Assembly (NCBI RefSeq): GCF_000420625.1
Contig: NZ_ATVH01000016.1
Location: 62,001 to 126,000, forward strand
Direction: 5' to 3'
Source of the DNA: Fodinicurvata sediminis DSM 21159
GTDB lineage: Bacteria > Pseudomonadota > Alphaproteobacteria > Kiloniellales > DSM-21159
DNA length: 64,000 bases
The notes under the pieces were generated by a model. That model was not told the origin of the DNA. It made no database searches and saw only the letters and a list, made by a program, of their open reading frames with translations. Shown one piece after another: positions 1 to 64,000 of the stretch. The stretch's first letter is position 1. Every line of letters begins with the position of its first letter. The translations under genes were made by a program, and so were the position numbers.

Positions 1-1507
1 CGCCGAAGAGGTGACGCATCTTCGCGATCTGGTTCAGCAGGGCATCGGTCGCGTTGAACATGAAGTCCGAATACATCAACTCGACGATAGGTTTCATGCC
101 CGCAGACGCCATGCCGGCTGCCATGTTGCAGAAGCCGTTCTCGTTGATCGGCGTGTTGATGACGCGATCCGGAAAACGGTCCATCAGGCCCTTGGTGGCA
201 CCCACCGTGCCGCCGCCCATGTTTGCGACATCCTCGCCCAGCACATAGATGCTTTCGTCTTCCGCCATGCGCTCGGCCACCACACGGGGCATGACATCGA
301 TCAGGCGCGCATCGTCCAGTTCATTGGCTGCATAGTCCTCCGGTTCCGCAAAGCGTGCACCCTCAAATTCGCTCAGGTCGCCGGTAATGTCATTGTCGAC
401 CGTTGCGGGATCGGGCCAGAGGTCGGGTTTGATGCGCGCGGAACTGCCGCGACCTTCGACGCAAGTCTCCACCGCGGCTTCGACTGCTTCCTGTACCAGG
501 CTTTCGATATGCTGGCTGTCGTCCTTGCCCAGGATCTTGCGCTTGTCCAACTCCGCAATGAGAAACTCCACGGGATCCTTCTTGCGCCAGGATTCTTCCT
601 CATCCTTGCTGCGGTAGCCGAAGGCGCTGCCCGGATAGGGCGCGCTCTGGTGGTAATAGCGATAGACATCGGCCTGGATGAGAACGGGGCCCTTCTTGTC
701 GGAGATTTCCTTTGCGGCCCATTCCGCAGCACGGTAGGCGGCAAGCGGGTTCATGCCGTCCAGCTTGATCGAGGGGATACCATGACCCTGGGCCCGGGTC
801 AGGAGCTCGCCCTCCCGCGTCGACTGTTCGATGGACATGGATACGGAATACTGGTTGTTCTCCATGAAGAAGATCATGGGCAGGTCGTAAAGGGCCGCGA
901 GGTTCAGGGCCTCGTGGGCAGTTCCCTGGTGGATCGCGCCGTCACCGAAAAAGGCCACTGTCAGGTCGCCGCTGTTTCGTACTTTCTCGGCCCAGGCGAT
1001 GCCGCAGCCAATGGCCATGCCGCTGGCGACGATAGCCTGGGTGCCGACAACGCCGACCGCGTCGTTGCGCAGGTGCATGGAGCCGCCACGGCCTCCGGAC
1101 CAACCTTCCTTTAGCCCCAGGATGTCGGCCAGAAGCGTGCGGGTGATTTCCCGCATGTCGTCAGGCAATTGTTTGGCCTTGGTCGGGTCGAAGTCCTTCG
1201 CCCACAGCGCGTGCAGCATCTTGGCCACGACCTGGTGGTGGGCGCGATGGGTCGCTGTGACCTTCGTCATGGGCGTCAGCGCCGCCAGACAGCCGGCGGT
1301 GGCGCCTTCCTGGCCGATGCTGGAATGGGCGGGGCCGTGAACAAGACCGCGCTTGTCGAGGTCGAGAATGGCCTCCTCGAAGCGGCGGGCACCCAGCAGC
1401 AGGGTGAGCGTGCGCTTGGCCTCTTCCGCCGTGAAAGCCTTCCAGTCCTTTTCCTCAAGGGAGAGTTGATACATCGGAGTCTGGTTGCGAATCTGCTGTG
1501 TCTTCAT
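1..1507 (-). CDS. 2-oxoacid dehydrogenase E1, alpha-beta fusion (3' part outside window)
   Basis: This is a thiamine diphosphate-dependent E1 that would decarboxylate a 2-oxoacid and pass the acyl group to a lipoyl E2. Reading down from ATG at 1507, about 500 codons stay open to the window edge. Residues about 1-350 form an alpha-type domain with the thiamine-binding pattern GDGAIHQG, ending in FMENNQYS. From about 385 a beta-type domain starts (LIDVMPRVVAERMAED, GEDVANMGGG), so both subunits lie in one chain. The C-terminal half of the beta part is missing only because the window ends. A GAGGGAAG ribosome site precedes the start. The gene lies 16 bases behind the lyase gene and is probably co-transcribed with it. 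No E2 or E3 gene is visible here. Substrate unknown. Confidence 0.85.
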   Translation of the reverse strand, partial: MKTQQIRNQTPMYQLSLEEKDWKAFTAEEAKRTLTLLLGARRFEEAILDLDKRGLVHGPAHSSIGQEGATAGCLAALTPMTKVTATHRAHHQVVAKMLHALWAKDFDPTKAKQLPDDMREITRTLLADILGLKEGWSGGRGGSMHLRNDAVGVVGTQAIVASGMAIGCGIAWAEKVRNSGDLTVAFFGDGAIHQGTAHEALNLAALYDLPMIFFMENNQYSVSMSIEQSTREGELLTRAQGHGIPSIKLDGMNPLAAYRAAEWAAKEISDKKGPVLIQADVYRYYHQSAPYPGSAFGYRSKDEEESWRKKDPVEFLIAELDKRKILGKDDSQHIESLVQEAVEAAVETCVEGRGSSARIKPDLWPDPATVDNDITGDLSEFEGARFAEPEDYAANELDDARLIDVMPRVVAERMAEDESIYVLGEDVANMGGGTVGATKGLMDRFPDRVINTPINENGFCNMAAGMASAGMKPIVELMYSDFMFNATDALLNQIAKMRHLFG

Positions 1508-1523
1508 GGGTTCGTTTCTTCCC

Positions 1524-2432
1524 TCAGCTTTTGTCGTTCTTTGTGGTTTTTGCCTTTTCCCTGTCCCCGTCTCGAGCAACTGCTTCTTCACGCTGTCGCA
1601 TCCCATCTACGCCTATGAAGTCACTGAACCAGTCGAAGGACGTCATGGCACGCTCCGCGTGATCTGGTGTAACTCGGTCGGCGTCCTTCATCTTCATGTA
1701 GAAATCCTGCATCGCGCGCGCCGCAGTGAAAAGCGATGTGAAAGGATATATAACCAGCACGATCCCGAGCGCGCGATAGGTCGCGCTTGTCTCGAAGGAA
1801 CCCGACCATCCGGGCACGCCGCCGCAGATCGCCAGAGGCCCCTTAACCAGGCGGGAGAGTTCCTGCAGTTCCTCGAATGAATAGTTTTCCGCGGCAAAGC
1901 CCAGGTCTGCCCCAGCGGCGAAGTAGCTGTTCAAGCGCTTGGCTGCCGCCTCCAGCCCTTCGCTGTCCTTGGCATCCGTGCGGGCAATGACCAGAAAATC
2001 CGTGGAGCGCCGCGCTTGACAGGCGGCACGAATCTTCGCTGACATCTCGTCGGTCGGGATCACCTTGCGCCCGGGCAACCCCCCGCAGCGTTTCGGGCTT
2101 CCCTGGTCTTCGATGTGCAAAGCCTGCACGCCCTGCTTTTCCAGGCGTCGGGTGGTTTCCCAGACCTGCGCCGGGCCACCATAGCCGGTATCCGCGTCAC
2201 AGATGACCGGGATATCGACGGCTGAAACGATCCGTCCGGCAATTTCCACCAGATCAAACAGCCCGGTGAAGCCCAGGTCCGGCAGGCCGAAGCTGCTGGC
2301 TTCCACGCCATAGCCAGATATGGAAACGGCCTCGAAGCCGGCTGTCTCGGCTATACGGGCGCTGACGCAGTCGTACACGCCCGGTGCAAGTACACAGTCT
2401 CCTTCCGCAAGCTTGCGCTTGAGATCGGTCAT
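1524..2432 (-). CDS. isocitrate lyase/PEP mutase family lyase
   Basis: A 302-residue TIM-barrel protein of the isocitrate lyase/PEP mutase superfamily. It carries the metal-site signature DADTGYGG, then IEDQ, then KRCG in the catalytic loop. The cysteine of KRCG is the acid/base residue in lyases of this family (methylisocitrate lyase, dimethylmalate lyase), so C-C bond cleavage of a 2-hydroxy or 2-methyl dicarboxylate is more likely than a phosphonate mutase reaction. I chose ATG at 2432 because GGGAG lies just upstream; an open frame extends further but lacks a ribosome site. The C-terminus is unusually charged (DGDREKAKTTKNDKS). It leads the minus-strand half of the divergent cluster, upstream of the E1. 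Exact substrate not determinable. Confidence 0.85.
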   Translation of the reverse strand: MTDLKRKLAEGDCVLAPGVYDCVSARIAETAGFEAVSISGYGVEASSFGLPDLGFTGLFDLVEIAGRIVSAVDIPVICDADTGYGGPAQVWETTRRLEKQGVQALHIEDQGSPKRCGGLPGRKVIPTDEMSAKIRAACQARRSTDFLVIARTDAKDSEGLEAAAKRLNSYFAAGADLGFAAENYSFEELQELSRLVKGPLAICGGVPGWSGSFETSATYRALGIVLVIYPFTSLFTAARAMQDFYMKMKDADRVTPDHAERAMTSFDWFSDFIGVDGMRQREEAVARDGDREKAKTTKNDKS

Positions 2433-2484
2433 TCTTTCAGTCTCCCATCCATCCTTTTTTTGGAGCAACCCTAGCCCATCAGCT

Positions 2485-2510
2485 TTTGGATCGATAGTCT
2501 GTATCTCAAA
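2485..2510. promoter_or_regulatory. imperfect palindrome between divergent catabolic operons
   Basis: TTTG (2485-2488) and GATA (2493-2496) face TATC (2502-2505) and CAAA (2507-2510). The left pair is separated by four bases and the right by one, so the symmetry is imperfect. It sits in the 178-base gap between the lyase and first SDR starts, where a shared regulator would bind. No regulator gene adjoins, so the assignment is inference. Confidence 0.3.
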
Positions 2511-2557
2511 CCGTTTTGCGGCGCTTGGTGACATGCACCGCGAGGCAAGCAGAACAA

Positions 2558-2587
2558 GGCCTGCCACGGTCTCGTGCAGGACAGGCC
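2558..2587 (+). promoter_or_regulatory. stem-loop in the leader of the SDR operon
   Basis: GGCCTG (2558-2563) pairs with CAGGCC (2582-2587), and CACG (2565-2568) with CGTG (2573-2576), giving ten base pairs with an internal bulge and a four-base loop. It ends 23 bases before the first SDR start, just upstream of the CAGGGAGACAGG ribosome-site region. It could affect translation or mRNA stability. It is not a terminator because no T-run follows. Confidence 0.4.
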
Positions 2588-2610
2588 ATCCAGGGAGACA
2601 GGAAACAGTC

Positions 2611-3372
2611 ATGACAAGTGGGGATCAGGACGCTTATGTCGTCGTGACCGGTGGCAGCCGGGGAATCGGGGCTGCGACTGCGCGTGTTGCAGCGCAGGCT
2701 GGATACAATCTGGCACTTACCTACAAGAGCAACCGGGCAGCCGCCGATGACGTCATCAAGGCTGTGGAGTCGGAAGGACGCCGTGCGGTGGCACAGTCCT
2801 TCGACATGGCCACAGGCAATGTCGAAGAGCTATTCCGTGCCTTCGATTCAGCTGGCCTGGGGCGTCTGCATGGTCTTGTGAACAATGCCGGCATCACGGG
2901 ACCCATCAAGCGGCTGACCGAGATCGACCAAGCCATGCTGGATGATGTCTTCCGAATCAACATCACCTCCCTGATGCTCTGCATGAAGGAGGCCGCCCTG
3001 CGCATGTCGACGGAGCAGGAGGGCATTGGGGGCACGATCGTCAATGTCTCTTCTCGTGCAGGCCAACTGGGCGGTGCAGGGGAGTGGATCCACTATGCCG
3101 CCAGCAAGGGCGCGGTGGACACCCTGACAGAGGGCGCGGCGAAGGAACTCGGCAGCGAGGGGATTCGCGTCAACGCGGTTTCCCCCGGTCTGATCGAAAC
3201 GGAGATTCACGCCGCAGCCGGTGCGCCAGACCGGGTGGAGCGGATGGTCAGCGGCGTTCCGCTGGGGCGGAGCGGCACGGCCGAGGAGGTGGCCGAGGTC
3301 ATTGTCTGGCTGCTTTCAGGCAAGAGCAGTTATGTCTCTGGCGCCAATATCTCGATCTCTGGTGGACGCTGA
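2611..3372 (+). CDS. short-chain dehydrogenase/reductase (first of three)
   Basis: A 253-residue classical SDR, cytoplasmic and NAD(P)-dependent, interconverting a hydroxyl and a carbonyl. It shows the cofactor motif GGSRGIG near the N-terminus, NNAG, a serine in NVSSRAG, the catalytic YAASK, and the C-terminal ISISGG typical of FabG-like members. ATG at 2611 is chosen over a longer open frame because of the GGGAGAC ribosome site and because the family starts just before the first beta strand. It opens a plus-strand operon in which two further SDRs, a hydroxyacyl dehydrogenase and a BKACE follow within 0-40 bases. Substrate unknown. The basic YKSN after the second strand hints at NADP, weakly. 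Confidence 0.88.
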   Translation: MTSGDQDAYVVVTGGSRGIGAATARVAAQAGYNLALTYKSNRAAADDVIKAVESEGRRAVAQSFDMATGNVEELFRAFDSAGLGRLHGLVNNAGITGPIKRLTEIDQAMLDDVFRINITSLMLCMKEAALRMSTEQEGIGGTIVNVSSRAGQLGGAGEWIHYAASKGAVDTLTEGAAKELGSEGIRVNAVSPGLIETEIHAAAGAPDRVERMVSGVPLGRSGTAEEVAEVIVWLLSGKSSYVSGANISISGGR

Positions 3373-3408
3373 GCCAGGAGGACATCAATCCGAGCTAGGG
3401 AGACAGCC

Positions 3409-4242
3409 TTGAGCGCATTGGAGCAGGAAAAGGAAAGAATTGCCATCGTCACCGGAGGTGCCAGTGGCATTGGTCTGGCGGCGGTCGAGCGCCTTCTGGC
3501 AGACGGCTACCGGGTCATCGGCGCGGACAGAAACGGGGAACAGCTGGCAAACTTGACCCAGGACAAGCCGGAGGTGGCCTGGCGGGAGCTCGATGTCAGT
3601 TCCCAAACTGAGATCGACGGCTTCAGGCAGGAGGTCGACAGCCGGTTCGGCTGTCCGCATGTGGTCGTGAATGCAGCCGGCATCATGCAGGACAACGTCC
3701 CGCTGGATGCCATGGATATGGAAGAGCACGATCGCATTTGGGATGTGAACTATCGCGGCAGTTTTCTCATGTGCCGGAACTTCGGCTTGGCCATGTCTGC
3801 TCTGGGGCGCGGCGTCCTGATCAATATTGCCTCCATTACCGCCCTGCGGCCCCTGCCGCTGTTTGCCTACGGTCCCGGGAAAGCCGCCGTGGTGTCCATG
3901 ACGGAAAGCCTGGCCGGACATCTGGGCCCATCCGGGGTGCGCGTGAATGCCGTTGCCCCCGGCTTCGTGCTGACGCCGCCCATCAAGGCCAAGATCGAAG
4001 CGGGCCTAAGGGATGCAGAGGATCTGTCCCGATCGGCGGCGCTTCAGCGCATGGTCACACCGGAGGAGATCGCCGAGGCCATTGCCTTTCTGGTCAGCGA
4101 CAGGGCCGCGGCGATCACCGGCATCACGCTGCCGGTGGATGCAGGCTGGCTGGCCGGCTCTTCCTGGGGCACTTATGGGGGCCTGCGTGTGTCCGAGCAG
4201 ACGCAGGACTCAAGAACAAGAAACCAAGAAGGGATGGAATAG
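3409..4242 (+). CDS. short-chain dehydrogenase/reductase (second of three)
   Basis: A 277-residue classical SDR with TGGASGIG, NAAG, the serine in NIASI and catalytic YGPGK. An acidic residue (GADRNG) ends the second strand, as in NAD-preferring members. It starts with TTG at 3409, supported by AGGGAGAC about six bases upstream and by the lack of an in-frame ATG near the expected N-terminus. The C-terminus carries about 20 extra polar residues beyond the usual end. Its stop TAG is followed directly by the ATG of the next SDR, so translation is probably coupled. It is distinct in sequence from its two SDR neighbours, not a recent duplicate. Substrate unknown. Confidence 0.87.
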   Translation: MSALEQEKERIAIVTGGASGIGLAAVERLLADGYRVIGADRNGEQLANLTQDKPEVAWRELDVSSQTEIDGFRQEVDSRFGCPHVVVNAAGIMQDNVPLDAMDMEEHDRIWDVNYRGSFLMCRNFGLAMSALGRGVLINIASITALRPLPLFAYGPGKAAVVSMTESLAGHLGPSGVRVNAVAPGFVLTPPIKAKIEAGLRDAEDLSRSAALQRMVTPEEIAEAIAFLVSDRAAAITGITLPVDAGWLAGSSWGTYGGLRVSEQTQDSRTRNQEGME

Positions 4243-5031
4243 ATGACACTTGCAAACCTACTGAGGCCTGATTCGGGTCTGAGGGTGCTTGTAACCGCCG
4301 GAGCCGGTGGCATCGGCCGACGTATCGTCGAGGGCTATCGCGAGGTTGGGGCCCGTATCGCTGTCTGCGATGTTTCCGATGATGCCCTCTCAGCCTTTCG
4401 CAGCGAAATACCCGATGCATTGGCCGTCAAATGCGACGTGGCGGATCGCGAAGCAGTGGCGGACATGGTTCGTCAAGCCCGCGAGGCGCTGGGTGGCTTC
4501 GACGTGGTGGTCAACAATGCCGGTATATCTGGCCCCACAGGTACGGTTGAGGATCTGGATCCCGTGGAGTGGGAGCGCACGCTCCGCACCGACCTGGATA
4601 GCCAGTTCTACATTGCCCACGAAACGGCCCGGGACCTGAAGGAAAGCCGCGGCAGCCTGATCAACATCGCCTCGGTGGCGGGGCGTCTGGGGTACGCCTA
4701 TCGCACGCCCTATGCCTCGGCCAAGTGGGGGATCGTCGGCTTCACCAAGAGCCTGGCCGCGGAAATGGGTCCGGACGGCGTGCGGGTGAACGCGATCCTG
4801 CCCGGTATTGTCGAGGGCGAGCGCATTCGCGGCGTGATCTCGGCCCGGGCTCAGGCGCTGGGGGTTTCCTACGAGGAGATGGAGAAGCGCTACCTGGCGA
4901 ATGTCTCCCTGCGCCGCATGGTCAGCGCGGATGATGTGGCCACCACCTGCCTGTTCCTGACATCGCCCGGCGGGGCGAACATCAGCGGCCAGGCGATCAG
5001 TGTCTGCGGCAATGTCGAGGTGTTGATGTGA
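4243..5031 (+). CDS. short-chain dehydrogenase/reductase (third of three)
   Basis: A 262-residue SDR with a slightly unusual cofactor motif TAGAGGIG in place of TGxxxGxG, then NNAG, NIASVAG and catalytic YASAK. The acidic CDVSD after strand two suggests NAD. The ATG directly abuts the stop of the preceding gene, and its end overlaps the next start by four bases (GTGA), so the three SDRs and the dehydrogenase behind them form one tightly coupled operon. Three SDRs in a row suggest sequential oxidations or epimerisation of a multi-hydroxylated substrate; that is inference. The exact reaction cannot be read from sequence. Confidence 0.87.
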   Translation: MTLANLLRPDSGLRVLVTAGAGGIGRRIVEGYREVGARIAVCDVSDDALSAFRSEIPDALAVKCDVADREAVADMVRQAREALGGFDVVVNNAGISGPTGTVEDLDPVEWERTLRTDLDSQFYIAHETARDLKESRGSLINIASVAGRLGYAYRTPYASAKWGIVGFTKSLAAEMGPDGVRVNAILPGIVEGERIRGVISARAQALGVSYEEMEKRYLANVSLRRMVSADDVATTCLFLTSPGGANISGQAISVCGNVEVLM

Positions 5032-5972
5032 GTATGGAGACGACCTCAGTCGCCCTGATCGGCGGCGGGCTGATCGGCTACAGCTGGGCGGCGATCTTTG
5101 CGCGCGCCGGCTGTCACGTCCGGATCTATGATGCCTCCGAAGAGCAACGCGAACGCCTGCCAGGCCTGCTGAAAGCGCAGCTCGAAGAGCTGGAGGCCGC
5201 CGGGCTGGCCGAGGATGCGGCGCGCGCCATCGCGCGCATCTCGGTCAGCGACAACATGGCAGAGGCCATCGAGGGCGCCGATCATATCCAGGAGAACGGA
5301 CCGGAGCGCCTGGAAGTCAAGCAGGAGCTCCTGAAAGAGGTGGACAGCCTGGCCGACGAAGCCGCCACCATCTCCAGCTCGACCTCGGCCCTGCTGCCCT
5401 CGGCCCTGTCCGAGCAGCTCGCTGGCCGGCACCGCTTCCTGGTGGCCCATCCGGTCAACCCGCCGCACCTGATACCCGTGGTGGAACTCTGTCCGGCCCC
5501 CTGGACGGAGGAGGCTGCCATGGAGAAGGTCCGGGTCTTGATGCAGGCGGTCGGCCAGAAGCCGCTGATGATGAAACGCGAGATCGATGGCTTCATCCTC
5601 AACCGCCTGCAGGGTGCGCTGTTGCGCGAGGCCTTTTCCCTGGTCGAGCAGGGCTATGCCCGGGTCGAGGATGTGGATGCCGCCGTTTCCGATGGGCTTG
5701 GCCTGCGCTGGTCCTTCATGGGACCCTTCGAGACCATCGACCTGAATGCGCCCGACGGACTGGCCGATTACGGCCGGCGCTATCGGGAGATGTACGCCAA
5801 TATGGCGGGCTCGGAGGCGAAACCCTGGTCGGACGCCCTGCTGGCGAAGGCCGAGGCCCAGCGGCGGGAGATCCTGCCCGCCGAGAAACTGCCCGCGCGC
5901 CAGCGCTGGCGCGATGCCCGCCTGCAGGCCCTGGCCCTGCACAAGCGGGACCAGGACGAGCGTGAGAAATAA
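5028..5972 (+). CDS. 3-hydroxyacyl-CoA dehydrogenase family, lambda-crystallin/L-gulonate 3-dehydrogenase type
   Basis: A 314-residue NAD-dependent beta-hydroxy acid dehydrogenase. The N-terminal Rossmann motif is GGGLIGYSWA, and the central signatures SSTSALLPS and VAHPVNPPHLIPVVEL are those of the lambda-crystallin (CRYL1)/L-gulonate 3-dehydrogenase branch, with the helical C-terminal domain (EIDGFILNRLQ, SDGLGLRWSFMGPFET). Free beta-hydroxy acids are the usual substrates of this branch. The GTG at 5028 overlaps the preceding stop; ATG at 5034 is an alternative start. It could make the beta-keto acid consumed by the BKACE encoded 28 bases downstream. Carnitine dehydrogenase is a relative, but the crystallin-type motifs make that less likely. 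Confidence 0.85.
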   Translation: MSMETTSVALIGGGLIGYSWAAIFARAGCHVRIYDASEEQRERLPGLLKAQLEELEAAGLAEDAARAIARISVSDNMAEAIEGADHIQENGPERLEVKQELLKEVDSLADEAATISSSTSALLPSALSEQLAGRHRFLVAHPVNPPHLIPVVELCPAPWTEEAAMEKVRVLMQAVGQKPLMMKREIDGFILNRLQGALLREAFSLVEQGYARVEDVDAAVSDGLGLRWSFMGPFETIDLNAPDGLADYGRRYREMYANMAGSEAKPWSDALLAKAEAQRREILPAEKLPARQRWRDARLQALALHKRDQDEREK

Positions 5973-6000
5973 CCAGATCAGTTTGGAGGACAACAAGCCC

Positions 6001-6939
6001 ATGGCCGCGACAAGCAAGAACAAAGTCATCATCACCTGTGCCGTGACCGGCGGCATCCATACGCCGTCCATGTCGCCGAATCTGCCGGTGACGCCGGACG
6101 AGATCGCCGAGCAGTCCATCGCGGCCGCCGAGGCCGGTGCTGCGATCCTGCACCTGCATGCGCGCGATCCGGAGACGGGACGTCCCACCCAGGACCCCGA
6201 GATGTTCGGGCGCTTCCTGCCGCGGATCAAACAGTCGAGCGATGCCGTGGTGAACATCACCACCGGCGGTAGCCCACACATGAGCGTCGACGAGCGCCTG
6301 CAACCGGCCAGGCACTACCAGCCCGAGGTGGCCTCGCTGAACATGGGCTCCATCAACTTCGGCCTCTTTCCGATGCTGGACCGCTACAAGGAGTTCAAGC
6401 ACGATTGGGAGCGCCAGCACCTGGAAAACAGCCGGGACCTGGTGTTCAAGAACACCTTTGCCGACATCGAGCACATCCTGGAAACCTGCCAGGCCAACGG
6501 CACGCGCTTCGAGTTCGAGTGCTACGACATTGGCCATCTCTACAACCTGGCGCACTTCCTGGACCGTGGCCTGGTGAAACCGCCGCTCTTCGTGCAGTCG
6601 GTCTTCGGCATCCTGGGCGGGATCAGTCCGCATCCGGAGGACATCATGCACATGCGGCGCACGGCCAACAGGCTGTTCGGCGACGACTATCGCTGGTCGG
6701 TCCTGGGCGCTGGCGCCAGCCAGATGCGGGTGGCCTCGATCGCCGCCTCCATGGGCGGCAACGTGCGCGTGGGCCTGGAGGATTCCCTCTGGGGGGCGCC
6801 CAAGAAACTGGCGGAAAACAATGCCGAACAGGTAAAGCGGGTGCGCCAGATCCTTGAGGGCCTCTCCCTGGAGATCGCGACACCCGAGGAGGCGCGGGAG
6901 ATGCTGTCCCTCAAGGGCGGCGACCAGGTCAACTTTTGA
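6001..6939 (+). CDS. beta-keto acid cleavage enzyme (BKACE, DUF849 family)
   Basis: BKACE enzymes are zinc-dependent and condense a beta-keto acid with acetyl-CoA to give acetoacetate and a CoA ester. The 312-residue protein has the metal-binding HLHARDPETGRP near residue 50, the SLNMGS strand, and the glutamate in FEFECYDIGHL that binds substrate or metal. ATG at 6001 follows a strong GGAGG at about 5985. It is the last gene of the plus-strand operon, directly behind a beta-hydroxy acid dehydrogenase, which fits oxidation followed by cleavage. Members differ widely in the side chain accepted (dehydrocarnitine, 3-keto-5-aminohexanoate, 3-ketoglutarate and others), and I cannot tell which applies here. 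Confidence 0.88.
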   Translation: MAATSKNKVIITCAVTGGIHTPSMSPNLPVTPDEIAEQSIAAAEAGAAILHLHARDPETGRPTQDPEMFGRFLPRIKQSSDAVVNITTGGSPHMSVDERLQPARHYQPEVASLNMGSINFGLFPMLDRYKEFKHDWERQHLENSRDLVFKNTFADIEHILETCQANGTRFEFECYDIGHLYNLAHFLDRGLVKPPLFVQSVFGILGGISPHPEDIMHMRRTANRLFGDDYRWSVLGAGASQMRVASIAASMGGNVRVGLEDSLWGAPKKLAENNAEQVKRVRQILEGLSLEIATPEEAREMLSLKGGDQVNF

Positions 6940-6992
6940 CCAGGCAGGCCGCTGCTGCTGGAGTGGGGCGTGGAATCTGAGCGGGAGTGCCG

Positions 6993-7592
6993 ATGACGAG
7001 CCTGGGCATTCGTTGCCATTGCGGCTGCCTGCAGGGGACTGTGCGTCCCCGCGGCTGCGTGAACAGATGCCTCTGCTACTGCGACGACTGCCAGGCCTTC
7101 GCCTGCTTCCTGGGGCGGCAGGAGGAGATGCTCGACCCCTACGGCGGTACGGAAATCCTCCATCTCTCCCAGGACGAGATGAGCCTTGCCGAGGGCAGGG
7201 GCCAACTGGCCTGCATGCGCCTGACGGAGAAGGGGACCCTGCGCTGGTACGCGACCTGCTGCAGCACCCCCATAGGCAACACGGTTCCCAACCGCGGCTT
7301 TCCGGTGGTCGGTCTTGTCCGCGCTTGCCTGGATGCTGATGAAGACATGCTGCAGAACACTGTCGGTCCCATCCGCATGCAGGTGTTTACGAAATACGCG
7401 CTGCAAGCGCCTGCACCGAAGGTTAGAGGCCTGTTCCGTGGTGCGATATGTGTTCTCCGTATCATCGGGAGGGGTTGGCTGAAATCTGCGCATCGCCACA
7501 GCCCCTTCTTCGATGCACACACGGGCAAACCCGCTGTCGTGCCGAGAGTCCTGAGCCAGGAAGAACGCGCGCGTGTGAAGGTCCTTGAATGA
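6993..7592 (+). CDS. DUF6151 family cysteine-rich protein
   Basis: A 199-residue protein with cysteine pairs in CHCG near residue 8, a CLCYCDDCQAF stretch, and CCSTPIGN near residue 90. This arrangement resembles the zinc-binding GFA (glutathione-dependent formaldehyde-activating) fold and matches what I know as DUF6151. Function unknown; the fold suggests a structural zinc and possibly a small-molecule site. ATG at 6993 is preferred over GTG at 6987 because GGGAG lies five bases upstream. It lies 53 bases downstream of the BKACE on the same strand and may be read through from that operon, but there is no functional link in the sequence. Confidence 0.65.
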   Translation: MTSLGIRCHCGCLQGTVRPRGCVNRCLCYCDDCQAFACFLGRQEEMLDPYGGTEILHLSQDEMSLAEGRGQLACMRLTEKGTLRWYATCCSTPIGNTVPNRGFPVVGLVRACLDADEDMLQNTVGPIRMQVFTKYALQAPAPKVRGLFRGAICVLRIIGRGWLKSAHRHSPFFDAHTGKPAVVPRVLSQEERARVKVLE

Positions 7593-7705
7593 GACTGGTT
7601 CGGCTGCAGGCAGTTGTAGAGGTAAATGAGGGCCGTTCTTTCGTTTGCAATCGGTTTATTCAGGGCTTTATCACTCCTGAAGCGGAGGCAAAGGAGTAGG
7701 GTTTC

Positions 7706-8116
7706 ATGGCGAAGACCGAGAAAAGATGGGTGCGCATCAGGAAACTGACGCGTGAGGAGAAAGAGGATATGGCGTGCCGGTGCGAACGCTTTCTCGAAGA
7801 GTTTCTGCGTCCCACCTTTATTCCGGAAATCCGGCCGAGCGAATGGAACTATCCAGTGGATCTATTCGGGAAGTGGCACGGTCACCGCTACAGCTTCATT
7901 GTGCGGTACCGTTCAGGCTTTCCCGATACCGACGGAGAAGAGTTCGATGCCCCCTTCGCGCGTCTCGATCACGTCGAGGAGAAGCCGGACAGGGTCCTGT
8001 TCGACGTGATGTGGAAGCGGCATACGGGACAGTGGTGGCCCATCAAGCCGGAACTGGAGCTCGAGGATGCCCTGCAGGAAATCAGGGAGAACGAGGTCCT
8101 GCATCCGCCCATGTGA
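7706..8116 (+). CDS. uncharacterised 136-residue protein, first gene of SWIM module
   Basis: I do not recognise this family. It is a soluble protein without signal peptide or membrane segment, rich in charged and aromatic residues (EWNYPVDLFGKWHGHRY, GQWWPIKPELELEDAL). The WHGHRYSF and WWP patches look like conserved core or binding elements. The start is ATG at 7706 with AAAGGAG about nine bases upstream. Its stop lies 13 bases before the SWIM zinc-finger gene, so the two are likely co-transcribed. It could be a small partner protein for the SWIM gene product; that is inference from position only. Confidence 0.6.
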   Translation: MAKTEKRWVRIRKLTREEKEDMACRCERFLEEFLRPTFIPEIRPSEWNYPVDLFGKWHGHRYSFIVRYRSGFPDTDGEEFDAPFARLDHVEEKPDRVLFDVMWKRHTGQWWPIKPELELEDALQEIRENEVLHPPM

Positions 8117-8129
8117 GGCATGATTGACG

Positions 8130-9821
8130 ATGTACTGTGACACCGAGCTCCTGAAAGAACTGGCTGGTCCGAAGGTTTTTGCACGCGGCGAAGAGTATTT
8201 CCGGAACGGCTGCGTCGTATTGCTGTCCCTTGAGGAGACTCAGATCTGGGCAAGGGTGTACGGCAGCGAAGTCTACGAAACGCTTTTGGATAACGACGAG
8301 GACGGCCTCGACGGGGAGTGCAGCTGTCCCGCCTTCGAGGACTGGGGTTTCTGCAAGCACATGGTCGCCGTGGGGCTGGCCGCCAATGCAGCGCCAGAGA
8401 CGCCTGCCGGGCCGTCGGGGCTCAGTGATATCCGGGAAATCAGGAGATCCCTGCAGGACTGCAGTCATGAGGCTCTGGTCAAGCTGGTGGCGGACTTCGC
8501 CGAGTACGATGTGGGCTTCTTTCGCATGCTGCGGCGAAGGCTGCAGTTGATGCCGAGTGAGGAGCCGGAGGCCGAGGTGCGTTTGCGAAGCCATATTGAA
8601 GTATCTCTCCATCTGCTCCACGCGATGGAGGACCGCCACGACGACACCGGATATCGCGAGCTCTGCGAGCTGATATCAAGCCTGGAGGATTGGGTTGCAC
8701 AGGGACAGGCGACTGCTGCCCTGCGCCTGTCCGGCCATCTGATCGATCGCCTGCTGGAGGAGATGGATGACTATGCCTGGGCTTCGGGCGATTGCGGGGC
8801 GCTGATAAAAGAGGCGGCTCGGGTAAACCTCATGGCCTGTGAGCTCGCTGCTCCCGATCCCGTGGAACTGGCTTCGGACATCTTCGGGCGCGAGATGAAG
8901 GGGGCCTATTTCGGTTCCGCCTGTGGCGCGGCCTTCTATGTAGAGGTACTGGGCAAGGCAGGTCTCGCAGAATACAGGCGCTTGGCGGAGGAAGCCTGGC
9001 AAAAGACTCCGGCCAAGGCACCCGTTGATCGAAGTTGGTTTCAAATGCCGGATAGGCAGGACGGGCGTCAGCTATTCCGCCTGATCGCGATTAAGGATTA
9101 CTTAGGCGAGCTGGACGGTGATGTCGATGCGCGCATTGCTGCACGCAAGCGAGACCTTTCGTCTATCCGGAAGTACCAGGAGCTCGTGCGTTTCTGCCTG
9201 GAGCAGGGGCGCCCGGCAGAGGCCTTGGGTTATCTTGAGGAAGGCCTTTGGGTTTTTCCCGAAGCCACAAGCCATCGTAATCAGGCCCTTGATTTTTGTG
9301 ATCTGCTGGAAAGGCTGGGACAGAAGGCAAGGGGCATTGACCTGTTGCTGGAGGCCTTCAGCTCTGAACCGGACGAACAGATCTATGGCCGGCTTGCCCA
9401 TCTGGGCGGAGAGGCGGCCGCCGAAAAGGCCGTCGCCGACCTGCGTGCCCGGCTCAGGGAGGAACAGGGATTCAAGCGCAGCCGAATGGCGGATGTCCTG
9501 CTACGTATCCTGATGGGGCGGCAGGATTTCGAGCAGGCCTGGACGGTGGCGGTTGACAACAAGCTTCCTGCAGCAAGCCTTATGAAGCTAGCCAAGGCCA
9601 GCGAGGCGGCCTATCCAGACAGGGCGCGTGCGGTCTATGAGCAGGAGGTCGAGCGCCTTGTGAACTCGGGCGGCAACGAGAATTATCGCAATGCCTGTGG
9701 GTTGATTTCCAGACTCGAAAAGCTGCAGAGCCCGAATTACCACAAGGAGTACGTCGAAGGACTTGTGCAGCGTTATCGGCGCAAAAGGAACTTCATGAAG
9801 CTGCTGGAGCAGAGAGCATGA
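8130..9821 (+). CDS. SWIM zinc-finger protein with helical-repeat C-terminus
   Basis: A 563-residue protein. Residues about 60-80 contain the SWIM finger CSCPAFEDWGFCKHM (CxC then CxH), a predicted DNA- or protein-binding zinc site. The region from about 120 to the end is largely helical with TPR-like repeat units (pairs such as GYLEEGLWVFPEATSHRNQA), ending in the KLLEQRA helix. An N-terminal segment (ELAGPKVFARGEEYFRNG) is typical of bacterial SWIM proteins. ATG at 8130 or TTG at 8124 could start it; GAGG at 8115-8118 does not clearly decide. The stop overlaps the next gene by four bases. Function of such proteins is not established; a nucleic-acid-binding scaffold is plausible. Confidence 0.75.
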   Translation: MYCDTELLKELAGPKVFARGEEYFRNGCVVLLSLEETQIWARVYGSEVYETLLDNDEDGLDGECSCPAFEDWGFCKHMVAVGLAANAAPETPAGPSGLSDIREIRRSLQDCSHEALVKLVADFAEYDVGFFRMLRRRLQLMPSEEPEAEVRLRSHIEVSLHLLHAMEDRHDDTGYRELCELISSLEDWVAQGQATAALRLSGHLIDRLLEEMDDYAWASGDCGALIKEAARVNLMACELAAPDPVELASDIFGREMKGAYFGSACGAAFYVEVLGKAGLAEYRRLAEEAWQKTPAKAPVDRSWFQMPDRQDGRQLFRLIAIKDYLGELDGDVDARIAARKRDLSSIRKYQELVRFCLEQGRPAEALGYLEEGLWVFPEATSHRNQALDFCDLLERLGQKARGIDLLLEAFSSEPDEQIYGRLAHLGGEAAAEKAVADLRARLREEQGFKRSRMADVLLRILMGRQDFEQAWTVAVDNKLPAASLMKLAKASEAAYPDRARAVYEQEVERLVNSGGNENYRNACGLISRLEKLQSPNYHKEYVEGLVQRYRRKRNFMKLLEQRA

Positions 9822-10405
9822 AGAAGGCCGTCATCGACGAGCAGAACCGCCACCTGATTCGCCAGCAGGAGCTTTTCCGCAAGGCGGCGGATGTCGTGGT
9901 GCGCGCTTGGAAGCCTTTCGAAGAGGTGCAGGCCATCGCCGTCGTCGGCTCGGTGGCCGGGCCGCTGTGGAAAGAGGTTCCGCGCTTTCGCGAATTCAGG
10001 CGTGCGCGCATCGAGGTTTGGCACGAATGCGGCGACTTGGATATTGCGCTCTGGCTGGACTCCCAGGATCGGCTCGAAGATTTGCGCCGGGCCAAGGACC
10101 GTTGCTTGCGGGAGGCCAATGAGTCCGGCGAGGACGTTTCCACGCCTGGCAATCTGGTGGACACCTTCCTGTTCGAACCGGAGAGTGGGCGATACCTGGG
10201 GCGTCTCTGTCGCTATAACGAGTGTCCCAAAGGCAAGGCGGACTGCGAGGTGCCGGGATGTGGCCGCATTCCCTTCAACAAGAAAATCCCGGAGTTCGTT
10301 CCCTATGCCGACCTGCTGAACCAGGCCCGGACCAACCTGCTCTATGAACGGACCCAAGGCGTACTCCGCTCAGCACTGGAGCTGCCACCCACGCCACAAT
10401 CGTGA
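9818..10405 (+). CDS. nucleotidyltransferase-fold protein with four-cysteine cluster
   Basis: A 195-residue protein. VVGSVAG near residue 43 followed by CGDLDIALWL near residue 71 resembles the G-S ... D-x-D signature of the polymerase-beta nucleotidyltransferase superfamily, though the gap between the two elements (about 28 residues) is longer than in minimal members. VDTFLFEP could supply the third acidic residue. A C-x4-C-x6-C-x4-C array (around CRYNECPKGKADC) near residue 130 suggests a bound zinc. It overlaps the SWIM gene by ATGA, so the products are probably made together. No HEPN or other known antitoxin partner is present. Catalytic activity is unproven. Confidence 0.6.
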   Translation: MKKAVIDEQNRHLIRQQELFRKAADVVVRAWKPFEEVQAIAVVGSVAGPLWKEVPRFREFRRARIEVWHECGDLDIALWLDSQDRLEDLRRAKDRCLREANESGEDVSTPGNLVDTFLFEPESGRYLGRLCRYNECPKGKADCEVPGCGRIPFNKKIPEFVPYADLLNQARTNLLYERTQGVLRSALELPPTPQS

Positions 10406-10454
10406 ATTCCATTTCGGCGAGAGGGCATAACGTTTCTCTTTGGCGTGCCGTGGA

Positions 10455-12914
10455 TCAGGTTTTGGATATGTGGCGCAGGAGCGTTTCCGCCAGGCTATTT
10501 CGGGTATAGGGTTTACGCAGCACCTCGAAGCCCTGTGCCCTGTCCGGCGACAGGGCCGCGCCCGGATCGTGGCCGGTCGTGATGATGACGGGCAGCCCGG
10601 GGTGTGTTCTGCGCAGTTCCTTGGCGAGTTGAAGGCCAGAGCGGCTTCCGGGCATGACCATATCCGTCAGGACCAAGTCAACGGTCAGGCCCTTTTCCAG
10701 TTGCTGGAGGGCATCCTGGGCATTTTCCGCGGTCGTGGTTGTGAAGCCGATCTGCTCGAGCATGAGGCGGGTTTGTTCGCGCACAAGTTCATTGTCTTCG
10801 ACCAGCAGAAGCCTTTCACCATTTGCACCGGCGCGCTGCGGCTGGGCCTGCGTGACCCCCTGTCCCTCCGAAGCCATCGGGAAAACAAGGTCGATTGTGG
10901 TGCCCTGGTCGAGTATTGATGTCAGGCGCACGTCGCCGCCCAACTGGCGCATGAATCCCTGAACCATGGAGAGACCCAGGCCCGAGCCCTTGCCCACGTC
11001 TTTTGTGGTGAAAAAGGGTTCGAAGATTCGGTCGAGGATATCCGGCTCAATACCTGTCCCATCATCTTGTAAGCGCAGGCCGACATAATCGCCCGGAGAG
11101 AGTTCATGGAGGTCTCGGGCCGGCGTCAGCTTTTGTGGATCAATGCGGAAGGTGCGCAAGCGCAGGCACCCGCCTTCCGGCATGGCATCGCGCGCATTGG
11201 CGGCGAGATTCAGGAGTGTAGTCGTCAACTGGGCGGAATCCGCCTTGCAGGCCGGACAGTCCCGCTCCGTGTCAATCTCGAGACGATTGATCTCGCCCAG
11301 GGAGGAATGCAGCAAGGGTTTGACCTCCTGCAGAAAGGCGTTGAGGTCGATGGAGCGTGTGACAAGGGCCTGGCGGCGCGAGTAGGCGAGAAGCTGATTG
11401 GTCAGACCACCCGCGCGCTCAGCGGCGTACATGGCGTTTGATGCAAGTTTGTACTGACCAGAGGTTTTATCCAGATCATCAAGCAAGGCTTCCAGGCTGC
11501 CGACAATAACGGTCAGCAGGTTGTTGAAGTCGTGGGCCAGGCCTCCGGTCAGGCTTTCGATCGTCTCCAGGCGCACGCGCTCGGCCCGCTCTCGTTCCAA
11601 AGCCGAACGGTGGCTGATGTCGCGAATGATGGTCAGTGCGCGTTTTTCCCCGTTCTTCAGGCTTACGAGGTTCGATGTGATTTCGGTTTCGAGGCTGTCT
11701 CCATCCTTTGTCCGGAAAGTCAGTTCACCAAGGTAGAAGCCGTGCTTGGCACGTTCGTTCAGGGCTGTTCTGGCGCTCTGGTCCTGGGGGAAGAAAAACG
11801 CTTCACGGCTTCTTCCAATAACCTCGTCCGGCGTATAACCCATCATTTCGCATGCGCGTCGATTTGCGGCCAGAACGATCTCGTCATCACCGACGGCCCC
11901 GCTGGTGGACAGATAGACAGCTCCATCGCCCATGTTGTCGAAAAGGAATTGGTAGAGTGATTCCTGTTCGGCCTTTTCCTCGTGGGCCTTGCCGATTTCC
12001 GATTGTCGCGTTTCCACGGCATGGAGGATGCTGTGGAAACGCGAAGCCAGGCTGTGCGCAAACGAGGCATGACTGCGTTCGATGGGCACCAGCTTGTTGG
12101 GTACGAGGATGAGGATGCCGCGCAGCTGTGCGTTATGGCCGCGAAGTGCGATAGCATGGGCCTTGTCTGCCCAGTGATCATCTGTCGTCAGTCCATCGAG
12201 GGGGACCGGCACCACATCATTGCTGCCGCTGCGCAGGGTCTGAGCCGCCAGCGGTCGCAAGGCGCGTGCCGTGGTATCGTCCAGGCGCAAACTGCAAATC
12301 TCACCTTCCGGATTGGAGGTATGCGCGTCGATGGAATAGAGGGCAGCTGCGGCGCAATCCATTTCGTTTGCTTCGAGGATTTCATGCAGGCGGCTGGCCA
12401 GTTCCCGGAAGCTTGTGTCATTCGCCAAGCCAGCGTCCAGGCCGTTTATCGCTTGCCGTCGCTTGGCGATCACGTCGCCGGTTCGCTCCGTGGCAATGGA
12501 GACAACCCCGAGCGTTTCACCGTCCGCGGTCAGGGCTGGGCTGTAGGAGAAATCAAAATAGCACTCTTCCGGCACCCCTTTCTTCGCGAGAGGCAGCAGG
12601 CGGCTTGAATATGTCAGTTCCTGTTGCGTCGTGCGAACCTTCTCGAAGGCCGGCCCGAGAAAAGCCCAGATCTCCTGCCAGCTTTCATGAGCGGGCATGC
12701 CGAACGACTGAGGATGCTTGTCTCCGAGTATCGGGTTGTAGGCGTCATTGTAGACTTGGACGAGATCCTTGCCCCATGCGGTATAGACCGGGAAGCCCGA
12801 AGCCATGGCCATGCGGATCATGGCCTTCATGTCGGGATGCCAGGTTTCGGCGCATCCAAGAGACGTTTGATGCCAGGGAAAAGTTTCGAGCAACGTTCTG
12901 TTGCTTCCGTCCAT
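10455..12914 (-). CDS. hybrid sensor histidine kinase with C-terminal receiver
   Basis: An 819-residue soluble hybrid kinase. In order: an N-terminal PAS-like domain (to about residue 150), a GAF-like domain (about 165-315), a second PAS domain (about 320-440, FLFDNMGDG), a HisKA helix with phosphoacceptor His461 in [11 protein letters not shown], a HATPase domain (N-box [15 protein letters not shown]-boxes DDGTGIEP and [10 protein letters not shown]), and a receiver (VEDNELV, phosphoacceptor Asp751 in TDMVMPG). No transmembrane segment is visible, so it senses a cytoplasmic signal. ATG at 12914 is set by AGGAGG five bases upstream; the frame is open further up without support. No DNA-binding response regulator lies nearby, so it is an orphan whose output partner is elsewhere. 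Confidence 0.88.
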
Positions 12915-13216
12915 CTTGCCTCCTGAATCTCGGTCTACAGACAACTTTTGGCCGAAAGCCCAGTCTATTTTACTTTCAGCCGTGAGGAAATAGAGGAAAT
13001 CTGTCCTTAGAATAAGGTATTTTCGTAAATTTCTTGTCGAAATTGCCGAGCTTCCCGGAGGCGTCCCCCGGAATGCCAGCTGCGGGCTTGTACGCACAAG
13101 CCTTGCTGAAGAATACTTTCCTGGATTGTTTGCCATTCTCCGCGTGATGATTAGCATTCCGGAATGGGAACGCCTGGCCATCACTGGGCCGTTCATCTTG
13201 AACAAAGGAAACAGCC
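12915..13216. promoter_or_regulatory. divergent intergenic region, kinase / alcohol dehydrogenase
   Basis: This 302-base gap has no gene I can support. It is more AT-rich than its surroundings near 12960-13040. It contains a perfect seven-base-pair hairpin (GGCTTGT 13085-13091, ACAAGCC 13096-13102) and a 12-base palindrome CATTCCGGAATG at 13155-13166; CGGAATG also occurs at 13070-13076. These may be operator elements for either flanking gene. No convincing -35/-10 pair could be fixed by eye. Confidence 0.4.
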
Positions 13217-14341
13217 ATGAAGACACGCGCCGCGGTTTTGAATGAATCGCCTGTCGAACGCCCCTATGCCGAAACACGCCCCCTGAGGATCGAGGAGGTG
13301 GAGCTTGATGAACCGGGACACGAGGAGGTGCGTGTTCGTATTCGTGCTGCAGGCCTCTGTCATTCAGACCTCTCGGTGATCAATGGTGACCGGCCGCGCC
13401 CGGTGCCCATGGCGCTGGGTCATGAAGCGGCCGGCGAGGTCGAGGCGGTGGGCCCTGGCGTGAAGGATCTGGAGCCGGGTGACCGCGTGGTGATGATCTT
13501 CATGCCGTCCTGCGGGCACTGCATGCCTTGTGCAGAGGGACGTCCGGCACTCTGCGAACCCGGAGCGGAAGCCAACGGTGCGGGAACCCTGTTGGGTGGC
13601 GCCATGCGCATTCATCGCAATGGTCAGGACGTCTATCACCATGTGGGCGTCTCGGCTTTTGCCGAGCGGGCCGTGATCTCGCGCCATTCCATGGTGAAGA
13701 TCGACCGTGAGCTGCCGTTCGACCATGCTGCGCTGTTTGGCTGTGCCGTGCTGACCGGCGTCGGAGCCGTGGTGAACACCGCGGCCGTCAAGGCGGGCCA
13801 GACCGTGGCCGTCATCGGTCTTGGCGGCGTCGGCCTGGCGGCCATTCTGGGGGCACAGGCAGCCGGTGCTGCACGCATCGTTGCCGTGGATCTGTTGCAG
13901 GAAAAGCGCGACTTCGCCCGCCAGCTGGGCGCAACGCATGCTATCGACCCGCGCGATGAAGAAGCCGTGGCGCAGGTCAAGGAATGGACCAACGGTGGGG
14001 TCGATGCTGCCGTGGAATTGGCAGGATCGGTTCCGGCCCTGGACTTTGCTTATCGCATCACGCGGCGCGGCGGCACCACGGTGACCGGCGGGCTGGCGAA
14101 TCCCGAGAAGAAGCTGGAGATCCAGCAAGTTTCACTGGTGGCCGAGGAGCGCACGTTGAAGGGCAGCTACATCGGCAGCTGCATTCCCTCACGCGACATC
14201 CCGCGCTATATTGAGCTGTTCCGGGCCGGGCGCCTGCCGGTGGACCGCCTGATGACCGGCCGCGGTACGCTGGAAGACATAAACGAGGCCTTCGACCGCC
14301 TGGCCGACGGCACCGCCGTGCGCCACGTCATTACGCCGTAG
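13217..14341 (+). CDS. zinc-dependent alcohol dehydrogenase (MDR family)
   Basis: A 374-residue medium-chain, NAD(H)-dependent alcohol dehydrogenase. The catalytic zinc site shows CHSD near residue 48 and GHEAAGEVEAVG; the structural zinc loop has four cysteines (CGHCMPCAEGRPALC). The Rossmann motif is GLGGVGLAAILGA. The pattern resembles class III-like and aryl/long-chain alcohol dehydrogenases (GSYIGSCIPSRDIPRYIELFRAGRLPVDRL), but glutathione-dependent formaldehyde activity cannot be assumed. The start has AAAGGAAA upstream. It is convergent with the acyl-CoA dehydrogenase 27 bases away and has no obvious operon partner. Substrate unknown. Confidence 0.88.
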   Translation: MKTRAAVLNESPVERPYAETRPLRIEEVELDEPGHEEVRVRIRAAGLCHSDLSVINGDRPRPVPMALGHEAAGEVEAVGPGVKDLEPGDRVVMIFMPSCGHCMPCAEGRPALCEPGAEANGAGTLLGGAMRIHRNGQDVYHHVGVSAFAERAVISRHSMVKIDRELPFDHAALFGCAVLTGVGAVVNTAAVKAGQTVAVIGLGGVGLAAILGAQAAGAARIVAVDLLQEKRDFARQLGATHAIDPRDEEAVAQVKEWTNGGVDAAVELAGSVPALDFAYRITRRGGTTVTGGLANPEKKLEIQQVSLVAEERTLKGSYIGSCIPSRDIPRYIELFRAGRLPVDRLMTGRGTLEDINEAFDRLADGTAVRHVITP

Positions 14342-14368
14342 CGACAAGTATGAGACAGGCCCCGTTCC

Positions 14369-15544
14369 TCAGAAGGAGCGGGGCAGGCCCAGGACCTTCT
14401 CCGCCACATGGGAGAGGATGAGGTTGGTGGAGATCGGCGCGATCTGATAGAGGCGCGTCTCCCGGAACTTGCGCTCCACGTCGTATTCCTCGGCAAAGCC
14501 GAAGCCGCCGTGCGTCTGCAGGCAGGTATCCGCTGCGTGCCACGAGGCCTCCGAGGCCAACAGCTTGGCCATATTAGCCTCGGCTCCGCAGGATTCTCCG
14601 CGGTCATACATGTCTGCAGCGTGCTTCACGGCCAGGTGCGCGGCATGCAGTTCCACATGATTGCGGGCAATGGGGAACTGTACGCCCTGGTTCTGTCCGA
14701 TGGGCCGGCCGAAGACCTTGCGCTCGTTGGCGTAGTTGGTGGATTTCTCGATGAACCAGCGGCAGTCGCCGATGCATTCCGAGGCGATCAGGATCCGCTC
14801 GGCGTTCATGCCGTCCAGGATATAGCGGAAGCCCTTGTGCTCCTCGCCGATGAGGGCGTTGGCTGGAATCTCCAGGTCGTCGAAGAAGATCTCCGTCGTC
14901 GAGTGGTTGATCATGGTGTTGATGGGCTGGATGCGCAGCTTGTCGGCCGGGGCCTCGCGCATGTCGACCAGGAAGACCGACAGGCCGTCGGTGCGCTTTT
15001 CCAATGAGCCTTTCGGCGCCGTGCGCGCCAGCAGGATCATCAGGTCCGAGTGTTCTGCCCGGCTGGTCCAGACCTTCTGGCCGCGGATGATGTAGCTGTC
15101 GCCCTTGCGTTCGGCCGTGGTCGAGATCGACAGCGTGTCGGTGCCCGCCCCGGGTTCGGTTACACCGAAGGCTTGCAGGCGCAACTCGCCCGAGGCGATG
15201 CCAGGCAGATAGGCCTGTTTCTGTTCCTCGCTGCCGTGCCGCAGCAGGGTGCCCATGGTGTACATCTGGGCGTGACAGGCGGCACCATTGGCGCCGCAGG
15301 CATGCACTTCCTCCAGGATCGTGGCGGCTATCGAGAGCGGCAGGCCGCTGCCGCCGTATTCCTCGGGGATGAGCGAGGCGAGCAGGCCGGCTTCGGCCAT
15401 CGCGTTCACGAATTCGGTCGGGTAGGCGCGTTCGCGATCGAGCTTGCGCCAGTACTCGTTGGGGAAGCGGGCACAAAGGGCGCGTACTGTGTCGCGAATG
15501 GCTTCGATCTCGGCGTTTTCGGGCGCTGTCGTGGTCTCGTTCAT
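14369..15544 (-). CDS. acyl-CoA dehydrogenase
   Basis: A 391-residue FAD-dependent acyl-CoA dehydrogenase that would oxidise an acyl-CoA to the enoyl-CoA and pass electrons to ETF. It is full length, with the N-terminal helical domain, the flavin loop FGVTEPGAGTD, a WTSRAEHSD strand, and the C-terminal helices with QTHGGFGFAEEYDVERKFRE. ATG at 15544 is chosen; the same frame stays open much further upstream but only as a shadow of the divergent LysR gene. The LysR gene begins 132 bases away on the other strand and a LysR-type palindrome lies between, so regulation by that neighbour is likely. Chain-length specificity is not apparent. Confidence 0.9.
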   Translation of the reverse strand: MNETTTAPENAEIEAIRDTVRALCARFPNEYWRKLDRERAYPTEFVNAMAEAGLLASLIPEEYGGSGLPLSIAATILEEVHACGANGAACHAQMYTMGTLLRHGSEEQKQAYLPGIASGELRLQAFGVTEPGAGTDTLSISTTAERKGDSYIIRGQKVWTSRAEHSDLMILLARTAPKGSLEKRTDGLSVFLVDMREAPADKLRIQPINTMINHSTTEIFFDDLEIPANALIGEEHKGFRYILDGMNAERILIASECIGDCRWFIEKSTNYANERKVFGRPIGQNQGVQFPIARNHVELHAAHLAVKHAADMYDRGESCGAEANMAKLLASEASWHAADTCLQTHGGFGFAEEYDVERKFRETRLYQIAPISTNLILSHVAEKVLGLPRSF

Positions 15545-15629
15545 CTCGGGGAAAGCCCTGTTGTTCTCACTGATCCGTATAACCGATGCGTGGTGAAAGA
15601 ACTTGGGATGGTCCATGCTATAATGCAAA

Positions 15630-15646
15630 GATAATATATAGCTATC
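15630..15646. promoter_or_regulatory. candidate LysR-box (T-N11-A)
   Basis: GATA (15630-15633) and TATC (15643-15646) are inverted around nine AT-rich bases, giving the T-N11-A geometry of LysR-type operators (T15632, A15644). It lies in the 132-base gap between the divergent acyl-CoA dehydrogenase and LysR genes, 31 bases before the LysR start. The location fits auto-regulation and control of the dehydrogenase. It is unproven. Confidence 0.4.
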
Positions 15647-15676
15647 CTCAATAAGAAGATGATATGGCTGAGCGCC

Positions 15677-16621
15677 ATGGATATTCGCCACCTGCGCTAT
15701 TTTGTAACCATCGCCGAAGCGGGGTCTCTTTCGAAAGCGGCGGAACACCTGCATGTCGCCCAGCCGGCACTCAGCCAGCATGTGCGCAACATGGAGCGGG
15801 ACCTGCGCACCGAGTTGCTTTTCCGGTCTTCGCGGGGCGTCCAGTTGACGGAAGCTGGCCAGCGATTGTTGCAGCATGCGCGCCATTTGATTGATCAATT
15901 CGATCAACTGGAAGAGGTCGTGCGTGCAGAGGATGTCGAGCCCTCGGGAGAGGTGCGCTTCGGTGTTCCAGGCACGGTCAGCCAGATGCTCAGCGCCCGT
16001 TTGATTCAGGAGGCGTCGCGACGCTATCCGGCGATACGCCTGCGCATAGCGGAGGCCATGAGCGGTTTCATCTTCGACTGGTTGCGTGAAGACAAGATCG
16101 ATGTGGCGGTTCTCTATCGCGGCGTGCACAGCCGCGGCATTCGTTTGAAGCAGGTCCTGTCCGAAGAACTGAGATTGTTTGGGCCGGCGGATGCGCGGCT
16201 TGGCAATGGAAAACCCGACCAGGAGTCTGTGGACTTCTCGGAAGCCATAGGGTTGCCCCTGGCCATACCGAGCCGAGGACATGGCTTGCGTGACCTGCTG
16301 GATGATGTGGCATCGCAGCACTGTGGCCGAACATTCGAAGCCCATACCGAAATCGATTCCTATGCACCGATTAAAACCTTGGTCGAGGAGGGGCTGGCCT
16401 TCTCCATACTGCCGGCCATGGCGATAAAGGCGGAGTGCCAGCAAGGACGTCTGGTTTCCTGGTCCATCACCAATCCGGAGCTTCGCAGGAACATCTTTAT
16501 TTCAGTGCCCGCAGACCGGCCCATATCCGCGGCCACACTTGCCATCGAGAAGTTGTGCTATGAGCTTCTGCATCAGCTTGTGCAGGAAGGGACATGGGAG
16601 GGGCGGCTGGAAGAAGATTGA
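15677..16621 (+). CDS. LysR-family transcriptional regulator
   Basis: A 314-residue regulator with the N-terminal winged helix-turn-helix (DIRHLRYFVTIAEAGS, then SKAAEHLHVAQPALSQHV) and a periplasmic-binding-like effector domain from about residue 90. ATG at 15677 is chosen because nearly all family members begin at this point (M-D-I-R-H-L); ATG at 15659 would add six residues. It is divergent from an acyl-CoA dehydrogenase, its most probable target. The N-terminal recognition helix resembles Nac/CynR-type members, but the inducer cannot be deduced. It ends four bases before the convergent ExoD-family gene. Confidence 0.88.
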   Translation: MDIRHLRYFVTIAEAGSLSKAAEHLHVAQPALSQHVRNMERDLRTELLFRSSRGVQLTEAGQRLLQHARHLIDQFDQLEEVVRAEDVEPSGEVRFGVPGTVSQMLSARLIQEASRRYPAIRLRIAEAMSGFIFDWLREDKIDVAVLYRGVHSRGIRLKQVLSEELRLFGPADARLGNGKPDQESVDFSEAIGLPLAIPSRGHGLRDLLDDVASQHCGRTFEAHTEIDSYAPIKTLVEEGLAFSILPAMAIKAECQQGRLVSWSITNPELRRNIFISVPADRPISAATLAIEKLCYELLHQLVQEGTWEGRLEED

Positions 16622-16625
16622 CGGC

Positions 16626-17207
16626 CTATAAAAGAAGCCCGACTTCAATTGCCGACCAGATTGCTGCTGCACTGAGAGCAAGTGAAAGAAGGGCAGTGAC
16701 ATAGGCGATTGCGAGCAGAATGCCATCTTCTTCCAGAAAGGCGAATGCCAGAAGCATGATGGTGAGGATAGGGACCACATGACTGAACGGGACGGGGATC
16801 AGCATTGTCGCCCCAAGCAATAGCATGACAGACCCAACCGTGCGTTTTCGCGCCTGGAAATGAATCCTCCAGCGCGGCCGAACGACCCGCTCGAGCAGGC
16901 GTAGGGGGGGAAGAATACGCCATACGAGGCGCTGCAAGCGCACCGTGGAAAACCTGCGCTGGGCGATTCTCCTGGGCAATGTGGGCGCGGCCCGTCCGAG
17001 AATCATCTGGATTGCAGGTATGAACAGCAGCAGGCCTGCAAAGAGGGAGGCGCCAGGCAGCAGCCCAACAAGCGCAATGAGCAGTATCACGATACCGAAA
17101 GACCGTTCTTTCAGGTTGGCCACGATCCAGCCAAGCGCGACACTGCCAGTGGGCGTCTCCTGCAGCAGGTTTTCGAGGATTTTCGAGGTGGGTATGTGAG
17201 ACGACAT
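16626..17207 (-). CDS. ExoD-family membrane protein
   Basis: A 193-residue integral membrane protein matching the ExoD (exopolysaccharide synthesis) family. The N-terminal SKILENLLQETPTGSV segment is followed by hydrophobic helices around residues 35-70 (IVILLIALVGLLPGASLFAG) and two or three more from about 125 to the end. Conserved features are the LLPGAS turn and RRIAQRRFS between helices. ExoD was described in Rhizobium as needed for exopolysaccharide production and alkaline tolerance; biochemical function is unknown. It stands alone, convergent with the LysR gene, with no exopolysaccharide genes nearby. Confidence 0.8.
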   Translation of the reverse strand: MSSHIPTSKILENLLQETPTGSVALGWIVANLKERSFGIVILLIALVGLLPGASLFAGLLLFIPAIQMILGRAAPTLPRRIAQRRFSTVRLQRLVWRILPPLRLLERVVRPRWRIHFQARKRTVGSVMLLLGATMLIPVPFSHVVPILTIMLLAFAFLEEDGILLAIAYVTALLSLALSAAAIWSAIEVGLLL

Positions 17208-17546
17208 TTACGAAATCCCGATGCAGCCGCGCGTATTTGTCGGATGGCCCGCGCTTTCAAACTGATCATGCGGCCCTGCGCAACTCAACCGTGCTGGGAA
17301 AGAACGCAGACAGAGCCAGTGATAATGTGAATGCAGGGTGCGGGTTCCGAATGCATTTTCCCCGCCTATACCTCATCTTCTTGCCGCCATAAGAATTTCT
17401 TATGGCGAATAAAGCGAAATAATCTTTGCATCTGATTTAAACTTCAACCACGCTTCTAAATCGATAAAAATGGAACAAGGTGACAGCAATTCGTTCTGTA
17501 ACTGTTCCGGTAAGCATCAAGAAAAAACAAGGGAGGAAATGAGAAG
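17208..17546 (+). promoter_or_regulatory. regulatory region of the Liv-type import operon
   Basis: This 339-base gap holds no gene I can support. Its second half is clearly AT-rich, as expected for promoters of the operon starting at 17547. It contains the palindrome listed separately (17385-17407). The binding-protein gene is preceded by GGGAGGAAATGAGAAG, a strong ribosome site. I could not fix a single -35/-10 pair by eye. Confidence 0.5.
17385..17407. promoter_or_regulatory. 23-bp near-perfect palindrome, probable operator
   Basis: Arms CGCCATAAGAA (17385-17395) and TTCTTATGGCG (17397-17407) are exact inverted repeats around a single T at 17396. The inner 15 bases also fit the LysR T-N11-A geometry. 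The element lies 140 bases before the binding-protein start and is by far the most symmetric sequence in this gap. A dimeric regulator is expected. None is encoded next to the operon except the LysR gene at 15677-16621. Confidence 0.55.
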
Positions 17547-18845
17547 ATGAAATCCGTATCCATAGCAGCGCTCGGACTTGCTGCGCTATTGCCATTCCAG
17601 GCGGTGGCTCAGGACAAGCCCGAGGAGATCAATATCGGCATTACGACGTTCACCTCCGGACCGGCTTCTGTCTTCGGTGTGCCAGGCCAGGAGGCAGCTC
17701 GCATGCTCGCCGAGAACCTCAATGAGGCCGGCGGCATACAGGGCGTTCCGGTTTCCTTGAGCTTCATTGACGAAGGCGCAGGGGCCGAGACCCTGACCAC
17801 CGAGTATCGGCGGCTTGTCCAGGACGAGAACGTGGACGTGATGTTCGCGTCGATCTCGTCGGGCAACTGCATCAACATTGCGCCCTTGGCCGAAGACCTG
17901 GAGATGCTGAATATCCTCTGGGATTGCGGGACACAGCGTATTTTCGAGGAGGCTGATTACCGCTACAACTTCCGGACCCAGGCCAACGCCACGCCAGAGA
18001 TGCTGGCGCCGCTGCTTTATCTTCTGAAGAACAACCCGGATTTCGAGACAATTGCCGTGGTCAACCAGGATTACGCCTGGGGGCGTGACAGCTGGGAGTT
18101 GTTCTCCACGGCGCTCAAGCAGCTGAAGCCGGATGTCGAGGTTGTCGGCGAGTTCTTCCCGAGTTTCGGTGCCTCGGACTATTCCGCGGAGATTTCCCGT
18201 CTGCTGGCCACGCAGCCAGATGTCATTCTCTCGACGTCATGGGGCGGCGACCTGGATACCTTCGTGCGTCAGGCCAACCAGCGTGGTCTTTTCAACAACT
18301 CGCAGTTTGTTTTGCCTTTGGTGGAATCGTCGCTTGAACGTCTTGGCAGCGACCTGCCGGACGGCGTGATTGTTGGCGGTCGTGGCGACCACTACTTCCT
18401 GCATCCCGAGTACAAGGATGGTGAAGAACTTCAGGATTTCGTTGCCCAGTACCGCGAACGTACCGGCGACTACCCGATCTATCCCGCTTTCCACATGGCC
18501 CAGGCCTTCGCAGCCCTGGAAGCAGCTTATGACAAGGCGATTGAAGCCAATGACGGTGCCTGGCCCGACCGCGAGCAGTTGGTCGATGCCATGGAAGGCC
18601 TGGAATACCGCGGTCACGGCCGTCCTTTGACGATCCGTGAAGACAATCAGGCCATCGAGGCCCAGCTGATCGGCACCACCAAGCATGTCGACGGATATGA
18701 TTTCCCGATCATCGACAACATGATGATCTTCGATGGTGCGGATCTCATGCCGCCGGTGGGTGAGAATTCGATCGAATGGATCGAAACCCTGGACGAAAGC
18801 TTCGTGGAAGAAGTCTCCGCTGACGAGTATCAACACGAAGAGTGA
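17547..18845 (+). CDS. ABC transporter periplasmic binding protein (branched-chain amino acid/amide type)
   Basis: A 432-residue exported binding protein of the LivK/Peripla_BP_6 type. Residues 1-21 are a Sec signal peptide (MKSVSIAALGLAALLPFQAVA, cleaved before QDKPEE). The mature part shows INIGITTFTSGPASVFG at the ligand cleft edge, LNEAGGIQG, and FPSFGASDYSAEISRL in the middle. It captures a small polar ligand for the permeases and ATPases encoded downstream. The group takes branched-chain amino acids, urea, amides or aromatic acids, and the ligand here is open. It is separated from the permease gene by a strong hairpin, which fits higher expression of the binding protein than of the membrane parts. 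Confidence 0.88.
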   Translation: MKSVSIAALGLAALLPFQAVAQDKPEEINIGITTFTSGPASVFGVPGQEAARMLAENLNEAGGIQGVPVSLSFIDEGAGAETLTTEYRRLVQDENVDVMFASISSGNCINIAPLAEDLEMLNILWDCGTQRIFEEADYRYNFRTQANATPEMLAPLLYLLKNNPDFETIAVVNQDYAWGRDSWELFSTALKQLKPDVEVVGEFFPSFGASDYSAEISRLLATQPDVILSTSWGGDLDTFVRQANQRGLFNNSQFVLPLVESSLERLGSDLPDGVIVGGRGDHYFLHPEYKDGEELQDFVAQYRERTGDYPIYPAFHMAQAFAALEAAYDKAIEANDGAWPDREQLVDAMEGLEYRGHGRPLTIREDNQAIEAQLIGTTKHVDGYDFPIIDNMMIFDGADLMPPVGENSIEWIETLDESFVEEVSADEYQHEE

Positions 18846-18855
18846 TCCTTTGATC

Positions 18856-18897
18856 GGGGCCGCGTGGTTGTTCCATCCACGCGGCCCCAGCTTTTCT
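18856..18897 (+). terminator. hairpin with T-rich tail between binding protein and permease genes
   Basis: GGGGCCGCGTGG (18856-18867) pairs perfectly with CCACGCGGCCCC (18877-18888) around a nine-base loop, followed by AGCTTTTC. It lies inside an otherwise continuous operon. It most likely acts as a partial terminator or mRNA-stabilising end, giving more binding protein than permease. Confidence 0.75.
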
Positions 18898-18925
18898 GCG
18901 TAATCCAGAGTTTCGTGTAAAATCC

Positions 18926-19831
18926 ATGTCCCTGCAGATTCTTGTACTCACCGTCCTGGACGGCATAGCCTACGGTTCACTCGTATTCCTGGTGGCTGTC
19001 GGGCTGACACTGGTTTTTGGTGTCATGCGGATCCTGAATGTTGCGCATGGCAGCTTCTATGCGCTTGGTGCCTATGCCGCGGCCAGTCTCGGCCTGGTGC
19101 TTTCCGCCTGGGGCATATCCGCCTGGTTCGCCTACCCGCTGTTCATTGTGGCGGCCGTTGCCGTCGGCGTGTCTGTTGGCGGGCTGATGGAGCGCTTTAT
19201 CCTCAGGCGCATCTATGTTCGCGAAGAGTATCTGCAACTGCTTGTGACCTTTGCCATTTTCATGATCCTGGACAATGTGCAGCGCCTTGTCTGGGGCGTT
19301 CAGCCCTATTTCTACACCGAGCCGCTGAGTCTCATGGGGAACGTCACAATCGTTGGCATTCCCTATACAGCCTACCAGATCATCTTTCTGCCGCTGGTCG
19401 CACTGTTCATTCTTTTCGGCTTGCGGTGGTTCCTGCGCAAGACCCTGGCCGGTTCCCTGATCGTTGCGGTCACCGAGGATCGAGAGGCTGCAACCGCGAT
19501 CGGCATCAATGCGCGCAAGGTCTTCTTCCTGACCTTCATCATCGGAACGACCCTGGCATCCCTGGGTGGCGCGCTGGATTCACCGACAACCTCGGTCCTG
19601 CCGGGAATGGGGGCAGATATGATCGTCCTGTCCTTTGCCGTCGCGGCGACTGCCGGACTGGGCCAGATCGGGGGGGCGGCCATCGCTGCACTGCTGATCG
19701 GACTGGGGCGCTCGAGTGCTGTCTTCTTCATGCCGGAACTGGAAGTCGTCGTACCTTACCTGATCATGGTGATCGTCCTGCTGTTCCGGCCCGAAGGCCT
19801 GTTTGGCAAAACCACGGCGAGGAAGATCTGA
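18926..19831 (+). CDS. branched-chain-type ABC permease, LivH-like
   Basis: A 301-residue inner-membrane permease with about eight hydrophobic helices. It begins with the family-typical LQILVLTVLDGIAYGSLVFL and carries the GLTLVFGVMRILNVAHGSFY signature near residue 30. The C-terminal part includes the EAA-like cytoplasmic loop (EDREAATAIGINARKVF) that contacts the ATPases. It pairs with the LivM-like permease that starts four bases after its stop. The gene lies just behind the hairpin that follows the binding-protein gene. The weak upstream sequence suggests modest translation. Confidence 0.88.
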   Translation: MSLQILVLTVLDGIAYGSLVFLVAVGLTLVFGVMRILNVAHGSFYALGAYAAASLGLVLSAWGISAWFAYPLFIVAAVAVGVSVGGLMERFILRRIYVREEYLQLLVTFAIFMILDNVQRLVWGVQPYFYTEPLSLMGNVTIVGIPYTAYQIIFLPLVALFILFGLRWFLRKTLAGSLIVAVTEDREAATAIGINARKVFFLTFIIGTTLASLGGALDSPTTSVLPGMGADMIVLSFAVAATAGLGQIGGAAIAALLIGLGRSSAVFFMPELEVVVPYLIMVIVLLFRPEGLFGKTTARKI

Positions 19832-19834
19832 TCC

Positions 19835-20839
19835 ATGCTGATGCGCATCGTTCTGCCCGTCGTCGTCCTCATCGCCATCGTCCTGCCGCTTGTGACAAGC
19901 GGTTGGGATGCCTTCCTGACCCTGGTCTGGGCCAAGGCCCTGCCGGTACTGGGAATCATCCTGCTTCTGCAGGCGGGGCAGGTGTCTTTCGGTCACGCCA
20001 TGTTCTTTGCCACGGGCGCCTATACGGCCGGTTTCGTGATACGCGCGATCCCGGGCGGGGAAATTGTCATCGCGCTTGCCGCAGCCATCGGAGCCTCGGT
20101 CGTCGCGGGCTTGTTGGTCGGCGTTTTCGTGGTCCGCTATCGCTATATCTTCTTCGCGATGTTCAATCTGGCCTTCTCGATGGTGTTCTTCTCCCTGCTG
20201 GAGAAATTCATCCATATCACGGGCGGTTCGGATGGCCTCAGCATTCCTCGACCCGAGGTCCTGGGACAGGCGATGGAGCGTTCGGAGTACGAATTCGTCC
20301 TGTACTACCTGGCTTTGGCCCTTCTTGTAATTTGCCTCTACGGCGTGCACCGTTTTCTCGACAGCCCCTTGGGCCACACCCTGAAAGCCATCAAGACGAA
20401 CGAAACACGTATCGAGTACCTTGGCCTTTCGCCCCGGCGCGTGCTGCTGATCGCCTACATCATCTCGGCGTTCCTGGCCGGTCTTGGCGGAGCGCTGGTA
20501 GCTGTCTTCCAGGGGATCGCCACACCGGAATATGCCTATTGGGTGCGCTCGGGCGAGTTCGTCTTCGTGGCCATCCTGGGCGGTACGGGCAATGTCTTCG
20601 GCGCGCTGGCCGGCTCGTTCGTATTTGAATACATCCGGGTGACTGCCACGGCCTATGTCGGGGATACCTGGCAGTTGACCCTGGGCCTCGTGCTGCTGGT
20701 CATCATCCTCTTTGCGCCCAGTGGGCTCGTCGGCGTCATCAATGACATTCGGGGCTATCTGAAGAAGGATCCGGTCGCTTCCGGACACAACAAGCGACCT
20801 GCGGGCAAGACGGAAAAGCAGAGGGGAGAAGAACAGTGA
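19835..20839 (+). CDS. branched-chain-type ABC permease, LivM-like
   Basis: A 334-residue permease with about nine helices. Family marks are LLQAGQVSFGHAMFFATGAYTAGFV near residue 45 and the cytoplasmic loop SPLGHTLKAIKTNETRIEYLGL near residue 190. The last 30 residues are hydrophilic and charged (KKDPVASGHNKRPAGK). Its stop overlaps the GTG start of the LivG-like ATPase by four bases. Together with the LivH-like protein it forms the transmembrane pore. Confidence 0.88.
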   Translation: MLMRIVLPVVVLIAIVLPLVTSGWDAFLTLVWAKALPVLGIILLLQAGQVSFGHAMFFATGAYTAGFVIRAIPGGEIVIALAAAIGASVVAGLLVGVFVVRYRYIFFAMFNLAFSMVFFSLLEKFIHITGGSDGLSIPRPEVLGQAMERSEYEFVLYYLALALLVICLYGVHRFLDSPLGHTLKAIKTNETRIEYLGLSPRRVLLIAYIISAFLAGLGGALVAVFQGIATPEYAYWVRSGEFVFVAILGGTGNVFGALAGSFVFEYIRVTATAYVGDTWQLTLGLVLLVIILFAPSGLVGVINDIRGYLKKDPVASGHNKRPAGKTEKQRGEEQ

Positions 20840-21576
20840 CCGCTCTGATTTCCGCCAAGGACCTGGCCATCAGCTTTGGCGGCGTTATTGCTGCCGAAGG
20901 TGTTTCCCTTGACGTCTTCGAGGACGATCATCTTGCCATCATAGGACCCAACGGTGCCGGCAAGACCACCTTCCTGAACATCTGTACAGGCTACCTGAAA
21001 CCCAGTGCCGGCAGCGTGACCTTCCAGGGCAAGAGCATACTGGGGGCCTCTCCGCGTGCCATCACCCGCATGGGAATCGCGCGGGCCTTCCAGATACCGC
21101 AGCTCTTCACGGAGCAGACCGTTCTGGAGAACATGCTGATCGCCGTTGCCTCGCAGGCACGCCGCTTTGCTCCCTTCACGCCGCTCATGAACATACCGGA
21201 GCGCAAGGACGCCGAGCATCTCCTGGAGCTGGTCGGCTGCGACGATGTATCGGACCGTCCCGCCTCGGAGTTGCCAGAGGGCAAGCGCAAGCTGGTCGAC
21301 ATCGCTTTGGCGCTCGCCCTCAAGCCAAAGGTGCTGCTGATGGACGAGCCAACTTCGGGCGTCGCTTCTTCGGAGAAGTTCGAAATTATGGACACCTTGA
21401 TCACCGCATTGCGGGAACAGCAGGTAACCTCGGTTTTTGTCGAGCACGATATGGAAATGGTCTCACGCTATGCCAACCGGGTCGCTGTCTGGAATGCCGG
21501 GCACATCCAGAGCCAGGGAACGCCGGACGAAGTCCTGCAGGATCCTGAAGTCGTCAGAACCGTGATCGGAGTATAG
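20836..21576 (+). CDS. ABC transporter ATPase, LivG-like
   Basis: A 246-residue ATPase starting at GTG 20836 inside the end of the livM-like gene, with GGGGAGAA upstream. Walker A is GPNGAGKTT, Walker B is VLLMDEPTSG, and the switch histidine is in VFVEHDMEMV. The signature motif is degenerate: LPEGKRKLVDIA where LSxGQxxxxxIA is expected, and the D-loop reads SGVASSE. It should therefore offer a weakened signature to the partner LivF-like ATPase while keeping its own Walker motifs. It energises uptake of the unknown ligand. It is followed five bases later by livF-like. Confidence 0.87.
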   Translation: MTALISAKDLAISFGGVIAAEGVSLDVFEDDHLAIIGPNGAGKTTFLNICTGYLKPSAGSVTFQGKSILGASPRAITRMGIARAFQIPQLFTEQTVLENMLIAVASQARRFAPFTPLMNIPERKDAEHLLELVGCDDVSDRPASELPEGKRKLVDIALALALKPKVLLMDEPTSGVASSEKFEIMDTLITALREQQVTSVFVEHDMEMVSRYANRVAVWNAGHIQSQGTPDEVLQDPEVVRTVIGV

Positions 21577-21580
21577 GGCG

Positions 21581-22258
21581 ATGCTCGCACTCAAGGACCT
21601 GTCGGTTTCCATTGCCCGAATCCCAATCCTCAGGAATGTCTCTTTCGAGGTTCAGGAAGGCGAAACCATTGCCTTCGTTGGCCGTAATGGAGCCGGCAAG
21701 ACGACGACTCTGCGCGCCATCATGGGGCTGGTCGCGGCACAGGGGTCGATCGAGCTGAATGGCCGGGCCATCGATGAGGTGCAGGCGCATGAACGCCCAG
21801 CCTTGGGAATCGGTTATGCGCCCGAGGATCGGCGCCTGTTCTCGGCCTTTACGGTCGAGGAAAATATCCTGCTGCCGGCACGCGTTGCGCGGCTGACGCA
21901 GGAAGAAACCAACCGCAGGCTTGAGCGCGTCTATGGCATCCTGCCGGAACTGAAGGAAATGGCGAAACGGCCGGCCGGTTCGGTTTCAGGCGGGCAGGGA
22001 AAGATGGTCGCGCTGGGGCGCGGTCTCATGCTCGGAACGCATCTTCTGCTGCTGGATGAGCCTTTCCAGGGACTGGCGCCTGTACTGGCCAATCGTTATG
22101 CCGAAGCCTTGCGGGCCTTGCGTGACACGGATCGTTCCTTGTCGGTAATCATAACGGAATCGAATCCAGGGCTGTTGAAGAACTTCGCCAGCCGCATGAT
22201 CACCATTGAACGCGGTGAGATCGAAAGTATCGAGGATGTCTCTAAGGTCGACGCATAA
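21581..22258 (+). CDS. ABC transporter ATPase, LivF-like
   Basis: A 225-residue ATPase with Walker A GRNGAGKTT, signature VSGGQGKM and Walker B LLLLDEPFQGLAP. The switch position reads IITESN, with Ser194 where histidine (or glutamine in many LivF proteins) normally stands. Combined with the degenerate signature of the LivG-like partner, one of the two composite ATP sites looks impaired. The gene ends the transporter part of the operon. A stem-loop and then an SDR gene follow. Confidence 0.87.
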   Translation: MLALKDLSVSIARIPILRNVSFEVQEGETIAFVGRNGAGKTTTLRAIMGLVAAQGSIELNGRAIDEVQAHERPALGIGYAPEDRRLFSAFTVEENILLPARVARLTQEETNRRLERVYGILPELKEMAKRPAGSVSGGQGKMVALGRGLMLGTHLLLLDEPFQGLAPVLANRYAEALRALRDTDRSLSVIITESNPGLLKNFASRMITIERGEIESIEDVSKVDA

Positions 22259-22268
22259 GCGTTGACCC

Positions 22269-22308
22269 AGCTCCGGATATGGCTCTGTGAGCTGTACCAT
22301 CCGGAGCT
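22269..22308 (+). promoter_or_regulatory. stem-loop between transporter and SDR genes
   Basis: AGCTCCGG (22269-22276) pairs with CCGGAGCT (22301-22308), and ATGG (22279-22282) with CCAT (22297-22300), with a two-base bulge. No T-run follows, so it is more likely an mRNA processing or stability element than a terminator. Confidence 0.45.
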
Positions 22309-22347
22309 TCGAGGCAGGACAAACAGACGAGAAGGGAGATACAAGCC

Positions 22348-23094
22348 ATGCGCCTGAAAGGAAAGACTGCCCTTGTAACCGGCGGTGCCTCGGGTTTCGG
22401 AGCCGAGATAGCAGCCACCTTCGCACGTGAAGGTGCGACCGTCACGATCATGGATATGAACAAGGACGGAGCCGAGCAGCAAGCCGAGAAGATCGGTGAC
22501 GGCACCAAAGCCGTTGCAGGCGATGTGACCAAGCGCAGCGACGTGGATAATGCGGTCAAGACGGCGGCCGAAAGCGGGCGCGTCGACATCGTGGTCAACA
22601 ACGCCGGCTGGACGCACAAGAACAAGCCGCTCCTCGAGGTGAGCGAGGAGGAATTCGATCGCATCTACGACGTCAACGTGAAGGCGATCTATCACATGAC
22701 TAACGCCGTCGTGCCGGTCATGAAACAGGCCGGCAGTGGCGTGATCCTGAACATCGGATCCACGGCCGGCATTCGCCCGCGGCCCGGCCTGACCTGGTAC
22801 AACTCCAGCAAGGGTGCAGTGAACCTGTTGTCGCGTTCCCTGGCGGTCGAACTGGCTCCCGACAAGATTCGCGTGAATTGTGTGGCGCCGGTCATGGGGG
22901 CGACGGGCCTGCTGGAAAGTTTCATGGGCGTGCCCGATACACCGGAGAATCGCGAGAAGTTCATCTCCACGATTCCTCTGGGTCGCATGTCGGAACCCCG
23001 CGATATTGCCAATGCCTGTCTCTACCTTGCATCCGACGAAGCTGACTTCATTACCGGCGTCGTCTTCGAGGTTGATGGCGGGCGCACAGTCTGA
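22348..23094 (+). CDS. SDR family oxidoreductase in the import operon
   Basis: A 248-residue classical SDR: TGGASGFG, MDMNKDG (acidic, NAD-type), NNAGWTHK, NIGSTAGIRP and catalytic YNSSK, ending with the family's FEVDGGRTV. A GAAGGGAG ribosome site precedes the start. It follows the ABC genes and precedes an exported cyclase, so it probably acts on the imported compound or its product in the cytoplasm; that is inference. It resembles 3-oxoacyl-ACP reductase-like and glucose dehydrogenase-like SDRs about equally. Confidence 0.88.
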   Translation: MRLKGKTALVTGGASGFGAEIAATFAREGATVTIMDMNKDGAEQQAEKIGDGTKAVAGDVTKRSDVDNAVKTAAESGRVDIVVNNAGWTHKNKPLLEVSEEEFDRIYDVNVKAIYHMTNAVVPVMKQAGSGVILNIGSTAGIRPRPGLTWYNSSKGAVNLLSRSLAVELAPDKIRVNCVAPVMGATGLLESFMGVPDTPENREKFISTIPLGRMSEPRDIANACLYLASDEADFITGVVFEVDGGRTV

Positions 23095-23160
23095 ATTCCC
23101 TTGGTCAACGATAAGAGAGATGGAAGACAGCTTTTGATGGTTATGGGGCGTTTACAACAC

Positions 23161-23195
23161 GAATAGGGAAGGCCGTAGAAACGGTTTTCCCATTC
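23161..23195 (+). promoter_or_regulatory. stem-loop upstream of exported cyclase gene
   Basis: GAAT (23161-23164), GGGAA (23166-23170) and CCGT (23173-23176) pair with ACGG (23181-23184), TTCCC (23187-23191) and ATTC (23192-23195), with two G-T wobbles and one unpaired base. It is followed by CAATTTTC. It may be a weak terminator or an mRNA-protecting structure before the cyclase. Confidence 0.4.
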
Positions 23196-23221
23196 CAATT
23201 TTCAAGAAAGGGAGGAAAAGG

Positions 23222-24211
23222 ATGTCAGGAAAACCGTTTGCTTTGGCCTTTGCGGCCGTCGTGTCTGCGGGACTTGTCGCGTCCAGCGCATTTGCGCAGG
23301 ACGATGAGCAGGAGTGGCCCGCCAACGCAGCGGATGCACCGGAATGGTGTCAATCCGAATGGGGCGCCGAGGATGAGATCGGGTCTGCAAATCTGCTGTC
23401 TGAAGAGCTGGTTCTCGAGGCGGCCAAGCTGGTCAAGACCGGCAAGACCTATTCCCTGGGCGCCGAAACCAATTCCGAGACCCCGGCCTTCGGCCCGCGC
23501 AGCTGGGCACTGGTGATCAACCAGCCGGGCCAGGTGGGCGGCGTCGGCCTGGGCCCCAACAAGATGAACTACAATGATGACATCTACATGGGGTATGTCG
23601 GCACGGGCTCGCAGATCGATGGCCTGGGCCACATCGGCGTCGACAACGTCTTCTACAACTGCCACCACAACAGTGATTTCGTCCAGGCCGACGGGCTGAC
23701 GAAACTGGGTATCGAGAAGATCCCCAACTTCGTCACTCGCGGTGTCGTACTCGACATGACCGATCACTTCGACCAGGACGTGCTGGACGAGGGCACCGCC
23801 TTCAATCGCGCGGAGATCGAGGCCCAGGCCGAAAAGCAGGGGGTTGAGATTCGCGAGGGCGACGTGGTCCTGTTCCACACGGGCTGGCTGTCGCTGGTGG
23901 GCGAGGATGACGACCGCTATATCGCCGGTGAGCCGGGCCTGGGGCTGGACGGCGCCAAGTACATGGTCGAGAAGAACGTGCTTGCCGTGGGCGCGGACAC
24001 CTGGGGACTGGAGGTCATTCCCTTCGAGGAAGGCACGGGAGTCTTCGAGGTGCATCAGGAACTGATCGCCAAGAATGGCATCTATATCCTGGAGAACATG
24101 AAAACAGACGAGTTGGCGGCCGACGAGGCCTGGGAATTCATGTTCGTCATGGGACATTCGAAGTTCACGGGCGGTGTCCAGGCGATCATCAATCCGACTG
24201 CCATCCGCTAA
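23222..24211 (+). CDS. exported cyclase-family metal hydrolase (kynurenine formamidase-like fold)
   Basis: A 329-residue protein of the cyclase family (PF04199 type), whose members are metal-dependent amidases, lactonases or isatin-type hydrolases. Residues 1-25 are a clear Sec signal (FALAFAAVVSAGLVASSAFA, then QDDEQ), so the enzyme should work in the periplasm, which is less common than the cytoplasmic forms. The metal motif is HIGVD in QIDGLGHIGVD near residue 140, with a later histidine in LFHTGW. The start has AAAGGGAGGAAAAGG upstream. It is last in the import operon and ends at a strong terminator. It may convert a ligand before or after capture by the binding protein. Confidence 0.82.
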   Translation: MSGKPFALAFAAVVSAGLVASSAFAQDDEQEWPANAADAPEWCQSEWGAEDEIGSANLLSEELVLEAAKLVKTGKTYSLGAETNSETPAFGPRSWALVINQPGQVGGVGLGPNKMNYNDDIYMGYVGTGSQIDGLGHIGVDNVFYNCHHNSDFVQADGLTKLGIEKIPNFVTRGVVLDMTDHFDQDVLDEGTAFNRAEIEAQAEKQGVEIREGDVVLFHTGWLSLVGEDDDRYIAGEPGLGLDGAKYMVEKNVLAVGADTWGLEVIPFEEGTGVFEVHQELIAKNGIYILENMKTDELAADEAWEFMFVMGHSKFTGGVQAIINPTAIR

Positions 24212-24231
24212 TTCACCAGGTTGCAACGTGT

Positions 24232-24272
24232 ATCACCCGGGCGGTTGTAATAGACTGCCCGGGTGATTTTTC
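24232..24272 (+). terminator. rho-independent terminator of the import operon
   Basis: ATCACCCGGGC (24232-24242) and GCCCGGGTGAT (24257-24267) form a perfect 11-base-pair stem with a 14-base loop, directly followed by TTTTTC. It lies 20 bases after the cyclase stop and closes the operon. Confidence 0.88.
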
Positions 24273-24330
24273 TTCTGCCTGTTTCGCGTCCTGTCCTTGA
24301 GGGACAAGCTGTACCCTTTGGAGGCCTTGC

Positions 24331-25053
24331 TTGAGTCTGTTGTTCGAAGAGCTGGATTATCGCCCGACAGATATCGGTGCTTTGTCCCTGCGCCGACGCA
24401 GGGAACTTTCCCTGGGTGTTGATGTCTACGAGATCAAGCTGGGCGAGGAATTCCTGATGTCCAGCCTGTTCACGGCCTCCGAGGTGGCGCTGGCAAACCT
24501 GGGGCTGGCGGAATTAAGCGGGGCGGAACTCAATGTGCTGGTGGGTGGCCTGGGACTTGGCCATACGGCACATGCTGTACTGGAACACTCTTCGGTATCG
24601 AACCTGGTGGTCGTGGAGGCCCTGGAGGCCGTGGTCGACTGGCACACCCAGGGCCTGGTCCCATTGGGACAGACGCTGACATCCGATCCCCGTTGCAGCT
24701 TTCAGCACGGCGATTTCTTCGCCCTGGCAACCTCGGACAAGGGGTTGTCCGGCCTCTCTCCCGAGCGTCCGTTCGATGCCATCCTGGTGGATATCGATCA
24801 TTCCCCGGAATTCCTGCTGGATCCAGGAAACGCCGACTTCTATGGCCCCGATGGCCTGAAGCGTTTTGCCGCCCAGCTTTCCCCCGGCGGGGTCTTCGGC
24901 CTCTGGTCCAATGAGCCACCGGATGCGGCCTTCACTGAACGTCTGTCCTGCGTCTTCGATCAGGCGCGCGGCGAAGCGGTCACATTTCACAATCCGCTGC
25001 AGGGCAAGGACTTCACCCAGTGCGTCTATCTGGCCCGCAACAGGTCCGGATGA
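24331..25053 (+). CDS. spermidine synthase-like methyltransferase-fold protein
   Basis: A 240-residue Rossmann-fold protein of the polyamine aminopropyltransferase type. NVLVGGLGLGHTAHAVLEH near residue 70 corresponds to the S-adenosyl ligand loop, and FDAILVDIDHSPEFLL near 150 to the catalytic aspartate region. It lacks the N-terminal beta-barrel domain of full spermidine synthases, so it may act on a different substrate. The start is TTG at 24331, supported by TTTGGAGG seven bases upstream and by the absence of a nearby ATG. It lies between the import-operon terminator and uppP. Exact reaction unknown. Confidence 0.7.
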   Translation: MSLLFEELDYRPTDIGALSLRRRRELSLGVDVYEIKLGEEFLMSSLFTASEVALANLGLAELSGAELNVLVGGLGLGHTAHAVLEHSSVSNLVVVEALEAVVDWHTQGLVPLGQTLTSDPRCSFQHGDFFALATSDKGLSGLSPERPFDAILVDIDHSPEFLLDPGNADFYGPDGLKRFAAQLSPGGVFGLWSNEPPDAAFTERLSCVFDQARGEAVTFHNPLQGKDFTQCVYLARNRSG

Positions 25054-25184
25054 ACAATCGAGCCTGCATCCCGTTCCATGCTTTTCCTGGAGGGCAGGAG
25101 AGGCTATGCCATGGGCACTGCCCGGCCGGGGGATTGAGGCAGGGGATGTAAGGCAGCGGAACCGATAAAGGGCGGGGTGGCCTG

Positions 25185-26000
25185 ATGGATATACTGCAGA
25201 TCTTTGTTCTGGCCGTCGTTCAGGGTATTACCGAGTTCCTGCCGATCTCTTCGTCCGCCCACCTGATCCTCGTCCCTGTCCTGACGGGCTGGCCGGACCA
25301 GGGCCTGTTGATGGATGTGGCCGTGCATGTGGGCACTCTGCTTGCGGTCATCACCTATTTCCACCGGGATGTTCTGTACCTGGTCCGGGGAGGCTTCCAG
25401 GTTCTGGGCCTGAAGTACGGCTCTGAGGCCCGTCTGGCGCTGCAGATCGTCGTGGCGACAATCCCAGTGGTGATCGCAGGCTTCCTGATGAAGGATCTGA
25501 TCGCAACTCAGCTGCGCAGTACGACCCTGATCATCGGCACAACAGCGGGTTTCGGCCTGCTGTTGGCCTTGGCCGACTGGCGCGCACAGAAGGCAGAGGG
25601 AACCATGCCGGGACTTGGCTGGCGCGAGGTTGTCATCATCGGCCTGGCCCAAGCGCTGGCCCTGGTGCCGGGCGTCAGCCGCTCCGGCATCACCATCACG
25701 GCGGCCCTGTTCCTTGGATTGCGGCGCACCGAGGCGGCGCGTTTCTCCCTGTTGCTGTCCATCCCCACGACGCTGGCCGCCGGAACGCTTGCCGGTCTGG
25801 AGCTGGCGGATACAGGGGATGTTGCGCTGCAACTCGATGCCGTACTGGCCGGCTTCCTGGCCTTTGTCAGCGCGCTGGCCGCGATTGCCGCTATGATGGC
25901 CTGGTTGAAGCAGGCCTCCTTCATGCCTTTCGTTGTCTATCGGCTGCTCCTGGCCGCCTTTCTGGCGCTTCTGGTTATCCTGGGCCTGATTGGCGGATGA
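25185..26000 (+). CDS. uppP: undecaprenyl-diphosphatase UppP (BacA)
   Basis: A 271-residue polytopic inner-membrane phosphatase that recycles undecaprenyl diphosphate to the monophosphate carrier for peptidoglycan and other envelope glycans. The two catalytic motifs are present: QGITEFLPISSSAHL near residue 15 and PGVSRSGITI near residue 165, and about eight hydrophobic helices fit the family. It often gives bacitracin tolerance when abundant. The gene starts with ATG at 25185 behind a G-rich leader of about 130 bases. Its TGA overlaps the ATG of a methyltransferase gene, so the two are translationally coupled. Confidence 0.93.
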   Translation: MDILQIFVLAVVQGITEFLPISSSAHLILVPVLTGWPDQGLLMDVAVHVGTLLAVITYFHRDVLYLVRGGFQVLGLKYGSEARLALQIVVATIPVVIAGFLMKDLIATQLRSTTLIIGTTAGFGLLLALADWRAQKAEGTMPGLGWREVVIIGLAQALALVPGVSRSGITITAALFLGLRRTEAARFSLLLSIPTTLAAGTLAGLELADTGDVALQLDAVLAGFLAFVSALAAIAAMMAWLKQASFMPFVVYRLLLAAFLALLVILGLIGG

Positions 26001-26647
26001 GTGGCCGTGAAGCCCCTGCCTGTCCCGTTTGTCGCGGGCTAGATGTGCGTCATTTCGGGCGCATCGAGGAAAAGTCTTATTGGCGCTGCGAGGCCTGTCT
26101 GGCGACATTCCTCGACCCAGTTGCACGTCTGAGTGCTGAGGCGGAGAAGCAGGTTTACCTGGAGCATGAGAACGATCCCCATGATCCTGGCTATCGCCGC
26201 TTCCTGTCAAAGCTGGCCGATCCACTCTGCACGCGTCTGCCGGAAGCGGCGGAGATTCTGGATTATGGCTGTGGACCCGGGCCCGCCCTGGCCGATCTGC
26301 TGCGCGAGGCGGGACATCTTGTGCGGCTCTACGATCCCTTCTTTCATGCTGACGAGTCGAGCCTGGAGCCAGGATATGACGCCGTGACCTGTACGGAAGT
26401 GGTGGAGCATTTTCATGATCCGGCCAGGGAGTTCGCGTATCTCGGCGGTTTGCTGCGCCCGGGTGGCTGGCTGGCGATCATGACCTGTTTCCAGACCGAG
26501 GATGCGCGTTTTGCCAACTGGCATTACCGCCGCGATCCGACCCATGTGGTCTTCTATCGCGAAGAGACCCTGAAGCTATTGGCCGAGCGTCACGGCTGGT
26601 GCTGCGAGATCCCGGGCAAGGATGTGGCCCTGATGCAGGTGCCTTGA
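25997..26647 (+). CDS. class I SAM-dependent methyltransferase with N-terminal zinc ribbon
   Basis: A 216-residue protein. The first 35 residues contain two cysteine pairs (CPVCRG and CEACLA), a small zinc ribbon. It is followed by a Rossmann methyltransferase domain: ILDYGCGPGPALADLL near residue 85 (SAM motif I), YDAVTCTEVVEHF near 125 and LRPGGWLAIMT. This zinc-ribbon plus Methyltransf_23 layout is seen in small-molecule or sugar methyltransferases. It overlaps uppP by four bases. Substrate unknown. Confidence 0.8.
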   Translation: MSGREAPACPVCRGLDVRHFGRIEEKSYWRCEACLATFLDPVARLSAEAEKQVYLEHENDPHDPGYRRFLSKLADPLCTRLPEAAEILDYGCGPGPALADLLREAGHLVRLYDPFFHADESSLEPGYDAVTCTEVVEHFHDPAREFAYLGGLLRPGGWLAIMTCFQTEDARFANWHYRRDPTHVVFYREETLKLLAERHGWCCEIPGKDVALMQVP

Positions 26648-26659
26648 AAAATTGAAGGT

Positions 26660-27421
26660 CTACCGACCGCAGGCCCGCTCAAAACGAGTCAGGGCGTCCT
26701 GGAGGTCGGGTGTCAGATGGTCCCGGGATTGCGCGGCGACTTCATCCGGCAGGCCATACAGCGCCTCGGCGACGGCCCCCGTGATACAGGCCAGGGTGTC
26801 GGTGTCCCCACCCAGGCAGATCGCGGTGCGCACGGCCTCTATCCAGCTTTCGGAGGTGAAAGCGGCCGTCAGGGCTGGGGGGAGGGTGCCGGCGGCTGAC
26901 ACATCGAAGCCACCGCCTCTGAGCGCCCGCTGCGGGCTCAGGTCATAGCCGAAATCTTCTGTCAGGCGCTGCTGGACCCGGGCAGGCTCATGGCCCTTGC
27001 GCAGGCAGAAAATGGCAAGGGAAACCGCCTGTGCTGCGGCAACGGCTGAAGGATGGTCATGGCTGACGGCGGCCTGGGCTGCAGCCTGCTCCAGAACGGC
27101 CTCCTCGCTGTCGGCCAACCATCCGATGGCTGCCGTGCGCATGGGGGCGCCGTTGCCCCAACTGCCGTAAGGACCCGCATCGTCGGTCATGGCCCAGCGG
27201 ATGAACATACCCCCGTAACCGGCATGAGGGTGGCGCCGTACGAAGTGGCGCAGGCGCGCGGCATAATGGGCCTGGTCGAGAAAGGCATCGGCCACCGCCA
27301 GGCTGCAAACGCTGTCGTCCGTGAAGCGGCAGTCGGCATGCCAGAACGTGAAGTCTTTCGGCGGGCAGGGATGCCCTTCAAAGCGTGAGCCTATGATGTC
27401 GCCAGCGATTGCACCCAGCAT
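26660..27421 (-). CDS. ADP-ribosylglycohydrolase family protein
   Basis: A 253-residue all-alpha hydrolase of the DraG/ARH family, which removes ADP-ribose from proteins or small molecules using two magnesium ions. The metal ligands are visible in AIAGDIIGSRFE at the start, RFTDDSVCSLAVADAF near residue 35, and CLGGDTDTLACITGA near 205. Length is normal for bacterial stand-alone members. No ADP-ribosyltransferase gene is nearby, so its partner is elsewhere or it acts on free ADP-ribosyl compounds. Convergent with the methyltransferase gene. Confidence 0.88.
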   Translation of the reverse strand: MLGAIAGDIIGSRFEGHPCPPKDFTFWHADCRFTDDSVCSLAVADAFLDQAHYAARLRHFVRRHPHAGYGGMFIRWAMTDDAGPYGSWGNGAPMRTAAIGWLADSEEAVLEQAAAQAAVSHDHPSAVAAAQAVSLAIFCLRKGHEPARVQQRLTEDFGYDLSPQRALRGGGFDVSAAGTLPPALTAAFTSESWIEAVRTAICLGGDTDTLACITGAVAEALYGLPDEVAAQSRDHLTPDLQDALTRFERACGR

Positions 27422-27512
27422 CTTTACACTCCTGCCAGACTATGGACGTGGGGTCTCCACATGCTTCGTCAAGCCAGGCGAACAGGGGCTTCGATGCTCT
27501 GGTGAACTTGAT

Positions 27513-28079
27513 CTATGGAAGCGGCAGGCCGACTGCCTGGTTGGAATAGTCCGAGGTGAAACTGCGATAACTGCGCTGGTCAGGGTCCCACATGATGCGT
27601 TCCAGGCGGCCAATGTCCGCGCCATAGACGTGCAGGCTGATGCTCGGAACTTCGCTAGCGCATTCCACTTCGTGGAAATCCAGTTCATCCGGGCCTACTG
27701 TCGTGACCTCACCTGCGGAGAGCAGATGGCTATCCAGGAAGTGCGGGGCCTCCTTCATGTCGGGATCGACGGCATAGCGGCTGTTGCGCTCACGGCCCTC
27801 GAGCGTTCCGACAGCGCCCCAGGTGCGATGGTGATGAATCCCGGTTACCTGGCCTGGGGCGAAAACGTCCTGAACCACACAGAAATCGCCTTTTGGCGAA
27901 AGGTGCAGCAAGTAGGAACCATAAGGCAGGCCGGGCTGAAGGGTGCGATAGCGCGGGTCGGGGGCTTGCCAGCCCGTAGTAATCAGTTTTGAAAGCTCGG
28001 CGGCGACGGCTTCGGCCGGCGTGGCCGACCGTGCCGCCGCCTGTCCACGTTCCAGGAAGCGTGCAAAGGCATCCTGCAT
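27513..28079 (-). CDS. cysteine dioxygenase-type cupin (thiol dioxygenase)
   Basis: A 188-residue iron cupin of the cysteine dioxygenase type I superfamily. The metal-binding HHHRTWGAVGTLEGRERN near residue 100 and a later histidine in LDFHEVECAS are the expected three-histidine site. The HHH-x-TWG pattern resembles bacterial 3-mercaptopropionate or related thiol dioxygenases more than mammalian cysteine dioxygenase, and no crosslinked cysteine is obvious. It would convert a thiol to a sulfinate with O2. It lies 10 bases downstream of a beta-hydroxyacid dehydrogenase gene on the same strand, suggesting co-transcription. Confidence 0.78.
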   Translation of the reverse strand: MQDAFARFLERGQAAARSATPAEAVAAELSKLITTGWQAPDPRYRTLQPGLPYGSYLLHLSPKGDFCVVQDVFAPGQVTGIHHHRTWGAVGTLEGRERNSRYAVDPDMKEAPHFLDSHLLSAGEVTTVGPDELDFHEVECASEVPSISLHVYGADIGRLERIMWDPDQRSYRSFTSDYSNQAVGLPLP

Positions 28080-28089
28080 GTGAATCGAG

Positions 28090-28956
28090 TCAGTCCTTCA
28101 GGTTCTTGAGCAGGCTGGAGGTGTCCCAACGGCCACCGCCCATGCCCTGGACAGCCGCGTAGAACTGGTCGACGAGCGCGGTGACCGGCAGCTGAGAACC
28201 ATTCCGCTGGGCCTCCGCCAAGGCGATGTTCAGGTCCTTGCGCATCCAGTCGACGGCAAAGCCGTGGTCGAACTTGTCTTCCAGCATGGTCTTGTGCCGG
28301 TTGTCCATCTGCCAGGACTGGGCTGCGCCCTTGCCGATGACATCGAAGACCTTTTCGCAGTCCAGGCCAGCCTTCTGGGCGAAGTTCACGCCTTCCGCCA
28401 AGCCCTGGACCAGGCCGGCGATGCAGATCTGGTTGACCATCTTGGTCAACTGGCCGGAGCCGGCCGTGCCCATAAGGGTAACGGCACGGCCAAAGCATTC
28501 CATGGCGCTCCTGGCACTTTCGAAGGTCTTTTCGTCCCCGCCGACCATGATGGTCAGTACGCCATTCTCGGCACCGGCCTGGCCACCGGATACGGGGGCG
28601 TCCAGGAAGCCTTTCCCTTCGGCCTTGCAGGCTTTCTCCACCTCGCGGGCCACCTCTGCCGAGGCGGTGGTGTGATCGACCAGGATCGCTCCGCTCTTCA
28701 TTCCGGTCAGGGCGCCGTTGTCGCCGTAGACCACCGTGCGCACATCATCGTCGTTGCCGACGCACATGAAGACGATATCGGCATCGGCCGCTGCTTCCGC
28801 CGGTGTCTTGCCGCTGCTGCCGCCGTGCTCCTTGGCCCACTTGTCGGCCTTCTCACTGGTGCGGTTGAAGACCCGGACTTCGTGTCCGGCCTTGGCCAGA
28901 TGTCCAGCCATCGGGTAGCCCATGACCCCCAGTCCCAGAAACGCCAGTTTTGCCAT
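28090..28956 (-). CDS. 3-hydroxyisobutyrate dehydrogenase-like NAD(P)-binding protein
   Basis: A 288-residue beta-hydroxyacid dehydrogenase. It has FLGLGVMGYPMAGHL at the N-terminus, NRTSEK after strand two (NADP-like), DAPVSGGQAGAENG near residue 118, and the catalytic lysine in GQLTKMVNQ near 170. The family includes 3-hydroxyisobutyrate, tartronate semialdehyde and succinic/glyoxylic semialdehyde reductases. The neighbouring dioxygenase product (a sulfinate) gives no clear guide to substrate. Start ATG at 28956. Confidence 0.87.
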   Translation of the reverse strand: MAKLAFLGLGVMGYPMAGHLAKAGHEVRVFNRTSEKADKWAKEHGGSSGKTPAEAAADADIVFMCVGNDDDVRTVVYGDNGALTGMKSGAILVDHTTASAEVAREVEKACKAEGKGFLDAPVSGGQAGAENGVLTIMVGGDEKTFESARSAMECFGRAVTLMGTAGSGQLTKMVNQICIAGLVQGLAEGVNFAQKAGLDCEKVFDVIGKGAAQSWQMDNRHKTMLEDKFDHGFAVDWMRKDLNIALAEAQRNGSQLPVTALVDQFYAAVQGMGGGRWDTSSLLKNLKD

Positions 28957-29023
28957 ATCCTATTCCCCCTGTAGTTTGCTTTGGTGTGGCTATGTTGGGC
29001 GCAAGGTTAGAGCCTTTACCGGC

Positions 29024-29042
29024 AAGCGACAAGGTGTCGCTT
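29024..29042. other. perfect stem-loop between acdS end and next minus-strand gene
   Basis: AAGCGACA (29024-29031) and TGTCGCTT (29035-29042) are exact inverted repeats with a three-base loop. It lies 50 bases beyond the acdS stop. No T-run follows on the minus strand, so it is a weak terminator at best, or a protein-binding site in front of the dehydrogenase gene. Confidence 0.35.
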
Positions 29043-29091
29043 GGGCGTGTCCGGATCTGATCGTACATAGCCTCTTCCGCATTTTCCTGCA

Positions 29092-30108
29092 TCACCCGTC
29101 CCTGAACAGGTAGCTGTAACCATTGATCGCCGGCACGCCGCCCAGGTGGGCATAGAGTACCCGCGCGCCGGCCGGTATTTCGTCGTGTCGGATCATGTCG
29201 ATCATGCCCTGCATGGATTTTCCTTCATAGACCGGGTCGGTCATCATGCCCTCCAGACGGGCCGACAGGCGGATCGCTTCCAGCGTCTCCTGCGAGGGCA
29301 GGCCATAAGCGGGATAGGCATAGCGGGTGTCGAGCACCACCTCGTCATCCTCGATGGGGCGGCCCAACTCGATGAGCTCCGCCGTGCTGCGCGCGATGCG
29401 CAGGACGGCGTCGCGCGTTTTCTGCGGTTCCGCCGAACCGTCGATGCCGATCACGCGATCAGCGCGTCCATCGGCGGCAAAGCCGGCCACCATGCCGGCC
29501 TGGGTGCTGCCGGTGACCGCGCAGACGACGATGTAATCGAACTTGAAACCCAGTTCGGCCTCCTGTTGGCGCACTTCCTCGGCAAAGCCCACGAAGCCAA
29601 GGCCGCCCAGTTTGTGGTCCGAAGCCCCGGCGGGGATGGCGTAGGGCTTGCCACCCCGCTGGCGCACATCCTCGAGCGCGTTCTCCCAGCTTTCGCGGAT
29701 GCCGATGTCGAAGCCTGCGTTTACCAGTTCCACCTCGGCCCCCATGATGCGGCTCATCTGTATGTTGCCGACCCGGTCATAGACGGCGTCGTTCCAGTCG
29801 ACCCAGTGTTCCTGCACCAGCCGGCATTTCATCCCCAGTTTCGCGGCCACGGCGGCGACCTGGCGAGTATGATTCGACTGGATGCCGCCGATGGTGACCA
29901 GCGTATCGCAACCCTGTTCCAGCGCCTCCGGGACCAGGTATTCCAGCTTGCGGACCTTGTTGCCGCCGAAGGCGAGTCCGCTGTTGCAATCCTCGCGCTT
30001 GGCCCAGATATCCACCTTGTCGCCCAGGTGGGCGCTGAGCCGGGGCAGAGGCTCGATGGGGGTGGGGCCAAAGGTCAGTGGATGGCGCTTGAACTGCTCG
30101 AGTTTCAT
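29092..30108 (-). CDS. acdS: 1-aminocyclopropane-1-carboxylate (ACC) deaminase
   Basis: A 338-residue PLP enzyme that cleaves ACC, the ethylene precursor of plants, to 2-oxobutyrate and ammonia. The length and residue numbering match characterised ACC deaminases: PLP lysine Lys51 in GGNKVRK, Ser78 in QSNH, and the two residues that separate ACC deaminase from D-cysteine desulfhydrase, Glu295 in VYEGKSM and Leu322 in AHLGG. Position 80 is His where many ACC deaminases have Gln. Start ATG at 30108. It is divergent from the Lrp-type gene at 30249, the classic acdR-acdS arrangement. It would provide nitrogen and carbon, and in plant association could lower ethylene. Confidence 0.94.
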
Positions 30109-30248
30109 CTGAATGTCTCCGAAAGCCTTGTGAACGAAATCTGACGTAAGGAAAGTCAGTCTATGCGCAATCAGTCATGAATTCCCTGCTTTCTTTGTTC
30201 GGCTCCTTGCGCTAGATTGCCTTTTGTGCCGTGAAAAGAGAAATTGAA

Positions 30249-30767
30249 ATGAACAAGGACGCCCGTCCGCGCAATAAAGTTGAGGAAGGTGAGCTCGGAC
30301 TGTCGGCACTGGACCGGATCGATCGTCGGATTCTCAATCATCTTCAACAGGATGCCCGGATGACGAATGAGGAGCTGGCCCAGAAGGTCGGTCTGTCGCC
30401 GGCGCCCTGTTCGCGCCGGGTCAAGCGCTTGCGTCAGGAAGGCTATATCCTGCGTGACGTTTCCCTGGTGGATACGGCCAAGACGGGGCATGCACTCATC
30501 GCCTTCGTCAGCGTGGAGCTGGACCGTCAGCGCGAGGATGCCCTGGCGGCGTTCGAGCGGCACATCGCAGCCCAGTCCGAGGTGCAGCAGTGCTATTTCA
30601 TCTCGGGCGAGAGCGACTACCTGCTGCTGGTCTCCTGCCGTGACATGGAGCATTACAACGATTTCGTGCGCGATGTGCTGGCGCGCGAGCACAACATCCG
30701 GCGTTTTCGCACCAGCTTTACCCTGCGCCGCGTCAAGTACGATACGGCCGTGCATATCGAGGAATAG
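30249..30767 (+). CDS. acdR: Lrp/AsnC-family regulator, probable AcdR
   Basis: A 172-residue regulator with an N-terminal helix-turn-helix (LDRIDRRILNHLQQDARM, NEELAQKVGLSPAPCSRRV) and a C-terminal RAM/AsnC ligand domain (AFVSVELDRQ, CYFISGESDYLLLV). A charged extension of about 20 residues precedes the usual start. ATG at 30249 is preferred to GTG at 30231. It is divergent from acdS with 140 bases between, as in rhizobia and pseudomonads where AcdR activates acdS in response to ACC. The control of acdS is therefore well founded on family context but not shown here. Confidence 0.85.
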   Translation: MNKDARPRNKVEEGELGLSALDRIDRRILNHLQQDARMTNEELAQKVGLSPAPCSRRVKRLRQEGYILRDVSLVDTAKTGHALIAFVSVELDRQREDALAAFERHIAAQSEVQQCYFISGESDYLLLVSCRDMEHYNDFVRDVLAREHNIRRFRTSFTLRRVKYDTAVHIEE

Positions 30768-30784
30768 GGTTCGGGCAGGGGGCC

Positions 30785-31435
30785 TCAGCGCGGCAGAACG
30801 ATGGAAAAGTGACCTTCCCAGAGGGCTCCGACCTCGTCTTCGCGGGCTTCTAGCTTCACGGTCAGGCGTGCCTTCTCTGCGTCATCGAGACGGTTGTAAA
30901 GCCAGTCATTCTCGTTCAGCGGCTCTCCGGCCACATACATCTGGGTGGTCAGGGTCTGCCCCGCGGGGGAATGGACCTTGAAGTGGATGTGCGGTGTGCG
31001 AGAACCGTAGGGCACGGGGCGAATGGTGCGAAAGGCATAGCGTCCTTCGCTGTCGCTGCGTGTTGTGCCATAGCCCTGGAAATGGGGATCGCGTTCGCCC
31101 GACCTGTCATCGCCGCTGTGCAGGTAGCGTCCGCCGGCATCGGCCTGCCAGATCTCGATGCGGCAGTCCGGATAGGGATCGCCTTGCGGGTCGGAGACCC
31201 TGCCTCTCAGGTCCAGGATCTCTCCTTCGGCCCGGCCGTTCGTTTCGGCGATCCGGACGAGATCGCTGTCCCGGTCCTCGGGCAGGGAATCGGGATAGAA
31301 GGGCCCTTCTGTCTGGGCGGGGGTCAAGCCCTCAGGCGCCGTGCGCGCAAGGGCAGGCAGCCGCCCACCAAGGGCTGTGCCGACCAGGACCAGCGGCCCG
31401 CTCAGCAGGAAAATCCTTCGCGTCAAATAGGGCAT
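30785..31435 (-). CDS. Tat-exported intradiol dioxygenase-like protein
   Basis: A 216-residue protein of the intradiol ring-cleavage dioxygenase family (protocatechuate 3,4-dioxygenase type), which uses Fe(III) to split catechols between the hydroxyls. Residues 1-30 carry a twin-arginine motif (TRRIFLL) and a hydrophobic segment, so it should be exported folded. The body has TEGPFYPDS, PYPDCRIEIWQADAGGRY (a tyrosine ligand) and PHIHFKV (two histidine ligands). Secreted single-subunit members exist, with substrates mostly unknown. It is downstream of the AcuI-type gene on the same strand, 43 bases away. No other aromatic-ring pathway genes are here. Confidence 0.83.
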   Translation of the reverse strand: MPYLTRRIFLLSGPLVLVGTALGGRLPALARTAPEGLTPAQTEGPFYPDSLPEDRDSDLVRIAETNGRAEGEILDLRGRVSDPQGDPYPDCRIEIWQADAGGRYLHSGDDRSGERDPHFQGYGTTRSDSEGRYAFRTIRPVPYGSRTPHIHFKVHSPAGQTLTTQMYVAGEPLNENDWLYNRLDDAEKARLTVKLEAREDEVGALWEGHFSIVLPR

Positions 31436-31478
31436 GTCTCCGTCCTTTCCGGCGTTCCACCCGAAAGGCGGCGCCGTT

Positions 31479-32462
31479 TCAAGCTGCGATATCGACGATC
31501 ATTCGGCCGCGCACCTTGCCGGCCAGGATATCGCTGGCGGCCGGAATCACCTGAGTGAGCCCCACCGTGTGGCTGATCCGTTCCAGGGCTTCCGCATCCA
31601 GCTCCCGGGCCAGGTTCTCCCAAGCCTGCAGGCGTAGCGCGCGCGGTGTATAGACGCTTTCCACACCGGCCAGGGTCACGTTGCGCAGGATGAAGGGCGC
31701 CACCGTCGTCGGCAGGTCCATGCTGGCTGCCAGCCCGCAGGCGGCGACGATGCCATCCTGCTGCGTGCTGGCCAGGATGTTGGCCAGGATCTGTCCGCCC
31801 ACCGTATCGACAGCGCCGGCCCAGATCCCTTTCTGTAGAGGCTTTCCGGGCTCGCTGTAGCCGGTTCGGTCGATTACCTCGCTGGCCCCCAGGTCCTTCA
31901 GGTAGCCCTCTTCCTCGACCCGGCCGGTCATGGCGCTGACCTGATAGCCGCGTCCGGCCAGCAGGCTTACGGCGACACTGCCGACGCCGCCCGAGGCGCC
32001 CGTGACCACGACCGGGCCGCTGTCGGGTTTCAGACCCAGGGCATTCAGGCGCATGACGCAGAGCATGGCCGTGAAACCGGCCGTGCCGATGGTCATGGCC
32101 TGGGCAAGCGTCATGCCCTTTGGCAGGGGAACCAGCCAGTCGCCCTGGACGCGGGCGCGTTCCGCGTAGCCGCCCCAGCGCTCTTCGCCCAGACCCCAGC
32201 CTGTCGAGATGACCGCGTCTCCGGCCTTGAATTCGGAATGGTCGCTTTCTGCCACGACGCCGGCGAAGTCGACGCCGGGGATCATGGGAAAACTGCGCAC
32301 CACCGGACCCTTGCCGGTGATGGCCAGGCCGTCCTTGTAGTTGAGGGTGGAGTACTTCACGTCGACGAGAACGTCGCCCTCGGGGAGCTCGGCCTCATCC
32401 ACCTCGGTGAGTTCGGCGTGGGTCTTCTTGTCCTCGCCGCGGGTCAATAGCAGGGCACGAAT
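31479..32462 (-). CDS. acuI: acrylyl-CoA reductase AcuI / YhdH-type MDR oxidoreductase, apparent AUU start
   Basis: A zinc-free NADPH-dependent MDR oxidoreductase of the AcuI/YhdH group, which reduces acryloyl-CoA to propionyl-CoA. Diagnostic stretches are YSTLNYKDGLAITGKGPVV and MIPGVDFAGVV, followed by TGASGGVGSVAV for NADPH. The frame opens with TGA GCC ATT CGT GCC CTG CTA TTG. Family members begin M-x-R-A-L-L-L, so ATT at 32462 is the start that keeps the first strand complete (327 residues). GGGAGG sits eight bases before it. An in-frame TGA two codons upstream rules out a longer form. CTG at 32453 and TTG at 32447 are the alternatives. It may share a transcript with the FAD oxidase upstream. 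Confidence 0.85.
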   Translation of the reverse strand: MRALLLTRGEDKKTHAELTEVDEAELPEGDVLVDVKYSTLNYKDGLAITGKGPVVRSFPMIPGVDFAGVVAESDHSEFKAGDAVISTGWGLGEERWGGYAERARVQGDWLVPLPKGMTLAQAMTIGTAGFTAMLCVMRLNALGLKPDSGPVVVTGASGGVGSVAVSLLAGRGYQVSAMTGRVEEEGYLKDLGASEVIDRTGYSEPGKPLQKGIWAGAVDTVGGQILANILASTQQDGIVAACGLAASMDLPTTVAPFILRNVTLAGVESVYTPRALRLQAWENLARELDAEALERISHTVGLTQVIPAASDILAGKVRGRMIVDIAA

Positions 32463-32549
32463 GGCTCAGTCCTCCCGTTTGCATTCAATGGACAGAGCTG
32501 GACGATAGCGTAGCTTTCGAGTGCCCGCAAATTTCCCACAGGTAACGTC

Positions 32550-33974
32550 TTAGAGCACCTTGCCGGGGTTGAGCAGGCCTTCGGGATCCAGGGCCTTCTT
32601 CAGCTTCTCCATGACGGCGATTTCGGCTTCGCTGCGATAACGGCGCAGGGCGTCGCGTTTCATGGAGCCGACACCGTGCTCGGCCGAGAAGCTTCCCCGA
32701 TACTCCTGCACCAGATCATAGACCGCCCAGGTGACCTCTTTCTTGCGCGTTGCCAGACTGCCGTTGGGGGTGTCCTCGTCGTGACAGATGTTGAAGTGCA
32801 CGTTGCCGTCCCCGACGTGTCCGAAGGCGATCAGCATGGCGTCTGGCGCAATGGCATTGACCTTCTCCGTGGCGGTCTCGATGAAGTCGGCCATGTCGGA
32901 GATGGGTACCGAGACGTCATGCTTGAGAAGGTGCGGCATGTCGTTGTGGGCCTCGACGAGGGCTTCGCGAATGCGCCAGAGTTGGGCGCGCTGGCTTTCG
33001 CTGCTGGAAACCGTTCCATCCAGGACCAGGCCTTCCTCCATCAGGCGTTCGATCAGGCTTTCCAGCATCTCCTGAAGGCCGGAGCCTTTCTTGCTGGCGG
33101 AGACCTCAAGCAGGGCATACCAGGGATAGTCGCCCTCGACAGGATCTACCACATCGGGCACGCGGTTGCAGGCCAGAGTGATGCCGTTCTGAGGCATCAT
33201 CTCGAAGGCCGACAGGCGGTCGTTCGTGCTTTCCCGGGCGATGGCAAAGCTTTTCATGACGGCTGGCAATGAGGGGAAGGCCAGAAGGGCACATTCACGC
33301 TCGGCCACAGCCGGGTAGAGTTTCAGGACCGCGCCCGTCACGACGCCCAGGATGCCCTCGGAGCCTATGAAGAGCTGCTTCAGGTCGATGCCCGTGTTGT
33401 CCTTGCGCAGCGCACGCATCATGTCGAGGACCGTTCCGTCGGCCAGCACCACTTCCAGGCCCAGGATCAGATCGCGCGTATTTCCATATCTCAGGACCGC
33501 AGTGCCTCCTGCGTTGGTCGAGATCGAACCGCCGATCTGGCAGGAACCTTCCGCCCCATAGCTGAGCGGGAATAGGCGGTTGGCGTCGGCGGCCGCCTTC
33601 TGGACATCGGCCAGGATGCAGCCGGCGTCCACGGCCATTGCATGGTTCCTGTCGTCCAACCAGCGCACCTTGTTCATGCGTGCGAGGCAGAGGATAACCT
33701 CGTGATTGGGACGAGAAGGCACGCCGGCGCCCGTCAGTCCGGTGCGCCCGCCCTGGGGAACGACCGAAAGGCCGTGTTCGGTGCAGAGGCGCAAAGCTTC
33801 GGCCACCTGTTCGGTGGTTTCCGGACGCAGGACAGCCAGGGGCGCATTGTCCACTTCTCCCATGAAGTCGCGCCCATAGTTCTGGGCTTCTTCGCCGGTT
33901 AGCAGACCCTTTGGACCAAGCATTTCCTCAAGGCCTTCCGGCAGGCCAGACTGCTGCATCTTCAGCGTGGACAT
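32550..33974 (-). CDS. FAD-linked 2-hydroxyacid oxidase/dehydrogenase, GlcD/D-LDH type
   Basis: A 474-residue flavoprotein with an N-terminal FAD_binding_4 domain (VVPQGGRTGLTGAGVP near residue 75; GAEGSCQIGGSISTNAGG near 140; LKQLFIGSEGILGVVTGA) and a C-terminal FAD-oxidase domain with the metal/substrate residues in FGHVGDGNVHFN and SAEHGVGSMKRDAL. Members oxidise D-lactate, glycolate or D-2-hydroxyglutarate. ATG at 33974 is fixed by GGAGG eight bases upstream. It leads a minus-strand unit with acuI and the intradiol dioxygenase. No GlcE/GlcF genes adjoin, so a single-subunit D-lactate or D-2-hydroxyglutarate-type enzyme is most likely. Confidence 0.87.
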   Translation of the reverse strand: MSTLKMQQSGLPEGLEEMLGPKGLLTGEEAQNYGRDFMGEVDNAPLAVLRPETTEQVAEALRLCTEHGLSVVPQGGRTGLTGAGVPSRPNHEVILCLARMNKVRWLDDRNHAMAVDAGCILADVQKAAADANRLFPLSYGAEGSCQIGGSISTNAGGTAVLRYGNTRDLILGLEVVLADGTVLDMMRALRKDNTGIDLKQLFIGSEGILGVVTGAVLKLYPAVAERECALLAFPSLPAVMKSFAIARESTNDRLSAFEMMPQNGITLACNRVPDVVDPVEGDYPWYALLEVSASKKGSGLQEMLESLIERLMEEGLVLDGTVSSSESQRAQLWRIREALVEAHNDMPHLLKHDVSVPISDMADFIETATEKVNAIAPDAMLIAFGHVGDGNVHFNICHDEDTPNGSLATRKKEVTWAVYDLVQEYRGSFSAEHGVGSMKRDALRRYRSEAEIAVMEKLKKALDPEGLLNPGKVL

Positions 33975-34205
33975 GTCTTTATCCTCCATATTCGCCCCAG
34001 GGGGCGTGTCGTCTTGCTCACTTGGGGGAATTGTCGACGTCCTATCCCGATCCTGCAAGGGCGTTGCTGTGCTTTCCACGTGCAGTGGAGTGTTGGCCAG
34101 TTGGCCGGCCGCTCATGATTTTGACATCGAGCTTGCCGTGTTCCCGCTTGCCACGGGCCGGAAGGGCGCTAGCCTTCAGGTGTTACAAAGACATGGGATC
34201 GACAG

Positions 34206-35291
34206 ATGCTGCGTTTGCTGCGTGCCGTACTTTGGGGATTGGGGGCGATTCTTGTGGTCGCGACCCTGCTGCCCTTCTTCCCGGGCGAAGCCTGGTGGAT
34301 CCGCATTTTCGACTTTCCGCGCATGCAGCTGGCCGCCCTTCTGGCCGTCGTATTCCTGCTGTGCCTCTTTGCCTTCGATTGGCGCCAGGCAAGGTTCTGG
34401 GTTCTGGCTGGCGCTGTTCTGCTCTGTCTTGGTTATCAGTCGGCGCGCATGCTGCCCTATACAAGCTATTGGCCGAAACAGGCACTGACGGCTACAGAGG
34501 CTGAGTGTCCGGAGGACCGGCGGCTTAGTTTGATGGTGGTGAACGTCCTGCAGGATAACCGGGACAGCGAGGCCGTGCTGGAGCGCATCGCTGCGCATGA
34601 ACCGGACCTGCTTTTGCTGATCGAGACCAACGCGTGGTGGGCGGATGCCCTGGCGCCTCTGGAAGAGGACTACGCAGAAATCGTGGCGCAGCCGCAGGAG
34701 AACAAGTACGGGCTGTTGTTCTTCTCGCGTCTCGATCTGATCGAGCCAAAAATCCGGCGGTTGGTCGAAGATGAAGTGCCGTCGGTCCATACACGCGTTC
34801 GTCTACGTTCAGAAATGGAAGTGGCTTTCTATGGCCTGCATCCGCGCCCGCCTGAGCCAAGTCAGGACACCGAGGAGCGCGATGCCGAGCTTGTCTTGGT
34901 CGGCCGTGAGGCGCGCGAAGTGGATGCGCCGGTGATCGTGGCTGGTGACCTGAACGATGTGGCCTGGTCGGACACAACCCGGCTGTTCCAGGAATTGAGT
35001 GGCCTGCTCGATCCCCGTATCGGGCGCAATCTCTATCCCAGCTACCATGCAAAGTGGCCTTTCCTGCGCTGGCCCATCGATCATGTCTTCTTTAGTGCGG
35101 ACTTTATGCTTATGCAGATGAGTCGGCTTGAGCCAGTCGGGTCCGACCATTTCCCCATTCTGGTCGAACTCTGCCATCAACCGGCCAATGAAGGTCAGGA
35201 GAACGCACCCGATGCGGAGCCGGAAGACCAAGAAGAGGCGCGGGAGACGGTCGAGGAAGGCCGTGAGGCTGCCGAGGAGGGCGAGGAATAG
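34206..35291 (+). CDS. membrane-anchored endonuclease/exonuclease/phosphatase family protein
   Basis: A 361-residue protein with three hydrophobic helices in the first 80 residues (LWGLGAILVVATLLPFF, LAALLAVVFLLCLFAF, VLAGAVLLCLGY) and then an EEP-superfamily domain. Metal-dependent hydrolase marks are VVNVLQDN, LLLIETNAWW (acidic ligand), VAGDLND and GSDHFPILVEL (terminal Asp-His). A highly acidic tail of about 35 residues (EPEDQEEARETVEEG) ends the protein. The topology puts the catalytic domain on one side of the membrane, probably the periplasm. Substrate (nucleic acid, sphingolipid or phosphoinositide-like) is unknown. Confidence 0.8.
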   Translation: MLRLLRAVLWGLGAILVVATLLPFFPGEAWWIRIFDFPRMQLAALLAVVFLLCLFAFDWRQARFWVLAGAVLLCLGYQSARMLPYTSYWPKQALTATEAECPEDRRLSLMVVNVLQDNRDSEAVLERIAAHEPDLLLLIETNAWWADALAPLEEDYAEIVAQPQENKYGLLFFSRLDLIEPKIRRLVEDEVPSVHTRVRLRSEMEVAFYGLHPRPPEPSQDTEERDAELVLVGREAREVDAPVIVAGDLNDVAWSDTTRLFQELSGLLDPRIGRNLYPSYHAKWPFLRWPIDHVFFSADFMLMQMSRLEPVGSDHFPILVELCHQPANEGQENAPDAEPEDQEEARETVEEGREAAEEGEE

Positions 35292-35315
35292 AGTCTGAAC
35301 GCGTTTCCCGTGGTC

Positions 35316-36464
35316 TCAGGAGCCCGAGAATTCCTCGCGAACGCATTTGTCGTCGGCGCCCAGGTCCGGAACCGCTCCGTAATGATCCTCGATCTCAGGA
35401 GTAATGGGCGGCGGTGCCAGTACCTTGACCTCGCCGGCCGAGGTCTCGACCTGGATGAAGCGGTTCTGGGGATGGGTGACGACATCCTCCATGGTGGAAA
35501 GCTTGCCGTAGGCGACATTCGCTTCATTCAGTCTCGCGATCACCTCTTCGCGGTCCAGTTTGGAGAAAACGCCGTTGATGATCTCGTCCAGGGCCGGTCG
35601 GTTGGCCACGCGGTCCGGATTGGTGGCAAAGCGCGGATTCTCGGTGATGTCGGGGCGCTGCAGAACGATCTCACAGAGGTTTTTCCATTCGCGCTCGTTC
35701 TGGATGGAGAGCAGAACGGATTTGCCGTCCCGGCAATCATAGGCACCGTAGGGGGCAATGGTGGGATGGCGCAGTCCCTCGCGCTGAGGTGTTTTCTGGC
35801 CATAGTGGTGCTGCAGGTAGGGCACGTTCATCCAGTCTGACAGACTGTGATAGAGCGAAACCTCGATGCCGCGCCCTCCGTTGCCGCGTTCACGGGCAAA
35901 AAGCGCCTGCAGAATGGCCTGCTGGGCATACATGCCGGCGGCAATGTCACAGACGGATACGCCAACCCGAGCCCCTGATTCCGGCGTTCCGGTAATGTTG
36001 GCCAAGCCCGTTTCGGCCTGGACCAAGAGGTCATAGGCCTTCATATCGCGGTAGGGTCCTTCCATGCCATAGCCGCTGATATCGCAGGTGATCAGCTGCG
36101 GATAGTGCTCACGCAGGCTCTTGCTGCCGAAACCGGCGCGCTCGGTGGCGCCGGGCGCCAGGTTCTGGATGAAAACATCCGCCTTGGAGAGCAGGTTATG
36201 CAGCAGTTGCTGATCCTGCGAGTCCTTCAGGTTGAAGCGGACGGACTCCTTGCCGCGATTGAGCCAGACGAAATAGGCGCTGAGACCATTGACGCAGCGA
36301 TCATAACGCCGGGCAAAATCGCCTTCCTCGCGTTCCAGCTTGATGACGCGTGCTCCGGCATCGGCCAAGCGTGACGAAGCATAGGGAGCTGCCACCGCCT
36401 GTTCCAGCGTGACAACGAGAAGGCCTTCAAGATCCTTGGGCATGTCGGAAACCGTTTCTTCCAT
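35316..36464 (-). CDS. CaiB/BaiF-family CoA transferase
   Basis: A 382-residue family III CoA transferase that moves CoA between carboxylic acids. The N-terminal VVTLEQAVAAPYASSRLADAGARV is typical, as is LNRGKESVRFNLK near residue 72. The catalytic aspartate is in AYDLLVQAETGLANITG near residue 145. ATG at 36464 is the longest start; ATG at 36443 would remove seven residues. It stands alone between convergent and same-strand unrelated genes, so acceptor and donor cannot be inferred. Confidence 0.86.
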   Translation of the reverse strand: MEETVSDMPKDLEGLLVVTLEQAVAAPYASSRLADAGARVIKLEREEGDFARRYDRCVNGLSAYFVWLNRGKESVRFNLKDSQDQQLLHNLLSKADVFIQNLAPGATERAGFGSKSLREHYPQLITCDISGYGMEGPYRDMKAYDLLVQAETGLANITGTPESGARVGVSVCDIAAGMYAQQAILQALFARERGNGGRGIEVSLYHSLSDWMNVPYLQHHYGQKTPQREGLRHPTIAPYGAYDCRDGKSVLLSIQNEREWKNLCEIVLQRPDITENPRFATNPDRVANRPALDEIINGVFSKLDREEVIARLNEANVAYGKLSTMEDVVTHPQNRFIQVETSAGEVKVLAPPPITPEIEDHYGAVPDLGADDKCVREEFSGS

Positions 36465-36572
36465 CCTTGTCCGGGTTCATGGGAAGAACATCGGTGATTT
36501 GCCCGGGAAGTTCAAACCCCACCGGATGTTCGAATCCCCCGGGGTGGTATCCGGGTGGTTGGAAGCATCCGC

Positions 36573-37334
36573 TCAGCCTTCACGCCTGGCTGCAAAGCGC
36601 AGGCGTACGTAATCGGCGGTCCAGTTGCCTTCCTCGTCGCAGAGGATGGGGCGCAGTCGATCGGTGACTTCCCGCAGGATCTCGGCGCGCTCGTTGTCTG
36701 AAAAGGGTGCCAGAAAGGCTTGGGCAAAGATTTCCAGCCAGGCCGTGAGGTCCGACGGCAAGGGCGTGGGGCGGGGAAAAGTCGAGATTTCCACCACACG
36801 GAAGCCATGGTTTTCCAGGCGGCGTGCATAGGCATCGGCGGAGGGGAAATACCAGGGGCTGAGGGACAGTGGGTCCTGTTTGCGCCGGCTGAGAGCTTCG
36901 TGGAGCGCCGTGCGAATGGCGGCCACGTTGCCGTGCCCTCCGAACTCGCCGACGAAGCGCCCGCCAGGTTTCAGCGCCTTGGCGACACCCACCAGGACGC
37001 GATCCGGCTTTGTCATCCAGTGCAGGGCTGCATTCGTGAAGACTGCATCGAAGGGGGCATCGAGCACCAGTTCCTGCCCGTCCATCAGGCGTGCGTCCAG
37101 CCCGCGTGCCTGGCTGGCGGCTACCATATCCGGTGCGGAATCGGTGCCAACGACCTCGGCGCCGCTGGCGGCAATCACCTCGGTCAGCGCCCCATCGCCA
37201 CAGCCCAGATCCAGGATGCGCTCACCGGCCTTGGGAGCCAGAAGGTCGACGACACCCTGGCCCAGGCGTGCGACAAAGCCTGCGTCCTGCTGGTAGCGTT
37301 CAGCATTCCAATCCTGTTTCAAAGACGTCCCCAT
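36573..37334 (-). CDS. class I SAM-dependent methyltransferase, trans-aconitate methyltransferase-like
   Basis: A 253-residue methyltransferase. After DWNAERYQQDAGFVARLG come motif I ILDLGCGDGALTEVIA (near residue 42), VGTDSAPDMV, FDAVFTNAALHWM and LKPGGRFVGEFGG. The ALHWM stretch and N-terminal WNxxxY resemble trans-aconitate 2-methyltransferase and related ubiquinone/menaquinone-type enzymes. It is divergent from glpR with about 180 bases between. Exact acceptor not certain. Confidence 0.78.
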   Translation of the reverse strand: MGTSLKQDWNAERYQQDAGFVARLGQGVVDLLAPKAGERILDLGCGDGALTEVIAASGAEVVGTDSAPDMVAASQARGLDARLMDGQELVLDAPFDAVFTNAALHWMTKPDRVLVGVAKALKPGGRFVGEFGGHGNVAAIRTALHEALSRRKQDPLSLSPWYFPSADAYARRLENHGFRVVEISTFPRPTPLPSDLTAWLEIFAQAFLAPFSDNERAEILREVTDRLRPILCDEEGNWTADYVRLRFAARREG

Positions 37335-37454
37335 TGTTTTCGCTTTCTGCTGGATTTCCTGGATTAAAGCTCCGTCGGCGGGGCGGGTCTGTCAATGCGC
37401 ATGAGGCGGGCTGCAGGCGTTCCGCGCATTTGCCGCCTGCGGATTGTTTTGCAT

Positions 37455-37506
37455 AAGCGAAAATTTCTGTATGCTCGAACCGTGAAAAACGAAAATAAGC
37501 GAAAAT
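37455..37506. promoter_or_regulatory. repeated CGAAAAT half-sites before glpR, probable GlpR operator
   Basis: AAGCGAAAAT occurs at 37455-37464 and 37497-37506, and AACGAAAATA at 37489-37498. The last two overlap by two bases. They resemble the CGAAAA/TTTTCG half-sites bound by DeoR-family regulators and the AWCGAACATW arm of the E. coli GlpR operator. They lie just upstream of the glpR start, suggesting auto-repression. Confidence 0.5.
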
Positions 37507-37516
37507 GGAGGCTTTC

Positions 37517-38281
37517 GTGCAGGACCTTTCCCCGCGGCTAGAACGGATTCTGGAGCAAGCGCGCGAAGCCGGGCGGGTGACCGTGGAAGAACTGGCTACA
37601 CATTTCCGGGTAACGCCCCAGACCATAAGGCGGGATCTGAATGAGCTTTGCGACCAGCGCCTTCTCAAGCGCGTTCATGGGGGTGCCGTACTGGCCACGG
37701 GAATCGAAAACGTGAAGTACGAGGCGCGCCGACTGTTGGCCTCTGAGGAGAAGCAGCGCATCGGACGTCGTGCGGCAGAGCTGATTCCCGACAACTGTTC
37801 TTTGTTCATCAACATCGGGACGACCACCGAGGAAGTGGCCCGCGCGCTGGCGGGACATCGCGGCTTGATGGCGATTACCAACAACATAAACGTTATTAAC
37901 ATCCTGCACACCCAACCTGAAATCGAGACGATCGTGACGGGGGGTGTGCTGCGCCATTCAGATGGCGGTATCGTGGGCGAGCAGGCCACGGACTTCATTC
38001 GCCAGTTCAAGGTGGACTATGCCGTGATCGGAGCCTCGGCCATCGAGGAGGAGGGCGACCTGCTCGATTACGATTACCGCGAGGTGCGTGTTTCGCAGGC
38101 CATTATCGAGAATGCGCGAACGGTTTTCCTCGTGGCCGATCACATGAAGTTCTCGCGCAGTGCGCCGGTTCGGATCGGGCATCTCTCGCAGGTCGACCGC
38201 CTCATCACCGACGAGATGCCCCCACCGAGCCTGCGCCGGATCTGCGAGGAATCGGGCGTCAGGATCGAGATTGCGGCTTAG
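37517..38281 (+). CDS. glpR: DeoR-family glycerol regulon repressor GlpR
   Basis: A 254-residue DeoR-type repressor that responds to glycerol-3-phosphate. The N-terminal helix-turn-helix is LERILEQAREAGRVTVEEL, then FRVTPQTIRRDLNELCDQRLL and the family-typical RVHGGAV. The C-terminal sugar-phosphate domain has INIGTTTEEVARAL and DYAVIGASAIEEEGDLLDYD. GTG at 37517 is the better start because GGAGG (37507-37511) lies five bases ahead. ATG at 37505 is open but has no ribosome site and overlaps a putative operator. The glycerol operon follows 125 bases later with GlpR-like half-sites between. Confidence 0.92.
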   Translation: MQDLSPRLERILEQAREAGRVTVEELATHFRVTPQTIRRDLNELCDQRLLKRVHGGAVLATGIENVKYEARRLLASEEKQRIGRRAAELIPDNCSLFINIGTTTEEVARALAGHRGLMAITNNINVINILHTQPEIETIVTGGVLRHSDGGIVGEQATDFIRQFKVDYAVIGASAIEEEGDLLDYDYREVRVSQAIIENARTVFLVADHMKFSRSAPVRIGHLSQVDRLITDEMPPPSLRRICEESGVRIEIAA

Positions 38282-38319
38282 GTCGGGCCGTTTTTCCCGG
38301 CTTGAAGACTCTTCAATTG

Positions 38320-38369
38320 AATGTTCGTTTGTTTTCGGGTAATGTTCGTTTAGAGTTTATACGAAAATA
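38320..38369. promoter_or_regulatory. GlpR operator half-sites before glpD
   Basis: AATGTTCGTTT occurs twice (38320-38330 and 38341-38351), 21 bases apart, i.e. two helical turns. The first ten bases match the E. coli GlpR half-site WATGTTCGWT exactly. TACGAAAATA at 38360-38369 is a near match to the inverted arm. The AT-rich stretch to about 38390 likely holds the promoter of glpD-glpV. Confidence 0.65.
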
Positions 38370-38405
38370 AAAATAATCAAATAGAATCAGGGAGCAGGGA
38401 AGCCC

Positions 38406-39953
38406 TTGGCGAACGAGACGCCCGATATCTATGACCTTGCCATCATCGGTGGCGGCATCAATGGATGCGGGATCGCCCGCGACGCGGCCGGGCGCGGCGC
38501 CAGCGTATTTCTCTGCGAGCAAGGCGATTTCGCCGGCGCAACCTCTTCGGCGAGCACCAAGCTTATCCATGGCGGTCTTCGCTATCTGGAATACTACGAG
38601 TTCCGTCTGGTGCGCGAAGCGCTGATCGAGCGCGAGGTCCTGTTGCGCGCCGCGCCGCACATCATCTGGCCGCTGCGGTTCGTGCTGCCGCACCACAAGG
38701 GCCTGCGCCCGGCCTGGCTGATCCGGCTTGGACTGTTCCTCTATGATCACCTGGGCGGGCGCAAGATACTGCCGGGCACCAGGTCCCTCGACCTGCGGCG
38801 CTCGCCGATCGGGGCACCGCTGAAGAGCGAGTTTGCACGCGGGTTCGAATACTCCGATTGCTGGGTAGATGATGCGCGCCTTGTTGTGCTGAATGCCCTG
38901 GATGCGGCGCGTCATGGCGCGGAACTTCACCCGCGCATGGCCTGTACTTCGGCCGAACGGCGCGATGGCCTCTGGCATGTGGAGGTGAAGGACGGTGAAA
39001 CCGGTCAGCAGCGGGAAATTCGGGCCCGAAGCCTGGTCAACGCGGCCGGCCCCTGGGTCTCGGAAGTGCTGGCAAACCGGCTTCATATCAACAGTTCCGA
39101 GCACACGCGGCTGGTCAAGGGCAGTCACATTGTCGTGCCCAGCCTGTTCGAGCATGACCGGGCCTATATCTTCCAGAATTCCGATGGACGCATCGTGTTC
39201 GCGATTCCCTATGAGCAGGATTTCACCCTGATCGGCACGACCGACGAGGATTTCCAGGGGGACCCCAAGGACGTCCATATCTCGCAGAAGGAAACGGAGT
39301 ATCTGGTGTCCGCGGTCAGCCAGTATCTGGAGCGGCCACTTTCCACCGATGATGTCATTCACAGCTATTCAGGCGTTCGGCCTCTCTACGACGACGGGGC
39401 TGGCGCGGCCCAGCAGGCGACCCGGGATTACGTGCTCTCGCTGGATGCGGGTTACGAGGGCCAGGCCCCCCTGCTGAATGTCTTCGGCGGCAAGATCACG
39501 ACCTATCGGAAACTGGCCGAGCATGCCTTGCAGAAACTCTCCACCCATCTGCAGGGCCTGTCTGGCGACTGGACAGCCGGAGCCACCCTGCCAGGCGGCG
39601 AGTTCGATGTGGAGGGGCAATCCGAGTTGAAGTTGCAGTTGCTGCGCGACTATCCTTTCCTGACGGAGCCTTGGGCGCGTCGCCTGATTCGTTCCTATGG
39701 CTTGCGGTCCAGGGAGATGCTTGGCGATTCGAAGGCTCTTGAGGACATGGACCAGCATTTCGGGGCCGATCTGTATGGGCGCGAAGTGGCCTTCCTGATG
39801 CGTGAGGAATGGGCCCGTAATGCCCAGGATGTGCTCTGGCGGCGCAGCAAGCTGGGGCTACGTCTGACGGGCGAGCAGGTCGGGGCACTTGAAAGCTGGA
39901 TCGCCTCCCAGCTGGACCGGCAGGAAGAACAGCTGAAGCAGGCCAAGGGGTAG
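38406..39953 (+). CDS. glpD: aerobic glycerol-3-phosphate dehydrogenase
   Basis: A 515-residue FAD enzyme of the inner membrane face that oxidises glycerol-3-phosphate to dihydroxyacetone phosphate and reduces quinone. The FAD motif is IIGGGINGCGIARDAAGRG, and GDFAGATSSASTKLIHGGLRYLE is the GlpD/FAD-GPDH signature. A C-terminal DAO_C region follows from about residue 390. The start is TTG at 38406 with GGGAGCAGGGA upstream. It is the first gene of the operon that continues with the glycerol importer and links glycerol uptake to glycolysis. Confidence 0.94.
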   Translation: MANETPDIYDLAIIGGGINGCGIARDAAGRGASVFLCEQGDFAGATSSASTKLIHGGLRYLEYYEFRLVREALIEREVLLRAAPHIIWPLRFVLPHHKGLRPAWLIRLGLFLYDHLGGRKILPGTRSLDLRRSPIGAPLKSEFARGFEYSDCWVDDARLVVLNALDAARHGAELHPRMACTSAERRDGLWHVEVKDGETGQQREIRARSLVNAAGPWVSEVLANRLHINSSEHTRLVKGSHIVVPSLFEHDRAYIFQNSDGRIVFAIPYEQDFTLIGTTDEDFQGDPKDVHISQKETEYLVSAVSQYLERPLSTDDVIHSYSGVRPLYDDGAGAAQQATRDYVLSLDAGYEGQAPLLNVFGGKITTYRKLAEHALQKLSTHLQGLSGDWTAGATLPGGEFDVEGQSELKLQLLRDYPFLTEPWARRLIRSYGLRSREMLGDSKALEDMDQHFGADLYGREVAFLMREEWARNAQDVLWRRSKLGLRLTGEQVGALESWIASQLDRQEEQLKQAKG

Positions 39954-39957
39954 GGGC

Positions 39958-41046
39958 ATGTCCGTGGAGCTTGTAGAGGTCAGCAAGGTTGTCGGATCGG
40001 AAACGCATATCCGGTCGGTTTCCATGAAGCTGGAGGCCGGCAGCCTCAATATCCTTCTCGGCCCCACGCTTTCCGGAAAGACAAGCCTGATGCGCCTGAT
40101 GGCGGGCCTGGATGAGCCCACGTCCGGACGAATTTTTGCCAATGACCGTGACGTGACGGGCATACCCGTGCGCAAGCGTGACGTGGCCATGGTCTATCAG
40201 CAGTTCATCAACTATCCCACACTCACGGTTTACGAAAACATCGCTTCTCCCCTGCGTGTCGCCAAGCGGCCGAAGGCCGAGATCGACAGCAAGGTGAAAG
40301 AGGCGGCCGATCTGCTGAAGATTACAGCAATGCTGGACCGCACCCCGCTTGAACTGTCTGGTGGGCAGCAACAGCGGACCGCCCTGGCACGCGCCCTGGT
40401 CAAGGGGGCTGAATTGGTCCTGCTGGACGAACCCCTGGCGAACCTGGATTACAAGCTGCGCGAGGAACTGCGCGAGGAACTGCCCCGGGTTTTCAGCGAA
40501 AGCGGAACCGTTCTGGTCTATGCCACCACGGAACCGACGGAGGCCCTGCTTCTGGGGGGTAATACCGCCACGCTTCACGAGGGCAGCGTAACGCAATTCG
40601 GACCCACGCTGGATGTCTATCGCCGCCCGCATGACCTGCTGACGGCCCAGGTTTTCTCGGACCCCCCCATGAATCTGATGCAGGTGCAGCTTGCGGGCGG
40701 TCAGCTCCAGTTGGCCGATGGACAGCACATGCCTGTTGCCGGCCTTCTGCAGGGCCTGCCGGATGGCCGCTATACGCTTGGCATGCGGCCCAACCATCTT
40801 GCCCTGGAACGGCCCACCGAGGGCGCTGTCGAGGTCACCGCGGAGGTGACGGTGACCGAGATCACAGGCTCCGAGAGTTTTGTCCATGTTGGCTTTGCAG
40901 GTGAGCGCTGGGTCGTGCTGGCGCATGGCGTGCGAGATCTGTCGGCTGGAGATCGGGTGCCGGTCTATATCGACGCTGAACGACTGTTCATCTTCGATGC
41001 CGAGCAGCGCCTGAAGGCGGCCCCCGGCTTGCAGGCGGCGGCATAG
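39958..41046 (+). CDS. glpS: glycerol ABC importer ATPase GlpS
   Basis: A 362-residue CUT1-type ATPase with C-terminal TOBE-like regulatory domain, the first of two ATPases of the GlpSTPQV glycerol importer known from Rhizobium. Walker A is the unusual GPTLSGKTS, the signature is intact (ELSGGQQQR), Walker B is LVLLDEPLANLD, but the switch-loop histidine is replaced by Thr191 (VYATTEPTEAL instead of VYVTHDQTEAL). Its own ATP site is thus likely weakened while it lends a good signature to GlpT. It starts four bases after glpD. Gene symbol follows rhizobial usage and should not be confused with the glpT permease of E. coli. Confidence 0.9.
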   Translation: MSVELVEVSKVVGSETHIRSVSMKLEAGSLNILLGPTLSGKTSLMRLMAGLDEPTSGRIFANDRDVTGIPVRKRDVAMVYQQFINYPTLTVYENIASPLRVAKRPKAEIDSKVKEAADLLKITAMLDRTPLELSGGQQQRTALARALVKGAELVLLDEPLANLDYKLREELREELPRVFSESGTVLVYATTEPTEALLLGGNTATLHEGSVTQFGPTLDVYRRPHDLLTAQVFSDPPMNLMQVQLAGGQLQLADGQHMPVAGLLQGLPDGRYTLGMRPNHLALERPTEGAVEVTAEVTVTEITGSESFVHVGFAGERWVVLAHGVRDLSAGDRVPVYIDAERLFIFDAEQRLKAAPGLQAAA

Positions 41047-41062
41047 GGCAGGAGGGAAGACA

Positions 41063-42148
41063 ATGGCGCGCATCGAATTGAAGAACCTGGCACACTCCTA
41101 CCTCGACACGCCGCGCGATGAGGCCGACTATGCCCTGAAGGAGATGACTCATGTCTGGGAGGACGGGGGCGCTTATGCGCTGTTGGGGCCTTCCGGCTGT
41201 GGCAAGACCACACTGCTCAACATCATCTCGGGCCTGCTGGTCCCTTCTCAGGGACAGGTGTTTTTCAATGATCGTGACATGACTCGCGAGCCGCCGGAAA
41301 CGCGCAATATCGCCCAAGTCTTCCAGTTCCCTGTCATCTACGATTCCATGTCGGTCTATGACAACCTGGCCTTCCCGCTGCGCAACCGGAAATTCCAGGC
41401 CACGGAGGTGGACCGCCGCGTCAGGGAGGTCGCCGAGATGCTGGACCTGACGGATCGGCTGAAGCGCAGGGCGGAAAACCTGACGGCCGACATGAAGCAG
41501 AAAATCTCGCTGGGGCGTGGCCTGGTGCGTCCCGACGTCAACGCAATCCTTTTCGATGAACCGCTGACGGTGATCGACCCGCACATGAAATGGCTTCTGC
41601 GCGGCCAGCTGAAGCAGCTGCACAAGGATTTCAATCATACCATGGTCTATGTGACCCATGACCAGACCGAGGCCCTGACCTTCGCCGACAAGGTGGTCGT
41701 GATGTATGAAGGCGAGGTCGTGCAAATCGGCACTCCTGAAGAACTCTTCGAGAAACCGGCGCATACCTTCGTGGGCTATTTCATCGGCTCGCCCGGCATG
41801 AACGTCCTGGATTGCAAGATAGAGGGCAAGCAGGCCTGGTTTGGAGAACACAAGCTTGACCTGCCCACAGGCCACGATATCCCCGCCGGCCTGGAGGGCA
41901 GGGTCCAGATTGGCATTCGGCCGGAATTCGTGAGCGTGACCCAACCGGAAGAGGGCTTGCCGGCCCGTCTGGAACGCGTTGATGATGTTGGACGCTATCG
42001 CATCGCGCGCCTGACCCTGAATGACCAGGAGGTGGCCGCGATACTGCCTGAAGGGAGCACGCTTCCGTCGGATACGGCAGGGGTGCAATTCGAGTCCGGG
42101 CACCTGCACGTGTACATGGACGGTCATCTCAGTGAAGGGAGGCCCTGA
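41063..42148 (+). CDS. glpT: glycerol ABC importer ATPase GlpT
   Basis: A 361-residue ATPase partner of GlpS. Walker A is canonical (GPSGCGKTT), Walker B is AILFDEPLTVIDP, and the switch histidine is present (VYVTHDQTEAL). The signature is degenerate: NLTADMKQK where LSGGQxQR is expected, near residue 142. The C-terminal domain (from about 240) is the CUT1 regulatory barrel. Here glpT denotes the rhizobial ABC ATPase. It follows glpS by 16 bases with AGGAGGGAAG as ribosome site. Confidence 0.9.
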   Translation: MARIELKNLAHSYLDTPRDEADYALKEMTHVWEDGGAYALLGPSGCGKTTLLNIISGLLVPSQGQVFFNDRDMTREPPETRNIAQVFQFPVIYDSMSVYDNLAFPLRNRKFQATEVDRRVREVAEMLDLTDRLKRRAENLTADMKQKISLGRGLVRPDVNAILFDEPLTVIDPHMKWLLRGQLKQLHKDFNHTMVYVTHDQTEALTFADKVVVMYEGEVVQIGTPEELFEKPAHTFVGYFIGSPGMNVLDCKIEGKQAWFGEHKLDLPTGHDIPAGLEGRVQIGIRPEFVSVTQPEEGLPARLERVDDVGRYRIARLTLNDQEVAAILPEGSTLPSDTAGVQFESGHLHVYMDGHLSEGRP

Positions 42149-42151
42149 GTC

Positions 42152-43029
<878 letters not shown>

Positions 43030-43033
<4 letters not shown>

Positions 43034-43827
43034 AAGGGCGCTGGCTGATCCCGACGATCTATATCGTCCTGCTGATGATCCCGATCTACTGGCTGGTCAA
43101 CATGTCCTTCAAGACCAACCAGGAGATTCTGTCGGTTCTTTCTCCCGTTCCGCTGAACCCGACACTGGACAACTACATCGTCATCTTCACCGATCCGTCC
43201 TGGTATTCGGGCTACATCAACTCGACGATCTATGTCCTGCTCAATATGTTCATTTCGGTGGCAGTGGCCCTGCCGGCGGCCTATGCCTTCTCGCGCTATC
43301 GCTTCCTGGGTGACAAGCACCTGTTCTTCTGGCTGCTGACGAACCGCATGGCGCCGCCGGCCGTCTTCGCGCTTCCATTCTTCCAACTCTATTCTTCGGT
43401 TGGCCTGTTCGACACGCACATTGCCGTGGCTCTAGCACACTGCCTGTTCAACGTGCCGTTGGCGGTCTGGATCCTGGAGGGCTTCATGTCGGGAGTTCCC
43501 AAGGAGATCGACGAAACGGCATATATCGACGGCTATTCCTTCCCGAAGTTCTTCGTGAAGATCTTCATGCCGCAGATCGCCTCGGGCGTCGGCGTTGCCG
43601 CCTTCTTCTGCTTCATGTTCTCCTGGGTCGAGCTGCTGCTGGCACGCACCCTGACCTCGGTCAATGCGAAACCGATCGCGGCAACCATGACTCGAACGGT
43701 CTCGGCCTCGGGCCTGGATTGGGGCGTATTGGCGGCGGCCGGGGTGCTGACCATCATTCCCGGCGCGCTGGTGATCTATTTCGTGCGAAACTACATAGCC
43801 AAGGGCTTCGCCCTGGGCCGCGTGTAA
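43030..43827 (+). CDS. glpQ: glycerol ABC importer permease GlpQ
   Basis: A 265-residue permease of the MalG/UgpE type with six helices, beginning WLIPTIYIVLLMIPIYWLV. The EAA loop is ETAYIDGYSFPKFFVKIFMP near residue 160. It pairs with GlpP. The name here is the rhizobial permease, not the glycerophosphodiester phosphodiesterase. It begins inside the glpP stop. Confidence 0.9.
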
Positions 43828-43839
43828 GGGACTTTTGCC

Positions 43840-44124
43840 ATGGAACTCAATCTTCAATGGATGGCCTGGACCTGGCAGACGGGCCTGTTCTTCGCAGGCA
43901 TTTTCCTGGGTCTGGTGGCCATGTCCCTCTGGCAGCAGGTCTCGCCCACGATTGAGCGGGTCGGTGTCCTGGGTATTGCCACGACACGCGGAGACCGCTT
44001 CTTCATCTCGCTGCTTGGCAGTGCGTACATACACGTACTCTGGATCGGTTTTGTCGATCTCGACCTGCTCTGGGCCTCTGCGCTCAGCATCGCCTATGCG
44101 ATTGCGGTTTTCCGGTGGGTCTAG
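43840..44124 (+). CDS. glpU: small DUF2160 membrane protein GlpU
   Basis: A 94-residue integral membrane protein with about three hydrophobic helices (WQTGLFFAGIFLGLVAMSLW, FFISLLGSAYIHVLWIGF, ASALSIAYAIAVFRWV). It matches the DUF2160 family that is found only inside glycerol ABC operons. Its role is unknown; it may assist assembly or ligand transfer. It stands between the second permease and the binding protein, as in rhizobia. Confidence 0.85.
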   Translation: MELNLQWMAWTWQTGLFFAGIFLGLVAMSLWQQVSPTIERVGVLGIATTRGDRFFISLLGSAYIHVLWIGFVDLDLLWASALSIAYAIAVFRWV

Positions 44125-44200
44125 ATTGATGAAGGGGCTGAACGGGCGCCCATGGAAAGCCCGGACGCGTAGAATAAGCAGAATATAGGGAGGAAATCAG

Positions 44201-45922
44201 ATGTTGAGAAAAACACTCTTCACCGCCTCCGCCATGGTACTCGCACTGGGAATCCAGAACGCCATGGCGGACATGGAGGCGGCGGAACGCTGGATCGACG
44301 AGGAATTCCAGCCGTCGACCCTGTCCAAGGAAGAACAGATGAAGGAAATGGAATGGTTCATCGAGGCAGCGGAACCATTCAAGGGCATGGATATCAATGT
44401 GGTGTCGGAAACCATCACCACGCACGAGTATGAATCCAACGTTCTGGCGAAAGCCTTTGCGGAAATCACGGGCATCAACGTCACCCATGACCTGATCGGC
44501 GAAGGTGACGTGATCGAGAAGCTGCAGACCGAGATGCAGTCGGGCCGCAGCATCTATGATGCCTATATCAACGATTCCGATTTGATCGGGACCCACTCGC
44601 GCTATGATTCGGTGATCCCGCTCAGCGACTATATGGAAGGCGAAGGCGCGGACGTCACCAACCCCATGCTGGATATCGACGACTTCATGGGGATTTCCTT
44701 CACCACTGGGCCGGACGGCAAGATCTATCAGCTGCCGGACCAGCAGTTCGCCAATCTCTATTGGTTCCGCTACGACTGGTTCCAGCGCGAGGATTTCCAG
44801 GAGCAGTTCCAGGAGATCTACGGCTACGAACTGGGTGTTCCGGTCAACTGGTCGGCCTATGAGGACATTGCCGAGTTCTTCAGCGAGCATGTTGGTGAGA
44901 TCGACGGCGAGCAGGTCTATGGCCACATGGACTACGGCAAGCGCGATCCTTCGCTGGGCTGGCGCTTCACCGACGCCTGGCTGTCCATGGCGGGGGCCGG
45001 CGACAAGGGCATTCCCAATGGTGTGCCAGTGGATGAATGGGGCATTCGCATGGAGGAGTGCCGTCCTGTCGGATCATCCGTTGAGCGTGGCGGTGCCACC
45101 AACGGTCCGGCTGCGGTCTATTCCCTGCAGAAGTACATCGACTGGCTGAAAGCCTATGCACCGCCGGAAGCCGCTGGCATGACCTTCTCTGAAGCCGGGC
45201 CGGTGCCGGCGCAGGGCAATGTCGCCCAGCAGATCTTCTGGTACACCGCCTTCACCGCGGACATGGCCAAGGAAGGCCTGCCGGTCGTGGACGAGGACGG
45301 TAATCCGAAATGGCGCATGGCTCCCTCTCCGCACGGGCCCTATTGGGAAGAGGGCATGAAGCTGGGCTATCAAGACGCCGGTTCCTGGACCCTGATGAAG
45401 GCCACCGAGCCGGATCGCCGAAAGGCCGCCTGGCTCTATGCCCAGTTCACGGTGTCCAAGACCGTCAGCCTGAAGAAGACCCATGTCGGCCTGACCCCGA
45501 TCCGGGACAGCGATATCCGGCATGAGTCCTTTACCGAGCGGGCGCCGAAGCTGGGTGGCCTGGTGGAGTTCTATCGTTCCCCAGCCCGCGTCCAGTGGAC
45601 TCCCACTGGCGTGAACGTGCCGGACTATCCGCGTCTGGCCCAGCTGTGGTGGCAGAACGTGGCCGAGGCGGTGACCGGTGAAATGACGGCTCAGGAGGCC
45701 ATGGACAGCCTGGCTCAGCAGCAGGACGAAATCATGGCGCGCCTGGAGCGTGCCGGCGTCCAAGGCGATTGCGGACCCAAGCTGAACGAACCGCGCGATG
45801 CGCAGTACTGGTTCGATCAGGAGGGTGCGCCAAAGCCCAAGCTGGACAATGAGAAGCCCCAGGGCGAGACCGTCAAGTACGATGAACTTGTGCAGCAGTG
45901 GCAGGACGCTCAGGAAGACTGA
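44201..45922 (+). CDS. glpV: glycerol ABC importer binding protein GlpV
   Basis: A 573-residue periplasmic binding protein of the extracellular solute-binding family 1 type. Residues 1-23 form a signal peptide (LFTASAMVLALGIQNAMA). It is longer than ordinary sugar-binding proteins, as reported for GlpV. Recognisable parts are EITGINVTHDLIGEGDV, GHMDYGKRDPSLGWRFTD and SWTLMKATEPDRRKAAWLYAQ (hand translation). AGGGAGGAAA forms a strong ribosome site. A terminator follows, closing the glpD-glpV transcript. Confidence 0.9.
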   Translation: MLRKTLFTASAMVLALGIQNAMADMEAAERWIDEEFQPSTLSKEEQMKEMEWFIEAAEPFKGMDINVVSETITTHEYESNVLAKAFAEITGINVTHDLIGEGDVIEKLQTEMQSGRSIYDAYINDSDLIGTHSRYDSVIPLSDYMEGEGADVTNPMLDIDDFMGISFTTGPDGKIYQLPDQQFANLYWFRYDWFQREDFQEQFQEIYGYELGVPVNWSAYEDIAEFFSEHVGEIDGEQVYGHMDYGKRDPSLGWRFTDAWLSMAGAGDKGIPNGVPVDEWGIRMEECRPVGSSVERGGATNGPAAVYSLQKYIDWLKAYAPPEAAGMTFSEAGPVPAQGNVAQQIFWYTAFTADMAKEGLPVVDEDGNPKWRMAPSPHGPYWEEGMKLGYQDAGSWTLMKATEPDRRKAAWLYAQFTVSKTVSLKKTHVGLTPIRDSDIRHESFTERAPKLGGLVEFYRSPARVQWTPTGVNVPDYPRLAQLWWQNVAEAVTGEMTAQEAMDSLAQQQDEIMARLERAGVQGDCGPKLNEPRDAQYWFDQEGAPKPKLDNEKPQGETVKYDELVQQWQDAQED

Positions 45923-45942
45923 GCTGATTTCCACAAGGATCT

Positions 45943-45976
45943 GGGCCGGAAACCATATGGATTTCCGGCCCTTTTC
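45943..45976 (+). terminator. rho-independent terminator after glpV
   Basis: GGGCCGGAAA (45943-45952) pairs with TTTCCGGCCC (45962-45971), then TTTTCT. It separates glpV from glpK, so the kinase needs its own promoter or readthrough. Confidence 0.88.
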
Positions 45977-46034
45977 TATCCGCAAGGCTGGTTATACAAC
46001 CATGTAACGGGTTCATGCATAGGGAGGCAAAGTC

Positions 46035-47540
46035 ATGGCCAAGTATGTGATGGCAATTGATCAGGGAACCACGTCTTCACGGGCCATCCTTTTCGACAGG
46101 GACCATCAGATTGCCGCCGTGGCGCAGCAGGAGTTCAAGCAGTATTTCCCGCGCTCAGGCTGGGTGGAGCATGACCCCGAGGACATATGGCGCAGCGTGT
46201 TGGAAACCTGTCGGGAGGCTATGAACAAGGCGGGGGCTGCGGCCGCTGACATTGCAGCGATCGGGATCACGAACCAGAGAGAGACAACTCTGGTTTGGGA
46301 TCGCAATACGGGCGAAGCGATACACAAGGCCATCGTCTGGCAGGACCGTCGCACGGCAGACAACTGTGCAGCGATGAAGAAGGCCGGACATGAAAGCGAG
46401 GTGCGTTCGCGTACAGGCCTGCTGCTGGATTCCTATTTTTCCGGCACGAAGGTGGCCTGGATTCTCGATCATGTGGACGGAGCGCGTGAAAGGGCGGAAC
46501 GCGGCGAGCTTGTATTCGGCACCGTGGACAGTTTTCTCATCTGGCGACTGACAGGTGGGAAGCGACATGTCACAGATGCCACCAATGCTTCGCGGACATT
46601 GCTTTACAATATCCACAAGGGGACCTGGGACCGGGAGTTGCTCTCCATACTGAACGTCCATGAAAGCATGCTGCCGGAGGTTCTGGACTCGGCTGCCGCA
46701 TTCGGCGAGACCGAACCTGAACTGTTCGGGGAAGAGATCCCCATCCTTGGTGTTGCCGGTGACCAGCAGGCGGCTTCGGTCGGGCAGGCCTGTTTCGAAC
46801 CGGGCATGATCAAGTCGACCTACGGCACAGGGTGCTTTGCCCTGCTGAATACGGGCTCGCAGTCGGTGATTTCCCGCAACCGGCTTCTGACAACCGTGCT
46901 CTACCAACTGGATGGCAAGCCCACCTATGCCCTGGAGGGATCGATCTTTGTCGCGGGAGCTGCGGTCCAGTGGTTGCGCGATGAACTGGGATTGATCGAG
47001 ACGGCAGCCGAGACGGCAGAACTGGCGGATCGCTCTGATCCGAACCAGGATGTCTATCTGGTGCCCGCCTTTACCGGCATGGGGGCCCCCTATTGGGATT
47101 CAGCGGCGCGGGGTGCCATGTTCGGCTTGAGCCGGGGAACCGGAGTGCCCGAATTTGCCCGTGCGGCCCTGGAAGCTGTGGGCTATCAGACCCGCGATCT
47201 GCTCGAGGCCATGCGCGGGGATTGGGGAGGCGGATCCCTGAGCGACACCGTTCTGCGCGTGGACGGCGGTATGGTCGCGAGCGACTGGCTGATGCAGTTC
47301 CTGGCGGATATCCTGGATGCGCCCGTCGACCGACCGACGGTCCTGGAGACGACGGCTTCTGGCGCCGCCTACCTGGCCGGTTACAAGGCAGGCTTCTATG
47401 AAGAGCCGAAGGTCTTTGCCGAACGCTGGAACCTGGACCGGCGGTTTGCACCGCAGATGTCGGAGAAGGATCGGGCCCGCAAGTACGAGGGCTGGCAGGA
47501 TGCGATCTCCAGAACCCTTGTGCGTGATCCCGGTGGTTGA
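46035..47540 (+). CDS. glpK: glycerol kinase
   Basis: A 501-residue FGGY kinase that phosphorylates incoming glycerol to glycerol-3-phosphate. It shows [14 protein letters not shown] at the start, [21 protein letters not shown], and the C-terminal FGGY signature in [20 protein letters not shown]. It is full length. AGGGAGG lies seven bases before ATG 46035. It completes the pathway with GlpD and the importer and also supplies the GlpR inducer. It is convergent with a YeiH-family gene only five bases away. Confidence 0.95.
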
Positions 47541-47545
47541 AGGCT

Positions 47546-48571
47546 TCAGATTGTCATCAGGGCGGCAATCACGATGGAGGCGATGAAGACGGTTTCGGCT
47601 ACGATCATGCCGATGGCACGGCCTCCGACTTTCACCATCTCGACCAGGGAGGTCTTGACCCCCAATGCGGCAATCGCGGTGATGATGCACCAGCGTGAGG
47701 CCTCGCTGAGCACGTTCTGAACGCTCTCGGGAATGAGTGTCAGGCTGTTGGCGCCCACGATCAGCAGGAAGGCAATCAGGAAGCCGGGCAGCAGGTTTCC
47801 GGCCTTGCCGCCGCCGCTGCCATCCGAAATGCGGCGTGCTGCCAGGGATATGGTCAGGACCACCGGCACCAGCAGCGCAACGCGCAGAAGCTTGATGATG
47901 GTGGCCGTATCGCCGGCCTCGTCCGAGACACTGTAGCCTGCGCCCACGACCTGGGCGACGTCATGAATGGTGCCGCCCAGGAAGACGCCGGTCTGGGTGT
48001 CGTCGAAATTGAAAAGTCCGGCAATCACGGGATAGAGGATCATGGCGGCCGTGCTGAGCGTGGTCACGCCGATGATGGTGAAGACCGTGTCGCGTTCCTT
48101 GCTCTTGTAGTTCGGGAGGACCGATGAGATGGCGGCCGCGGCCGAGGCGCCGCAGATGGCCACCGAACCGGCGGACAGGATCCCGAAACGGCTGTTGAGC
48201 CCCAGTGTCCGGGCAGCCAGGAAGCCGAAACCGATGGTCAGCACGACAGCGGCCGCCACGGCCAGCATGACTTCGCCCCCCAGCGCCAGGATCTGCTCCA
48301 CCGTGATGCGCGCGCCCAGCAGGGCCACGCCGATACGCAGGATCTGCTTTGCCGTGAAGCCCACGCCCGGCGCAAAGCGGGGTTCGGCGGAGACGAAATT
48401 GAAGGCCATGCCCAGCAAGAGGGCAAAGAGGATCGTCGGCCCACCGTAGTGATCGGTGATGAAGTGTGCGGCCATGGCAATCAGGATACTGAACAGCAGG
48501 CCTGGCAGCAGCTCGGGCAACGCCTGAAACCAATCGCTCAGTTTCCGGGCGGCATCTTTTGTTCTTTTCAT
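47546..48571 (-). CDS. YeiH-family putative sulfate/anion exporter
   Basis: A 341-residue integral membrane protein (Cons_hypoth698/YeiH family) with about ten helices. It starts near LLPGLLFSILIAMAAHF and includes AGSVAICGASAAAAISSVLPNY near residue 140, a family hallmark, and GGTIHDVAQVVGAGYSVSD near residue 205. Members are linked to sulfate or sulfite export during taurine or sulfoacetate use. Here no sulfonate genes adjoin, though a thiol dioxygenase is encoded 19 kb away. Function is only suggested by family. Confidence 0.84.
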   Translation of the reverse strand: MKRTKDAARKLSDWFQALPELLPGLLFSILIAMAAHFITDHYGGPTILFALLLGMAFNFVSAEPRFAPGVGFTAKQILRIGVALLGARITVEQILALGGEVMLAVAAAVVLTIGFGFLAARTLGLNSRFGILSAGSVAICGASAAAAISSVLPNYKSKERDTVFTIIGVTTLSTAAMILYPVIAGLFNFDDTQTGVFLGGTIHDVAQVVGAGYSVSDEAGDTATIIKLLRVALLVPVVLTISLAARRISDGSGGGKAGNLLPGFLIAFLLIVGANSLTLIPESVQNVLSEASRWCIITAIAALGVKTSLVEMVKVGGRAIGMIVAETVFIASIVIAALMTI

Positions 48572-48751
48572 GCTTTCGCGTGTTGTCGCGGGACTGACCT
48601 GTCCCTCGCGCCCTTCCTCGTGTCTGTCTTCCGATTATGTGATCCAGCCGGATCAACGGGTTGGCGGAGCCCATCATGCACGTGAGAGCGGTGCGGTAAA
48701 TCGCTATTGCCGTATTTCTGGCATGCGGGCCAAGCGGTGTTCAGTGGACTG

Positions 48752-49411
48752 TCAGTCAATCAGCTCGGCGACGGCATCCAGGTCCTCAAATTCGTCGAGC
48801 GGTGGACTGTCCGGATATTCCTGCGGCTGGCCACTGCGGTTGATCCAGGTTGCACGGAACCCGAAGGCGGCCGCGCCTGCAGCATCCCAGGGGTTGGACG
48901 ACAGGAAGACCACGGAGCTGGGGCTGACGGAGAAATGATCGCAGCCCATCTGGTAGACACGCGGATCCGGTTTGTAGATTCCGATCTCCTCTATGGACAA
49001 GACGGCGTCAAGCAGATCGGTGAGACCGGCTGTCCGGACAGCGGGCTCGAGCATTTCCGGTGCTCCGTTCGACAGGATGGCCGTTTTGATTCCGCGCTCC
49101 TTCAGGTCCTGCAGGCAGGTCACGGCGTCCGGATAGGGCTCGAGGTTCAGATAGGCCTGCAAGAGTTCGTCCCGTATCATCTCGTCGCGCACGCCATGCA
49201 TCATCAGCGCATGGTCCAGGGCGCGCTGGGTCAAGGTCCAGAAATCCCGGTGATGGCCCATGAGGGCATGGACCCATGAGTATTCCAGTTGCTTGCTGCG
49301 CCAGAGTGCGGAAATTGCGCTTGCGTCGGGTCCCAGCAGGTCTGCATGACGGGCAACGGCGGAATGGACATCCAGAAGGGTACCGTAGGCATCGAAAAGA
49401 CAGACGGTCAT
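48752..49411 (-). CDS. haloacid dehalogenase type II
   Basis: A 219-residue HAD-superfamily enzyme of the L-2-haloacid dehalogenase type. Nucleophile motif LFDAYGTLLDVHS contains Asp and the aromatic Tyr typical of dehalogenases rather than phosphatases. AILSNGAPEML is motif II, KPDPRVY motif III, and FLSSNPWDAAGA is the dehalogenase motif IV. ATG at 49411 has AAGGAG six bases upstream; the longer open frame is not supported. It hydrolyses 2-haloalkanoates in the family. It is divergent from the aldolase gene. Confidence 0.86.
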   Translation of the reverse strand: MTVCLFDAYGTLLDVHSAVARHADLLGPDASAISALWRSKQLEYSWVHALMGHHRDFWTLTQRALDHALMMHGVRDEMIRDELLQAYLNLEPYPDAVTCLQDLKERGIKTAILSNGAPEMLEPAVRTAGLTDLLDAVLSIEEIGIYKPDPRVYQMGCDHFSVSPSSVVFLSSNPWDAAGAAAFGFRATWINRSGQPQEYPDSPPLDEFEDLDAVAELID

Positions 49412-49539
49412 GGAAAGCTCCTTTAGTGGCGGCAGTGATCTTTTGACCTGCAGCTTGACAGGCTGTGCCCGGCAAGTCATAGCGCGAAAGTCCGCCTTGG
49501 TGCCACAAGGCAGCTGCAAGCGAAACAGACAGGCAAGGC

Positions 49540-50205
49540 ATGACAGACCGGGAACAGCGCAGCGCGATCATACAGGCCTGCCTGGAGATGAACAGGAACG
49601 GGCTGAATCAGGGCACGTCCGGCAACATCAGTGCAAGGCACGAGAATGGCCTGCTCATAACCCCGAGCGGTCTCGCCTATGAGAAGCTTCGGCCCGAGGA
49701 TATCATCTTCCTGGATATGCAGGGACAGCCCCACGGCCGCTGGAAGCCATCCAGCGAATGGCGCTTCCACAGGGATATCCTGCATGCACGTCCGGAGGCT
49801 GGCGCCGTGGTCCATGTTCACTCACCCTACGCCACGGCGCTTGCCATACTGGGGCGTGAAATACCGGCCATTCATTACATGATTGCGGCGGCAGGTGGAC
49901 CGACCATCCGCTGTGCGCCCTATGCCACCTTCGGCACCGAAGAGTTGTCTCGGCATGCCGTGGAGGCGCTGGAAGGGCGCGCGGCCTGCCTGCTGGCCAA
50001 CCACGGCATGATCGCAGTGGGGCCTGACCTTGCAAAAGCTCTCTGGCTGGCCGGGGAGGTCGAAACCCTGGCGCGTCAGTACCATGCCTGCCTGCAGGTG
50101 GGCGAACCTGTTATCCTGTCCGATGCCGAGATTGCTTGTGTGGTCGAGAAGTTCCGTTCCTATGGGCCTGCAGCCCAGGAAGCCGCTTCATCAACGTCGG
50201 ATTGA
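49540..50205 (+). CDS. class II aldolase (FucA/OtnC-like)
   Basis: A 221-residue zinc aldolase/decarboxylase of the class II aldolase/adducin family. QGTSGNISARHENGLLITPS and KPSSEWRFHRDI bind substrate phosphate, VVHVHSPYATALA supplies two zinc histidines and LLANHGMIAVG a third. It resembles L-fuculose-1-phosphate aldolase and 3-oxo-tetronate 4-phosphate decarboxylase (OtnC). The next gene encodes a hydroxypyruvate isomerase/OtnI-like protein, which favours the tetronate route, but no OtnK kinase or LtnD dehydrogenase is in the window. Confidence 0.83.
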   Translation: MTDREQRSAIIQACLEMNRNGLNQGTSGNISARHENGLLITPSGLAYEKLRPEDIIFLDMQGQPHGRWKPSSEWRFHRDILHARPEAGAVVHVHSPYATALAILGREIPAIHYMIAAAGGPTIRCAPYATFGTEELSRHAVEALEGRAACLLANHGMIAVGPDLAKALWLAGEVETLARQYHACLQVGEPVILSDAEIACVVEKFRSYGPAAQEAASSTSD

Positions 50206-50223
50206 TCGTCGCGAGGAGATGCC

Positions 50224-51021
50224 ATGTCCCGCTTAGCAGCCAATCTTTCCCTCATGTTCACGGAATGGCCGTTTCTGGAGCGTTTCGACGTGGCGGCTGC
50301 CTGCGGCTTCAAAGGCGTTGAATACCTTTCGCCCTACGATATTCCTCCACAGGAACTGGCGAGAAAACTGAAGGATGCAGGCCTGCAGCAGGTGTTGTTC
50401 AACCTGTCACCCGGTGACAAGGAGGCGGGTGAGCGCGGACTTGCGGCCCTGCCCGGACGCCAAGCGGAGTTCAGGGAGACGCTTCAGCGGGCGTTGGAGT
50501 ATGCCGCGATTCTGGAATGTCCGCAGCTCCACGTCATGGCCGGGATCCCTAATGCAGACGAACCGCCTGCGCTTTGCCGCGAGGTTTATCTGGACAACTT
50601 GCGTTACGCGAGCGAAGAGGCCGCGAAGGCAGGGTGTCGATTGTTGATCGAGCCGATCAACCAGCGAGATATGCCAGGATACTATCTCAGCCTGCAGGAG
50701 GATGCGATGACGCTGCTGAGCGAGGTTGACGCAGACAATCTGAGGCTGCAATTCGACCTCTATCATTGCCAGATCATGCAGGGTGACCTGGAAAGACGTC
50801 TTCGCACGCAGATGCCACAGATCAGCCACATCCAGGTGGCCGGGGTGCCGGAACGCCATGAACCCTCGGTGGGTGAGGTCAATTATCCCTATCTTTTCAG
50901 TGTAATGGATGAACTTGGCTACGACGGCTGGGTCGGTTGCGAGTATCATCCGCTGGGCGGGACCCTGGAAGGGCTGGACTGGGCGCAGGCCTATGGGATT
51001 TCAGCCAGCTTGCCCGGGTGA
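50224..51021 (+). CDS. hydroxypyruvate isomerase family TIM barrel (Hyi/OtnI-like)
   Basis: A 265-residue AP_endonuc_2-type barrel. The N-terminal AANLSLMFTEWPFLERFDVAA is a hallmark of hydroxypyruvate isomerase, and LIEPINQRDMPGYYLS and FDLYHCQIMQGD hold the acidic and histidine metal ligands; GCEYHPLGGTLEGLDW closes the site. It converts hydroxypyruvate and tartronate semialdehyde or 2-oxo- and 3-oxo-tetronates. GCGAGGAG precedes ATG 50224. It is 18 bases after the aldolase and surely co-transcribed. Confidence 0.87.
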   Translation: MSRLAANLSLMFTEWPFLERFDVAAACGFKGVEYLSPYDIPPQELARKLKDAGLQQVLFNLSPGDKEAGERGLAALPGRQAEFRETLQRALEYAAILECPQLHVMAGIPNADEPPALCREVYLDNLRYASEEAAKAGCRLLIEPINQRDMPGYYLSLQEDAMTLLSEVDADNLRLQFDLYHCQIMQGDLERRLRTQMPQISHIQVAGVPERHEPSVGEVNYPYLFSVMDELGYDGWVGCEYHPLGGTLEGLDWAQAYGISASLPG

Positions 51022-51044
51022 AAGGAGCGCTTACATTAGTCTGC

Positions 51045-51560
51045 ATGAAACGCTCCATCACGATTGCCGCTGCCTGGCTGTTTCTGAGCGCTTGCAGCAC
51101 CACACCATCGGTCTATGCGCCGGCCGAAGATGGAAGGTATGGCTATTCGGAGCAGCGGCTGGAGGATAATCGCTACCGTGTTTCCTACTCCGGAAACAGT
51201 GCGACGTCGCGCGAAGAGGTCGAGGACTATCTGCTCTACCGCGCTTCCGAGCTTACCCTGCAGAACGGGTACGACCATTTCGTTATAACCTCACGGGATA
51301 CCGAACCGCGCACCTCCTATTACGGCAATGGCTCGCCCTATGCCGGTTGGCCGCCCGGATACGGTTTCTATGGCTATGGCGGCAGCGGTTTCGGGTGGGG
51401 ACTGTCCACCAGCACGAGCCGTCCTGTCACACGCTACAGAGCGTATGCGGATATCGTCCTTCATCGCGGCGAGAAGCCAGAGGGGAACGATTGGGCCTAT
51501 GATGCGCGCGATGTCATGAACCAGCTGGGTCCGAGAATCGTCCATCAGGTTGAAAAGTGA
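51045..51560 (+). CDS. lipoprotein, CC0125/CC1285-like family
   Basis: A 171-residue predicted lipoprotein. The signal peptide ends in the lipobox LSAC (Cys18), giving an envelope-anchored protein. The body shows GYSEQRLEDNRYRVSYSGNS and YLLYRASELTLQNGYDHF, characteristic of the CC0125/CC1285 family, followed by a glycine/tyrosine-rich stretch near residues 88-125. Function unknown. The AAAGGAG sequence is about 18 bases upstream of ATG 51045, a long spacing; no other start fits. Confidence 0.78.
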   Translation: MKRSITIAAAWLFLSACSTTPSVYAPAEDGRYGYSEQRLEDNRYRVSYSGNSATSREEVEDYLLYRASELTLQNGYDHFVITSRDTEPRTSYYGNGSPYAGWPPGYGFYGYGGSGFGWGLSTSTSRPVTRYRAYADIVLHRGEKPEGNDWAYDARDVMNQLGPRIVHQVEK

Positions 51561-51689
51561 TTCTTTTGCCCTCGAAACGTCACGGATGTTCCAGTCGTCG
51601 ATCCGTTGCCTTGAGCCCAAATACAGGTTTCGCCGACACCACTGAATGACGGCGATGCAGCCAAACCAAGCAATTGAGGAGGTGAGGAT

Positions 51690-51887
51690 ATGAATTGGGA
51701 TACCATCAAGGGCGACTGGCGCCAGTTTCGCGGTAAGCTCCAGGAGCATTGGGGCAAACTGACCGACGATGACCTGGACGTGATCGATGGAAAGCGCGAT
51801 CAACTGATTGGCCGTATCCAGGAGCGCTATGGCCTGGCGCAGGAGGAAGCCGAAAAGGAAGTGCGCGCTTGGGAGGAACGTTCCTGA
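51690..51887 (+). CDS. CsbD family stress-response protein
   Basis: A 65-residue hydrophilic protein of the CsbD type, with NWDTIKGDWRQFRGKLQEHW and LTDDDLDVIDGKRDQLIGRI. Members accumulate under general stress; mechanism unknown. GAGGAGGTGAGG gives a very strong ribosome site. A terminator-like hairpin follows about 50 bases later. It stands alone. Confidence 0.88.
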   Translation: MNWDTIKGDWRQFRGKLQEHWGKLTDDDLDVIDGKRDQLIGRIQERYGLAQEEAEKEVRAWEERS

Positions 51888-51938
51888 ACGTGCCTTGCCA
51901 TTTCTTTTGAATCCCATAAGGGATTTGCAACGTTAAGT

Positions 51939-51980
51939 AATCGCCCTGGGATCCAAGTGTGGTTCCAGGGCGATTGCTTT
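51939..51980 (+). terminator. hairpin after csbD-like gene
   Basis: AATCGCCCTGG (51939-51949) pairs exactly with CCAGGGCGATT (51965-51975) with a 15-base loop, followed by GCTTT. The short T-run makes termination moderate. Confidence 0.65.
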
Positions 51981-52122
51981 CGGAATCCAGGCCCTTTTCG
52001 ATAAGGGCGCAAGCGATTTCGGCAAAGAAATCTCTCTGGTTCGCATCTTTGGGAAAAGGCAGTTTTCCGGGCTTCTCGAGCGACGAGCCAACTGTCCGAT
52101 TACCGCCAGCCCATGTCGTTTC

Positions 52123-52150
52123 TTGAAAAGACGCTGTCGTTGCCTATTAT
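52123..52150 (+). promoter_or_regulatory. candidate sigma-70-type promoter of proV operon
   Basis: TTGAAA at 52123-52128 and TATTAT at 52145-52150 are spaced by 16 bases; ATTATA one base on gives 17. The match to TTGACA/TATAAT is good at both boxes. Transcription would begin near 52157, about 200 bases before the GTG of proV. Confidence 0.45.
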
Positions 52151-52166
52151 ACTGTGACATAAATTA

Positions 52167-52223
52167 GACAGGCTGACGGGACAGACCGTAGCAGCAAAGA
52201 ATGACTGACAGGGTATGACAGGC
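52167..52223. repeat. three helically phased GACAGG repeats
   Basis: GACAGG occurs at 52167, 52207 and 52217, with starts separated by 40 and 10 bases, so all lie on the same DNA face. The last two extend to TGACAGGG/C. A degenerate copy GACGGGACAG lies between. They follow directly after the candidate promoter and may be a regulator site. Confidence 0.4.
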
Positions 52224-52354
52224 GGTTTGGAAGCGTGTTCCAGTGAACCCTATACCGCAGTCCTCTCCACATCTGTGTATAGCAGGCGCTTGGTTTTGCG
52301 CATGCGGTATTCTTTGTCTCTCGCCTGAACGGAAAACTGAATATCGGAAAAGCC

Positions 52355-53575
52355 GTGACAGACAAGCTAGTTGTAAAGAATCTCTTCAAGGTCTTTGGAC
52401 CGGACCCTGACCAGGCAGTCGAACTGGCAAAGCAGGGTGTTGCCAAGGACGAAATCTATCGCCAGACAGAAAGTGTTGTTGCCGTCAACGATGTATCCCT
52501 GTCCGTCAAGGAGCGGGAGCTTTTCGTTGTCATGGGGCTGTCAGGCTCCGGCAAGTCCACGCTTATCCGCTGCTTCAACCGTTTGATCGATCCCACCAGC
52601 GGGGAGATCCTGATCGACGGCGAGTCCTTGACGAACGCTGGCGAGGAGGAACTTCGCCAGTTGCGCAAGAACAAGATGTCGATGGTCTTCCAGCACTTTG
52701 CGCTCTTCCCGCACAAGACGGTCTGTGAGAATGCAGAGTATGGCTTGAAGGTGCGCGGTATATCGCGTCGCGAACGGCGCGAGAAGGCCATGGCGGCACT
52801 GGAGGCGGTGGGACTGGATGCCTGGGCGGATGCCTATCCAGACAATCTGAGTGGTGGCATGCAGCAGCGTGTGGGGCTGGCGCGCGGCTTGGCCGTGGAC
52901 CCCGAGGTCCTGTTGATGGACGAGCCCTTCAGCGCCCTTGACCCGCTGATCCGTCGTGAGATGCAGGATGAATTGGCAGGCATTCAGGAAAAGTACAAGA
53001 CCACCATCATCTTCATCACCCATGACCTGCATGAAGCCCTGAAGCTGGGTGATCACATCGCGATCATGAAGGATGGGCGCTTCGTTCAGGTCGGACCACC
53101 CGAAGAAATCGTGACCGCACCGGCGGATGATTACGTTTCGGCCTTCACCCATGATGTGGATCGTGGACGTGTCCTGCGTGCCGAATCCGTTATGGAGGCG
53201 CCGGTGACACTGCAGGCCGGCAAGGATACGGCCTCCAGTGCCCTAGCTCGCATGGACGAGGCCGGTCAGGATTGCCTCTATGTGGTGGACGAGAAAGGCC
53301 AGCCCGCGGGATATATACGTCGGGCCATGCTCGCCGACCTGTCGGGCGATACGAAGATCACCGACGTGATGGAAAGCAGCTATCCACGGACCGATCCGGA
53401 TCGGCTTCTCTTCGAACTTTACGAACAGTGCGCAGAGGGTGTCCCCGTGGCGGTCCAGTCCGAGGACGGGAAGTTCCTGGGCGTCGTGCAGCCCTCGCAG
53501 GTCTTCACCGAACTGGTGAGCGACGAGACCGCGACAGAGAGCCAGGACAAGGCTCCTGCCGGCGCCGCACAGTAG
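52355..53575 (+). CDS. proV: glycine betaine/proline betaine ABC importer ATPase ProV
   Basis: A 406-residue ATPase with Walker A GLSGSGKST, signature LSGGMQQR, Walker B VLLMDEPFSALDP and switch ITHDLHEAL. Two CBS-like segments follow from about residue 275 (MEAPVTLQAGKDTASSALAR and VMESSYPRTDPDRLL), as in osmotically gated ProV/OpuAA. The N-terminal KNLFKVFGPDPDQAVELAKQG, which forms the long segment before Walker A, is typical of the glycine betaine group. The start is GTG at 52355. It energises uptake of compatible solutes that serve as osmoprotectants or carbon source. proW and two proX genes follow. Confidence 0.92.
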   Translation: MTDKLVVKNLFKVFGPDPDQAVELAKQGVAKDEIYRQTESVVAVNDVSLSVKERELFVVMGLSGSGKSTLIRCFNRLIDPTSGEILIDGESLTNAGEEELRQLRKNKMSMVFQHFALFPHKTVCENAEYGLKVRGISRRERREKAMAALEAVGLDAWADAYPDNLSGGMQQRVGLARGLAVDPEVLLMDEPFSALDPLIRREMQDELAGIQEKYKTTIIFITHDLHEALKLGDHIAIMKDGRFVQVGPPEEIVTAPADDYVSAFTHDVDRGRVLRAESVMEAPVTLQAGKDTASSALARMDEAGQDCLYVVDEKGQPAGYIRRAMLADLSGDTKITDVMESSYPRTDPDRLLFELYEQCAEGVPVAVQSEDGKFLGVVQPSQVFTELVSDETATESQDKAPAGAAQ

Positions 53576-53632
53576 AGCCGCATTTTGCACGGGCATCCTT
53601 GCGCAAGAAAATACAGCCGGAGAATATGAGTT

Positions 53633-54625
53633 ATGGCGAACGGGCCAGATAACGAACAGGCAAGCGGTCTCGGCAAGTTCATTGCAGATCTGCCGGAGTC
53701 CCTCAGCCTGTCCTATTACGACACACTTCCCCTGGACGACTGGATCGAGTGGTTCGTCAAGGATTTCCTTGTTCCGAACTTCCGTCCCTTTTTCCAGGCC
53801 ATTCAGTGGCCCGTGCATCAGGTGCTTTCGGGATTGGACGTTTTCCTTCAGGGCATTCCCATGCTGCTTTTCGTGCTGCTTGTCGCGCTTTTTGCCTGGC
53901 GTGTGGCTGGCAAGGGGATAGCGATCTTCACGCTTATCGCCCTGCTGTTCATTGATCTGATCGGGATGTGGGACCCGACCATGACCACCTTCGCGATGGT
54001 GTTGACGGCTGTTATATTCTGTGCCCTTGTCGGAGTGCCCACCGGGATCGCGGCGGCCAGGAGCGATCGTTTTGCGACGAGCTTGCGACCAGTCCTGGAT
54101 ATCATGCAGACGATTCCGCCCTTCGTTTACCTGGTCCCGATCGTCATGCTGTTCGGGGTTGGCCTTGTGCCGGGCGTGATCGCGACCATTATCTTTGCCC
54201 TGCCACCGATCATCCGTTTCACGAACCTGGGTATCCGCCAGGTGCAGTCGGAAATGGTCGAAGCCGGTTTCGCCTTTGGGGCCACGAAACGCCAGGTACT
54301 TTGGGATATTCAGGTACCTCTGGCCTTGCGTACGATCATGGCGGGCCTAAATCAGACTCTGATGCTGGCGCTGTCCATGGTGGTGATTGCCGCCCTGATC
54401 GGTGCCGGCGGGCTGGGCGAAACGGTGTTTACCGGCCTTGGACGCCTGGATGTTGGACGGGCGGCTATTGGTGGTATCGGCATCGTGCTCCTGGCCATTG
54501 TCATGGACCGCATCACCCAGGCCATGGGTGAAGGCGGAGCCGAGCGAAAAGAAAACTGGACCTTCACAGGCGCATTCAAACGCGTTTTCATGGGGTCGAA
54601 ACAAACTGCCGGCCAACGGCAGTGA
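53633..54625 (+). CDS. proW: glycine betaine ABC importer permease ProW
   Basis: A 330-residue permease. An N-terminal amphipathic region (LSYYDTLPLDDWIEWFVKDF) precedes about seven helices from residue 75 on. The ATPase-contact loop is EAGFAFGATKRQVLWDIQVP near residue 205, and ALSMVVIAALIGAGGLGETV follows. It starts 57 bases after proV with CGGAG upstream. It passes the ligand delivered by either ProX protein. Confidence 0.92.
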   Translation: MANGPDNEQASGLGKFIADLPESLSLSYYDTLPLDDWIEWFVKDFLVPNFRPFFQAIQWPVHQVLSGLDVFLQGIPMLLFVLLVALFAWRVAGKGIAIFTLIALLFIDLIGMWDPTMTTFAMVLTAVIFCALVGVPTGIAAARSDRFATSLRPVLDIMQTIPPFVYLVPIVMLFGVGLVPGVIATIIFALPPIIRFTNLGIRQVQSEMVEAGFAFGATKRQVLWDIQVPLALRTIMAGLNQTLMLALSMVVIAALIGAGGLGETVFTGLGRLDVGRAAIGGIGIVLLAIVMDRITQAMGEGGAERKENWTFTGAFKRVFMGSKQTAGQRQ

Positions 54626-54644
54626 AGAAATAGAGATGGAGCGG

Positions 54645-54660
54645 CGGGCCTTCGGGTCCG
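54645..54660 (+). promoter_or_regulatory. UUCG-loop hairpin between proW and proX
   Basis: CGGGCC (54645-54650) pairs with GGTCCG (54655-54660) across the stable TTCG loop with one G-T wobble. It lies 20 bases after the proW stop with no immediate T-run. It could protect the 3' end of a processed proVW message or lower readthrough. Confidence 0.35.
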
Positions 54661-54768
54661 TGTTCCCCTAGCGTTTCTGTTTTTGAGACGCCGGATTGAA
54701 CCCGCGAGAAAAGCCAAGACAGGAATGGCGGCGGGTCTGTCCGATCACCTTCAAACGAGGAGGACCAA

Positions 54769-55803
54769 ATGAAATACTGGGATATCGCAAAAGCGGCCGG
54801 GCTGGCGACGGCCATCACTGTCATGGGAGCGACTGCGGTCACGGCCCAGGACGAACCCGGTGATGGCGTAAGCGTCAAATCCGCTCGCCCGAGTTGGGAT
54901 ACCGGTTGGTTCACCACCGAGATCTACAACGAATTGCTGCGCGAACTGGGTTACGAGGTTTCCGATCCCGTGACTCTGGACAACCCGGCCTTCTATCAGT
55001 CCGTCGCCCAGGGTGACGTCGACTACTGGGTCGAGGGCTGGTTCCCGCTGCACAACACCTACGAGGACACCTTTACCAATGGTGCCCAGGTTGTTGGCAT
55101 GGTCGCCGAGGGCGGCGCGCTCCAGGGCTATCTGGTCGACAAGAAAAGCGCCGAGGAATACGACATCACCAGCCTTGAAGACTTCAAGCGCGATGAAGTC
55201 AAGGAAGCCTTCGACAGCAATGGTGACGGCAAGGCCGACATGGTTGCCTGTCCGCCGGGCTGGGGCTGTGAGACCGTGATCGAGCACCATCTGGATGCCT
55301 ATGATCTGCGCGATCATGTCAACTCCATCAAGGCCAGTTACAACGCCTCGATGGCCGACGCCATCAGCCGTTACAACAACGATGAACCGATCTTCTTCTA
55401 CACTTGGACGCCGAACTGGACCGTGGGTGTGCTGGAGCCTGGCACCGACGTGGTCTGGATCGAGGTTGATCATCCGGATCTGCCGGAAGACCAGAAAGAG
55501 CTTGAGGACGCCACCGAAATGGCTGGTGTCGAGGGCTGTGTGGATGATCCCTGCCAGATGGGCTGGCCCGCCAATGATATTCAGCCAGTGGCCAACAGCG
55601 AGTTCCTGAGCGAGAATCCTGCTGCCCGCACCCTGTTGGAGGAGGCCTCCATCCCCATCGGTGACATCTTCGCCCAGAACGCGACGATGAACGAGGGCGA
55701 GGACAGCGAGGACGACATCAAGCGTCACGCCCAGGAGTGGATCGAGAACAACCGCGACGCGGTCGACGGTTGGCTTGAGGAAGCCCGCGCCGCTGCCAAC
55801 TGA
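54769..55803 (+). CDS. proX: glycine betaine-binding protein ProX, first copy
   Basis: A 344-residue periplasmic binding protein of the ProX/OpuAC type with signal peptide (residues 1-26, ending AVTA, then QDEPG). It aligns along its length with E. coli ProX: DYWVEGWFPLHNTY (tryptophan of the aromatic box), NGDGKADMVACPPGWGCE, FYTWTPNWTVGVLEPG and the terminal EEARAA. ACGAGGAGG is the ribosome site. It ends at a strong terminator and is followed by a second, closely similar gene. The aromatic box predicts quaternary-ammonium ligands. Confidence 0.92.
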   Translation: MKYWDIAKAAGLATAITVMGATAVTAQDEPGDGVSVKSARPSWDTGWFTTEIYNELLRELGYEVSDPVTLDNPAFYQSVAQGDVDYWVEGWFPLHNTYEDTFTNGAQVVGMVAEGGALQGYLVDKKSAEEYDITSLEDFKRDEVKEAFDSNGDGKADMVACPPGWGCETVIEHHLDAYDLRDHVNSIKASYNASMADAISRYNNDEPIFFYTWTPNWTVGVLEPGTDVVWIEVDHPDLPEDQKELEDATEMAGVEGCVDDPCQMGWPANDIQPVANSEFLSENPAARTLLEEASIPIGDIFAQNATMNEGEDSEDDIKRHAQEWIENNRDAVDGWLEEARAAAN

Positions 55804-55833
55804 GCGGTAAGCTCAAAGCCTCATGCAGACAAA

Positions 55834-55861
55834 GGGGCGGAGCCAGTCTCCGCCCCTTTTT
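55834..55861 (+). terminator. rho-independent terminator between the two proX genes
   Basis: GGGGCGGAG (55834-55842) pairs with CTCCGCCCC (55848-55856) across a five-base loop, directly followed by TTTTT. It isolates the second copy from the first. Confidence 0.9.
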
Positions 55862-55964
55862 GCGAGCGGCCTTGTCAATTTGTGAGGCCGCGTTCCAGCC
55901 CGCCGGAGCTGTTCCAGGCTTTGCTGGCGGGCCCGTCCTACAAACCAATATAAAGAGGACCAAG

Positions 55965-56999
55965 ATGAATTACTGGAAGATTGCAAAAGCCGCCGGCTTG
56001 GCAACAGCCATCACTGTCATGGGCGCGACTGCGGTTGCGGCCCAGGAGCAGCCCGGCGACGGAGTGAGTGTCAAGTCTGCGCGTCCCAGCTGGGATACCG
56101 GTTGGTTCACCACCGAGATCTACAACGAACTGCTTCGCGAGCTGGGTTACGAAGTCTCCGACCCCGTCACGCTGGACAACCCGGCCTTCTATCAGTCCGT
56201 GGCTCAGGGTGACATCGACTACTGGGTCGAAGGCTGGTTCCCGCTGCACAACACCTACGAGGACACCTTCGAGAACGGGGCCGAGATTTCCGGCATGGTC
56301 GTCGAAGCAGGTGCGCTTCAGGGCTATCTGGTCGACAAGAAGACGGCTGAGGAATACGACATCACCAGCCTTGAGGACTTCAAGAAGGACGAGATCAAGG
56401 AACTCTTCGACGCCAATGGCGATGGTAAGGCCGACATGGTCGCCTGCCCGCCGGGCTGGGGCTGCGAAGAAGTGATCGAGCATCACATGGATGCCTATGA
56501 CCTGCGCGATCATGTCAACCTGGTGAAGGCCAGCTACAACGCCTCGATGGCCGATGCCATCAGCCGTTACAACAGCGACGAGCCAATATTCTTCTTTACC
56601 TGGACCCCGAACTGGACCGTTGGCGTTCTGGAGCCGGGTGTCGATGTGGTTTGGCTGGAAGTCTCCCACGCGGACCTGCCCGATAACCAGAAGGAGCTCG
56701 AGGACGCAACCGAGCTTGCTGGGGTCAAAGGCTGTGTCGATGATCCCTGCCAGATGGGCTGGCCGGCCAACGACATCCGTCCGGTCGCCAACAGTGCGTT
56801 TCTGGAAGAGAACCCGGCTGCTCACGAGCTGCTTGAAGCGGCTTCCATCCCCATCGATGACATCTTTGCCCAGAACGCGAAGATGAACGACGGCGAAGAC
56901 AGTGAGGACGACATCAAGCGTCACGCCCAGGAGTGGATCGAGACCAACCGCGACACGGTTGATGGTTGGCTTGAGGAAGCCCGCGCCGCTGCCAACTGA
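55965..56999 (+). CDS. proX: glycine betaine-binding protein ProX, second copy
   Basis: A 344-residue protein that aligns with the first ProX copy without gaps and differs at about 42 positions by my hand count, with the aromatic-box tryptophans and the PPGWGC motif unchanged. The signal peptide ends AAVAA-type (residue 26) before QEQPG. Start ATG at 55965 follows AAGAGGACC. A terminator lies on each side, so it is an independent unit, perhaps with a distinct ligand or expression window. The differences cluster near residues 102-113, 216-230 and 268-290, surface regions rather than the pocket, as far as sequence can tell. Confidence 0.9.
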   Translation: MNYWKIAKAAGLATAITVMGATAVAAQEQPGDGVSVKSARPSWDTGWFTTEIYNELLRELGYEVSDPVTLDNPAFYQSVAQGDIDYWVEGWFPLHNTYEDTFENGAEISGMVVEAGALQGYLVDKKTAEEYDITSLEDFKKDEIKELFDANGDGKADMVACPPGWGCEEVIEHHMDAYDLRDHVNLVKASYNASMADAISRYNSDEPIFFFTWTPNWTVGVLEPGVDVVWLEVSHADLPDNQKELEDATELAGVKGCVDDPCQMGWPANDIRPVANSAFLEENPAAHELLEAASIPIDDIFAQNAKMNDGEDSEDDIKRHAQEWIETNRDTVDGWLEEARAAAN

Positions 57000-57030
57000 G
57001 CAGCGGTTAGCGTTCCATAGCTGATTCAGA

Positions 57031-57067
57031 TAGGGGGCGAAGCTTGATGGCTTCGCCCCCTATTTCT
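57031..57067 (+). terminator. rho-independent terminator after second proX
   Basis: TAGGGGGCGAAGC (57031-57043) pairs with GCTTCGCCCCCTA (57050-57062) around a six-base loop, followed by TTTCTT. It closes the betaine operon. Confidence 0.87.
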
Positions 57068-57091
57068 TGTCTCGTCCTGCATCCGGGCAAG

Positions 57092-57121
57092 AAAAAACGG
57101 CGGCCCCGCAAGGGACCGCCG
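57092..57121 (-). terminator. terminator of the cold-shock gene (minus strand)
   Basis: CGGCGGCCCC (57098-57107) pairs with GGGACCGCCG (57112-57121), one mismatch, and the minus-strand transcript then runs into a six-T tract (57092-57097). The plus side shows GTTTCTTG, so limited bidirectional action is possible. Confidence 0.8.
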
Positions 57122-57170
57122 TTTCTTGTGACTGCTACCGACCCCGAAGAGCCGGAGTACAGTTTGTAGC

Positions 57171-57374
57171 TTACTCGACCTGCAGGTTGGCAGCGGCCTT
57201 CTTGCCGCGCTCCGTCACGATCTCGTAGCTGACCTGCTGGCCTTCATTCAGGCTGTTGAGCCCTGCGCGCTCGACGGCGCTGATGTGGACGAAAACGTCC
57301 GGGGCACCGTCATTCGGCTGAATGAAGCCATAGCCCTTGGTGGTGTTGAACCATTTAACCGTACCGTTTGCCAT
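57171..57374 (-). CDS. cold-shock domain protein CspA family
   Basis: A 67-residue single cold-shock domain that binds single-stranded RNA and DNA. RNP1 is KGYGFIQ and RNP2 is VFVHISAVE. ATG at 57374 is chosen over an upstream start because AAGGAGG lies seven bases before it. It is monocistronic with its own terminator. A six-pair hairpin lies in the leader (57414-57429), as is usual for genes of this family with regulated leaders. Confidence 0.93.
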   Translation of the reverse strand: MANGTVKWFNTTKGYGFIQPNDGAPDVFVHISAVERAGLNSLNEGQQVSYEIVTERGKKAAANLQVE

Positions 57375-57413
57375 GTCTAGGCCTCCTTTTGTACGCAATT
57401 AGAAATCAGGCAA

Positions 57414-57429
57414 AACGCCCAATGGCGTT
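57414..57429 (-). promoter_or_regulatory. leader hairpin of the cold-shock gene
   Basis: AACGCC (57414-57419) and GGCGTT (57424-57429) are exact inverted repeats with a four-base loop, 40 bases upstream of the cspA-like start. It may take part in temperature-sensitive folding of the leader. Confidence 0.35.
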
Positions 57430-57673
57430 CGCCGCGCACAACCTCGATTTTTGGATAGCTTGAAGGGGCCTCTTGGAGAAACGCCGGTAGCAGTGGCCAA
57501 AACTCAGATTGCAGAACGCATCAAGCGCCAGAATCTGCAGAAGGTCAAGTGTTTATATTCATAGGTCTATGGCATGAAGATGGAACAGGGCTGTCCCTCA
57601 CGCATGCTGGTCCTTGATTTACGATAGCCTGTCACGGAAAGTGCAGCCCACAAATCAAGGAGGAACAGCCCCG

Positions 57674-58747
57674 ATGGCCAAATATCGCATCGCCGTGATC
57701 CCGGGAGACGGGATCGGCACCGAAGTCATGGAAGAAGGTATCCGCGTGCTCGATGTCGTGGGTGGGCGCTGCGGAATCGAGTTCGAATGGGATCATTTCG
57801 ACTGGAGCTGCGAACTCTATCATCAGACGGGCCGGATGATGCCGGAGGATGGCCTGGAACAGATTGCGGGACACGACGCGATCTACCTGGGGGCCGTTGG
57901 CTTTCCTGGTGTGCCGGACCATGTTTCGCTATGGGGCCTGCTGATCCCCATTCGTCGCCGCTTCCGCCAGTACATCAACCTGCGTCCGGTACGCCTGCTG
58001 CACGGCGTGGCCTCGCCACTGGCCAACCGGCATCCGGGAGACATCGATTACTATATCGTGCGCGAGAACAACGAGGGTGAGTATTCCGAGATTGGCGGAC
58101 GCCTCTATGCCGGCACCGACGAGGAAATGGCCGTCCAGGAGAACATCTTCACACGCAAGGGTGTGGACCGTGCCCTGAAATATGCCTTCGAGCTCGCCCA
58201 GCAGAGGCAGAGGAAGCATGTGACCTCGGCCACCAAGTCCAATGGCATCATTCATACCATGCCCTATTGGGACGAACGCTTTGAGGAGATGGCGAAAGCC
58301 TATCCGGATATCACCACCGACAAGTTCCATATCGATATCCTGACGGCGCACTTCGTGCTCAATCCCGACTGGTTCGATGTGGTGGTGGGCAGCAACCTGT
58401 TCGGCGATATTCTGTCCGACCTGGGGCCGGCGGCGACCGGTACCATCGGCATTGCGCCCTCGGCCAACCTGAACCCCGAGAAGGACCATCCCTCGATGTT
58501 CGAGCCGGTCCACGGCTCGGCGCCCGACATTGCCGGGCAGGGCATTGCCAATCCCATCGGCCAGATCTGGTCCGGGGCGATGATGCTGGATCATCTCGGA
58601 GAGACCGCTGCGGCGCGCCTGGCGGAACGCGCCTTCGAGACGGTGCTGGCAGAAAGCCATATACGCACACCGGATATGGGCGGCAATGCCACCACCCAGG
58701 AGTTCGGCCTGGCCATTGCCGAATCCGCTGCACGGATATCCTTGTAG
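57674..58747 (+). CDS. tartrate/D-malate dehydrogenase-type decarboxylating dehydrogenase
   Basis: A 357-residue enzyme of the isopropylmalate/isocitrate dehydrogenase family. VIPGDGIGTEVMEEG opens the protein; the substrate loop reads LLIPIRRRFRQYINLRPVRLL, and YIVRENNEGEYSEIGGR and VVVGSNLFGDILSDLGP are the catalytic tyrosine and metal regions. The LWGLLIPIRR stretch is that of TtuC/DmlA (tartrate dehydrogenase/D-malate dehydrogenase) rather than LeuB. CAAGGAGG precedes ATG 57674. The enzyme would oxidise and decarboxylate D-malate or tartrate with NAD. No adjacent transporter or regulator of the tartrate route is visible. Confidence 0.85.
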   Translation: MAKYRIAVIPGDGIGTEVMEEGIRVLDVVGGRCGIEFEWDHFDWSCELYHQTGRMMPEDGLEQIAGHDAIYLGAVGFPGVPDHVSLWGLLIPIRRRFRQYINLRPVRLLHGVASPLANRHPGDIDYYIVRENNEGEYSEIGGRLYAGTDEEMAVQENIFTRKGVDRALKYAFELAQQRQRKHVTSATKSNGIIHTMPYWDERFEEMAKAYPDITTDKFHIDILTAHFVLNPDWFDVVVGSNLFGDILSDLGPAATGTIGIAPSANLNPEKDHPSMFEPVHGSAPDIAGQGIANPIGQIWSGAMMLDHLGETAAARLAERAFETVLAESHIRTPDMGGNATTQEFGLAIAESAARISL

Positions 58748-58759
58748 AGCTACGAGACA

Positions 58760-58782
58760 GGCGTGAGGCCAGGCCTCACGCC
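58760..58782. terminator. 23-base palindrome at convergent gene ends
   Basis: GGCGTGAGGCC (58760-58770) and GGCCTCACGCC (58772-58782) are exact inverted repeats around one base. It overlaps the ycgN stop codon and lies 12 bases past the dehydrogenase stop. It probably acts as a shared transcription or mRNA end, although no T-run follows on either strand. Confidence 0.5.
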
Positions 58783-59234
58783 TCGTCCTCAGGCCAGGAT
58801 ACGATATGCTCCTCCCAGTCCTCTTCGGGGACATCGGTTTCGGAGACAATCCGTCCACGCGCGGAAATGCCGGCTTCATGAACGCTGTCCGCGCGGCCGC
58901 TGATCAGCGGGTGCCAGTCATACAGCGGCTTGCCTTCGTCAATCAGGCGATAGGCACAGGTGGGCGGTAGCCATGACAGTTCCGGTACCGCTCTTGGCGT
59001 CAGGCTGATACACCCGGGTACATAACGCCGCCGGTTCGCGTAATCACTGCAGCGGCAAGTGCCCAGGTCGAGCAGTTTGCAGGCGACGTCGGTGTGCACG
59101 ATCTGCCCATCGTCAGGATCCTGCAGTTTGTTCAGACAGCATTTCCCGCAGCCGTCACAAAGGGATTCCCACTCCTCGTGGGTCATCTCGGCCAGTGACT
59201 TGCGTTCCCAGAAGGGTGGAGTGTCATCGGTCAT
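58776..59234 (-). CDS. YcgN/UPF0260 cysteine-cluster protein
   Basis: A 152-residue protein of the YcgN (UPF0260, CxxCxxCC) family. It begins [20 protein letters not shown], then CGKCC, and [20 protein letters not shown] in the middle, followed by CISLTP. The conserved cysteines likely hold a metal or Fe-S cluster. Function unknown. It is encoded 21 bases after the LysR gene end on the same strand and may be a passenger of that transcript. Confidence 0.9.
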
Positions 59235-59255
59235 TGTGGACCAAGTTGTAACCTA

Positions 59256-60275
59256 TCAATCGGTGCTACGCACTTGCGCAGCTTGAGGCTCCGGGCTGGG
59301 CGGTTCCACCGTCTCGCTGGGTATACGGCTGCTTTCCAGAAGCCAACTGTATTCGCCCTGGAAGATTGTGCTCATCCGGTCAGCCAGCAGGCGCCGGGCG
59401 GCCTGGGCCAGGCGTGCCGGTGCGTGGCCCATCTCACCCTTGCGGGCCATCAGGGTGATGCGGCGCGAGAAGCTGTTGCGAGAAAGGCGCAGAACCTGGA
59501 GGTGGGGCAGTTGGTGGGATTCCTGCAGCAGGCAGAGCGGCGTCGTCAGGCTCCAGCCCATGCCGTTGGCTACGGCAGCCAGATGCCCGGTTGCCGTGTC
59601 GAATTCTGCGAAGGCCGGAAGGTCCAGGCGCAGCCGATTGATCTGTCGCTCGATATGGCGGCCGATGGCGCTGCGCAGGGAATAGCGCAGAAAGGGCAGG
59701 TCCTCGATGAATTGCAGGTGATCCATGGGGGAAGGGTAGTCAGCCGGGAAGACCAGCACGAAGGGTTCGCTGATCAAAAGGTGGCGCTCCAGGCCCTCTA
59801 CGGTGTCCAGTTCGTCGCCGGCAATGACGGCAATATCCACGCCATGGGTCATCAGCGCATGCTGATGATCGGGGGAAATGCCGGACCAGATGCGCCAGCG
59901 CCGCGCCAGGTGCCGGCAGTCGTTGAGCAACAGCGGTCCGATCGAATTGGCGAAGCTTTCGACCATGGCAAAGGTCAGCGAACTCAGTCCGGCATGATCA
60001 TGTCCGCTTCGGGTTGTCTCCAGCGCTTCCGCGGCTTTCTGCAGAAGGTGACGCGTGGCTTCGTAAAGCTCTTCTCCGGCAGAGGTCATGGCAAGCGGTC
60101 GCGTATCCCGGTCGAACAGCCGTGTTTCCAGAGCCGCCTCGAGATTCGAGATGCTCTGCGAGACCGTGGACTGGGTCAGTGAGAGCCTGCGGGCGGCGGC
60201 GCTCATGCCGCCGGCTTCCACGACAATCTGGAAGACCCGGAGGTTGCGCAGATCGAAACCCTGCGGAAGTTCCAT
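59256..60275 (-). CDS. LysR-family regulator beside the sarcosine oxidase genes
   Basis: A 339-residue LysR regulator: helix-turn-helix in FDLRNLRVFQIVVEAGGMS and RLSLTQSTVSQSISNLEAAL, then an effector domain (FAMVESFANSIGPLLL). The C-terminus is longer than usual by about 25 residues rich in Pro and Glu (PSETVEPPSPEPQAA). It lies 92 bases downstream of soxG on the same strand. It is a candidate regulator of the sox genes by position only. Confidence 0.85.
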   Translation of the reverse strand: MELPQGFDLRNLRVFQIVVEAGGMSAAARRLSLTQSTVSQSISNLEAALETRLFDRDTRPLAMTSAGEELYEATRHLLQKAAEALETTRSGHDHAGLSSLTFAMVESFANSIGPLLLNDCRHLARRWRIWSGISPDHQHALMTHGVDIAVIAGDELDTVEGLERHLLISEPFVLVFPADYPSPMDHLQFIEDLPFLRYSLRSAIGRHIERQINRLRLDLPAFAEFDTATGHLAAVANGMGWSLTTPLCLLQESHQLPHLQVLRLSRNSFSRRITLMARKGEMGHAPARLAQAARRLLADRMSTIFQGEYSWLLESSRIPSETVEPPSPEPQAAQVRSTD

Positions 60276-60367
60276 TTCACGCCCCGCTATCGCACATACC
60301 CCGCATTCCTGCAGGGGGTGTGGAATGCCATCGGCCTGATGCTGGCCGCCGGTTGTCTCTCTAGGCC

Positions 60368-60943
60368 TCAGCCGGCCTGGCGGGCAAGGAAATTCGCAGC
60401 TGTTTCATAGGCCCAGTCCCAAAGCGACTGGGCATAACTGCGGGTTACCAGCAGGCTGAAGTGTTCCGCTTGCCAGCGCAGGACCGTCACATCTGTGTGC
60501 TCGATCATTGTTGCTGCCGCACAACGATCGGGCCAGGCGGCAAAGTTGACAATGAGCCCGCTGGCCAGGACTTCCTGCACGCCCGTCCCCTGCAGGTCGA
60601 GCAGCAGACGCGAGTCGCTCTGATCGAAGAGCGAACCGGTTTCCATCGGAATGCCTGTCGGCAGTCGGTTTGCCAGCTCAGGTGCAAGGTCCACCAGCAT
60701 TGCGCTGCCGGGGGCTGTCGAGAAGAGGCTGCCTCCTTCCTCGAGGGGGAACAGCTCTCCAGGCTCGGGCCATGTCAGCGATGGTAGAGCCTTCTTCAAT
60801 GCCGTGGCCAGAGCATCCTTCTGGCCCGGCCAGGCCATGCATTGCAGAAGGTTATGCGGACGCTCCAGTCTGAGCTGCAGGCCAGAGGCTTCAGCGGACT
60901 CCGCCGGGAAGCGTTTCAGGACGGTACGGGCTGCCTCAGGCAT
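60368..60943 (-). CDS. soxG: sarcosine oxidase gamma subunit
   Basis: A 191-residue SoxG-type subunit, the small helical partner of the heterotetrameric enzyme. It shows LERPHNLLQCMAWPGQ near residue 25, AMLVDLAPELANRLP near 80 and LVTRSYAQSLWDWAYE near the end, as in other SoxG sequences. ATG 60943 lies within the end of soxA (eight-base overlap), so translation is coupled. Required for assembly of the folate-linked oxidase rather than catalysis itself. Confidence 0.9.
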   Translation of the reverse strand: MPEAARTVLKRFPAESAEASGLQLRLERPHNLLQCMAWPGQKDALATALKKALPSLTWPEPGELFPLEEGGSLFSTAPGSAMLVDLAPELANRLPTGIPMETGSLFDQSDSRLLLDLQGTGVQEVLASGLIVNFAAWPDRCAAATMIEHTDVTVLRWQAEHFSLLVTRSYAQSLWDWAYETAANFLARQAG

Positions 60944-63935
60944 TCATCCGTGCTCCTTCGGGGTCATAGAAATGCGGGCTGACTACGACGACGGGGACGT
61001 CCTCTCCTGTCAAGGGAGACGAAGCGGTCAGGCTTTCGCCATGGCGCGCACGCCCGTCGTGCAGCAGGGCGAGTGCAATGTATTTTCCGGTGGCCGCGCC
61101 ATAGGTCGGCGAAGACACATGCCCCTGGGACTCCAGAGGCGGGGTCTTCTCACGGAGCATGCTGCTGTCCAGTAGCTGGGCCCCGGGGGGGATGGGCTGA
61201 CCATTGCCGGAGACCAGCCCGACCAGTTGTGGCCGGTCGGCTTCGAGCAGGGCTTCGCGCTGAGCCAACGCCTCACCGAGGAAATGCTTCTTCTTGGACA
61301 TCAGGCCACTCAGTCCCAGGTCGTCGGCCGTCGTGCGGCCATCCAGTTCGGGGCCGGCGACATGCCCCTTCTCGATGCGAAGCGAACCCAGGGCCTCCAG
61401 CCCATAGGGGACGATGTTCTGGTTTTTGCCGGTTTCAAGCAGCTTCTTCCAGACGGCCTCGCCATGCGGTGCGGGTGTATAGACCTCGTAAGCCAGCTCG
61501 CCGGAATAGCTGAGGCGCGCGATCCAGACCGGGGCACCGTCGATCTCCGCGGGCTTCACGTCCATGGGACGGAAGGAGTCGTTCTCCAGTTCGGTGCTGG
61601 AAACGCAGTTCTGCAGGACCGCACGGCTGTTCGGGCCGGCAATGGCGCAGCCGCTCCACAGGTCGCTTACCGAAGTAAGATGGACCTTCAATTCGGGCCA
61701 GACGGCCGCCAGCAGGAACTCCAGGTGCTTCATGACGCCACCCGCATTCCCCGTGGTGGTGGTCATGAGGTAACGGTTCTCTTCGAGCCGCCAGAGGGTG
61801 CCGTCGTCGAAGACCATGCCGTCCGTCCGCAACATCAGGCCATAGCGGGCACGCCCCACCTTCAGGTTGCCCATGCGGTTGGAATAGACACGATCCAGGA
61901 ATTCAGGTGCATCCGGGCCCTTGATCTCGATCTTGCCGAGCGTGGAAACATCGGTCAGGCCCACGCGCTCGCGCACAGCGCGGGCTTCCCGGCGGATGGC
62001 CTCGATCAGGCTCTCGCCTTCGCGCGGATAGGCCCGCGGCCTTTGCCAGAGACCGACCTCGACCATGACAGCGCCGTTCGCCACATGCCAGTCGTGCAGG
62101 GGCGTCCGGCGTAACGGGCGAAGGTTCGGCCCGGTCGAGTGACCCGCCAATGCGCCAAGTGACACAGGCGTGTAGGGCGGGCGAAAGCGTGTTGTGCCTG
62201 CCACGTCCAGCGGCACGTCCAGCAGCGAAGCCATCATGGCCAGGCCATTGATATTGCTGGTCTTCCCCTGATCACAGGCCATGCCCAGCGTGGTATAGCG
62301 CTTCAGGTGCTCGACGGACACGAAGCCTTCCTGATGGGCCAGACGCACATCGCGGGCCGTAACGTCGTGCTGAAGGTCCACGAAAGCCTTGCCCTTGCCG
62401 CCCTCGACCTGAAAGAGAAGGCGGGTTGGGCCAGATTTGCGGTTATCCAGTCCTTCCGGTTTTGCCGGGTTGGAATTCGGGGAGCAGCCACAGTCCCGTG
62501 CGGCGTCATTGCCGGCCTGTACGCCTTGTTGCCAAGCTTCGGCCAAACTGTCAGCACCGCCAATGGCGCCCGCAGCCTGCCAGTCCTGCAGGGCTTCGCC
62601 TGGCATGAACTGTCCGCGTTCCTCGTCATACTGCGGCTTGCCACCGGCCTGGGCTGTCAGGTGAATGACCGGACTCCAGCCACCACTGATGGCCAGGCAA
62701 TCGGTGCGGATGCTCTCCTGTTTTCCCTTTGGACGGCCTTGCGCGTCCAGTTCGGTAAGGACTGCCCCTGTCACGGCCTTGCGGCCTTCTGCCGCCAGAA
62801 TCGTGCTGCCCGTTCTCAGGGGGATGGACAGGCCTTCCGCTTCGGCAGCCAGATCCGCGGGCGGTTCGCTACGTGCATCGGCCAGGCAGGCAACCTCGAC
62901 ACCTGCGCGGGCAAGATCGATGGCCGTGCGATAGCCACTGTCATTGGTGGTGGCGATCACCACCCTGCGGCCCGCGGCAACGGCATGGCGGTTGGTGTAG
63001 CTGCGCACGGCCCCCGACAGCATGACGCCGGGTAAGTCGTTGTTGGCGAAGACCAGCGGGCGCTCCATGGCACCGGTGGCCAGAACGACCCGCCGGGCCT
63101 TTATGGTCCAGTGGCGATGGCGCGGCTGGCCGGCCGGGGGCAGGGGGTGGTGGTCGCTGACACGTTCCACCGCCCCCAGGATATTGTCGTCGTAATAGCC
63201 ATAGACCGTGGTACGGGGCAGGTAGTCCACACGCCCCGTCTCGATCAGTGCCTCGATTTCCCGGCGGGTCCACTCCAGACTTGTCTTCCCATCCAGCTTT
63301 GTGGTTTCGCTCAGTAGGGACCCGCCGGGTACGGGCAACTCGTCGGCAAGTAGAACATGGGCCCCGGCGTCTGCTGCACTGCGCGCGGCCGCCAGTCCGG
63401 CAGCACCGGCGCCGACCACCAGCACATCGCACCAGGCGCGTCGTGCCTCATAGTGGTCCGGGTCGGGCTCCAGGGATGCCTGGCCCATGCCCGCTGCCTT
63501 GCGGATCAGCTTTTCATAGAGCATCCAGGCATGGCGGGTCGGACCCATGAAAGTCTTGTAGTAGAAGCCAGCCACGAAGAAGGGTGAGAGCAGACCGTTC
63601 ATGGCGCCAATGTCGAAATCCAGGCTGGGCCAGCAGTTCTGGCTTTCGGCCGTCAGGCCGTCATAGAGCTCGACACCGGTGGCGCGGCAGTTTGGTTCAT
63701 GACGCGCCCCGTGGCGCAATCCAACAAGAGCATTGGGTTCGTCCGCACCGGCCGCATAGATTCCGCGGCGGCGATGATACTTGAAGCTGCGGGCGACCGT
63801 TTCCTGCCCATTGGCCAGGAGCGCAGAAGCCAGAGTGTCGCCTTCATAGCCGGTCATGGGCCGGCCATCGAAGGTGAAGCGCAGCTTGCGATCCCGATTG
63901 ATCTGGCCGCCGTTGTTCAGGCGAAAGCCGCTCAT
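60936..63935 (-). CDS. soxA: sarcosine oxidase alpha subunit
   Basis: A 999-residue alpha subunit of heterotetrameric sarcosine oxidase, which demethylates sarcosine to glycine and passes the methyl to tetrahydrofolate. The N-terminal region has RFTFDGRPMTGYEGDTLASA (ferredoxin-like 2Fe-2S-type domain) and the NAD site VVGAGAAGLAAARSAADAG near residue 170. The C-terminal 400 residues are GcvT-like (DVSTLGKIEIKGPDAPEFLD) for tetrahydrofolate. Its start overlaps the soxD stop by three bases and its end overlaps soxG, giving the standard B-D-A-G order with soxB beyond the edge. N-methylglutamate dehydrogenase is a relative; the context here favours sarcosine oxidase. Confidence 0.93.
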   Translation of the reverse strand: MSGFRLNNGGQINRDRKLRFTFDGRPMTGYEGDTLASALLANGQETVARSFKYHRRRGIYAAGADEPNALVGLRHGARHEPNCRATGVELYDGLTAESQNCWPSLDFDIGAMNGLLSPFFVAGFYYKTFMGPTRHAWMLYEKLIRKAAGMGQASLEPDPDHYEARRAWCDVLVVGAGAAGLAAARSAADAGAHVLLADELPVPGGSLLSETTKLDGKTSLEWTRREIEALIETGRVDYLPRTTVYGYYDDNILGAVERVSDHHPLPPAGQPRHRHWTIKARRVVLATGAMERPLVFANNDLPGVMLSGAVRSYTNRHAVAAGRRVVIATTNDSGYRTAIDLARAGVEVACLADARSEPPADLAAEAEGLSIPLRTGSTILAAEGRKAVTGAVLTELDAQGRPKGKQESIRTDCLAISGGWSPVIHLTAQAGGKPQYDEERGQFMPGEALQDWQAAGAIGGADSLAEAWQQGVQAGNDAARDCGCSPNSNPAKPEGLDNRKSGPTRLLFQVEGGKGKAFVDLQHDVTARDVRLAHQEGFVSVEHLKRYTTLGMACDQGKTSNINGLAMMASLLDVPLDVAGTTRFRPPYTPVSLGALAGHSTGPNLRPLRRTPLHDWHVANGAVMVEVGLWQRPRAYPREGESLIEAIRREARAVRERVGLTDVSTLGKIEIKGPDAPEFLDRVYSNRMGNLKVGRARYGLMLRTDGMVFDDGTLWRLEENRYLMTTTTGNAGGVMKHLEFLLAAVWPELKVHLTSVSDLWSGCAIAGPNSRAVLQNCVSSTELENDSFRPMDVKPAEIDGAPVWIARLSYSGELAYEVYTPAPHGEAVWKKLLETGKNQNIVPYGLEALGSLRIEKGHVAGPELDGRTTADDLGLSGLMSKKKHFLGEALAQREALLEADRPQLVGLVSGNGQPIPPGAQLLDSSMLREKTPPLESQGHVSSPTYGAATGKYIALALLHDGRARHGESLTASSPLTGEDVPVVVVSPHFYDPEGARMNA

Positions 63936-64000
63936 TGCTTGGCCTCCGTACTTTGCGTTCCGGCTTCGCTTGCCCAGGGGCCAGTGGCCTTCACCTGGTG
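63932..64000 (-). CDS. soxD: sarcosine oxidase delta subunit (5' part outside window)
   Basis: The last 22 codons plus stop are visible. The peptide ends VKATGPWASEAG then TQSTEAKQ, matching the ATGPW-type C-terminus of SoxD. The stop TGA overlaps the soxA start. SoxD binds zinc and holds the complex together. The rest, and soxB, should lie to the right. Confidence 0.82.
   Translation of the reverse strand, partial: HQVKATGPWASEAGTQSTEAKQ

Follow-up and report, generated by a model that had tools for sequence, protein, structure and literature searches.

A three-gene accessory module was found in the window, a stretch of 64,000 nucleotides from a contig of Fodinicurvata sediminis DSM 21159. 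It encodes a DUF3024 protein, a SWIM zinc-finger protein with helical repeats, and a nucleotidyltransferase (NTase) of a family that is absent from the four libraries searched (Pfam, NCBIfam, PADLOC, and PHROGs) and is now defined. We tentatively regard it as an accessory conflict or stress module with a self-sufficient NTase as its catalytic part, most likely directed against phage infection; this is our leading reading, held with considerable doubt. The three-gene order, the empty site in a same-genus genome, the rarity of the genes, the intact NTase motif, and the survival of the NTase alone support this explanation, while the match of the SWIM protein to the PADLOC candidate PDC-S62 and the occurrence of the NTase in a prophage cargo slot give a conflict role indirect support. 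The absence of a defence island among the matches listed, the position of the module in Reyranella, and the SWIM loci that lack the NTase speak against it. No description of the DUF3024–SWIM–NTase combination, of the NTase family, or of the cargo slot was found in the open-access literature searched. The module supplies a testable unit around PDC-S62, a published but unvalidated defence candidate, and the alphaproteobacterial prophage slot offers a place to mine new conflict genes.

Gene content and distribution of the module

All three module genes proposed in the initial annotation were open reading frames on the forward strand: the DUF3024 gene (7706–8116, 136 aa), the gene of the SWIM protein (8130–9821, 563 aa), and the NTase gene (9818–10405, 195 aa). 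Their close packing was as described there, with a gap of 13 bases between the DUF3024 gene and the ATG of the SWIM ORF at 8130, and with the NTase start codon at 9818 overlapping the SWIM stop codon as ATGA. The same gene order was present in four other alphaproteobacterial loci (L005, L006, L007, and L012), where the DUF3024 and SWIM genes were joined by ATGA or TGATG and the SWIM and NTase genes were 3–5 bases apart; this recurrence argues that the packing is not due to chance. At eight loci, the joints with the SWIM gene were short or overlapping, which suggests joint expression.

The module is accessory, being gained and lost and, in the reading that we favour, sorted horizontally. In blastn, positions 1–6939 and 10470–20000 of the window matched the collinear genome G006, the only same-genus genome searched, at about 86% identity, and nothing matched between them; 35 bp stood in G006 in place of the block at 6940–10469. 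Precisely this 3.5-kb block was missing from G006; it holds the module and a DUF6151 gene (PF19648, Pfam E-value 8e-26; 6987–7592, forward strand), which was found in none of the other module loci. An integrated island was considered and rejected: no tRNA gene was present in the window, terminal repeats of at least 8 bp, whether direct or inverted, were absent from the block ends, and the G+C content and GC3 of the block were ordinary. A hybrid sensor kinase was encoded downstream of the block (10455–13277). Its true start is probably nearer to 12990 or later, because residues 1–95 of its longest form had no match in the collinear region of G006.

Among 385 alphaproteobacterial genomes, the NTase (E ≤ 0.001) was detected in five and was full-length in three, DUF3024 in three, and the SWIM protein in four; each module gene thus had a prevalence of about 1%, and all three occurred together only in the genome of the window. 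Vertical conservation with housekeeping neighbours, which according to the initial annotation would make a defence role unlikely, was contradicted by this rarity and by the absence of the block from G006. Decayed copies were frequent. In Sinorhizobium meliloti Ak57, residues 1–64 of DUF3024 were fused to residues 517–559 of the SWIM protein in an ORF of 109 aa, which ended four bases before an intact NTase gene. The lone NTases of Sinorhizobium showed a dN of 0.051 and a dS of 0.215, and this dN/dS of about 0.24 indicates that the NTase was kept after the SWIM gene had been lost. The NTase gene of G438 and the SWIM gene of G076 were frameshifted, as were copies in L012 and L014, two metagenome bins in which assembly errors are possible.

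The composition of the module was variable. L011 and L016 had SWIM and NTase genes but no DUF3024, as did L010, where the contig ends; DUF3024 and SWIM genes occurred without the NTase in L008, L017, and L034 and also in L013, where the contig likewise ends. Roughly half of the SWIM loci had no NTase, a proportion that is not a population frequency since the loci were gathered by similarity to the SWIM protein of the window, and the NTase was also found alone. According to the initial annotation, an NTase that is often absent would mean that the module does not function as a unit, and this was borne out in part: SWIM and NTase genes do recur together, yet the association of the three genes is not obligate. 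An FRP-like gene (PF18032) followed the SWIM gene in L017 (9627–9980), L034 (11671–12009), and L054 (8912–9253); it stands where the NTase would, which implies that the third position of the module is exchangeable.

The usual neighbours of the cellular loci were guaA, rsmB, guaB, and an aldo/keto reductase gene. The module or its remnant was located just downstream of guaA (GMP synthase) in six loci (L007, L009, L015, L034, L021, and L022) and 1.8 kb from it in L013, loci that belong to several lineages of Alphaproteobacteria. In Reyranella the position of the module was stable and looks vertically inherited. Type II toxin–antitoxin genes, which are common in general, were present near the copies of L005, L006, L021, L022, and L034. 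The guaA neighbourhood and the stable place in Reyranella would suit an operon for stress response or nucleic-acid maintenance that belongs to the guaA region, descends vertically with frequent loss, and has no conflict role. We consider such an operon unlikely in view of the prevalence of about 1%, the clean empty site within the genus, the broken or truncated copies, and the NTase copies carried by prophages.

The NTase family and its prophage relatives

The NTase of the window had no match of its own in Pfam, NCBIfam, PADLOC, or PHROGs. Eight of 13 family members, the window protein not among them, weakly matched the Polbeta family PF18765 below its cut-off (best value 0.0015). In all 25 NTases compared, cellular and viral, GS44-45 and D73-x-D75 were invariant and position 115 was D or E; the 27 residues separating GS from DxD included many invariant positions (W51, P55-R56-F57, W68-H69-E70). 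Four cysteines after DxD (C131, C136, C143, and C148), invariant in the same 25 proteins, probably form a zinc site.

An AlphaFold model of the NTase had a pLDDT of 77, with values of only 50–60 for the GS–DxD insert and the cysteine segment. Its best solved match was 2rff (Z 8.8, rmsd 3.7 Å over 103 aligned residues), followed by AadA (Z 7.5) and an MNT antitoxin (Z 6.7), all of them NTases; AadA, AAD(9), and ANT were among the best matches with Z values of 6.4–7.5. Foldseek alone gave no E-value below 0.001 with this model, and a search of PDB sequences with the NTase profile gave no true match. The call of an NTase-like protein made in the initial annotation agrees with both motif and fold, which support a divergent NTase of the polymerase-beta type with predicted catalytic activity.

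A profile search of viral contigs recovered 21 NTase relatives, representing 12 different proteins that were 49–54% identical and retained every catalytic and cysteine residue; they were located in alphaproteobacterial prophages. Relatives of DUF3024 or of the SWIM protein were not found in the viral contigs searched. In cultured phages, no relatives of the window NTase, of the L061-type NTase, or of the window DUF3024 were found, and the SWIM match covered only 12%. Two clades were resolved in the phylogenetic tree of the NTases, a well-supported one of viral copies (100/98) and one of cellular module copies (94/93); the lone copies of G375 and Microvirga stood apart from both. PHROGs placed the viral NTase in a cluster of head and tail genes: it was preceded by portal, head decoration, major head protein, and phrog_6367 and followed by tail terminator, tail protein, tail assembly chaperone, and tape measure.

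The slot (L061–L161), flanked by phrog_6367 and by the tail terminator phrog_4204, was surveyed in 80 loci retrieved by phrog_6367, a neck gene; the 67 loci with both flanks were counted, leaving aside the 21 loci selected by the NTase (L112 and L068 are one contig). It contained other cargo, consisting of unrelated low-GC genes, in 62 of the 67 loci, the NTase in one, and nothing in four; the flanking genes of the empty slots were 12–14 bp apart, and the other cargo measured 0.4–2.8 kb. The G+C content of the slot was below that of the flanks in 62 of 62 cases (means of 0.55 and 0.67, respectively), and the main cargo ORF, picked mechanically, was on either strand. Pfam matches of the cargo included HipA (three proteins), a PvuRts1I-like protein with SRA, pPIWI-associated nucleases, GNAT, and a methyltransferase; a sulfate permease, EamA transporters, and a decarboxylase were also encoded. 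Judging from its G+C content, strand use, and occupants, the slot is an accessory-gene site with cargo that is in part of the conflict type, and the NTase is among its rarer occupants. Since metabolic genes share the slot, cargo status does not by itself imply defence. In having a fixed place in the phage and exchangeable cargo that includes defence genes, the slot resembles the cargo (moron) hotspots of P2/P4 prophages (PMC9122126); it differs from them in belonging to another phage group, in its location between phrog_6367 and the tail terminator, and in the frequency of metabolic cargo.

Single-gene cargo status in prophages, together with the likeness to aminoglycoside NTases in core and active-site layout, would also be expected of a small-molecule NTase of the aminoglycoside or lincosamide type, that is, a solo resistance or lysogenic-conversion enzyme standing beside DUF3024 and SWIM genes by happenstance. 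We judge this improbable. Identity to AadA is about 10% and restricted to the NTase core; AadA and ANT carry a C-terminal helical domain, whereas the 195-aa window protein is too short for a second domain and is partnered by SWIM and DUF3024 proteins. The additional cysteine cluster, the conserved 27-residue insert, and the SWIM joints suggestive of joint expression also argue against such an enzyme.

The NTase shares a polymerase-beta fold, the GS and DxD signature, and a small size within a short operon with MNT antitoxins (MntA). In MntA of the HEPN-MNT (type VII) toxin–antitoxin system, the motif is GSx10DxD (PMC7641770), that is, 10 residues separate GS from DxD instead of 27; the window family also differs in its four-cysteine segment, in the lack of a HEPN partner, and in its ability to live alone. 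A HEPN toxin (RX4HXY) beside the NTase was not detected by Pfam, its neighbours being the SWIM/DUF6880 and DUF3024 proteins, in line with the initial annotation, which saw neither HEPN nor a known effector in the SWIM and NTase unit. A toxin–antitoxin arrangement following HEPN-MNT or AbiE/MenT logic, with the NTase as either the antitoxin or the toxin and the SWIM or DUF3024 protein as its counterpart, could draw on the fold near MNT antitoxins and AadA, on the ATGA-coupled operon, and on the type II toxin–antitoxin genes near several copies, but it is highly improbable given the missing HEPN domain, the GS-x27-DxD motif, and the occurrence of SWIM with DUF3024 without the NTase and of the NTase, under purifying selection, without both, from which it follows that neither side needs the other to be harmless.

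The DUF3024 and SWIM proteins and the proposed mechanism

The small protein that had been taken as unrecognised was identified as DUF3024 (PF11225, E-value 7e-17). Copies 46–56% identical to it were encoded directly 5' of the SWIM gene in L004/L034, L005–L008, L012, L013, and L017. The confidence of its structural model was only 63, and a comparison with solved structures gave no match better than an E-value of 0.9.

The SWIM motif CxCx(n)CxH was complete in the second protein (C64-x-C66-x8-C75-x-H77), with a PF04434 match above the cut-off of this family, and its C64, C66, C75, and H77 were invariant across 13 SWIM relatives. The helical part matched DUF6880 (4e-9) and TPR_14; the SWIM zinc finger with helical repeats read from the sequence at the outset was thus recovered by family models. 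The PADLOC model of PDC-S62 matched the window protein with an E-value of 2.8e-36, the best stretch covering residues 3–208 only, and its Paraburkholderia relative in L024 over the full length. PDCs are guilt-by-embedding candidates that mostly await validation (PMC12988326); PDC-S62 was not named in the open-access literature searched. A SWIM and helical-repeat protein is common to PDC-S62 and to the module. PADLOC lists PDC-S62 as a phage-defence candidate consisting of one gene, whereas the window protein is coupled to DUF3024 and to the NTase or, in relatives, to an FRP-like gene.

The defence embedding that characterizes PDC-S62 was not seen for the module, which sits outside a defence island judging from the matches listed for 136 neighbours. 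In a PADLOC scan of these neighbours of the module and its relatives, no defence system was found among the best 25 of 56 families; RecQ and one Ser/Thr kinase (L054) were the only PADLOC-like proteins among the matches listed. A DpdF match in L014 (5e-238) was rejected as an ordinary full-length RecQ, since the DpdF models of PADLOC match RecQ helicases. The undescribed SWIM and NTase unit suggested in the initial annotation stands.

In the conflict or stress module that we favour, the NTase would be active and, under stress or in genetic conflict, would attach a nucleotide to its target, which may be a protein, an RNA, or a small molecule. The DUF3024 and SWIM/helical-repeat proteins may act as a sensor or scaffold, recruiting or gating the NTase, and the benefit would be anti-phage or stress-related. 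A more specific version is possible but doubtful: in a new anti-phage system based on the NTase, DUF3024 and SWIM proteins would sense phage nucleic acid and license the NTase, which has a probable zinc site and a long insert at the active site and would modify a target of the host or the phage, and the solo NTase of prophages would serve superinfection exclusion.

DUF3024 genes were also observed in other surroundings. DUF3024 was named by a single paper of the open-access literature searched, which lists a gene of phage 933W whose number falls between those of a RuvC-like gene and cI, close to that of a gene resembling Ser/Thr kinases (PMC10789677). In L036 (8873–10420), a DUF3024 gene was followed by the gene of another partner, a protein of 380 aa (MSEYQYYEFQAIDRPL...) that had no match in Pfam, PADLOC, or PHROGs. 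A DUF3024 gene of L035 (9543–9926) was joined by ATGA to an IS66-like transposase gene, whose 3' end it overlapped; an ATPase was encoded in the same region, as was a phosphoesterase-like protein with a match to PDC-S60 of PADLOC.
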